IMG/VR virus record: IMGVR_UViG_3300000115_000194
Coordinates: 934 to 24,037 of that record
Origin: a virus
Length of the DNA: 23,104 nucleotides
Strand: one strand, 5' to 3'
The notes under the pieces were generated by a model, which saw nothing but the letters and a program-made list of their open reading frames with translations, did not search any database and had not been told where the DNA came from. The number at the start of each line of letters is the position of its first letter. The first letter of the stretch is position 1. Shown here piece after piece: positions 1 to 23,104 of this stretch. Both the position numbers and the translations under genes were made by a program.

Positions 1-81
1 CAGTTTGAGAAGGAGGTATTATTAAGAGGTGATTATTATAATGGCATAATAAATTGCCGACTTGGTAAAAGAAAACAATAA
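1..81 (+). CDS. 3' end of an upstream gene (partial, unknown)
   Basis: Frame 1 is open from the window edge to a TAA at 79-81 and encodes 26 residues ending in INCRLGKRKQ. The tight packing of the rest of the window and the 16-nt gap to the next start make this the likely C-terminus of a gene that begins outside the window. The fragment is too short to assign a family. Confidence 0.5.
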   Translation, partial: QFEKEVLLRGDYYNGIINCRLGKRKQ

Positions 82-97
82 GGAACGTTCATATAAT

Positions 98-595
98 ATG
101 GATGTGAGTACGAGTGTAGAATTGGCAAAAGAAAATAGACAGCTTTATGATCAGAAGCGTGATATAGTGTTTGTTAATCTTAATAGCTATCTTACTGACT
201 CGTTTAACGACTACATTATGTATATAACTGAAAACGAGCTTAAGTTGACACGTAAAGAAAAGAATAAGCTCGGAGTTCACTTTATTATTAAGCAGCTGCT
301 TAATGCTGTTAACTCTACAAAAACAAAAAAGTGGTTTTATTATAGAGTGTGTGAGGGTTCAGAGGAAACTAAGCTTGTAAAGAGGATATTTGGATCTTTA
401 CCTACTAATATAATGTATGACGAGTGTGAGTGGTGTGAGTTCATACAGGAACTTGACTATAATGTATATAAGAAAAAGGATGGTGCCAGTGTATCCTTTC
501 AGAAGTTTAGACAATTTTTGAAACGGTATGAATTACAACAACTTGAAAAAGAGTTTTTGGGAGATATAAATGTAAAACTCTCACTACTTCCATAA
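98..595 (+). CDS. Unknown phage protein, 165 aa
   Basis: This frame is open from a TTG at 62, but an in-frame ATG at 98 is the more natural start because it avoids overlap with the upstream frame that ends at 81. A TATAAT at 92-97 abuts this ATG; a GTG two codons later (104) would fit the leaderless spacing seen elsewhere, so the exact start is uncertain. The product is a soluble, charged, mostly helical-looking protein with no signal peptide or membrane segment. It has a CEWC pair near the middle (C-x2-C) and a lysine-rich segment KKWFYYR. I do not recognise the family. It lies immediately upstream of a late-type operon, and its last codons overlap that operon's late promoter box. Confidence 0.75.
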   Translation: MDVSTSVELAKENRQLYDQKRDIVFVNLNSYLTDSFNDYIMYITENELKLTRKEKNKLGVHFIIKQLLNAVNSTKTKKWFYYRVCEGSEETKLVKRIFGSLPTNIMYDECEWCEFIQELDYNVYKKKDGASVSFQKFRQFLKRYELQQLEKEFLGDINVKLSLLP

Positions 596-598
596 ATA
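591..598 (+). promoter_or_regulatory. T4-type late promoter (CATAAATA)
   Basis: The octamer CATAAATA differs at one base from the T4 late promoter TATAAATA. If its last base is -6, as in T4, +1 is position 604, exactly the A of the next ATG. It overlaps the end of the upstream gene. Confidence 0.7.
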
Positions 599-603
599 TA
601 TAC

Positions 604-990
604 ATGAGTGAAAAGTTTCTCGAGCAGGTAGAGTCGTTAATGCCGGATGACGCATTAGATAATATTATTGAAGGTAAGCGTGCCCTACAACGCTTTCTAT
701 CTAATAAAGGTGTTAAGAATGTTGCTGTTAAGCAGTTCAGAGATGAAATGACATTTACCCTAGATGATGGCTCGCAAGTAGTTGTTGAGGTAAAGGATTT
801 TAAGAAAGTTGATGCACATGAGGATCAAGAAATGACTATTGATCAAACAGCAAAGACTTTAGGATCAGTCCTATCCATTCCGGATGGAGGTCTTAAGGGT
901 AATCTATCACCAACAAGCCGAAGGGTAAAGAAGATTAAAAAGGACATGCTTAAGAAGGTTGAAACCGCAGCCAAAAAGATTAATTTGTAA
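604..990 (+). CDS. Unknown phage protein, 128 aa, first gene of a late-type operon
   Basis: The ATG lies 5 nt after a late promoter box and there is no Shine-Dalgarno. The product is small, soluble and charged. Its middle contains a beta-rich patch with acidic residues (MTFTLDDGSQVVVEVKDF), and its C-terminus is strongly basic (RRVKKIKKDMLKKVETAAKK), which could bind nucleic acid or another virion component. I recognise no family. Four nt separate it from the next gene, so it is probably co-transcribed with the nuclease-like, ligase-like and nucleotidyltransferase genes that follow. Late transcription suggests a virion or assembly role, but that is inference. Confidence 0.75.
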   Translation: MSEKFLEQVESLMPDDALDNIIEGKRALQRFLSNKGVKNVAVKQFRDEMTFTLDDGSQVVVEVKDFKKVDAHEDQEMTIDQTAKTLGSVLSIPDGGLKGNLSPTSRRVKKIKKDMLKKVETAAKKINL

Positions 991-994
991 TATA

Positions 995-1321
995 ATGAAA
1001 ACACTAAACCTAATAGAGAAGTATAAGACTTTAATCGAGCAGGATATTGTAGGTGAGGAGCCTATTGATGCGACTGATGTAACGGAGCAGCCGGCTTCAG
1101 TTGCACCACTTACTACTGAAGGTGAGAAGTATTTAGTTGACTTGCTTGTTAAGGCATTTTTACATGTACCTGACGAGAGTGAAGGAAAGATTGTTAAGGA
1201 GCTTCAGGCTACATTGCTTGATGAAAATCCTAAAGATGTTGCTGAGTCAATTGAGAGTATGCTTGAGTTAAGTGTTAATGATACTAAAAAGATGCTTAAT
1301 CTTACAACAGATATTAACTAA
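995..1321 (+). CDS. Unknown phage protein, 108 aa, with N-terminus resembling a capsid-targeting signal
   Basis: The frame is open from 959, but the ATG at 995, just after the upstream stop (988-990), is the likely start. The N-terminus MKTLNLIEKYKTLIEQ is amphipathic and resembles the start of T4 internal head proteins (MKTYQEFIAEA in IPIII). An acidic, Pro/Thr-containing linker follows (roughly residues 20-45), then a helical domain (roughly 45-108) rich in Leu, Glu and Lys. No catalytic motif is visible. It sits between two late-operon genes with gaps of 1-4 nt and no Shine-Dalgarno. The family is unknown to me; a head-associated or packaged protein is a speculative reading of the N-terminus and the operon. 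Confidence 0.7.
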   Translation: MKTLNLIEKYKTLIEQDIVGEEPIDATDVTEQPASVAPLTTEGEKYLVDLLVKAFLHVPDESEGKIVKELQATLLDENPKDVAESIESMLELSVNDTKKMLNLTTDIN

Positions 1322-1322
1322 T

Positions 1323-2495
1323 ATGAACTACGGTAAAAAGTCATTAGAGAATCTATATAGCGGTATTGCAGGTAAGCCTATTGCTCAGAGAAAACATTTG
1401 AGTGTATTTGGTGAGGCTCCTGATCAGCAGCAATTATTTAGACAGTTAACAGGTGGAAAGAATAAGGGTGCTGAGGTTACTATACCGACAAAAGATCAAG
1501 CTGTAGGTAAGTATGATGTTGAGGATACTAAAAAAATATCCTTAACGGATGAGGATATAGAGAATTTTAAGACACTCAATAGTGAAGATCAATTAAGAGT
1601 TAAGAAGTATATAGAGAGTACTGCGTTTAGAGGTCTTATACAGAACTCTATTAAGGGTTCAGATGATGAGGTAGAGGAGGCATTCAGACTTTTAATGAGT
1701 TCACACTTACCTGCAGATAGTATACATAGTGTAATACAAGATATCAATACTGGTAGAGCTGTTAATACAAAACTTCTCTCTACAGTGGGTAATTATACCC
1801 CCGGACAGATATTTAGTAGTGATGATGCGTGGGAGGTTTATAAAATTCTTATGCCAATTGGCGTTGGTAAGCTGCAACAAGGACCAGGTGAGGTTGCGTT
1901 TGCTATGATGTCTCCTGATGTAGACGAGTCAGTAAAAGGAGACATAAGCATTAACGGTGAGTTATTTGAGTTAAAGGTAAATGGCGGTCGAATAAGTGAT
2001 AAAGCAGGTCCGGATGCTGAAAGTATAAAGAGCATAATGAGTAAGTATTTTGATGAAAATATTATGTCATATCTCAATCGATCGAAACAATCGTTATCAC
2101 TAACTGAGTTTACTGAATGGAGTAACGGTATTAAAAGAGGTTCTGATCAAATTGACTTTGAAGGATGTGCACGTGAAATATTTTCCTCAATTTTAAGTCC
2201 AGAGTTCGCCCAACCACTAGCTAAGTTATTTGGTGAGTCACAGGTTGATCCCAAGAAGGCGGTAGAGCTATTTAAAAAGCAGAGCTTTAATTGGTATAAA
2301 AGTACAAAGACGGGTGGTGAAGGTCAGTGGAATAAGTTAATAGGTATAAACACTAAGCACTCTAAAGGTTCAATCGCAGTAATAGAAACCGGTGATCAGT
2401 TTGCTATGACACCGATGCAGGGATCTAATCCTGCAATCATAAGAACCAAGTCTGGTACTCGTGAAAATTATATAGAATTTAAACCTATTAAGTAA
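1323..2495 (+). CDS. Putative PD-(D/E)XK nuclease-like phage protein, 390 aa
   Basis: The frame is open from 1272, but the ATG at 1323 follows the upstream stop by 1 nt and is the likely start. Residues 187-218 look like a PD-(D/E)XK active site: E190 in GPGE, then GD at 206-207, then E-L-K at 216-218 on a predicted second strand (spacing D-x8-E-x-K). The flanking NGGRI is typical of the loop after the lysine. The flanking regions (about 1-180 and 240-390) are helical and unknown to me. In known members these residues bind Mg and cut DNA or RNA. Here the match is by motif only; no activity or family name is certain. The gene lies two nt upstream of a ligase-fold-like gene in the same late-type operon. 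Confidence 0.7.
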   Translation: MNYGKKSLENLYSGIAGKPIAQRKHLSVFGEAPDQQQLFRQLTGGKNKGAEVTIPTKDQAVGKYDVEDTKKISLTDEDIENFKTLNSEDQLRVKKYIESTAFRGLIQNSIKGSDDEVEEAFRLLMSSHLPADSIHSVIQDINTGRAVNTKLLSTVGNYTPGQIFSSDDAWEVYKILMPIGVGKLQQGPGEVAFAMMSPDVDESVKGDISINGELFELKVNGGRISDKAGPDAESIKSIMSKYFDENIMSYLNRSKQSLSLTEFTEWSNGIKRGSDQIDFEGCAREIFSSILSPEFAQPLAKLFGESQVDPKKAVELFKKQSFNWYKSTKTGGEGQWNKLIGINTKHSKGSIAVIETGDQFAMTPMQGSNPAIIRTKSGTRENYIEFKPIK

Positions 2496-2497
2496 AC

Positions 2498-3703
2498 ATG
2501 AATAACTTTAAACAATATTATGAGGCGTATAGTCTCCTAGAAGAAAAGGCAGCAAACACTCACCTTACTCACTTGGAAGAGTTAGTTCTCACGAAGGGTA
2601 AGGATGGTTATGCAACAGCTAGAGGATTTCTGACTGACTTATTGTCACATTTACAAGGTAAGAGTAAAAGAAAGATTGGTACTACTGTTAAATGGGATGG
2701 TGCACCAGCAATCTTCTGCGGTATTCACCCTGAGACTAAAAGATTCTTTGTAGGTACTAAATCAATCTTTAATAGAGAGCCAAAAATTAACTATGATGAT
2801 CAAGATGTTGAGATCAATCACGGGCATGCTCCTGGTTTAGCTGATAAGCTTAAAAAAGCACTTAAGCACCTTCCAAAGCTTGGTATTAGAAACATTATGC
2901 AGGGTGACTTTATGTTCGATTCATCAACAATCCAGAAAGAGGAGATTGATGGTGTTCCGCATTACACCTTTATGCCTAACACCATTAAGTATGCTGTTGA
3001 AGTTGACAGTAAGCTTGGTAAGGAGCTGGCAAACTCAGTCTTTGGTATTATTTTTCACACTGAATATAGTGATCTAAATAGTAGTGCATCATTTGGTGCT
3101 AAAGTTAATAATCTTAAAAAGGCACCTGGTGTATGGTTCGATGATGCATTCTTTAAGGATGATACTGGTATCGTTACATTAGCTACTGACGAAGCAAAGC
3201 AAGTTAAAGATTATATTAAGACAGCTGACTCAATTAAAGTTAACTACAAAAATATTCCTTCTGATCTTCTTAACATCTATATTAACACAGAGATTCGTGA
3301 AGGTAAGTTCCTTGAGAATCCGGAAGAGTCTTACAACAACCTTATCACATGGTTTAAGTCTAGAATGGCTAAAGAGATTGACAAGAGAAAGAGTAAGAGA
3401 GGTAAGCAGAGTATTGAGGAGAGCTTCAAGATGAAGTTAGCTAACATTGAAAAGGAACAAGGCAATATTATCAACCTGTTTAAGGTTTCAAGACTACTTT
3501 CACAAGCAAAGCAGATGTTTATTAACAAATATAACTCAGCTGTTTATACAACAAAGCACTTTGTTGATAATGGTGATGGTACACTTAAGGTAACAGCACC
3601 TGAGGGCTATGTAGCCGTTTCAAGAGACGGTGGTGCAGTTAAATTAGTAGATAGACTCGAGTTTAGTAGAGCTAACTTTGCAAAAGATAAGCCAGGATCA
3701 TGA
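2498..3703 (+). CDS. Ligase-fold-like phage protein (KxDG motif; DUF6267-type), 401 aa
   Basis: The sequence resembles a conserved family of T4-like marine phages that I associate with DUF6267. I see the motif set of covalent nucleotidyltransferases (DNA/RNA ligases and capping enzymes). Motif I is K65-W-D-G68, where K65 would carry AMP or GMP. A motif III-like QGDFMFD lies at 135-141, with D137 where ligases have Glu. A IIIa-like VFGIIFH is at 181-187, motif IV-like E369-G-Y-V, and motif V-like VKLVDR (K382). About 150 residues of Lys-rich helical sequence separate IIIa from IV, more than in simple ligases. The N-terminus MNNFKQYYE followed by LLEE is capsid-targeting-like. The gene overlaps the next one by ATGA. 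The fold call is inference from motifs; the substrate is unknown. Confidence 0.75.
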   Translation: MNNFKQYYEAYSLLEEKAANTHLTHLEELVLTKGKDGYATARGFLTDLLSHLQGKSKRKIGTTVKWDGAPAIFCGIHPETKRFFVGTKSIFNREPKINYDDQDVEINHGHAPGLADKLKKALKHLPKLGIRNIMQGDFMFDSSTIQKEEIDGVPHYTFMPNTIKYAVEVDSKLGKELANSVFGIIFHTEYSDLNSSASFGAKVNNLKKAPGVWFDDAFFKDDTGIVTLATDEAKQVKDYIKTADSIKVNYKNIPSDLLNIYINTEIREGKFLENPEESYNNLITWFKSRMAKEIDKRKSKRGKQSIEESFKMKLANIEKEQGNIINLFKVSRLLSQAKQMFINKYNSAVYTTKHFVDNGDGTLKVTAPEGYVAVSRDGGAVKLVDRLEFSRANFAKDKPGS

Positions 3704-4242
3704 TTACATTTAAGGAATATTTTGAAGGTGAGGAAACTCACGAAACAGTAGCCCTACTACCTGGTGGATATAAACCACCTACCAAAGGACACTTTAATGC
3801 ATTTAAATATATACTTCAGGATGCAGATAAGGGTGTAGTTCTTATTGGTAACAAGGACAGAGATGGTATTACTGCTGATCAGGCAAGAGACATTTGGGAA
3901 GTTTACGCCAAGTATCTAGGTAAGCCTATTGAAGTAGCTATTGCAGGTGTTACACCAGTTAGATCAGTATATGAATTTGCTGATGCAAACAAGGATGTTA
4001 AGATTATTGTTGGTGCTGGTGATAAGGATGAAGATGTAAAGCGTTATTCATACTTTGAAAAAAATATTGAAAAGTATCCATTAGTTCAGGTAGTTAAAAT
4101 ACCAATGCAGTCAGAAGGTATATCAGGTACACAAACACGTGCTATGATTGCTGATGATATTGATACAGCTGTCGATCACTTTACACCGGAAGAAATTAAC
4201 CAGACTGATAAAGATATTATAAAATCTATATTAGGAGTATAA
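3700..4242 (+). CDS. Cytidylyltransferase-like (HxGH-type) nucleotidyltransferase, 180 aa
   Basis: This is an HxGH-type nucleotidyltransferase, the superfamily of NMN and phosphopantetheine adenylyltransferases. The nucleotide-binding loop PGGYKPPTKGHFNAF is at about 21-35, with T28-x-G-H31 in place of HxGH. The second signature ISGTQTR is at 141-147 (compare ISSTxxR). GAGDKDED at 105-112 fits the loop before it. The length is right for NadM-type enzymes. The reaction would be transfer of AMP or CMP from NTP to a phosphorylated acceptor; the acceptor cannot be read from the sequence. The N-terminus MITFKEYFE, ahead of the catalytic core, is shared with neighbours and looks like a capsid-targeting signal. 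The start overlaps the upstream stop (ATGA), so translation is probably coupled to the ligase-like gene. Confidence 0.85.
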   Translation: MITFKEYFEGEETHETVALLPGGYKPPTKGHFNAFKYILQDADKGVVLIGNKDRDGITADQARDIWEVYAKYLGKPIEVAIAGVTPVRSVYEFADANKDVKIIVGAGDKDEDVKRYSYFEKNIEKYPLVQVVKIPMQSEGISGTQTRAMIADDIDTAVDHFTPEEINQTDKDIIKSILGV

Positions 4243-4245
4243 ATA
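4238..4245 (+). promoter_or_regulatory. T4-type late promoter (TATAAATA)
   Basis: This is a perfect match to the T4 late consensus TATAAATA, overlapping the stop codon of the upstream gene. With T4 spacing +1 is 4251, exactly the A of the ATG. The string ATAAATAACTATATG recurs identically on the minus strand at 13534-13520, before a fibre-type gene. Confidence 0.85.
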
Positions 4246-4250
4246 ACTAT

Positions 4251-4685
4251 ATGAGAAATAATCCTAAACTAGATCTTATTGCAGAAGCCTACATGGATAG
4301 TGTAGCTCCGCAAGCAGTGGTTGTTGATGTACAGTCACAAGAAGGTGGATGTGTAGATGCTGCTCAAGGTTGTCATTGTGGTGGTTGCCCTGAATGCTCT
4401 AACGTAGAGAGTGGGCAACGAGAAGAGCATGACCCTACTGAGATTAAGATGGCCCTTGCAGAGCTTAGGAAAGCTAAAGAGTACGCTGGTAAATTAGAGG
4501 AGATGTTACAATCAGCTCACGGTCTTGAGGGTTGGACAGCAGCGAAGATTACTAAAGCGTCTGATTACCTCTCATCTGTTTATCATTGGTTGGAGTTTGA
4601 GACAGAAGCTGGTGATTGTCATGACAGTCAATTTAATATGGGTTATGAAGATGGTGAAATTAATCAGTTTGAGGATGGTGAATGA
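4251..4685 (+). CDS. Cys-rich phage protein with conserved helical tail, 144 aa
   Basis: Residues 34-49 hold five cysteines plus a histidine (C34, C41-H-C43, C46, C49), a compact likely zinc-binding knuckle. An acidic helical part follows. Residues about 94-118 (AAKITKASDYLSSVYHWLE) match a short helical segment that I recall at the C-termini of many unannotated T4-like marine phage proteins, function unknown. The N-terminus contains DLIAE-A, an I-x-E/A sequence fitting the T4 gp21 prohead-protease cleavage rule at residue 12. The gene has its own late promoter and predicted leaderless start. A structural or packaged role is inference. Confidence 0.75.
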   Translation: MRNNPKLDLIAEAYMDSVAPQAVVVDVQSQEGGCVDAAQGCHCGGCPECSNVESGQREEHDPTEIKMALAELRKAKEYAGKLEEMLQSAHGLEGWTAAKITKASDYLSSVYHWLEFETEAGDCHDSQFNMGYEDGEINQFEDGE

Positions 4686-4695
4686 CCAAACAAAA

Positions 4696-4703
4696 AATAA
4701 ATA
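4696..4703 (+). promoter_or_regulatory. Weak late-promoter-like box (AATAAATA)
   Basis: The box has A instead of T or C at the first position. Its predicted +1 (about 4709) would leave a 7-nt leader before the ATG at 4716. It may be chance in such AT-rich sequence. Confidence 0.35.
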
Positions 4704-4715
4704 GCAGTTTGCTAT

Positions 4716-5156
4716 ATGAAAAAATTTAAACAATATTTTGAAGAAAAGACTGTATTAGGTCTCATTGAGTTTTTCCACATTGATGGTGTGGGTAAAGTTG
4801 CAGCTAAACTTGACTCGGGTAATGGAGCTTTTAACGTACTCCATGGAGAGGATATTCAACTACAAGGTGATAAGGTGTTCTTCAGGACTGTAAATGGTAG
4901 AACGCTTATCAAGGATAAGAAGGATACAATTACAATCAACGTTGGTGCTGGTAATACAGAGGATAGACCAGTTGTTGAGTTTGATATGAGGGTAGGTGAT
5001 AGAGAGTTTAAGGGAGTACCCTTTTCAATAGGTAACAGGTCATCAAATATCTTTAAGATACTAGTAGGTAAAGAGTTTATTGAGCAAGAGCTTGATGCTC
5101 TTATTGATGTTGGTCAAGAAAACATCGCCGGTTCTAATGTTGAAGCAGAGCTCTGA
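4716..5156 (+). CDS. RimB/PF05618-like retropepsin-type protease, 146 aa
   Basis: Residues about 14-125 resemble the single-domain retropepsin-like family once called ATP-dependent zinc proteases (PF05618), which in bacteria is coupled to RimK/LysX-type ligases (RimB in the RimK system). The catalytic D-T/S-G is visible as KLDSGNGAFNVLH (D33-S34-G35). The second half carries RPVVEFDMRVG and the family's closing pattern NRSSNIFKILVGKEF (107-121), corresponding to dR..m.ypvLlGR.fl. Such enzymes act as dimers with one Asp from each subunit. An N-terminal MKKFKQYFEE precedes the domain and matches its operon neighbours. The last 43 nt overlap the convergent minus-strand gene. An inactive relative cannot be excluded. 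Confidence 0.7.
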   Translation: MKKFKQYFEEKTVLGLIEFFHIDGVGKVAAKLDSGNGAFNVLHGEDIQLQGDKVFFRTVNGRTLIKDKKDTITINVGAGNTEDRPVVEFDMRVGDREFKGVPFSIGNRSSNIFKILVGKEFIEQELDALIDVGQENIAGSNVEAEL

Positions 5157-5683
5157 TACCAATTAGGTGTCTGACGACTAGTCCAGGTAGCAAACTTTTT
5201 ATCGTAAATGATAAATTGCTTATATTGCTCTACTGTTGACATATTATCAAAACCTGATACACTTCTACACTTACTCTCGGGTTGAATGGCTACTGCATAA
5301 TCAGTTAGACCTTTTTTAGTAGTAATAATATTATGTGTATTATCCTTACACCACTGAATAAAGGTCTTTGTAAAGTGTTCATTTGAATCAGGCCACCTAT
5401 ACATCCGTTCAGTAAACATTTCTAGTGTATGATCCACTAACCACGTAAAGTTATCTACAGTCTCGCGGCACCAAATAGAGCAAGGATGATTGAAGTAACC
5501 TTTACCTCGTCTCCTTGCTCTACCCGTAGATGTTCTTGGTGTTGATGGATGATCAAGTAGCTCTTGTGTAAAACAATGAGCTAACATGATCGCTCCCTCT
5601 ATTTGCATTTTTGATCTTACATGCTGGTCACATAGATTATGAGCAGACTTAATAGGACAATCGTCGGTAACAAATATATTCAT
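5114..5683 (-). CDS. Conserved phage protein with N-terminal MNIF...CDQH motif, 189 aa
   Basis: The frame is open from a TTG at 5689, but the ATG two codons on (5683) gives the N-terminus MNIFVTDDCP that this family normally has. Family-like features are the opening MNIF..D.CP..SA, LCDQHVRSK (about 17-25), HPCSIWCRET with a downstream WLVDHTLEMF helix, and many conserved His, Trp and Cys residues. I recall relatives in many phages and large viruses, some loosely annotated as pyrimidine-dimer glycosylase; I do not see enough to support that activity. It is the last gene of the folE operon, and its 3' end overlaps the convergent protease gene by 43 nt. Confidence 0.75.
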   Translation of the reverse strand: MNIFVTDDCPIKSAHNLCDQHVRSKMQIEGAIMLAHCFTQELLDHPSTPRTSTGRARRRGKGYFNHPCSIWCRETVDNFTWLVDHTLEMFTERMYRWPDSNEHFTKTFIQWCKDNTHNIITTKKGLTDYAVAIQPESKCRSVSGFDNMSTVEQYKQFIIYDKKFATWTSRQTPNWYQSSASTLEPAMFS

Positions 5684-5703
5684 ACCCAATTGTATGAGTG
5701 TTC

Positions 5704-5889
5704 CTAATATGGATCTTCAATACTAATCTCTCCAATGAGAGTATCCATCTTTGGACTAGGCCAACTACCATTGCAGTAATACAGTCTGTATTTATCGTGT
5801 TTAGATTCATTTAGGTAAATTTTACCTGAATCTAAAACCTCTTTAAGAGCTTCAATATGTTGAAGATTGCTATATTTTAATGTTTTCAT
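5704..5889 (-). CDS. Small unknown protein, 61 aa
   Basis: The ATG at 5889 lies 3 nt after the folE stop and the TAG lies 20 nt before the next gene, so it is embedded in the folE operon. The product MKTLKYSNLQ... is soluble, with one helix followed by a beta-rich tail (YRLYYCNGSWP). No motif is recognisable. Its tight placement supports it as a real gene. Confidence 0.6.
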   Translation of the reverse strand: MKTLKYSNLQHIEALKEVLDSGKIYLNESKHDKYRLYYCNGSWPSPKMDTLIGEISIEDPY

Positions 5890-5892
5890 AAC

Positions 5893-6576
5893 TTAGCTAC
5901 TATGTCTATCGTACATATCTACAAACTTATAAAATTCATTACGAGTCTTATCATCCGCCATAAAATCACCGGTAAGCTTACTAGTAATCATTGCACATCC
6001 GTGATGTTTAACACCTCTATTACATGCACAGCTATGCTGAGCTCTTATAACAACAGCCACACCCCTGTTACCCTCACAAATTTTATCAATTGCTTGTGTA
6101 ATTTGAGTTGTCATACCCTCTTGGATTTGTGGACGTCTTGCATAATAATCAACAATACGATTAAGCTTTGATAATCCAACAACCTTACCATCCTCAGATG
6201 GAATATATGCTACGTGAGCTACACCTGTAAATGCCATATGGTGATGAGAGCACAAGCTAACAACAGGAATTCCTGTCTGAGCTACAATACCATCATAACC
6301 ATCACTAGGGAATGCTGTTACCTTAGGTGGTAAATTATAACATCCGGATGCAATATCATTAACAAATGCTTTTGCTACACGCATAGGTGTATTATCGGAG
6401 TTAGGATCATTACGCCAATCAAAGCCTAACGCGTCTAAATATTTCTCGTATGCTGCAGCTGCATTATTAATAATGTTCTGCTTTTCTTCTTCTGTCTTAG
6501 GATGGCTACTACTAGCAGTAGGTAGTTTAGTGGATGTACCACGTTCTACGTGGGTGTCTTTGTTTTGATTTTCCAT
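5893..6576 (-). CDS. folE: GTP cyclohydrolase I
   Basis: The enzyme converts GTP to 7,8-dihydroneopterin triphosphate, the first step of both folate and 7-deazaguanine (preQ0) synthesis. The catalytic core is complete. Zinc ligands are C109 and H112 in [10 protein letters not shown] and C183 in [31 protein letters not shown] (134-153) is the conserved core signature, and TPMRVAKAF (63-71) fits the N-terminal region. The length (227 aa) is normal; the first ~28 residues are a polar, Ser/Thr-rich extension. In this window it pairs with queD and queE, which points to preQ0-type chemistry rather than folate. It is the first gene of a three-gene minus-strand operon with a sigma70-type promoter and a near-leaderless start. 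Confidence 0.95.
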
Positions 6577-6584
6577 ATATACAT

Positions 6585-6612
6585 ATAATAACCTATAAAA
6601 TGGTTATATCAA
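6585..6612 (-). promoter_or_regulatory. Sigma70-type promoter of folE
   Basis: On the minus strand, -35 TTGATA (6612-6607), a 16-nt spacer and -10 TATTAT (6590-6585). Predicted +1 is near 6578, giving a leader of about 2 nt before the folE ATG at 6576. The 16-nt spacer matches the other early-type promoters here. Confidence 0.7.
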
Positions 6613-6613
6613 G

Positions 6614-6621
6614 ACTAAATA
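6614..6621 (+). promoter_or_regulatory. Weak late-promoter-like box (ACTAAATA)
   Basis: It deviates from TATAAATA at the first two positions, but lies 1 nt from the folE -35 on the other strand and just before the ATGs at 6622 and 6631. With T4 spacing +1 would be 6627, which would favour the second ATG at 6631. Confidence 0.4.
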
Positions 6622-7341
6622 ATGAAGTATATGAAAAGATTGTCTCAACGAGAGTTAATAGAAGAGGGTTTTGCTGATCTTGCGATGGCCGCGGCAAAGG
6701 GCGCAGCAAAGTATATAGCTCCAACTGCATATGGAGCTATTAAGACTGTAAAAGATACAATACAAAACTCTTTTGGCGGTCCAAAAAAATATATTGAGAG
6801 TTGGAAGAGTACGTTTTCTAATGTAATATCAGATATACAAGGTATAAATGTTGTAAATAAAGGTAAAAGAGGTGCACCTCTTTGGAAGGTTAGTTTTCAG
6901 ATGGAGCTAAGGGATCCTTTTACACATGATCCTGTTGATACATGGATACCTGTAAATGGTTTAGTTATTAAGGAGACGGGTGATAAACAGGGTAACAAAC
7001 AATTTAGTTTGATTAGTGATAGTAAAGATATAGATGTAATAATGATGGATCTAATCAAAAATAACAAGGACATGGAGGAGGCACTAAAGGATTTTGATAA
7101 AAAGGTGTTAGCTAGATTATCACAAGAGGGTGACGTCAATAATAGTACAGAAGATAAAAGTACAGAAGATAAGCCTCAACCCACTCCACCGCCTTTACCA
7201 GAAAAACCAAAAGAATCTCCTAAACAAAGGATAGTAGGTAAAAGTCGTTCTGGCTCAAACAGAAAACAGAGGTCAGAAAATGAAGAGGTAAATTTAAATC
7301 AAAAAAGTTTGCTGAAACACTTGCAATCGATGTCTCGCTAG
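6622..7341 (+). CDS. Unknown phage protein, 239 aa, basic/Pro-rich C-terminus
   Basis: Two ATGs are possible (6622 and 6631, three codons apart). The N-terminus RLSQRELIEE-GFADLAMAAAKGAAKYIAP carries an I-E-E/G sequence matching T4 gp21 prohead cleavage, followed by a small-residue-rich helix. Residues about 40-165 form a mixed domain (FGGPKKYIESWKSTFSNVI, then beta-rich WKVSFQMELRDPF) with no motif I know. From about 175 the sequence is low complexity: a repeated STEDK, a PTPPPLPEKP stretch, then Arg/Lys/Ser-rich. It stands alone between the folE operon and queD, and a hairpin follows its stop. A late virion protein is possible; function unknown. Confidence 0.75.
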   Translation: MKYMKRLSQRELIEEGFADLAMAAAKGAAKYIAPTAYGAIKTVKDTIQNSFGGPKKYIESWKSTFSNVISDIQGINVVNKGKRGAPLWKVSFQMELRDPFTHDPVDTWIPVNGLVIKETGDKQGNKQFSLISDSKDIDVIMMDLIKNNKDMEEALKDFDKKVLARLSQEGDVNNSTEDKSTEDKPQPTPPPLPEKPKESPKQRIVGKSRSGSNRKQRSENEEVNLNQKSLLKHLQSMSR

Positions 7342-7370
7342 AATAAATGGACTATAGGGACGGGAGAGAA

Positions 7371-7404
7371 AGACCTAAATACTGATCTCTATAGGTCTGG
7401 GTTT
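7371..7404 (+). terminator. Probable Rho-independent terminator
   Basis: AGACCTA (7371-7377) and TAGGTCT (7392-7398) form a perfect 7-bp stem around a 14-nt loop, followed by GG-GTTTT (7399-7404). The stem has only three G-C pairs and the T run is short, so it is a modest terminator. It sits 30 nt past the stop of the upstream gene, in the longest gene-free stretch of the window (7342-7469). Confidence 0.5.
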
Positions 7405-7435
7405 TATAATATTATTTAAAGTTATAATTTTACAG

Positions 7436-7463
7436 TTGATTAAAGTACTTTTGTGGTTATAAT
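7436..7463 (+). promoter_or_regulatory. Sigma70-type promoter of queD
   Basis: -35 TTGATT (7436-7441), 16-nt spacer, -10 TATAAT (7458-7463). Seven nt past the -10 gives +1 at 7470, the A of the queD ATG: a predicted leaderless transcript. Confidence 0.8.
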
Positions 7464-7469
7464 GATTAC

Positions 7470-8147
7470 ATGAGTAAATATCAATCTACAAAGGTGGTCG
7501 AATTAGGCTCGTGTGCTTTTAGACAGTGGCGAGCAACACATAGTCATTGTCAATACTTACACGGCTATCAACTTAAAGCTAAATTATGGTTTGGTTGCAA
7601 TGAACTAGATGAGAGAAACTGGTGTGTAGACTTCGGAGGTCTTAAAGAACTAAAAGATCATCTAAAAGATACATTTGATCACACAACTACCGTAGCGTAT
7701 GATGATCCAGAGCTAGCGACATTTAAAGAGCTTAATGAAAAAGGACTTATACAATTAAGAGTATTTGCAAAGGGTGTAGGTATTGAAAGAGTTGCGGAGG
7801 AAGTTTATAACTTAGCAAATGACTTTATAAAGTATCATACAAAGGATAGGTGTTGGGTAGAAAAGGTTGAAGTATTTGAACATGAAGATAACTCTGCCAC
7901 CTTTAGTAACTGCATTGATGAATTTAGTGTAATGGTTAACGACACTCAAACAGAAGCTGAACCGTCAATTGAAGAGTTATCAACAGCTACCCAAGCACTT
8001 GAGCAAGTACAGGTAAATACATCTAAACCTAAGGTGGTAAAGGCTGAAGATGTACCTAAAAAGAAGCCTTCTAAAGGTCTGCCCGACTTACCGGGTAATA
8101 GTACTAAAACAAAAGGTAATTGGTTTAAAGGTACAACGTGGGGCTAG
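7470..8147 (+). CDS. queD: 6-carboxy-tetrahydropterin synthase-like (QueD/PTPS family)
   Basis: QueD turns dihydroneopterin triphosphate, the FolE product, into 6-carboxy-tetrahydropterin on the way to preQ0. Family features: THSHCQYLHGYQLKAKLWF (23-41), with C27 at the usual nucleophile position and H31; CVDFGGLKELKDHL with DH before TTTV (the DFgdLK...DH motif); and VEKVEVFEHEDNSATF near 130-145 (the catalytic Glu region). The usual HGH is HGY (Y33), and the first zinc His of FxAAH has no clear equivalent, although H24 and H26 are close by. The last ~70 residues are a polar, Lys/Pro-rich extension ending NWFKGTTWG. The 3' end overlaps convergent phoH by 4 nt. Confidence 0.85.
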   Translation: MSKYQSTKVVELGSCAFRQWRATHSHCQYLHGYQLKAKLWFGCNELDERNWCVDFGGLKELKDHLKDTFDHTTTVAYDDPELATFKELNEKGLIQLRVFAKGVGIERVAEEVYNLANDFIKYHTKDRCWVEKVEVFEHEDNSATFSNCIDEFSVMVNDTQTEAEPSIEELSTATQALEQVQVNTSKPKVVKAEDVPKKKPSKGLPDLPGNSTKTKGNWFKGTTWG

Positions 8148-8872
8148 GTATCCAACATCTTACATATGTGACGTAAGATCTTTGATCTTGCAATTTCACT
8201 ATTACCAAATTCGAATGCGAAGATATTATTGTCTTCGCATTCTTGGTTATCGAACCTCTCTAAAACCTCATCAAAGCCAGACTTATTAATGTCAGATTGA
8301 TTACCATCACCACAAATAATATATTTACTATCTCTACCAAATCTAGTTAGAATCGTAGTTAACTCACCCTTTGTAAGATTTTGAGCTTCATCAACAATAA
8401 CGATAGATTTATTAAATGTAAGGCCTCTTACAAAGTTTACAGGTATAGCCTCAATAATCCCTTTATGCATAAGCATCTGCGACGTCGACACGCTGGTAAT
8501 TTCTCTAACCTTTTCAATAAGTGGTGCTGCATAAGGTGAGAACTTATCATCTACTTCACCTGGTAGAGCTCCTAATGATTTTTCAGCTGATTCGGCTACT
8601 GATCTAATATAAATAAGCTTTTCAACCACCTCATCACGTATCTGTTCTAGAGCAGTATAGACAGCAATATACGTCTTCATAGAACCGGCTGGTCCATCAA
8701 CGAATACCATATTCGTATCCTTATCTCTACACTTAAAATAGAATTCTTTCTGTAATTTATTAAAATAGAATGGCTTTCGAATATTAAAATTCAGTAACCA
8801 GTTGTTATTAAATGACTCTTCAAGATCAATATCATCAATCTCCCGACGCTTACGCGAAGTTTTTTTACTCAT
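8144..8872 (-). CDS. phoH: PhoH-like P-loop ATPase
   Basis: This is a PhoH-family ATPase, common in marine phages and of debated role (phosphate stress or RNA metabolism). Walker A is GPAGSMKT (60-67), a variant of GPAGTGKT that keeps the Lys and Thr. Walker B is IVIVDEAQNL (157-166, DEAQ). GALPGEVDDKFSPYAAPL (101-118) and the CGDGNQSD sensor-like segment are classic for the family. The first ~35 residues are a basic and acidic extension. The length (242 aa) is typical. It is a single minus-strand gene between queD and queE with a late-type box 7 nt upstream, so it may be expressed late, unlike its early-type neighbours. Confidence 0.93.
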   Translation of the reverse strand: MSKKTSRKRREIDDIDLEESFNNNWLLNFNIRKPFYFNKLQKEFYFKCRDKDTNMVFVDGPAGSMKTYIAVYTALEQIRDEVVEKLIYIRSVAESAEKSLGALPGEVDDKFSPYAAPLIEKVREITSVSTSQMLMHKGIIEAIPVNFVRGLTFNKSIVIVDEAQNLTKGELTTILTRFGRDSKYIICGDGNQSDINKSGFDEVLERFDNQECEDNNIFAFEFGNSEIARSKILRHICKMLDT

Positions 8873-8878
8873 TAACAG

Positions 8879-8886
8879 TATTTATG
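8879..8886 (-). promoter_or_regulatory. T4-type late promoter of phoH (CATAAATA)
   Basis: On the minus strand CATAAATA runs from 8886 to 8879. T4 spacing puts +1 at 8873, one nt before the phoH ATG (8872). It directly abuts the queE -35 on the plus strand. Confidence 0.65.
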
Positions 8887-8914
8887 TTGATATATAAAAA
8901 TTGCATGTTATAAT
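8887..8914 (+). promoter_or_regulatory. Sigma70-type promoter of queE
   Basis: -35 TTGATA (8887-8892), 16-nt spacer, -10 TATAAT (8909-8914). Predicted +1 is 8921, one nt before the ATG at 8922. Its presence argues against a start at the in-frame TTG at 8901, which lies inside the promoter. Confidence 0.8.
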
Positions 8915-8921
8915 ATTAAAT

Positions 8922-9692
8922 ATGATAGATTGTGATAAAGAGTATCTACTAATGGCAGGTGAGAATGGTGTACCAGAGTTATTTTATACCGTTGAAGGTG
9001 AAGGTGAATATGTAGGTCAACCTTCTGTCTTTCTTAGGTTGTTCGGATGTAACCTAACGTGTAAAGGTTTTATATCAGAAGATGCACCTCATGGATGTGA
9101 TTCGTTTATATCATGGTCTAAGAAGAATAAGGTATCGTTTAATGGTATGTTTAAGTTACTTGAGGATGGAAATTGTATTGAGCACTTACGTGAAGGTGCT
9201 ATTTTTAAGTATACCGGTGGTGAACCGATGGTAAGACAGAAGCAGTTAATGAAGTTTACTGATGCATTTATTGAGAAGTATGACTTTTTGCCTCGTATTG
9301 ATTTTGAGACTAATGCTACAATGCAACCTGAAGAAGATTGGGTAACTAAGTACAAGGCTACATTCACTACCTCACCAAAGCTAACTACTAATGGTGATCC
9401 TGAAGAGAAGACTTATAAACCTGAAGTACTAAAGTGGCATAAAGATCATAACTCTGGGTTTAAATTTGTTATAACGCAATCAGAAGATATTGAAGAGATA
9501 TGGCGTAAGTATATAAAAGATACTAACGGTATTAATATTCCTTTAAATCGTGTTTGGTTTATGCCCTGTGCAGGTTCCCGTGAAGAGCATATTAGAAATG
9601 CTGAGGCTGTAGCAGAATATGCTAAAGCAATGCATGTTAACTTCTCTCCTAGACTTCACCTACTACTTTGGGATATGGCATTACGCGTGTAG
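8922..9692 (+). CDS. queE: 7-carboxy-7-deazaguanine synthase (radical SAM)
   Basis: QueE converts 6-carboxy-tetrahydropterin to 7-carboxy-7-deazaguanine, the step after QueD. The N-terminus has the family opening FYTVEGEGEYVGQPSVFLR (21-39). The cluster loop follows as C43-x3-C47-K-G-F50, with the next cysteine at C59 in GCDS, so the motif reads CX3CX11C rather than CX3CX2C; C59-D60 fits the CD(T/S) that ends the usual motif. SAM-binding KYTGGEPM and the closing SPRLHLLLWD are intact. The length (256 aa) is slightly above bacterial QueE. The ATG at 8922 is chosen because the upstream TTG lies in the promoter. preQ0 would still need QueC, which is not in this window. Confidence 0.9.
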   Translation: MIDCDKEYLLMAGENGVPELFYTVEGEGEYVGQPSVFLRLFGCNLTCKGFISEDAPHGCDSFISWSKKNKVSFNGMFKLLEDGNCIEHLREGAIFKYTGGEPMVRQKQLMKFTDAFIEKYDFLPRIDFETNATMQPEEDWVTKYKATFTTSPKLTTNGDPEEKTYKPEVLKWHKDHNSGFKFVITQSEDIEEIWRKYIKDTNGINIPLNRVWFMPCAGSREEHIRNAEAVAEYAKAMHVNFSPRLHLLLWDMALRV

Positions 9693-9712
9693 TTGAAGTA
9701 TTTAAATACAAG

Positions 9713-9720
9713 TATAAATA
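9713..9720 (+). promoter_or_regulatory. T4-type late promoter (TATAAATA)
   Basis: Perfect T4 late octamer 7 nt before the ATG at 9728. Predicted +1 is 9726, a 2-nt leader. An overlapping AATAAATA at 9717-9724 gives the alternative register. Confidence 0.65.
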
Positions 9721-9727
9721 AATAGAC

Positions 9728-10471
9728 ATGAGAATTGCAATATGTGGAGCAGCAAACACCGGTAAGACAACACTAGTACAGGGGTTTCTTAAGAAATGGA
9801 AAACATACAGTACGCCGAAAAATACATATAGGGATCTTATTAAAGAGGGTGCATTAGACCACTCTACCAGTACAACGACAGAAAATCAAACCAAAATACT
9901 TGCAAGTTTAATTAAGCAGCAAGAGCAGTTTAAGAGGTTAGATGAAAAGATTATACATGATAGATGTACATTAGATGCCTTAGCTTATACTATGTGGTGC
10001 TACGGTAAGAATAAAGATGGTTTTGATACTACATATGTAGAGACACAAATTGAACAAGTTAAAGAGTCAATGAGATCCTTAGATATTATATTTTTAGCTA
10101 AGTTTGACAAGTCACAAGTACCAGAAGATAACGGAGTTCGTGAAACTGACGTAGAATATATTACAGAAATAGATAATATATATGAATCTTTATATCAGCA
10201 ATATAAACAAAATGCCGCGGCCGATGTATTCTTTCCAAAAGATGATACACCACTTATATTACCACTACCACATAACGAGCAAGCGCGTATTAGTATGATT
10301 GCTGATTATATAACACCTGAGGGTGAGATGTATGGTGAAGAAAACTCTATACTTAACCCTGAAAATATCGGAGAGCTTGAACATCTAGTACAGCAACAGC
10401 AACTGGAGCGTGAGGCAGAAGAAGCTGAAAAAAAGCTACTCGAAAAGGTTAATAAAGAGTTAAATTTATAA
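9728..10471 (+). CDS. P-loop ATPase/kinase (NadR-kinase/AAA_28-like), 247 aa
   Basis: Walker A is CGAANTGKTTL (6-16). H77-D78-R79 in IIHDRCTLDALAY, roughly 65 residues on, fits the DR(C) motif of small-molecule kinases such as NadR's ribosylnicotinamide kinase domain and thymidylate kinases. LDIIFLAKFD (about 119-128) is a hydrophobic strand before the lid region. From ~215 the tail is Gln/Glu/Lys-rich and probably coiled coil. The substrate (nucleoside, nucleotide or nicotinamide riboside) cannot be read from motifs. It follows queE by 35 nt, but with its own late-type box. The 3' end overlaps the convergent fibre gene by 6 nt. Confidence 0.8.
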   Translation: MRIAICGAANTGKTTLVQGFLKKWKTYSTPKNTYRDLIKEGALDHSTSTTTENQTKILASLIKQQEQFKRLDEKIIHDRCTLDALAYTMWCYGKNKDGFDTTYVETQIEQVKESMRSLDIIFLAKFDKSQVPEDNGVRETDVEYITEIDNIYESLYQQYKQNAAADVFFPKDDTPLILPLPHNEQARISMIADYITPEGEMYGEENSILNPENIGELEHLVQQQQLEREAEEAEKKLLEKVNKELNL

Positions 10472-12817
10472 GTTCTTATATAACAGGACGTTGTTATTAC
10501 CAGGTGCAGCTGCAGCTATGTATGTGCCATCTATACTTAGATCAACAGGGCCAAGTTGGCTCTGTTTTGATTTAGTTATAAGTTCCGTTTTATTAACAAA
10601 TGGGTAATTAAATACACATATTCGACCCGTGCCTTCGTCAGTTGTAGTTAATCTTTCCCCGACAGCAACCCTCGTACCGTCTGCGCTTATAGATACTTGA
10701 TCTATACCGCCTTTACTGCCGTTTGCCGGTGTGTATATACCTACTTCACTCCAGCTACTACCATTCCAACTATAAGCTCGAGCGGTACCGTCTCCATTGT
10801 TCTCTTTAGAGGATGCTATAATCATTTTATCCCCTGTACTATTAATACACACATCAGACCCGTAGCCACTTCCCACGCTACCAGTTTGTCTAAATACTTC
10901 TTCCCATCTATTATTATCTTCTGACCATTTAAAAGCACATACACTCCCATCACCGGTTCCACCGCCTATAATAATCATATTATTGCTTATACATACAGCG
11001 CTTCCAAAGCCATAACCGACGTTAGAGTTGTTTATACTACCGTAAATCTGCTTATCGTATTCTATATCTACGAGGTTATTAAGATCACCGGTTAGAGCAG
11101 AGACATAACTCTTGTTTTCCTCTATTATACCATCAATCAACCTACCAGTTGCAACACTATATTTACCGACAGAACCGTAAGAACGTGTATCCGTCGGACG
11201 GCTACCTACGGCAATGTATTCCTCGTTACCATCTAAATATACAGATGTTCCAAACCGGTTACCATATTTGAGCTCTTTTGTGAAATTAAACATGTCACCT
11301 GACCTCGTATAAATAGACGCTCTATTTGAACCGGCCATTCCGATCACCAATTTATTTTTTCTCATCGATATATCAGTGATAGGGCTACCGACCTCAATAA
11401 ATCCTACCTCAACCAGACTCGAACTGTCTGATACCTTAAATAAACTAACCTCATATGGACTCTCACGTGTAGCTACAGCTGCAATTAGATCTCCTATATC
11501 GGTAATAGCTATACTATTTCGCCAGTTCAGTTTACCAGCAGTTTTATTAACACCCTTCGCAAGAGGATATAAATCAATATCACGTACAGGATCTGACGGT
11601 CCTACGTTAGCCGTTATATTATTAACGCCGGTTATATTATTATATGTACCACTACCTGTCGAACCACCACTTGACGATAGAGTAGCTATCGAGCCATTTG
11701 CATTAATTTGCGTAACAGTAACTGTTACATCATTTGCCGGTGAGCTACCACCTAAATTATCACCACTAATAGTAATTTTATCACCGGAACTATAACCCGT
11801 TCCGCCTGTACTAGCGGCTACCGTATAATCTCCATTAGCCGCTGTTATATCAAAAGCAGATCCGGATCCACTACTACCGGAGTCGTTTGCTACTACTTCT
11901 TCTCCAAATATAGAATATAATCTTATTTCAAAAATATCCGAATTTACAACATTACTATTTAATATTAAATTACCGGTAGTATCTGCTGTATGATTATAAC
12001 TTATAGTTATTGTACCGTTAGATTTATTAACATTATAGCTAAAATCTAATATATCTAACAACTGCTCATTATCTAAATCACCATTAACCACTAGACTACT
12101 AAATAAAGCCTCTTCTACCCTAACAATATCAACAATATAATCCTCTTTACTATTTAACTCCACCCCGCTAATGGTAACAGTTATACTATCAACAGCCTTA
12201 CCTAAGGCTTTAGGTGTAGGTGTTAGTATAATTTGGTTATTAACTACCTCAACATATACACCTAAGGACTGTGGATTAAGATCACCTGACTTCCAGTCTC
12301 TTTCTGGGGCTAGCTCCGTAACATTAAGGTAGTTTTCTGAAGTACGGGTTTCGTTAATTACATACTTATCTGTCGATCTAAATACACTAGTTAACTCACC
12401 TACCTTTATCTCTTCAACAATACTCAAACTCTCAATAACGCCTAAACCATCTGGATTTACAACACTATAAACATCATCGATCATTGTCTGATACGCACTA
12501 GCAGATAGTAAGAGAGACGTTACACTATTTAACTGCGTAATCTCGTCGTTTAAATATTGCTTAATATTATTAGATGTGTTCAATATACTACCACCATTTG
12601 ACATCATACTACAAAGCTGATTTGTAGCGGTAGTATGATATAAGAACTCTTCTTCAAATAAAGCATTCTCAATATTCAGATTAAAATCTTCAAAAGTAAT
12701 AGTCTTTGTTCCTTCTGTAACAGACTCAATAACAAACCTATCCGATAAATCTACATTAATAACTTCCGGTAGGTTTTTTATAAAGGAAATACGTGATACT
12801 TCATCTTCACATGACAT
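10466..12817 (-). CDS. Probable fibre/appendage protein with beta-propeller C-terminus, 783 aa
   Basis: This is a large, beta-rich, Ser/Thr/Gly/Asn-rich protein with almost no Cys, typical of phage fibres. Residues 1-75 (MSCEDE...LPEVINVDLSDRFVIES...FEEEF) are paralogous to the two genes upstream and probably form a virion-attachment module. A helical segment follows to ~110, then beta domains. About 310-400 is a Gly/Ser-rich module (GGTGYSSGDKITISG, PANDVTVTVT) of a kind seen in marine T4-like structural proteins. From ~414 to the end are repeated blades (FGSAVCISNNMIIIGGG, YGSDVCINSTGDKMIIAS, DQVSISADGTRVAVGE) fitting an FG-GAP/WD-like beta-propeller, a plausible receptor-binding head. It is the last gene of its operon, with its own late promoter and predicted leaderless start. 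Confidence 0.85.
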   Translation of the reverse strand: MSCEDEVSRISFIKNLPEVINVDLSDRFVIESVTEGTKTITFEDFNLNIENALFEEEFLYHTTATNQLCSMMSNGGSILNTSNNIKQYLNDEITQLNSVTSLLLSASAYQTMIDDVYSVVNPDGLGVIESLSIVEEIKVGELTSVFRSTDKYVINETRTSENYLNVTELAPERDWKSGDLNPQSLGVYVEVVNNQIILTPTPKALGKAVDSITVTISGVELNSKEDYIVDIVRVEEALFSSLVVNGDLDNEQLLDILDFSYNVNKSNGTITISYNHTADTTGNLILNSNVVNSDIFEIRLYSIFGEEVVANDSGSSGSGSAFDITAANGDYTVAASTGGTGYSSGDKITISGDNLGGSSPANDVTVTVTQINANGSIATLSSSGGSTGSGTYNNITGVNNITANVGPSDPVRDIDLYPLAKGVNKTAGKLNWRNSIAITDIGDLIAAVATRESPYEVSLFKVSDSSSLVEVGFIEVGSPITDISMRKNKLVIGMAGSNRASIYTRSGDMFNFTKELKYGNRFGTSVYLDGNEEYIAVGSRPTDTRSYGSVGKYSVATGRLIDGIIEENKSYVSALTGDLNNLVDIEYDKQIYGSINNSNVGYGFGSAVCISNNMIIIGGGTGDGSVCAFKWSEDNNRWEEVFRQTGSVGSGYGSDVCINSTGDKMIIASSKENNGDGTARAYSWNGSSWSEVGIYTPANGSKGGIDQVSISADGTRVAVGERLTTTDEGTGRICVFNYPFVNKTELITKSKQSQLGPVDLSIDGTYIAAAAPGNNNVLLYKNL

Positions 12818-12822
12818 ATACT

Positions 12823-12830
12823 TATTTATG
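12823..12830 (-). promoter_or_regulatory. T4-type late promoter (CATAAATA)
   Basis: On the minus strand CATAAATA spans 12830-12823, overlapping the stop codon of the upstream paralogue (TAA at 12828-12826). T4 spacing places +1 at 12817, exactly the A of the ATG. Confidence 0.75.
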
Positions 12831-13146
12831 CAGGTACACTTACTTCATCAAGTAATTTAGTTAAATTACTAGATAACGCAGCAATTTCAGATACTTTTTC
12901 TGATGTAAAGGTATCAAGATCATCAAGTATATTATCAAGTGCAGACGATAAACCAATTATATCTGTCGTCTGCTTATTAAACTCCTCTTCAAAAGCCATT
13001 TGTTCTATATCAAAAATAATATTATCAAAACAAACAGTATTAACACCTAATGTACCATCAATAATAAAAAAATCTAATGGTTCAATATTATATGTTTCGG
13101 GTAACTGGTTTATATTACCTAATTTAGTACGTGATTTACAGGGCAT
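12826..13146 (-). CDS. Short paralogue of the fibre N-terminal module, 106 aa
   Basis: The pattern MPC...KL....LPETYNI...D.FIID......FDNIIFDIEQMAFEEEF aligns along its first ~70 residues with both neighbours. The rest (about 70-106) is a single predicted helix (SALDNILDDLDTF..), so this is essentially the attachment module plus a short coiled coil, with no receptor-binding domain. It begins 4 nt after the upstream stop and has no late box of its own, so it is probably read from the promoter at 13528-13535. It could be a collar or whisker-like adaptor, or a trimmer fibre; its role is unknown. Confidence 0.75.
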   Translation of the reverse strand: MPCKSRTKLGNINQLPETYNIEPLDFFIIDGTLGVNTVCFDNIIFDIEQMAFEEEFNKQTTDIIGLSSALDNILDDLDTFTSEKVSEIAALSSNLTKLLDEVSVPA

Positions 13147-13150
13147 AACT

Positions 13151-13522
13151 TTAGAGTATTGAGCTATAACGCTCTTTTAGGGTTACATACGTATTACTAA
13201 GACTTTCAACAATCGAAGAGAGTTGTGTCTGCAGAGAATTAATATATACAAGTCCTTCACCAGCTTCACGCTGAAAATCGTCGTACTTTTGAGTAAAATT
13301 CTTTTCCGCAGCCTTGTTTACTATTTCAGTTATATCTGTAGAGTGCTTTCTAAAAATATCACTAAAGGTTGTTTGCTCTATATCAAAAATAAAATTTTTA
13401 TAATCTACAACATATGGACCATCTAGAGTATCAATAATAAATTTATCACCTACGTTTAAGTTAACTACACTCGGTAACTCTTGAGTATTATATACTAACT
13501 TATTTTGTCCAACGCATGGCAT
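13151..13522 (-). CDS. Short paralogue of the fibre N-terminal module, 123 aa, first gene of operon
   Basis: MPCVGQNKLV..., then ELPSVVNLNVGDKFIIDT and FIFDIEQTTFSDIF, repeat the module found in the next two genes. Residues ~70-123 are helical and probably coiled coil (EGLVYINSLQTQLSSIVESL). It starts the three-gene minus-strand fibre operon behind a late promoter and is predicted to be leaderless. Its divergent neighbour is the first glycosyltransferase of the glycan operon. The tandem triplication with decay or loss of the distal domain suggests gene duplication within a receptor-binding locus. Confidence 0.75.
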   Translation of the reverse strand: MPCVGQNKLVYNTQELPSVVNLNVGDKFIIDTLDGPYVVDYKNFIFDIEQTTFSDIFRKHSTDITEIVNKAAEKNFTQKYDDFQREAGEGLVYINSLQTQLSSIVESLSNTYVTLKERYSSIL

Positions 13523-13527
13523 ATAGT

Positions 13528-13535
13528 TATTTATG
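13528..13535 (-). promoter_or_regulatory. T4-type late promoter (CATAAATA)
   Basis: On the minus strand CATAAATAACTATATG runs from 13535 to the start codon. T4 spacing puts +1 at 13522, exactly the A of the ATG. It abuts the plus-strand early-type -35 with no gap. Confidence 0.8.
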
Positions 13536-13562
13536 TTGCAATTGCAAATTTACAGCTATAAT
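13536..13562 (+). promoter_or_regulatory. Probable sigma70-type promoter of the glycan operon
   Basis: -35 TTGCAA (13536-13541), a 15-nt spacer and -10 TATAAT (13557-13562) give +1 near 13569, about 4 nt before the ATG at 13573. A second overlapping pair, TTGCAA (13542-13547) and TATAGT (13563-13568), is also possible. The spacers are shorter than in the other early-type promoters here. Confidence 0.5.
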
Positions 13563-13572
13563 TATAGTATAT

Positions 13573-14421
13573 ATGAATGATCAAATAGGCATATGTATAT
13601 CAACATGTGATAGACCTGAATATCTCAAAAAATGTATCAACTCTCTAAAAGGTGTGGATGCAGTGGTTTGTATATGTGATGATGGTCATAAAAAGGTTGA
13701 TGATTTTATACCATCCAATATTAATATTCTAAGGACAAAGAAACCACGAAGTGGTGTGGCTATTAATAAAAATATGGGGTTTAGACATCTTTTAGATAAA
13801 GGATGTGATTATATCTTTATGATAGAAGATGATTGTATAATCAAGGATCATATATTGTTTTCAAAATATATAGAGGCGAGTAAAATAACTGGTATACAAC
13901 ACTTTAACTTTGGCCCGGGTTCTCCATGGAATAGAAAACAAGATAATAAATCACTAAAGGGCGATTTATCTAAGAGGATGGATGCAAAGCAGGATGGTGA
14001 ACCGGTACCACGTATGGTGATTGAGTATGATGAGTCTGGTGAGACAGTATTATGTCTTTATGAACACGTAGTAGGCATGTTATCCTTTTTTACGCGTAAA
14101 GGTCTAGAGGAGGTTGGACTATATGACGAAGATTTTTATAACGCGTGGGAGCATGTAGAGCATACGTATAGATTTATTCAAAAGGATATGACAACGCCTT
14201 TTTGGTGGTTTGCTGATATAAAGGATAGTGAAAAATATATTGAAGGTCAACAGGATGAAAAGGCTAATACAAGCTTAGCTAAAAATGAAAATGAGTTTAA
14301 TAAGTTAGTACATGATGGTTTGAGGGTGTTTAGATCCAAGCATAACATCGTACCAGGTGAAATAAAATCTGCATCAAAAACGGAGGTAGTAAATAACATA
14401 CAAAAAATTAAGCCATTATGA
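13573..14421 (+). CDS. GT-A family glycosyltransferase, 282 aa
   Basis: The frame is open from 13516, but that region holds the divergent promoters; the ATG at 13573 gives a normal GT2 N-terminus. IGICISTCDRPEYLKKCINSL (5-25) is the family-2 nucleotide-sugar start. The metal-binding acidic motif is I84-E-D86-D87-C within YIFMIEDDC. A later NAWEHVEHTYR resembles the catalytic ED..f segment. The donor and acceptor are unknown. It is the first gene of a six-gene plus-strand operon that includes UDP-galactopyranose mutase, suggesting the operon builds a glycan on the virion or host surface. It overlaps the next gene by ATGA. Confidence 0.85.
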   Translation: MNDQIGICISTCDRPEYLKKCINSLKGVDAVVCICDDGHKKVDDFIPSNINILRTKKPRSGVAINKNMGFRHLLDKGCDYIFMIEDDCIIKDHILFSKYIEASKITGIQHFNFGPGSPWNRKQDNKSLKGDLSKRMDAKQDGEPVPRMVIEYDESGETVLCLYEHVVGMLSFFTRKGLEEVGLYDEDFYNAWEHVEHTYRFIQKDMTTPFWWFADIKDSEKYIEGQQDEKANTSLAKNENEFNKLVHDGLRVFRSKHNIVPGEIKSASKTEVVNNIQKIKPL

Positions 14422-15083
14422 AGAATATAGATGTAGTTATTTTATCAAACACTGCTAATATGGAGTATTATAAAATGCTCAAGCAGTGTATTACGAGTAT
14501 TAAGAGCAATACAGATGTTAATACTAATATTATTTTAGTTGAGACAAACAAAGAGTTAAAGGGTAAGGATCTTAAACTACCAATAGATACAATTTATATA
14601 CCAGAAGAAGAAGAATTTAATTATAATAAGTTCCTAAATTATGGGCTACAGTTTTGCAAAAATGACTTTATATGTATAACTAATAATGATGTAATATATG
14701 AATCAAACACACTAAAAGTTTTAGTTGATAGTCTAGATAAATATGACTCAGTCAGTCCATGGGATAATAGAGACTCGTGGAAGTTTCATAAAGAGCGTAA
14801 AACATATGAAGGATATAGAACGACAATACATCTTACAGGTTGGTGTATTGTAACAACTAAAGAGACGCTTAAGAATATAGGGGGATCATTTGATGAGAGA
14901 TTTGAATTTTGGTATCAGGATGATGATTATTCTAGATTATTACAACAAAATAATCTAACTCATGCTCTAATTGGTGATGTATCTGTATACCATCTCGGTC
15001 AGCAGAGTCATAAATTGTTTGAAGATGTAAATAAAAAGACTCAGGGTATGAGTGAAGTTTTTATAAGTAAATGGAAATCTTAA
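14418..15083 (+). CDS. GT2-type glycosyltransferase, 221 aa
   Basis: DVVILSNTANMEYYKMLKQCITSI at the N-terminus is the family-2 (rhamnosyl- or galactofuranosyl-type) opening. ICITNNDVIY (85-94) carries the metal-binding N-N-D in place of DxD. Further on, LTGWCIVTTKETLKNIGGSFDERFEFWYQDDDY is the acceptor/catalytic W..DD.DY region, and VYHLGQQS its usual closing His. It is shorter than its neighbour and may consist of the catalytic domain only. Coupled by ATGA to the upstream glycosyltransferase. With UDP-galactopyranose mutase immediately downstream, a galactofuranosyltransferase is a reasonable guess, not shown by the sequence. Confidence 0.82.
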   Translation: MKNIDVVILSNTANMEYYKMLKQCITSIKSNTDVNTNIILVETNKELKGKDLKLPIDTIYIPEEEEFNYNKFLNYGLQFCKNDFICITNNDVIYESNTLKVLVDSLDKYDSVSPWDNRDSWKFHKERKTYEGYRTTIHLTGWCIVTTKETLKNIGGSFDERFEFWYQDDDYSRLLQQNNLTHALIGDVSVYHLGQQSHKLFEDVNKKTQGMSEVFISKWKS

Positions 15084-15087
15084 AAAT

Positions 15088-15104
15088 AAAATAATTATTA
15101 TTTT
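15088..15104 (+). repeat. Perfect 7-bp inverted repeat, all A/T
   Basis: AAAATAA and TTATTTT flank a 3-nt loop in the 32-nt gap between the glycosyltransferase and the mutase gene. It has no G-C pair, so it is weak as a terminator. A poor -10 (TATACG, 15104-15109) follows at leaderless spacing from the ATG at 15116. Confidence 0.35.
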
Positions 15105-15115
15105 ATACGAAAATA

Positions 15116-16105
15116 ATGAAAATTAATATTATTGGTTGTGGTTTGTCAGGTGTTACAGCAGCAATTCTTCTCAAAGAGCAGGGCCACGATGTTGAGATAT
15201 TCGAATCCCGGGAACATATAGGTGGTAATTGTTATGATGAGAAAATAGATGATGTTGTAGTTCATAAATATGGATTGCATTGTTTTCACACAAACGATAA
15301 TGAGGTTTGGGATTTTTTAAACAGGTACACAAAATTTAATAATCATCAGTTACGTGCAAGAGCGAATACAAAACTTGGTCTAATATCTATACCATATAAC
15401 AAAAAGACGGAAGAGCAAATTAGGCGCGATCTAAGTGAAGAAGAAATTCATGAATTAATTTTTAAAGACTACTCGGAGCGTCATTGGGGTATACCGTGGG
15501 ATAATCTACCAAAGTCAATCTCCGGTCGAGTACCTACAAAACGTGATAGTTATGATGATAGATATTCTCTAGATAAATATCAAGGCATTCCTGTGAATGG
15601 ATATACAGCAATGTTTAAAAATATGCTTGATGGTATTAAGGTCAATCTTGGTGTAAGTAAAGACGAGTACCGTAACCTTAAGGGTGATAAGATGGTGTAT
15701 ACAGGTAAGCCTGATGATTTTTTTAATTATGAATTTGGTAGACTAGAGTATAGATCACTAAAATTTAAACACAAAAAGGTACAGAGAACAGATTTGTTTT
15801 CTTTTGAAAGAGGTGCACAAATAAATGAATGTAATAATAAGCCTTACAATAGGACAGTAGACAATAGTGTCTTTTTAAATCAGCAGCTTCCACATACTAT
15901 TTTGACAAGAGATTACCCGGAGGAGCATAACGATACAAATGATCCTATATATCCAAAGAGATTTGGTAGCAATATTGAAATATTTAATAAGTATAAAAAG
16001 GCCATCAAAGCTGACACTAATACTATTTTTCTTGGAAGATTAGCCACTTACAAATATCTAGATATGTGGATGGCTATTAAACAGGTAATGGTAAAATTAA
16101 AATGA
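15116..16105 (+). CDS. glf: UDP-galactopyranose mutase
   Basis: The flavoenzyme interconverts UDP-galactopyranose and UDP-galactofuranose. The FAD-binding Rossmann motif IIGCGLSG is at 5-12, followed about 20 residues later by the acidic end of the second strand (EIFESREHIGGNCYD). HKYGLHCFHTND (compare yGpHiFHT) and KDYSERHWGI are family signatures, and the C-terminal FLGRLATYKYLDMWMAI is the conserved GR..tYkY..Md segment. The 329-aa length is a little short for bacterial Glf but all key blocks are present. It supplies the donor for a galactofuranosyltransferase, presumably one of the flanking glycosyltransferases. Overlaps the next gene by ATGA. Confidence 0.93.
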   Translation: MKINIIGCGLSGVTAAILLKEQGHDVEIFESREHIGGNCYDEKIDDVVVHKYGLHCFHTNDNEVWDFLNRYTKFNNHQLRARANTKLGLISIPYNKKTEEQIRRDLSEEEIHELIFKDYSERHWGIPWDNLPKSISGRVPTKRDSYDDRYSLDKYQGIPVNGYTAMFKNMLDGIKVNLGVSKDEYRNLKGDKMVYTGKPDDFFNYEFGRLEYRSLKFKHKKVQRTDLFSFERGAQINECNNKPYNRTVDNSVFLNQQLPHTILTRDYPEEHNDTNDPIYPKRFGSNIEIFNKYKKAIKADTNTIFLGRLATYKYLDMWMAIKQVMVKLK

Positions 16106-16857
16106 AAAAGAAATCATGTATATTAACTGTAGCAAGGCAAGAATATGACTTTGCTCCAATATGGTATAATTATTATTCACAATTTTTTAGTAGTTGTGAT
16201 ATGTATTGTTTAATTAATGAAGAGGGTGATACAAGCTTTGAGGGGCTAGATATTAATGTTGAATATAGGGAGTCGGATTTATCGATTGGTTTGCACCAGT
16301 CCTTAGTAAACAACACAACTCAAAAAATTAAGCAGTTGTTTGAAGAGTATGAGTGGGTGGTTTTTACTGAAACAGATGAACTTATTGTACCTAATCCGAA
16401 CATATATAAAAACTTTACTGATATTTTTAACTCGGAAACTAATCAAAGGTGTTGTGGTTATAATTTAATACAGCGTGAATCAGAAGAGGCCTTTGATAGT
16501 GAGAGGAGTATTTTAAGTCAGAGAGAATATTGGGTTAGAATGCCAATGTTTGATAAAACATTAATACTAAAACAACCGGTGACTTATGAGTTGGGATACC
16601 ATCATTGTAAACCAGAAACACAAATTAATGAAAATATTGCACTCGTACATCTACACTATTTTGATAAGGATATAATGCTTAACAAATTAAGCAGAACGAG
16701 AAAATTTGACTGGGGTAGTGAAGCAAGTGCTAGTGGAATACAGAATAAGAGTGGGGACAGGGTTGCATTGAATAGGGTAAAGGAGTATAGGTTAAGGTGC
16801 AGTAAAATACCCTGTGAATTATATGTAGATAAACAAACAGGTGAATTTATAATATAG
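16102..16857 (+). CDS. Glycosyltransferase-like protein (GT2/GT92-type), 251 aa
   Basis: CILTVARQEYDFAPIWYNYYSQFFSSCDMYCLIN (5-38) is the opening of the Glyco_tranf_2_4 / DUF23-type glycosyltransferases, which typically read v.rnE...l.eW...y...G. WVVFTETDELIVP (84-96) supplies the metal-binding D-E. HHCKPETQ and LVHLHYFDKDIML later resemble the His-rich closing region. It acts within the glycan operon, overlapping the mutase gene by ATGA and leaving 2 nt before the LicD-type gene. Donor and acceptor unknown. Confidence 0.75.
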   Translation: MKKKSCILTVARQEYDFAPIWYNYYSQFFSSCDMYCLINEEGDTSFEGLDINVEYRESDLSIGLHQSLVNNTTQKIKQLFEEYEWVVFTETDELIVPNPNIYKNFTDIFNSETNQRCCGYNLIQRESEEAFDSERSILSQREYWVRMPMFDKTLILKQPVTYELGYHHCKPETQINENIALVHLHYFDKDIMLNKLSRTRKFDWGSEASASGIQNKSGDRVALNRVKEYRLRCSKIPCELYVDKQTGEFII

Positions 16858-16859
16858 TT

Positions 16860-17411
16860 ATGGGCAATAAAGCTAATGCAACAAACAAAGAAACCCTAAA
16901 CAATACACTCCAAAAGATTTCTGTTATATTAAATAATAGTTCTGTTAAGGAATGGTTTATTAGTTATGGTACACTATTGGGTATTGTCCGCGACTTTTCC
17001 TGTATATCTCATGATGATGATATTGATATTTGTGTTTGTATGACACAATATGGTGCTGTAAAGCAGTTACTAGAAGATAATAGTTTTGAGATATGGAATA
17101 AAACATATCCTCATGATACAAGACTACATAACACGACATACATGATCAAAACCAAGCCTACAGAAGATATGGCTAGTATTGATTTTTATTTTTGTAGGGT
17201 TGATAACTCAGGGTCATATTTTGATATATGGGAGAATACAATGTGGCATAATTGCTTGGATAATGGTGGTAAGCTACCTACTAAAGAATGGAATGACACC
17301 ACTCTCAATATACCTAATAATTTTGAACGAAAGCTTATTGCACGGTATGGTAAGTGGTGGGTACCAAGCAAAACAAAACATGGAGGACCTAGCCCAAATA
17401 ATTTAATATAA
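16860..17411 (+). CDS. LicD/fukutin-like phosphotransferase, 183 aa
   Basis: The LicD nucleotidyltransferase-fold motif is clear: WFISYGTLLGIVRDF (32-46), then SHDDDIDICV (50-59), with the three Asp residues (52-54) and D56 as likely metal ligands. Family members move phosphocholine, or in eukaryotes ribitol phosphate, from a CDP- donor onto glycans. At 183 aa it is a minimal form. No CDP-choline synthesis gene is in the window, so the donor would come from the host, or the transferred group is different. It continues the glycan operon (3-nt gap to the methyltransferase). Confidence 0.85.
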   Translation: MGNKANATNKETLNNTLQKISVILNNSSVKEWFISYGTLLGIVRDFSCISHDDDIDICVCMTQYGAVKQLLEDNSFEIWNKTYPHDTRLHNTTYMIKTKPTEDMASIDFYFCRVDNSGSYFDIWENTMWHNCLDNGGKLPTKEWNDTTLNIPNNFERKLIARYGKWWVPSKTKHGGPSPNNLI

Positions 17412-17414
17412 CTT

Positions 17415-18047
17415 ATGGATAAAAAATACTGGACAGAATTTTATAAGAATAAAAATAATGTACATCAACTCAACACACCGAGTACGTTTGCTGTTTTTTG
17501 TAATGATAGCTTTTTTAAAGATAAAAACAGCATAGTTGATCTCGGCTGCGGCAGTGGTAGAGATTCAGTTTATTTTTCTAGTAAAGAAAAAAATGTGTAT
17601 GCTATTGATCAGGCATTATATGGTCTTACACACTATGTTACACATATAGAGAATATAGACAACATAACCTTATTAGAAGAAGACTTTATTACATATGATT
17701 ACACCGGTTTAGATAATATTGATGTTTTTTACTCGAGATTTACAATACACTCAATTACACAAGAAGAAGAAGATATTATTTTAACTAACATTTACAACAA
17801 CTTACCTACGGGTGGTTTATTTGCCTGTGAGGTTAGAACAACAAAGGACCCTCTTTGTGGTGTAGGTGAACATATCTGCGATACAACTTATATGACTGAT
17901 CATAAAAGAAGGTTCATCGACTCTTCCAGTTTTATTAATAAGTGTTTAGGTATGGGATTTAATTTAAAATACTTTACTGAAGAAGATAATTTATCTGTAT
18001 ATAAGGACGATAATCCTGTTTTAATGAGAGTAATTCTAGAAAAGTAG
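17415..18047 (+). CDS. Class I SAM-dependent methyltransferase, 210 aa
   Basis: SAM-binding motif I is IVDLGCGSGRDSVYF (40-54), followed by motif II acid NVYAIDQ and a post-I LLEEDF. YSRFTIHSI is the motif IV-equivalent strand. W6 with YKNKNNV at the N-terminus resembles small-molecule or sugar methyltransferases of the tellurite-resistance/UbiG type. As the last gene of the glycan operon it probably methylates a sugar or the glycan end, but that is context-based inference. Its TAG directly abuts the -35 of the next promoter. Confidence 0.85.
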   Translation: MDKKYWTEFYKNKNNVHQLNTPSTFAVFCNDSFFKDKNSIVDLGCGSGRDSVYFSSKEKNVYAIDQALYGLTHYVTHIENIDNITLLEEDFITYDYTGLDNIDVFYSRFTIHSITQEEEDIILTNIYNNLPTGGLFACEVRTTKDPLCGVGEHICDTTYMTDHKRRFIDSSSFINKCLGMGFNLKYFTEEDNLSVYKDDNPVLMRVILEK

Positions 18048-18075
18048 TTGAACCAATAACATTTGACACTATAAT
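18048..18075 (+). promoter_or_regulatory. Sigma70-type promoter
   Basis: -35 TTGAAC (18048-18053), 16-nt spacer, -10 TATAAT (18070-18075). Predicted +1 is 18082, exactly the A of the downstream ATG. The whole promoter fits in the 34-nt gap. Confidence 0.8.
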
Positions 18076-18081
18076 AATAGT

Positions 18082-18663
18082 ATGATAATTGATCAACAAG
18101 TATATAATGGAGACTTTATTCACGAGCGGTTTGCGTATAAGGTATTTCGTAAGGAAGTAACACCGTATGGTAATATTGTGGCGTTTAGAGCTCCAATGGA
18201 TGTTAGTGATAATTTAATTGATCTAGAGGATACCCTATCTAATGACTTTATTCACTCTGAAGATGCAATTAACTTCTGCTGGGAGATTCCAAATTTATGC
18301 CCTATCGGTGCAGTATCATTCCAGAGGTTATTCAATACTGCTGTAGGTAGAATTCTAAGTGATACAATTAAAAAGGATATCGTGATGGATGGAGACGATA
18401 TTATGGTTGTAGATAGTTTTAAGGGTAGTGATGGTGAGGTAAGAGACGAGGGTAAGGTGAGTGTTTCAATTACTTATAGTAGAGAAAATGTAGCTCTCGG
18501 TCACACAGGTATTAACGTTAATGCAGGTAATAAGGCTCCAGGATTTGCTTATTCATCTAATTTAGATGATATTACTGTCGAATCCTTTATGAATAGTGTT
18601 ATTACATATTTTAATGATGAAGTAAAGGATCAGTTTGTTGCTACGACAAAGATTATTGTATGA
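18082..18663 (+). CDS. Conserved T4-like marine phage protein (possibly DUF366-type), 193 aa
   Basis: The opening MIIDQQVYNGDFIHERFAYKVF, the central IVAFRAPMDVSDNLIDLED, then INFCWEIPNLCPIGAVSFQRLFN and ALGHTGINVNAG are blocks I recognise from a protein conserved across T4-like cyanophages, which I associate, less surely, with DUF366. Function is unknown. No nucleotide-binding loop or membrane segment is present, and the sequence is beta-rich with scattered His and Asp. It heads the run that includes the co-chaperonin and, after a gap, the helicase, and has a strong early-type promoter. It overlaps the next gene by ATGA. Confidence 0.85.
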   Translation: MIIDQQVYNGDFIHERFAYKVFRKEVTPYGNIVAFRAPMDVSDNLIDLEDTLSNDFIHSEDAINFCWEIPNLCPIGAVSFQRLFNTAVGRILSDTIKKDIVMDGDDIMVVDSFKGSDGEVRDEGKVSVSITYSRENVALGHTGINVNAGNKAPGFAYSSNLDDITVESFMNSVITYFNDEVKDQFVATTKIIV

Positions 18664-19034
18664 ATTTCTTCCAAATTCAGAATAAACTCTTTTACTCAAA
18701 AAAAGATGATGCCGGCTTTCTAGATCAAGAGGGTGAGTCTGCGTTTGTTCCTTTTTTACTAAACAGATGGCTATCCTTCTATAGTAAAGACACCCCTCAT
18801 TTTGTTAATGAGACACTAAACAAATATACAGGTCTGTTTGAAGATAAACAACAACTTTATAGATTATATTATAACCTAATACCTAGACTTAAGTTTAAGA
18901 GGGTTAAATATATTAAAAAAATAAAAAAGGAAAAAGAAGAAGATGCAGATTTGTTTATTATTGCTAAAAATAAAAACTTATCAGTAAGAGAGCTTAAACA
19001 GTATGTTGATTTTTACGGTGTACAAAATAAATAG
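18660..19034 (+). CDS. Small protein, possibly gp62-like clamp-loader subunit, 124 aa
   Basis: The pattern FVPFLLNRWLSFYSKDTPHFVNETLNKY...DKQQLYRLYYNLIPRLKFKRVKYIKK resembles the small clamp-loader subunits of T4-like marine phages (Phage_clamp_A type: PF.iNr.lS...d...vNe.N.....dk...y.fl...i.k.kRf..W). The length is close to those short forms. T4 gp62 itself is longer and not obviously similar. In T4 the subunit works with gp44 to load the gp45 sliding clamp; gp44 and gp45 are not in this window. An alternative is an unrelated basic protein. It is translationally coupled to the upstream gene by ATGA and sits among replication and assembly genes. Confidence 0.55.
   Translation: MNFFQIQNKLFYSKKDDAGFLDQEGESAFVPFLLNRWLSFYSKDTPHFVNETLNKYTGLFEDKQQLYRLYYNLIPRLKFKRVKYIKKIKKEKEEDADLFIIAKNKNLSVRELKQYVDFYGVQNK
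19026..19033 (+). promoter_or_regulatory. Weak late-promoter-like box (AATAAATA)
   Basis: The first base differs from the consensus. T4 spacing puts +1 at 19039, one nt before the ATG at 19040, matching the leaderless geometry of stronger copies. Confidence 0.45.
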
Positions 19035-19039
19035 GTTAT

Positions 19040-19438
19040 ATGCCAGCAAATATTGATCAGTTAGCACCTTCGCGTAGTTTAATTGACTTAACAAAACATA
19101 GTGATGGAAATTTTGGAATTGAAGGTCTAGAATTAACACAAATTTTTGATGATATTCTACTTGTTGAATATATTGACGAAACTGATGACGGTGAAGTTAT
19201 AAGAAATGGTATTGTTGTACCTACAAATGCACTAAATAGTGCTTGGCGTAAAGCCAAGGTTATACTAGTCGGTCCAAACGTAAAATTTACTAAAAAGGGT
19301 GATATTGTGATATTTCCTAACAATCTTGGCGTTACAGTGTCAAATATTGACGTAGTTGGTAGGGGTAATATTAAGGGTGGTATATTTTTAAACGAAGATA
19401 GGGTATTTGGAATATGTAAGCCAAAGGATGAGAGTTAG
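19040..19438 (+). CDS. GroES/gp31-like co-chaperonin, 132 aa
   Basis: GroES-like blocks: LTQIFDDILLVEYIDETDDGEVIRNGIVVP (about 32-61) matches the first strands of the GroES barrel and its start of the mobile loop. AWRKAKVILVGPNV and GDIVIFPNNLGV match the later vGpGk.....VkvGD.Vlf pattern. T4 gp31 replaces GroES so that host GroEL can fold the major capsid protein gp23; a similar role is likely. The ~25-residue N-terminal extension (MPANIDQLAPSRSLIDL) is absent from bacterial GroES. The overlap of 11 nt with the next gene suggests coupling. Confidence 0.8.
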   Translation: MPANIDQLAPSRSLIDLTKHSDGNFGIEGLELTQIFDDILLVEYIDETDDGEVIRNGIVVPTNALNSAWRKAKVILVGPNVKFTKKGDIVIFPNNLGVTVSNIDVVGRGNIKGGIFLNEDRVFGICKPKDES

Positions 19439-19805
19439 CCGTACAGCACTTAACGGTATACTTTTAAATAACGTATGCGAAATTAGATTTGTGCGTCGGA
19501 TTCCTAAACCTGGCTATCCCGCCACAAGACGTATGTTTTGTACTAAATCTCACTCTTTACTAGCATCAACAAACGGTAGAGTTACACTAAACTATAAACA
19601 ACCTATAAAACCTCCTATTATTAATGAAGCGAAAGAGAATGTAGTCGTAGTGTGGGATATTTTATTGCAAGGTTATAGAAATGTAAGCATGGATCAGTGT
19701 GATTTAATTCAACAACTGCCAGCAAACGAAGAATTCTGGACGTACTTTAATGAAAATATATACCCTATGTCGGGTGAGCAAAAATTTAACTTTATGAATA
19801 CATGA
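19428..19805 (+). CDS. DUF2693/WYL_2-like phage protein, 125 aa
   Basis: The frame is open from 19407; the ATG at 19428, inside the end of the co-chaperonin gene, is chosen because it gives the shorter overlap. Residues about 29-90 (RRMFCTKSHSLLASTNGRVTLNYKQP.KPPIIN.AKENVVVVWDILLQGYRNVSMD) match the small Sm/SH3-like barrel found in many T4-like phages (DUF2693, renamed WYL_2). The WDI..QgyR strand is its most conserved part. No enzymatic residue is evident; a nucleic-acid or regulator-binding role is known only by analogy. It overlaps the next gene by ATGA. Confidence 0.7.
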   Translation: MRVSRTALNGILLNNVCEIRFVRRIPKPGYPATRRMFCTKSHSLLASTNGRVTLNYKQPIKPPIINEAKENVVVVWDILLQGYRNVSMDQCDLIQQLPANEEFWTYFNENIYPMSGEQKFNFMNT

Positions 19806-20140
19806 ACACCTGTCTAGAACAAGTTGCAGAAAAATTTAAACCGTTTTTACTAAAAGAAATAGTAATAAAAACGGATAAAAAAATATTAAGAAAGGGTACT
19901 TTAAGAATCTTTCAACTAAAACAATATTTTATAAAGCTATTTATTGAAGTAGGTGATAAGACGAGGCAGTATGAAATACCATACCCTTTCGATATTCATG
20001 AGTCAAAAGACATGTTAACACTCAATTACCACCTCTCAACTATAATGAAAGATGAGGAGGTTATACTCCAGACAAAACTTCTCGACGTTACTGGAAAATC
20101 AAAGATATATAATAACTTAGTTTATATCTTGCCTTCTTAA
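19802..20140 (+). CDS. Unknown phage protein, 112 aa
   Basis: The product is basic and beta-rich, with runs such as LLKEIVIKTDKKILRKGTL and YFIKLFIEVGDKTRQYEIPYPF. It has no cysteine cluster, membrane segment or catalytic motif that I recognise. The start overlaps the previous stop (ATGA), and the stop lies 22 nt before the helicase gene, whose -35 sits inside the end of this gene. Probably a small barrel or virion-associated protein; function unknown. Confidence 0.7.
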   Translation: MNTCLEQVAEKFKPFLLKEIVIKTDKKILRKGTLRIFQLKQYFIKLFIEVGDKTRQYEIPYPFDIHESKDMLTLNYHLSTIMKDEEVILQTKLLDVTGKSKIYNNLVYILPS

Positions 20141-20156
20141 ACACATCGGTTATAAT
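20129..20156 (+). promoter_or_regulatory. Sigma70-type promoter of the helicase gene
   Basis: -35 TTGCCT (20129-20134), 16-nt spacer, -10 TATAAT (20151-20156). Predicted +1 is 20163, exactly the G of the GTG start codon, which makes this a leaderless GTG start. Confidence 0.75.
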
Positions 20157-20162
20157 TAAGTT

Positions 20163-21770
20163 GTGGTATCAAACTTACTTAATAAATTTCCAGAAGGTTA
20201 TAGTCCTAATAAACAGCAAGTTAAATTGCTGAAGAGCATAGATGAGGCTTTTGATAGTGGATATAAGTTTGTAGTTTGTAATGCACCAACAGGCTCAGGT
20301 AAGTCTTTTGTTTCGAAGACTGTCAGTAATACCGCAGAAGACTGTACTGATGAGTTCCGTGATGCAATTACATCATATGCTGCATATAGAAACGCAGATG
20401 AGAGTGAACATGTAGAACCGTTTGGTTGTACTGCTTTAACTATAACAAAAAGCCTGCAGGATCAATATAAGGAGTTATTTAAAGATACAGAAGTATTAAA
20501 AGGTAAATCAAATTATAAATGCGCAGTTGATGAAGATTTTACTGTAGATGTTGCGCCATGTCTACACTTACCAAGTCTTAAGACGGATTGCTGGGCTAAG
20601 CATAAATGCCCTTATTATGAGCAACGAAATAGAGCTCTTACATCACGGTTTAACGCTCTTAACTATAATATGTTTTTTGCTTTACCAGAACATCTAAAAA
20701 AGAGGCAGTTTATAATTTGTGATGAGGCTTCGGAATTAGAAGATCAGCTTGTAAAGGAATTTACATGTAAGATAGAATATAGCTTCTTACGTAAATGTAA
20801 TATTAACGTTAGACCGTTTATATCTACACAATCCCATGAAAGGTGGCTTACTAATATATTGGTTGAAATAAACGACGCCGTAAAAGATTTAGAAGACGAT
20901 ATCAGTTCAAACAAAAAAGCTAAGCCTGTTGTTATAATGGCAATTAAAGGTAAGATGTTACAGCTGGTTAATCTGCAGAGAAAACTCGAGCTTATAATTG
21001 ATACATGGATGGATAGTGAATACGTCCACGAAAAAGATATTACCGGTGTTACTTTTATGCCACTAAAGGTTAATAAACTTTCACATAGACTCTTTGACTA
21101 CGCAGATAAGGTAATTTTAATGTCTGCTACAATTATTGACCCAAATAATTTTTGTAAGTCATTAGGTATTGATAGGTTCAAATATGTAGAAGCTGAATCA
21201 TCTTTTGATCCTGAAAATGCACCTATTGTTTGCAATACAAAGTATAAATTAAATTATTATACAATGAAGTCAAATCTTCCAAAGATTGCGAAGCAGATAA
21301 AAGCGTTATGCGAGCACCATGGTAATGATAAAGGTATTATACATACACATAATAATACTATTACAAAGGAACTAACGAACACTTTATCAGGCAAGCGTTA
21401 CTTGTTTAGAGAGCCTGGTGTTAAAAATGAAGACATACTTGAAACACATTATAACACAGACGACCCTACTGTCCTCATATCACCGTCTATGTCACACGGT
21501 GTTGATCTGAAAGGTGATCTAGCTCGGTTTCAAATTATAGTTAAGGCGCCGTTCTTACCAACTCGTGACGTGAGGATAGAGCGGTTAATGAAAGACGACT
21601 TTGACTGGTATCAAAATAAGATGCTATGTTCGTTAATACAATCCTGCGGCCGAGGTATCAGATCAAAGGATGATCACTGCATCACATATATCTTAGACGG
21701 TACCATAGCACACAATATTGTTAAAACCAAGCATAAACTACCAAAATACTTTATTGATCGGTTTGTCTAG
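20163..21770 (+). CDS. XPD/DinG-type superfamily 2 DNA helicase with Fe-S cysteines, 535 aa
   Basis: Walker A is APTGSGKS (41-48), Walker B is FIICDEAS (182-189), and motif VI is QSCGRGIRS near the C-terminus (Q..GR..R). Between I and II lie four cysteines, C120, C133, C143 and C149, with the spacing style of the 4Fe-4S domain in XPD, FancJ and DinG. KVILMSATI fits motif III and VLISPSMSHGVDL motif V. Such enzymes unwind DNA 5'-3' and need the cluster. The length is short for the family. The GTG start is chosen because it lies exactly at the predicted transcription start and follows the upstream gene. The role could be replication, recombination or R-loop removal. Confidence 0.88.
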   Translation: MVSNLLNKFPEGYSPNKQQVKLLKSIDEAFDSGYKFVVCNAPTGSGKSFVSKTVSNTAEDCTDEFRDAITSYAAYRNADESEHVEPFGCTALTITKSLQDQYKELFKDTEVLKGKSNYKCAVDEDFTVDVAPCLHLPSLKTDCWAKHKCPYYEQRNRALTSRFNALNYNMFFALPEHLKKRQFIICDEASELEDQLVKEFTCKIEYSFLRKCNINVRPFISTQSHERWLTNILVEINDAVKDLEDDISSNKKAKPVVIMAIKGKMLQLVNLQRKLELIIDTWMDSEYVHEKDITGVTFMPLKVNKLSHRLFDYADKVILMSATIIDPNNFCKSLGIDRFKYVEAESSFDPENAPIVCNTKYKLNYYTMKSNLPKIAKQIKALCEHHGNDKGIIHTHNNTITKELTNTLSGKRYLFREPGVKNEDILETHYNTDDPTVLISPSMSHGVDLKGDLARFQIIVKAPFLPTRDVRIERLMKDDFDWYQNKMLCSLIQSCGRGIRSKDDHCITYILDGTIAHNIVKTKHKLPKYFIDRFV

Positions 21771-21778
21771 ATTAAATA
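21771..21778 (+). promoter_or_regulatory. Weak late-promoter-like box (ATTAAATA)
   Basis: It deviates from the late consensus at its first three positions. T4 spacing gives +1 at 21784, 4 nt before the GTG at 21788. A late promoter here would fit a tail gene following a helicase gene. Confidence 0.35.
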
Positions 21779-21787
21779 TATTCACTA

Positions 21788-22924
21788 GTGAAAAAGTACA
21801 CATATAACTTTGAGATTAAAGATCTCCTAACACAATTTGTTGCCGCATTTGACGACACCGTCATTAAACGGTTTAATAACCAGCGTAGTGAGAGACAGAA
21901 GATTCAGGTCAGATACGTATTTGCTCCAAAGCAGCGCGTTATATATGATATCATAAATAAGGCACAAAACATAACTCTACCGGTTGTAACTATAGATCTT
22001 ACTTCTGTTAGCTATGATAGCTCCCGCGCCTTCAATAAGGTTAATAAAATACACACATATCTAACAGAAGATAAAAGTGTCTCAATGCCGATGCCTACAC
22101 CCATTAACTTAACAGTTAATATGTCTATTTTAGGTAAGTATATGCAAGACGTAGAGCAAATTATTACAAACTTTGCTCCTTATACAAACCCGTATATTAT
22201 ACTTGCGTGGAAAGAGCCATCAACTGTTGAGAATCCTATTGAAATTAGGACAGAAGTTTTATGGGATGAGAATATATCTATTAACTGCCCGACGGAGACT
22301 ACATATAGTGATAAGTTTAGAATTGTAGCTGATACATCCTTTACTATAAAGGGTTGGCTGTTTAAAGGTGAAAACGTAGAAGACAGCCCAATTTACTTTA
22401 TTGAGAATAACTTTATCGCGTTGGATTCTAACTGGAACTTACAGCAACCGGTCTCTGCTATAGATTATGAAAATTTCTATGATCAATTTAAGACCGGAGC
22501 AGACATTGATCTGTATGTCGATTCATTCCGTCTTTCAGGTACACCTGCTATTGATACTGTCTATTATAATAGTGAAGGTCGTTTGATTGAAGTTACGACT
22601 AATACACCGGTTAAGCTAAATAAGCAGACCAATATAAATAACTTTACAATTATAGGTGATAACTATAATCAGACAACAGCTGTCTTATTAAGCTCAGATA
22701 ACTCTACTCTTATAAATAATTTTACAGCTTTTGACACAACATATACAGGCCCAGTAACAGGGTTTATTTTACCAACTGAGTATTATACTGTATTATCAAA
22801 CAACACTCTTAATATAACAATGCCGGAGCTCTCAGCAGCTGGTAATATAGATATTATAATTAACAACCCTGCAGGTTGGACATCCACTAGAACAATAAGT
22901 GGGTTTTACATGATCGCAGAATAA
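21788..22924 (+). CDS. gp15-like tail sheath stabiliser/completion protein with C-terminal TIG-like domain, 378 aa
   Basis: Residues 1-~215 line up by eye with T4 gp15, the hexamer that caps the tail tube and sheath: KIQVRYVFAPKQRVIYDIINK, then LPVVTIDLTSVSYDSSRAFNK, PINLTVNMSILGKYMQDVEQIITNFAPYTNPYI, EIRTEVLWDENISINCP and FTIKGWLFKG correspond block for block. T4 gp15 is 272 aa; here about 160 residues are added. About 283-370 (FTIIGDNYNQTTAVLL..., LNITMPELSAAGNIDIIINNPAGWTSTR) has the strand pattern of an IPT/TIG immunoglobulin-like domain, perhaps exposed on the neck. The start is GTG, without a Shine-Dalgarno. It probably begins a structural operon that continues past the window. Confidence 0.75.
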   Translation: MKKYTYNFEIKDLLTQFVAAFDDTVIKRFNNQRSERQKIQVRYVFAPKQRVIYDIINKAQNITLPVVTIDLTSVSYDSSRAFNKVNKIHTYLTEDKSVSMPMPTPINLTVNMSILGKYMQDVEQIITNFAPYTNPYIILAWKEPSTVENPIEIRTEVLWDENISINCPTETTYSDKFRIVADTSFTIKGWLFKGENVEDSPIYFIENNFIALDSNWNLQQPVSAIDYENFYDQFKTGADIDLYVDSFRLSGTPAIDTVYYNSEGRLIEVTTNTPVKLNKQTNINNFTIIGDNYNQTTAVLLSSDNSTLINNFTAFDTTYTGPVTGFILPTEYYTVLSNNTLNITMPELSAAGNIDIIINNPAGWTSTRTISGFYMIAE

Positions 22925-22927
22925 ATA
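22920..22927 (+). promoter_or_regulatory. Weak late-promoter-like box (AATAAATA)
   Basis: It overlaps the stop codon of the gp15-like gene. T4 spacing gives +1 at 22933, 3 nt before the ATG at 22936. Confidence 0.4.
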
Positions 22928-22935
22928 AAGAAAAA

Positions 22936-23104
22936 ATGGCTAGCACAACACCAAATTCCAATAGAACCGTTTTATCAAAAGACGGTCGGGCTTCTACATT
23001 CGGAAGAAGTCTCACACAATATATCCAAAACAGGTTACCTTATTCAAGTATAACGGGTGGTGATGATAGTCTAAATCCAAAATATAAGCACTTTCGTAAA
23101 ACCG
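22936..23104 (+). CDS. 5' end of a probable structural gene (partial)
   Basis: An ATG 11 nt after the gp15-like stop opens a frame that runs off the window edge (56 codons). It begins MASTTPNSNRTVLSKDG, continues with a probable helix (SLTQYIQNRLPYS) and ends at KYKHFRKT. The N-terminus is polar and Ser/Thr-rich, like many virion proteins. Its place after a tail gene suggests a tail or baseplate component; the family cannot be named from this piece. Confidence 0.65.
   Translation, partial: MASTTPNSNRTVLSKDGRASTFGRSLTQYIQNRLPYSSITGGDDSLNPKYKHFRKT

Follow-up and report, generated by a model that had tools for sequence, protein, structure and literature searches.

In bacteriophage T4, the internal head proteins IPI, IPII and IPIII begin with an N-terminal peptide of about 10 residues (MKTYQEFIAE/A, the slash marking the cleavage site) with a hydrophobic or aromatic residue at positions 4 and 7 and a hydrophobic one at position 8. 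Their bodies behind this tag are unrelated, and the phage possesses a gp21-type protease (PMC9026906, PMC12373910). Mutagenesis of the IPIII capsid-targeting sequence (CTS) assigned targeting to residues 4 and 7 and processing to residues 8 and 10, and a CTS with Asp10 still targets (PMC9026906). T4 also packages in its head, and injects, the ADP-ribosyltransferase (ART) Alt. Similar enzyme classes (ART, Nudix, NAD-related) are found among polyvalent effectors and head-packaged NAD/ADPr enzymes, for which injection was proposed, but these were recognized from head-protein fusion or gene context rather than from a short N-terminal tag that can be moved between proteins (PMC9503650). The ejection proteins of phiKZ and SPN3US likewise show propeptides on head cargo, cut by gp175/gp245, a protease homologous to gp21, although the cleavage motifs differ from those described here. 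The phiKZ and SPN3US propeptides are also longer than the present tags. The available parts of the cyanophage virion studies draw no link between the enzymes and a targeting sequence; contamination is left open in two of them. Our literature search on capsid targeting together with cyanophages returned a T4 review only. More generally, head cargo is difficult to assay, so that little is known of the proteins that phages inject beside their DNA.

Organization of the locus and its shared N-termini

The window is a 23,104-nt stretch of the viral record IMGVR_UViG_3300000115_000194 (positions 934 to 24,037), of which mainly positions 995-5156 were studied. There, three consecutive and unrelated genes, starting at 2498, 3700 and 4716, all begin with M-x-x-F4-x-x-[YF]7-[YF]8. 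A sequence-only reading had quoted these starts and had proposed that they are packaging tags, by which the head would carry an enzyme kit into the next host. All quoted starts were found in the window (MNNFKQYYEA at 2498, MITFKEYFEG at 3700, MKKFKQYFEE at 4716 and MKTLNLIEKYKTLIEQ at 995), as were the related ones of the ORFs at 4251 (...LDLIAEAY) and 6622 (...RELIEEG). The bodies proved to be unrelated, as claimed: DUF6267 (2498), CTP_transf/NMNAT-like (3700) and RimB/RloA-type retropepsin (4716). The features are the following.

995..1321, + strand: small acidic protein, possibly a head/core protein (ORF)
995..1039, + strand: MKTLNLIEKYKTLIE/Q, a candidate propeptide with LIE sites at residues 8 and 15 (995 protein)
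1323..1415, + strand: 31-aa leader of gene 1320, MNYGKKSLENLYSGIAGKPIAQRKHLSVFGE/A (leader/body conservation contrast)
1323..2495, + strand: hypervariable body resembling PD-(D/E)XK nucleases, GPGEVA...KGDISINGELFELKVNGGR (motifs, weak fold match)
2498..2527, + strand: MNNFKQYYEA, putative capsid-targeting tag of the DUF6267 protein (19/19 distinct relatives with F4 and 19/19 with aromatic residues 7 and 8)
2498..3703, + strand: DUF6267 protein, ligase/nucleotidyltransferase-like by motif only (Pfam DUF6267, E 1.4e-97)
3700..3729, + strand: MITFKEYFEG, putative capsid-targeting tag (10/10 distinct sequences of this slot carry F4, an aromatic residue 7 and F8)
3700..4242, + strand: NMNAT/cytidylyltransferase-like enzyme, PTKGH and ISGTQTR (PHROG cytidyltransferase, E 1e-4)
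4251..4286, + strand: candidate propeptide of 4251, MRNNPKLDLIAE/AY (LxEAY-type N-terminus)
4251..4685, + strand: small cysteine-containing protein (ORF)
4716..4745, + strand: putative capsid-targeting tag MKKFKQYFEE/K (F4, aromatic 7 and F8 in 12/12 distinct relatives)
4716..5156, + strand: RimB/RloA-type retropepsin-like aspartic protease, DSG (PDB 9g58, NCBIfam RloA3)
6622..6663, + strand: candidate propeptide of 6622, MKYMKRLSQRELIE/EG (similar starts in relatives)
6622..7341, + strand: basic/proline-rich protein, candidate internal head protein (ORF)

Among the relatives of the window genes, aromatic residues at positions 4, 7 and 8 were kept in 41/41 distinct tags. Synonymous codon changes occurred among these tags, the third positions varying while F4 and the aromatic residues 7 and 8 stayed constant. 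F4 and Y/F7 correspond to the targeting positions 4 and 7 of the T4 CTS, again in all 41 distinct relatives. In G001, a near-complete relative of 196,877 bp, the motif [FY][KR]x[FY][FYLIM] lies exactly at residue 4 in four of 240 proteins, whereas its frequency inside proteins, 0.4 per 1000 residues, would lead one to expect about 0.1. The simple [LI]xE motif was not significantly enriched at G001 N-termini (1.0-1.2 fold), only longer motifs being enriched, with about 10-fold for LxEAY-type N-termini.

Several features set these tags apart from those of the T4 internal proteins: they occur in marine phages, residue 10 is often not Glu, the F-K-x-Y-F-E variant is used and longer LxE leaders exist. 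Moreover, the cargo consists of enzymes in the window and of small restriction inhibitors in T4 IPI-III. The likeness to Alt lies in the enzyme cargo and in a PARP/KptA-like protein found among the tagged cargo (contig L260), whereas Alt has a different start and is processed at both ends, and the window operon is without ART. The proposed (L/I)xE cleavage at residue 10 fits 4716 loosely (FEE/K), and the site is missing at that position in 3700 (G10) and 2498 (A10); it was only partly right because, among the three window tags, residue 10 is Glu in 4716 only. A gp21-type protease (S77) was present in 6/10 window relatives, including G001, and in 13/19 contigs with a tag, a large share of which are fragments. 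The Pfam S77 search of the window's own record gave no match because this record is a 24-kb fragment. A stretch of the T4 head region chosen as positive control proved to lack the ip genes. The late promoters invoked as fitting virion proteins were not confirmed: TATAAATA has one exact site, at 4238, and is at chance in the window with up to one mismatch (113 sites vs 102 expected). This support was dropped because, besides these counts, TATAAATA showed no enrichment upstream of genes in G001.

Tagged enzymes and proteins with longer leaders

The DUF6267 protein at 2498 displays motifs I (KxDG), IV (EGxV) and V (VK) of the covalent nucleotidyltransferase/ligase superfamily, as KWDGAP, EGYVAV and VKLVDR, and K65-W-D-G, E369-G, V372 and K382 are invariant in an alignment of 27 sequences (A1). 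Its AF2 model is of middling quality (pLDDT 75, residues 1-23 below 50). The Foldseek search of the model against PDB returned nothing significant, the DUF6267 profile search against PDB was negative, and so was hhalign of DUF6267 against the KFDG ligase-NMNAT family. Hence, the earlier "ligase-like" label stands for the motifs and found no match in fold and profile similarity, and is kept at the motif level because these searches were negative. Residue 10 is Ala (A/D/H in relatives), with a possible alternative LLEE site at 14-17, and in L138 the DUF6267 tag has the canonical cleavable form MKSFQTFLNE/A. In clade 2, NMNAT and DUF6267 are fused in one chain with a single N-terminal ...ILSE/S start. 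Tag-less relatives also exist (the DUF6267 proteins of L043/L049, the fusions of L070-L075 and S-SZBM1_141). Our literature search found no mention of DUF6267.

By its two motifs, the 3700 protein would belong to the NMNAT/cytidylyltransferase superfamily. In its family, TKGH of the (H/T)xGH motif is invariant and the ISxTxxR motif reads ISGTQTR or ISGSxTR in most members and MRGSTVR in L094/L020; HMM matches are weak (E 1e-4 to 0.03 in PHROG, NCBIfam and Pfam). Residue 10 is mostly D/G in the 10 distinct sequences of this slot, with G10 in the window and D10 in relatives. The 4716 protein is predicted to be a RimB/RloA retropepsin-like aspartic peptidase from homology and its D-(S/T)-G motif: it matches PDB 9g58 (E 1.4e-7 over two stretches) and NCBIfam RloA (E 3e-7), and D33-S-G is invariant in the family. 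The homology with 9g58 begins directly after the tag, at residue 10/11, and E10 is kept in 11/12 distinct relatives.

Gene 1320 (start 1323), with a leader ending FGE/A, was absent from the starts listed by the sequence-only reading. Its relatives were collected as upstream neighbors of DUF6267. Their conserved 31-residue leaders, ending LGE/ or FGE/A, share 62% identity on average vs 22% for the bodies (124 pairs), and the homology break sits directly after [LFM]xE. A peptide-pattern search of IMG/VR retrieved only one relative because the body evolves too fast. The GPGE/GD/ExK motifs are invariant in alignment A5 (the six closer relatives), the best fold match is the restriction enzyme HinP1I, a weak one (E 0.04), and L280 has a related body behind another tag (hhalign prob 91).

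The 995 protein had no match in Pfam or PHROG; its start, MKTLxLIExYxxLLEQD-like, is conserved in 15 relatives and is followed by a variable acidic linker. The candidate propeptide of 4251 can be set beside the virion protein S-SCSM1_89, which begins MDSKTFNSLSEAY. The 6622-type start recurs in L006 (RELIEDG) and G001 (KKLLEEG).

Recurrence of the tag on unrelated proteins

An exact DNA scan of IMG/VR for MKxFK[QE][YF]FE, with the codon-reversed pattern as control, found the pattern 76 times, in at least 69 cases at the N-terminus of an ORF; over 90% of the exact matches were located at ORF starts. The reversed pattern gave three matches vs 74 stretches for the tag. Behind the tag lie about 20 mutually unrelated body families, including ligase-like, ADP-ribosyltransferase-like, Nudix, HAD, nuclease and protease families. 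At the NMNAT slot, the cargo is exchanged behind the same tag in L009, L010 and L013, and one nuclease type was found behind different leaders. The tag is modular, and the cargo behind it is swapped at the same locus. The cargo proteins gave no match in PADLOC.

Tagged enzymes in cyanophage virions

In published proteomes, tagged cyanophage enzymes were detected by mass spectrometry (MS) in purified virions (PMC10665884, PMC9602691, PMC3037559, PMC9146016), and the S-CREM2 authors state that such samples may hold co-purified proteins (PMC10665884). The reported S-CREM2 virion enzymes comprise a SAM hydrolase (MKDFDSFLEE), an APH-like kinase (MKRFDAFLTEE), a Cas9-like protein (LRFASFMAEA, the annotated start placing the core motif at residues 19-25) and a cytidylyltransferase (MKNFSSFLTEA) (PMC10665884). 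With a motif chosen partly post hoc, F..F[LM].E, 4/4 virion-detected annotated non-lysis enzymes of S-CREM2 were positive vs 2/181 other proteins (Fisher P 3e-7). A strict tag rule gave eight N-terminal matches in about 608 proteins of three proteomes, against an internal-Met rate of 0.0008, and the pooled test of strict tags against reported virion detection reached a Fisher P of 0.012 only. The strictly tagged SCSM1_30, SZBM1_191 and SZBM1_192 were not seen by MS, although these proteins are small. The tag register of the S-CREM2, S-SCSM1, S-SZBM1 and S-SM1 virion enzymes is the same as that of the window, and a tagged cytidylyltransferase/NMNAT is among the reported virion proteins of all four phages. 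In S-SZBM1 and S-SM1, DUF6267 adjoins the NMNAT gene and the NMNAT-type protein is reported in virions; unlike the tagged DUF6267 of the window, that of S-SZBM1 is untagged and was not detected in virions.

Proposed mechanism and alternative explanations

The best reading of these data is that T4-like phages across the marine environment use a T4-type capsid-targeting code for their enzyme cargo. For this locus, we consider it very probable that the shared N-terminus is a T4-type CTS and that the enzymes are enclosed, partly clipped and delivered with the DNA. The packaging-tag idea thus keeps its support from the register, the modularity, gp21 in relatives and tagged cyanophage enzymes in virions; the late promoters do not support it, and the cleavage rule at residue 10 needs correction. 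What we infer is that packaging takes place in this phage, where processing occurs, that injection follows and what each enzyme does. Late in infection, the first 10 or so residues (aromatic 4 and 7, hydrophobic 8) would dock the enzymes on a prohead core built by a gp22-like scaffold, enclosing DUF6267, the NMNAT-like enzyme and the retropepsin. The gp21 protease would free the enzymes by removing the tag at Glu10 (4716) or by cutting at an (L/I/F/M)xE site after the tag (1320, 4251, 6622 and probably 2498), while tags with Asp/Gly/Ala10 (3700) would probably be retained, as in T4 Asp10 mutants. The enzymes would then exit the head with the DNA and work in the new host before phage gene expression, most likely in nucleotide/NAD metabolism and nucleic-acid repair or attack, plus counter-defence.

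The tags could instead target the prohead for enzymes that serve within the assembling or full head, in packaging, repair or head-protein trimming. Indeed, nuclease-like and ligase-like proteins and a protease could all act in head maturation, and in T4 the assembly of the head is likewise affected by IPIII (PMC9026906). This is nevertheless unlikely, since the cargo, in contrast to assembly factors, varies greatly and is exchanged between close relatives, and since Alt and IPI-III, the T4 internal proteins with a known function, do their work in the new host (PMC9026906, PMC12373910). Docking elsewhere, for instance on the host membrane or on a complex in which DUF6267, NMNAT and the protease are joined, would suit the proximity of the three tagged genes and the fusion of DUF6267 with NMNAT, but seems improbable given the same tag on about 20 unrelated families, a close variant on reported virion proteins, the T4 CTS register and fusions that manage with a single tag.

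It is least credible that the resemblance is an artefact, due to chance, to a single gene start that was duplicated recently or to demands of translation initiation on the nucleotide sequence. All three genes have A-rich early codons, yet the excess over the reversed pattern and the location of exact matches at ORF starts speak against it, and the translation-initiation reading was rejected because codons vary while the tag residues stay.

Returning to capsid targeting, we rather lean towards a broader version, in which marine T4-superfamily phages would share one transferable code that plugs onto dozens of interchangeable enzyme families, each head delivering a custom enzyme kit at time zero and the injected proteome being readable from the genome sequence. 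If true, this would explain the recurrence of NMNAT, kinase, SAM hydrolase and Cas9-like nuclease among the virion proteins of cyanophages; it would also hint at roles in counter-defence or host takeover from the very start of infection. A searchable, position-specific tag would allow injected effectors to be predicted in thousands of uncultured marine phages, and the tags could be put to use in the laboratory to package cargo for delivery. The families concerned would be nucleases, ligase-NMNAT fusions, ADP-ribosyltransferase-like, Nudix and HAD proteins, kinases, the Cas9-like nuclease and retropepsins.

Conservation of the N-terminal tag

Every protein start named in the sequence-only reading was found in the window, which covers 23.1 kb of a 24,037-bp IMG/VR virus record. 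The corresponding genes, named by start position, were assigned as follows:

2498: DUF6267 protein (Pfam, 1.4e-97)
3700: NMNAT/cytidylyltransferase-like enzyme
4716: RimB/RloA-type retropepsin
995, 4251 and 6622: small proteins, no family assigned
1320 (ATG at 1323): PD-(D/E)XK nuclease-like protein, rapidly evolving

The same operon occurs at 134.7-142.2 kb of G001, a near-complete relative of 196,877 bp, which carries genes for a gp21-type protease and for gp22-like and gp23-like proteins between 170.7 and 174 kb. In this relative, [FY][KR]x[FY][FYLIM] begins exactly at residue 4 in 4/240 proteins (DUF6267, NMNAT, retropepsin and a 513-aa PcfJ-domain protein) against approximately 0.1 predicted from the internal background, so that the shared start is non-random. 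For the three tagged slots (2498, 3700 and 4716), 41 distinct DNA sequences were compared: residue 4 was F and residues 7 and 8 were aromatic in all 41, while several of codons 4, 7 and 8 varied synonymously and much of the remaining tag was variable. The tag on 2498, 3700 and 4716 is real.

Targeting and processing halves

The first 10 residues of T4 IPIII are enough for packaging, targeting being set by residues 4 and 7 and processing by residues 8 and 10; Asp10 blocks processing and still allows targeting (PMC9026906). Because the window tags have aromatics at positions 4, 7 and 8, their targeting half matches the T4 capsid-targeting sequence, whereas the processing half is alike only in 4716. 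The proposal of packaging tags cut by the prohead protease gp21 thus fitted the targeting positions of all three proteins, but the processing residues of 4716 only, and these loosely. At residue 10, the retropepsin slot had E in 11/12 sequences; the NMNAT slot varied among D/G/S/Q/E, and the DUF6267 slot among A/D/H/S/N/L/T. As homology to bacterial RimB starts at residue 10/11 of 4716, a cut after E10 would free the bare protease domain. In 2498, LLEE (residues 14-17) is a candidate second site, and the DUF6267 protein of another phage contig (L138) has a textbook start, MKSFQTFLNE/A (slash, cut point), with the Pfam domain from residue 13. For the window phage, we infer packaging, the cleavage sites and injection. 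As a raw rate, a gp21-type S77 protease was present in 6/10 window relatives and in 13/19 large tag-bearing contigs, many of the others being fragments. The late-promoter argument for virion proteins was not supported, as the promoter motif occurred at chance frequency in the window.

Tagged enzymes in cyanophage virions

Three published cyanophage virion proteomes were compared with the annotated genomes. For S-CREM2 (virion list, PMC10665884 Table 3), F..F[LM].E within the first 30 residues, a core picked after T4 and the first matches were known, was found in 4/4 annotated non-lysis virion enzymes vs 2/181 other proteins (P 3e-7), one of these two being virion-detected as well. The cytidylyltransferase/NMNAT was tagged and virion-detected in four cyanophages.

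Tagged enzymes detected in virions
S-CREM2, SAM hydrolase: MKDFDSFLEE
S-CREM2, APH-like kinase: MKRFDAFLTEE
S-CREM2, cytidylyltransferase: MKNFSSFLTEA
S-CREM2, Cas9-like protein (L106; OR473000 7704-10313): RFASFMAEA, residues 18-26 of the annotated protein
S-SM1, cytidylyltransferase/NMNAT: MKKFSAFLNEA
S-SCSM1, cytidylyltransferase/NMNAT: MKSFLQFLKEA
S-SZBM1, cytidylyltransferase/NMNAT: MRFRQFIIEA

Under a strict position rule, enrichment was weaker (5/127 virion vs 3/481 non-virion proteins, three phages pooled, P 0.012). Among the three matches that escaped detection, two look orthologous to each other, with near-identical starts. According to the S-CREM2 authors, mass spectrometry of purified particles can contain contaminants (PMC10665884). 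In S-SZBM1, as in the window, the genes for DUF6267 and NMNAT are neighbours; the DUF6267 protein of S-SZBM1 (SZBM1_141) has no tag and is absent from the published virion detections. Separately, the capsid-targeting-like core of the Cas9-like virion protein hints at a Cas9-like nuclease delivered by the head.

Exchange of cargo behind the tag

An exact IMG/VR scan with the codons of MKxF..F[LF]xEA placed, among the matches listed, at least 78/80 sites at or near ORF starts, 52/80 being nucleotidyltransferases and the remainder some 16 unrelated families. MKxFK[QE][YF]FE matched 76 times, in 74 stretches and about 20 families, and at least 69 of these matches began an ORF; a codon-reversed control matched 3 stretches. 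The families included a KFDG-motif ligase-like and NMNAT fusion (20 members) and retropepsins (15); other cargo comprised nuclease-like proteins, a PARP/KptA-like ADP-ribosyltransferase, Nudix and a HAD-like protein, among others. In close relatives the NMNAT slot kept its tag and exchanged its cargo, for an unrelated protein (L009) or a cyanophage-type nucleotidyltransferase (L010, L013).

The body of gene 1320 looks like a fast-evolving PD-(D/E)XK nuclease. Its leader in 17 relatives is 28-31 aa, ends in [LFM]xE and shows a mean identity of 62% over 124 pairs, compared with 22% for the bodies, the homology break coinciding exactly with the putative gp21 site. In the window clade this nuclease-like body follows an LGE leader; in the phage contig L280 it follows MKTFKQYFEE instead (hhalign prob 91). 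In another marine clade (L049:1217-2521), four tandem small genes have near-identical starts, MKLLLENWR(K/Q/G)xx(L/I/M)xE, and unrelated bodies, which resembles a second kind of packaging-leader array; a GNAT acetyltransferase-like protein of contig L060 has a similar start.

The 'ligase-like' label given to DUF6267 rests on motifs, which were present; neither fold nor profile searches supported it. In the tagged 533-aa fusion family (L240:4442-6040), the KFDG ligase-like domain precedes a C-terminal NMNAT-like domain, paralleling the DUF6267-NMNAT fusions of clade 2, which suggests that ligase and NMNAT form a functional pair.

Relation to previous work and other gene clusters

A common leader on unrelated T-even internal proteins is established (PMC9026906; PMC12373910 and work cited there), and head-packaged NAD/ADPr enzymes were proposed earlier from gene context (PMC9503650). 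Our literature search on capsid targeting and cyanophages returned no linking paper apart from the T4 review PMC9026906. As far as these searches show, the enzyme cargo, the frequent non-Glu residue 10, the breadth of the tag across uncultured marine T4-like phages and its link to virion-detected cyanophage enzymes are new.

Other clusters were observed in the window:

5893-9692: genes resembling GTP cyclohydrolase I, QueD and QueE, with a PhoH-like gene close by, suggesting a 7-deazaguanine (preQ0-type) pathway, possibly serving DNA modification
10466-13522, minus strand: three consecutive genes whose products have an N-terminal module in common (..FIID...TVxYKNFIFDIEQ..F.E.F.KHxTDI) and are probably paralogues with a structural or fibre-attachment role
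13516-18047: genes resembling those for glycosyltransferases, UDP-galactopyranose mutase and methyltransferases, with the tagged operon on one side and the portal gene on the other

Follow-up and report, generated by a model that had tools for sequence, protein, structure and literature searches.

The window analysed here, a stretch of 23,104 nucleotides of viral DNA (positions 934 to 24,037 of IMG/VR record IMGVR_UViG_3300000115_000194), very probably holds one version of an exchangeable glycan cassette that occupies a fixed locus in a clade of uncultured T4-like phages. The cassette is made up of glycan genes, lies at the same place in related contigs, is exchanged as a block, lacks membrane machinery and encodes a UDP-galactopyranose mutase (UGM) with an intact active site. 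The six packed plus-strand genes that an earlier note had read as a phage glycan operon are real and support that reading; neighbouring genes either overlap or are separated by no more than about 35 nt. They encode, in order, two GT2-type glycosyltransferases, UGM, a protein weakly recognisable as a glycosyltransferase, a short transferase of the LicD type and a class I methyltransferase (Table 1). To call them a complete-looking route was too strong, as neither LicD donor synthesis nor UDP-Gal synthesis is encoded. The start at 13,516 in the ORF list for GT1 is an artefact, and 13,573 is the likely start. Judged from its predicted genes for PhoH, a gp62-like clamp loader and a gp3-like tail sheath stabiliser, the window phage is T4-like; gp23 was present in six of the 11 relatives tested.

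Table 1. Features of the glycan locus and its flanks, in window coordinates
Feature	Position	Strand	Evidence or remark
Thymidylate-kinase-like (tmk-like) gene, outer left flank	9728..10471	+	phrog_2107 7.2e-17
Three fibre-like ORFs with common N-terminal module, left flank	10466..13522	-	Absent in 8 relatives
Late-type box CATAAATAA of divergent fibre-like gene	13527..13535	-	Position-specific comparison
-10-like box TATAAT of GT1	13557..13562	+	TTGCAA at 13536-13541
GT1, GT-A fold, GT2-type glycosyltransferase	13573..14421	+	PF00535 2.2e-07; phrog_2456 3.3e-22
Exchanged segment	14412..18067	+	Absent from L084; 1922 bp of other glycan genes instead
GT2, second GT2-type glycosyltransferase	14418..15083	+	PF00535 3.5e-09
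UGM, compact UDP-galactopyranose mutase, 329 aa	15116..16105	+	PF03275 (GLF) 1.4e-48; 1i8t 1e-65
GT3, probable glycosyltransferase	16102..16857	+	PF01697 (GT92) 0.008, PF13704 (GT2_4) 0.078, both below cut-off
LicD, short LicD-type phosphotransferase	16860..17411	+	PF04991 5.4e-08
MT, class I SAM methyltransferase, TehB/TPMT-like	17415..18047	+	PF13649 (Methyltransf_25) 1.3e-07, PF03848, PF05724
DUF366 gene promoter-like TTGAAC-16-TATAAT	18048..18075	+	Right border of cassette
DUF366 gene, conserved right flank	18082..18663	+	PF04017 4.4e-19

The interval from the conserved GT1 to the DUF366 gene carries cassettes of varied content in 29 related virus contigs, and because similar cassettes occupy the same place in all of them the operon is more than a chance assembly. 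GT1 is the first cassette gene throughout and forms the constant anchor of the island, while the cassette ORFs, co-directional with a single exception, fall into 54 loose families. Their Pfam tally consists almost entirely of glycan enzymes, the variable content including fucosyl-, GT47-, GT7C-type and pyruvyl transferases, a sulfotransferase, sugar dehydratases, aminotransferases and methyltransferases. Block exchange is seen directly on comparison with the relative L084, which is 97-98% identical to the window on either side of the exchanged segment and carries in its place genes for a GT7C-type glycosyltransferase, a sulfotransferase-like protein and a methyltransferase. The DUF366 gene that closes the locus shares 70-100% identity across 80 virus contigs; no link between DUF366 and queuosine was found in the papers searched. 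None of the 221 cassette ORFs in the 29 contigs has two or more membrane segments and there is therefore no flippase, polymerase or polyprenyl-phosphate transferase among them, which extends to the whole set the lack of polymerase and flippase already remarked on for the window. The acceptor must therefore be reachable from the cytosol, which fits cytosolic protein glycosylation.

The UGM is recognised by its GLF domain (165.7 bits against a curated cut-off of 26.3) and FAD-binding Rossmann domain (NAD_binding_8, 6.9e-21), lacks about 30 residues after residue 110 and scores 252 bits against the TIGR00031 equivalog, under the cut-off of 303.75. All active-site residues are kept in the window protein (R138, R246, Y119, Y150, Y279, Y314, D316, W124, H50, H55 and H58), so far as sequence can indicate in agreement with the UDP-Galf chemistry originally suggested. 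The active site is conserved over 41 viral sequences, with Y150 replaced by W in 25 of the others. In the tree the window protein belongs to a compact lineage (support 100/100) in which 41 of the 45 sequences are viral and four come from MAG contigs; these four aside, the best bacterial matches have about 34% identity. The search for bacterial donors that the earlier note had proposed thus returned no recent UGM donor in the sampled genomes, and for this set such a donor is rejected. Two of the four MAG contigs, with GC of 0.50-0.61, may be truly bacterial, so viruses are not its sole members. The swap of a block between near-identical phages, the constancy of GT1 and the lack of a recent bacterial UGM donor among the genomes sampled had all escaped that first reading.

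Among the other enzymes, GT1 has an invariant EDD at 85-87 and an AlphaFold2 model with pLDDT 90, whose PDB matches are GT-A enzymes (B4GALNT1, chondroitin polymerase and GlfT2). Its best kin in cultured phages include glycosyltransferases adjoining lysis/terminase genes in HK97-like phages and the glycosyltransferase region of mycobacteriophage Myrna, the latter at about 26% identity over 74%, a weak match common to many GT2-type enzymes. The GT2 model (pLDDT 68) likewise matches generic GT-A folds only, and no donor sugar could be assigned from either predicted structure. The NND and QDxDY motifs of GT2 are invariant in eight homologues; the gene accompanies UGM in the window, L008 and L071, occurs elsewhere also without it, and is a candidate Galf transferase. 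GT3 has no close relatives in 50,697 phage records, and searches of IMG/VR for relatives of GT3, LicD and MT found only the same cassette. The LicD assignment made at first sight holds at 33.6 bits, above the PF04991 gathering cut-off of 22.6, and the translation carries the GTLLGxxR...DDDID motif, GTLLGIVRDFSCISHDDDIDI. LicD is 37% identical to a protein of Synechococcus phage S-CAM7, reaches 5.2e-12 and 46 bits with the Mf1 cholinephosphotransferase model, below its cut-off of 225, and has no match among PDB sequences. MT matches TehB structures at 8e-4 to 1e-3 and by its sequence is TehB/TPMT-like, not a recognised sugar methyltransferase.

The left flank differs between relatives. Fibre-like genes adjoin GT1 in many loci, those of the window having no match in PHROG, while in eight relatives (L113, L114, L119, L124, L135, L146, L151 and L152) GT1 lies directly behind the tmk-like gene with gaps of 4-80 nt. 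About 11 distinct upstream regions of GT1 are of the non-fused kind; TATAAT is present in six and TAAAATAT in most others. GT1 appears, on these motifs, to be served by a conserved sigma70-like (early-type) promoter or else to be joined to the upstream nucleotide-metabolism operon. At the other border, TATAAT stands 3-20 nt before the ATG of DUF366 in 46 of 54 distinct upstream regions (shuffled mean 3.6, maximum 9). A simple count of the T4 late promoter TATAAATA gave six matches in the window against 5.8 expected and is uninformative alone because the two are so close; the reading of promoters as late or early rests on position-specific comparison among relatives.

We propose that GT1 would place the first sugar onto a constant acceptor in the cytosol and that the swappable genes behind it would extend and decorate the product. 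UGM would convert host UDP-Galp to UDP-Galf, a GT2-type enzyme would add Galf and GT3 another sugar, LicD could attach a phospho-group and MT perhaps a methyl group, yielding a short tag rather than a polymer. Recombination in the conserved flanks would exchange the block and alter the tag, as in capsule switching in bacteria, and the particle surface might thereby be hidden or retuned. The constancy of GT1 beside a variable remainder is as a constant acceptor would require. A virion protein of the fibre, tail or head is our leading candidate, at a little under an even chance; it is favoured by fibre-like neighbours in many loci, the distant similarity of GT1 to the Myrna enzyme and the intact UGM. 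Against it count the early-type promoter of GT1 opposite a late-type box on the fibre-like genes, the eight relatives in which GT1 follows the tmk-like gene with no adjoining fibre gene, and the weakness of the likeness to the Myrna enzyme. That the clade as a whole possesses a capsule-switching-like system for its own particles, with a constant initiating transferase acting on a virion protein and a swappable block behind it, is put forward tentatively.

The enzymes may instead act from the cytosolic side, on host LPS core or O-unit precursors that host machinery then exports, the new epitope blocking adsorption of rival phages (superinfection exclusion). The missing membrane proteins are compatible with a host acceptor, because cytosolic enzymes also act on LPS core and inner-membrane lipid-linked units, and early expression of GT1, from its own promoter or through fusion with the tmk-like operon, would suit this role. 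Members of the LicD family are known to work in the cytosol, where they decorate precursors of lipo-oligosaccharide and teichoic acid. Host-surface remodelling has also been proposed by the pelagimyophage authors for their glycosyltransferase island (PMC7029224). A strictly lytic phage would, however, have little time to renew an existing surface, GT1 would require one acceptor across all hosts of a diverse clade, and gtrA/gtrB, wzx and wzy occur in no cassette. We regard remodelling of the host as possible, a virion protein being the slightly likelier acceptor than host LPS.

Glycosylation of modified DNA bases by GT1 and its partners, as a protection from host nucleases, is brought to mind by weak matches of GT1 to TAGT and phrog_842 and by Lactobacillus phage ATCCB, whose UGM adjoins a T4-type beta-glucosyltransferase and a thymidylate synthase. 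The TAGT score is nevertheless 15.5 bits against a cut-off of 27.5, and sulfo-, pyruvyl- and fucosyl-transferases are unlike base modification. PF00303 (the thymidylate synthase/dCMP hydroxymethylase family) is absent from all 12 relatives, one of them a 162-kb contig, in a search whose controls worked, leaving a route through hmC unsupported; a TET search gave no match but was silent in its controls too. We consider this the least probable of the readings. It is scarcely more credible that the locus is a recombination hot spot gathering glycan genes of little consequence: high turnover and genes that occur once, GT3, LicD and MT among them, would be expected of passive cargo, but the ORFs are intact, co-directional and tightly packed, their content is limited to glycan chemistry, the UGM active site is kept across 41 viral sequences and the promoters are conserved.

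Phage glycosyltransferase islands are known and common in metagenomes, and the window locus is a clean, capsule-locus-like variant of them. In this clade a short sugar tag on a surface seems to be varied in much the way that bacteria switch their capsules, and the mainly viral UGM lineage suggests that galactofuranose chemistry is kept within phages. If a virion acceptor is correct, virions would have serotypes, each phage carrying a short glycan that could be Galf-containing, fucosylated, sulfated, pyruvylated or phospho-decorated. The locus is compact and exactly bordered, its first enzyme is constant, alternative cassettes are plentiful in nature, and the window and L084 form a near-isogenic natural pair; the choice between virion and host as glycan target is therefore directly testable.

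Several known systems offer partial parallels. Gtr serotype conversion by temperate phages is likewise a phage-encoded change of surface glycan, as one possible outcome here, but depends on the GtrA flippase and GtrB bactoprenol glucosyltransferase, which are absent where 0 of 221 ORFs have two or more TM segments. UGMs are also encoded by the cultured Aeromonas phage 25, Erwinia phage FBB1, phiM9 and Lactobacillus phage ATCCB; these are longer (354-390 aa), 30-36% identical, of other lineages and outside such glycan cassettes. Bacterial capsule and O-antigen loci share the constant flanks, variable interior and switching by recombination, whereas the present cassette is on a phage genome and no Wzx flippase, Wzy polymerase or initiating membrane transferase was found in the cassettes of the 29 contigs. 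The mycobacteriophages Che8, Corndog and Myrna encode cytosolic glycosyltransferases, at times with methyltransferases, and GT1 is distantly similar to that of Myrna; to our knowledge no UGM, LicD or block exchange has been reported for them. A glycan on the virion is reported for all three (Freeman 2023, as cited in PMC12363180), whereas for the window phage it is a proposal. Of 50,697 phage records, those ranked best for the gp23 of the relative L160 share about 34% identity with it, and HTVC008M, although in that collection, is not one of them; by this measure the window clade is not close to HTVC008M and falls outside the pelagimyophage clade. The host recognition cluster of HTVC008M and its relatives is nonetheless similar in being T4-like, metagenomic and hypervariable, near fibre genes and with several glycosyltransferases, but it averages 44.6 kb, is mixed with fibre genes and is dominated by GT8 (PMC7029224), whereas here a glycan cassette of roughly 3-9 kb is set between a constant GT1 and DUF366.

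The glycan cassette of the window is exchangeable, and the locus that holds it is fixed. Using the flanking DUF366 gene (PF04017) as bait gave 80 virus contigs, and mapping all window proteins onto all loci revealed a fixed order of tmk-like gene, fibre-like genes (minus strand, where present), first glycosyltransferase (GT1), variable block, DUF366, clamp loader, GroES-like gene, helicase and tail gene. GT1 and DUF366 are both found in 29 contigs, a set that includes near-copies of one another and, as L002, the window's own cassette. The intervening 2.8-9 kb hold 221 ORFs, all except one on the plus strand, in 54 loose families. By Pfam, 140 distinct cassette ORFs are almost exclusively glycan enzymes (GT2, RXYLT1/GT47, GT11, GT7C, GT10, GDP-mannose dehydratase, DegT aminotransferase, FkbM methyltransferase, GLF and pyruvyl transferase). 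Where no GT1 is visible, glycan genes often precede DUF366 all the same; some of these contigs carry other genes there, so the site is commonly, though not universally, used in this way.

The contig L084 provides a natural exchange. It is 97.8% identical to the window up to 14411 and 96.7% identical from 18068 on, with 1,922 bases in place of the 3,656 between, encoding a GT7C-type transferase, a sulfotransferase-like protein and another methyltransferase. Identity falls from above 92% to background within the final bases of GT1 and resumes at the DUF366 promoter. Other contig pairs have flanks about 90% identical, yet cassette families only partly in common.

Features of the window, with the cassette genes in order
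Feature	Coordinates	Strand
Nucleotidyltransferase-like protein	3700-4242	
FolE (GTP cyclohydrolase), QueD, QueE	5893-9692	
tmk-like gene	9728-10471	+
Fibre-like ORFs (three)	10466-13522	-
Cassette, six genes	13573-18047	+
GT1 (GT2-type glycosyltransferase)	13573-14421	+
Second GT2-type glycosyltransferase	14418-15083	+
UDP-galactopyranose mutase (UGM)	15116-16105	+
Weakly recognisable glycosyltransferase		+
Short LicD-type protein	16860-17411	+
Class I methyltransferase		+
DUF366 gene	18082-18663	

Neighbouring cassette genes overlap or almost touch. The surroundings are T4-like, with PhoH, clamp-loader-like, GroES-like, helicase and tail-sheath-stabiliser genes, within an IMG/VR virus record of 24,037 bases; gp23, present in 6 of 11 related contigs tested, is about 34% identical to the best-ranked cultured-phage matches. 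FolE, QueD and QueE lie together, with DUF366 near, and suggest a 7-deazaguanine-type pathway that may serve to modify DNA or tRNA. The fibre-like ORFs share an N-terminal module, and the 783-aa ORF ends in propeller-like repeats (weak Kelch match).

GT1 has an invariant EDD motif and a confident predicted GT-A structure with generic structural matches. The family of the second glycosyltransferase occurs with UGM (contigs L008 and L071) and without it (L103, L111 and L113), making the protein only a candidate galactofuranosyl transferase. The LicD-type protein carries the GTLLG...DDDID core. Neither a gene supplying the donor of this protein nor one for UDP-galactose synthesis was recognised, and both compounds would be host-supplied. 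The nucleotidyltransferase-like protein (GGYKPPTKGHF motif; phrog_395 cytidyltransferase match, 1.4e-4) might in theory be able to supply a CDP-activated donor.

The window UGM retains the histidines, tyrosines, two arginines, tryptophan and aspartate of what we take, from the E. coli and Klebsiella enzymes, to be the active site; about 30 residues are missing after position 110, and the score stays below the TIGR00031 cut-off. A maximum-likelihood tree groups it with 41 virus rows (window counted) and 4 MAG rows; 16 bacterial and 5 cultured-phage UGMs fall outside this group, the split having 100/100 support. Same-locus UGMs of four contigs (L043, L063, L064 and L071) belong to a different branch of this compact lineage, so UGM probably entered the locus more than once. 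The lineage (about 330 aa) comes mostly from virus contigs and also from Verrucomicrobiota-type MAG contigs; in a Proteobacteria MAG contig (L166:37-10087) a compact UGM lies inside a long, co-directional, phage-cassette-like run of glycan genes. In Lactobacillus phage ATCCB (L254:2028-5083), UGM directly adjoins a T4-type DNA beta-glucosyltransferase and thymidylate synthase, a neighbourhood where galactofuranosyl DNA modification is possible.

A TATAAT box, kept in relatives, lies 10 nt before the GT1 start, and the divergent fibre-like gene starts shortly after CATAAATAA, a late-promoter-like element. Of 54 distinct DUF366 upstreams, 46 have TATAAT near the gene start, against 3.6 expected from shuffles that kept base composition only; related sequences among them are not independent. 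Eight relatives have no fibre gene, and there GT1 comes 4-80 nt after the tmk-like gene. The GT1 box and this adjacency point to expression that is probably early or together with nucleotide-metabolism genes. Across the window, clear Shine-Dalgarno sequences are mostly absent and promoter-like boxes lie just 3-15 nt upstream of start codons: TATAAT before queD, GT1, DUF366 and helicase, (C/T)ATAAATA before tmk, fib783, fib123, phoH and 4251. Boxes so close would leave transcripts nearly leaderless.

A simple hydropathy scan of the 29 contigs found at least two hydrophobic segments in none of the 221 cassette ORFs, so no cassette encodes a flippase, polymerase or membrane transferase. The acceptor must therefore be accessible from the cytosol, which leaves virion proteins, DNA and, at the inner membrane, LPS core or lipid-linked units. 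We lean tentatively, at slightly less than even chances, towards the virion, given the constancy of GT1, the fibre-like neighbours of the cassette and a weak resemblance between GT1 and a glycosyltransferase from Myrna, a phage with reportedly glycosylated virions (work cited by PMC12363180). Modification of the host surface, a possibility we hold with still less confidence, is favoured by the early-type promoter of GT1 and by the same proposal for pelagimyophages (PMC7029224). DNA is an unlikely acceptor: a dCMP hydroxymethylase family gene occurs in none of 12 relatives, with controls working, and a TET search gave no match, but its controls were silent too.

In the literature searched we found no counterpart to this cassette, which is pure in content, sharply bordered and laid out like a capsule locus, opens with a constant enzyme and has a natural near-isogenic swap pair. 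We therefore judge the cassette new in form, in its purity, sharp borders, constant first enzyme and near-isogenic swap pair, and known in kind: phage UGMs are already known, as are variable regions rich in glycosyltransferases in T4-like marine phages (PMC7029224).
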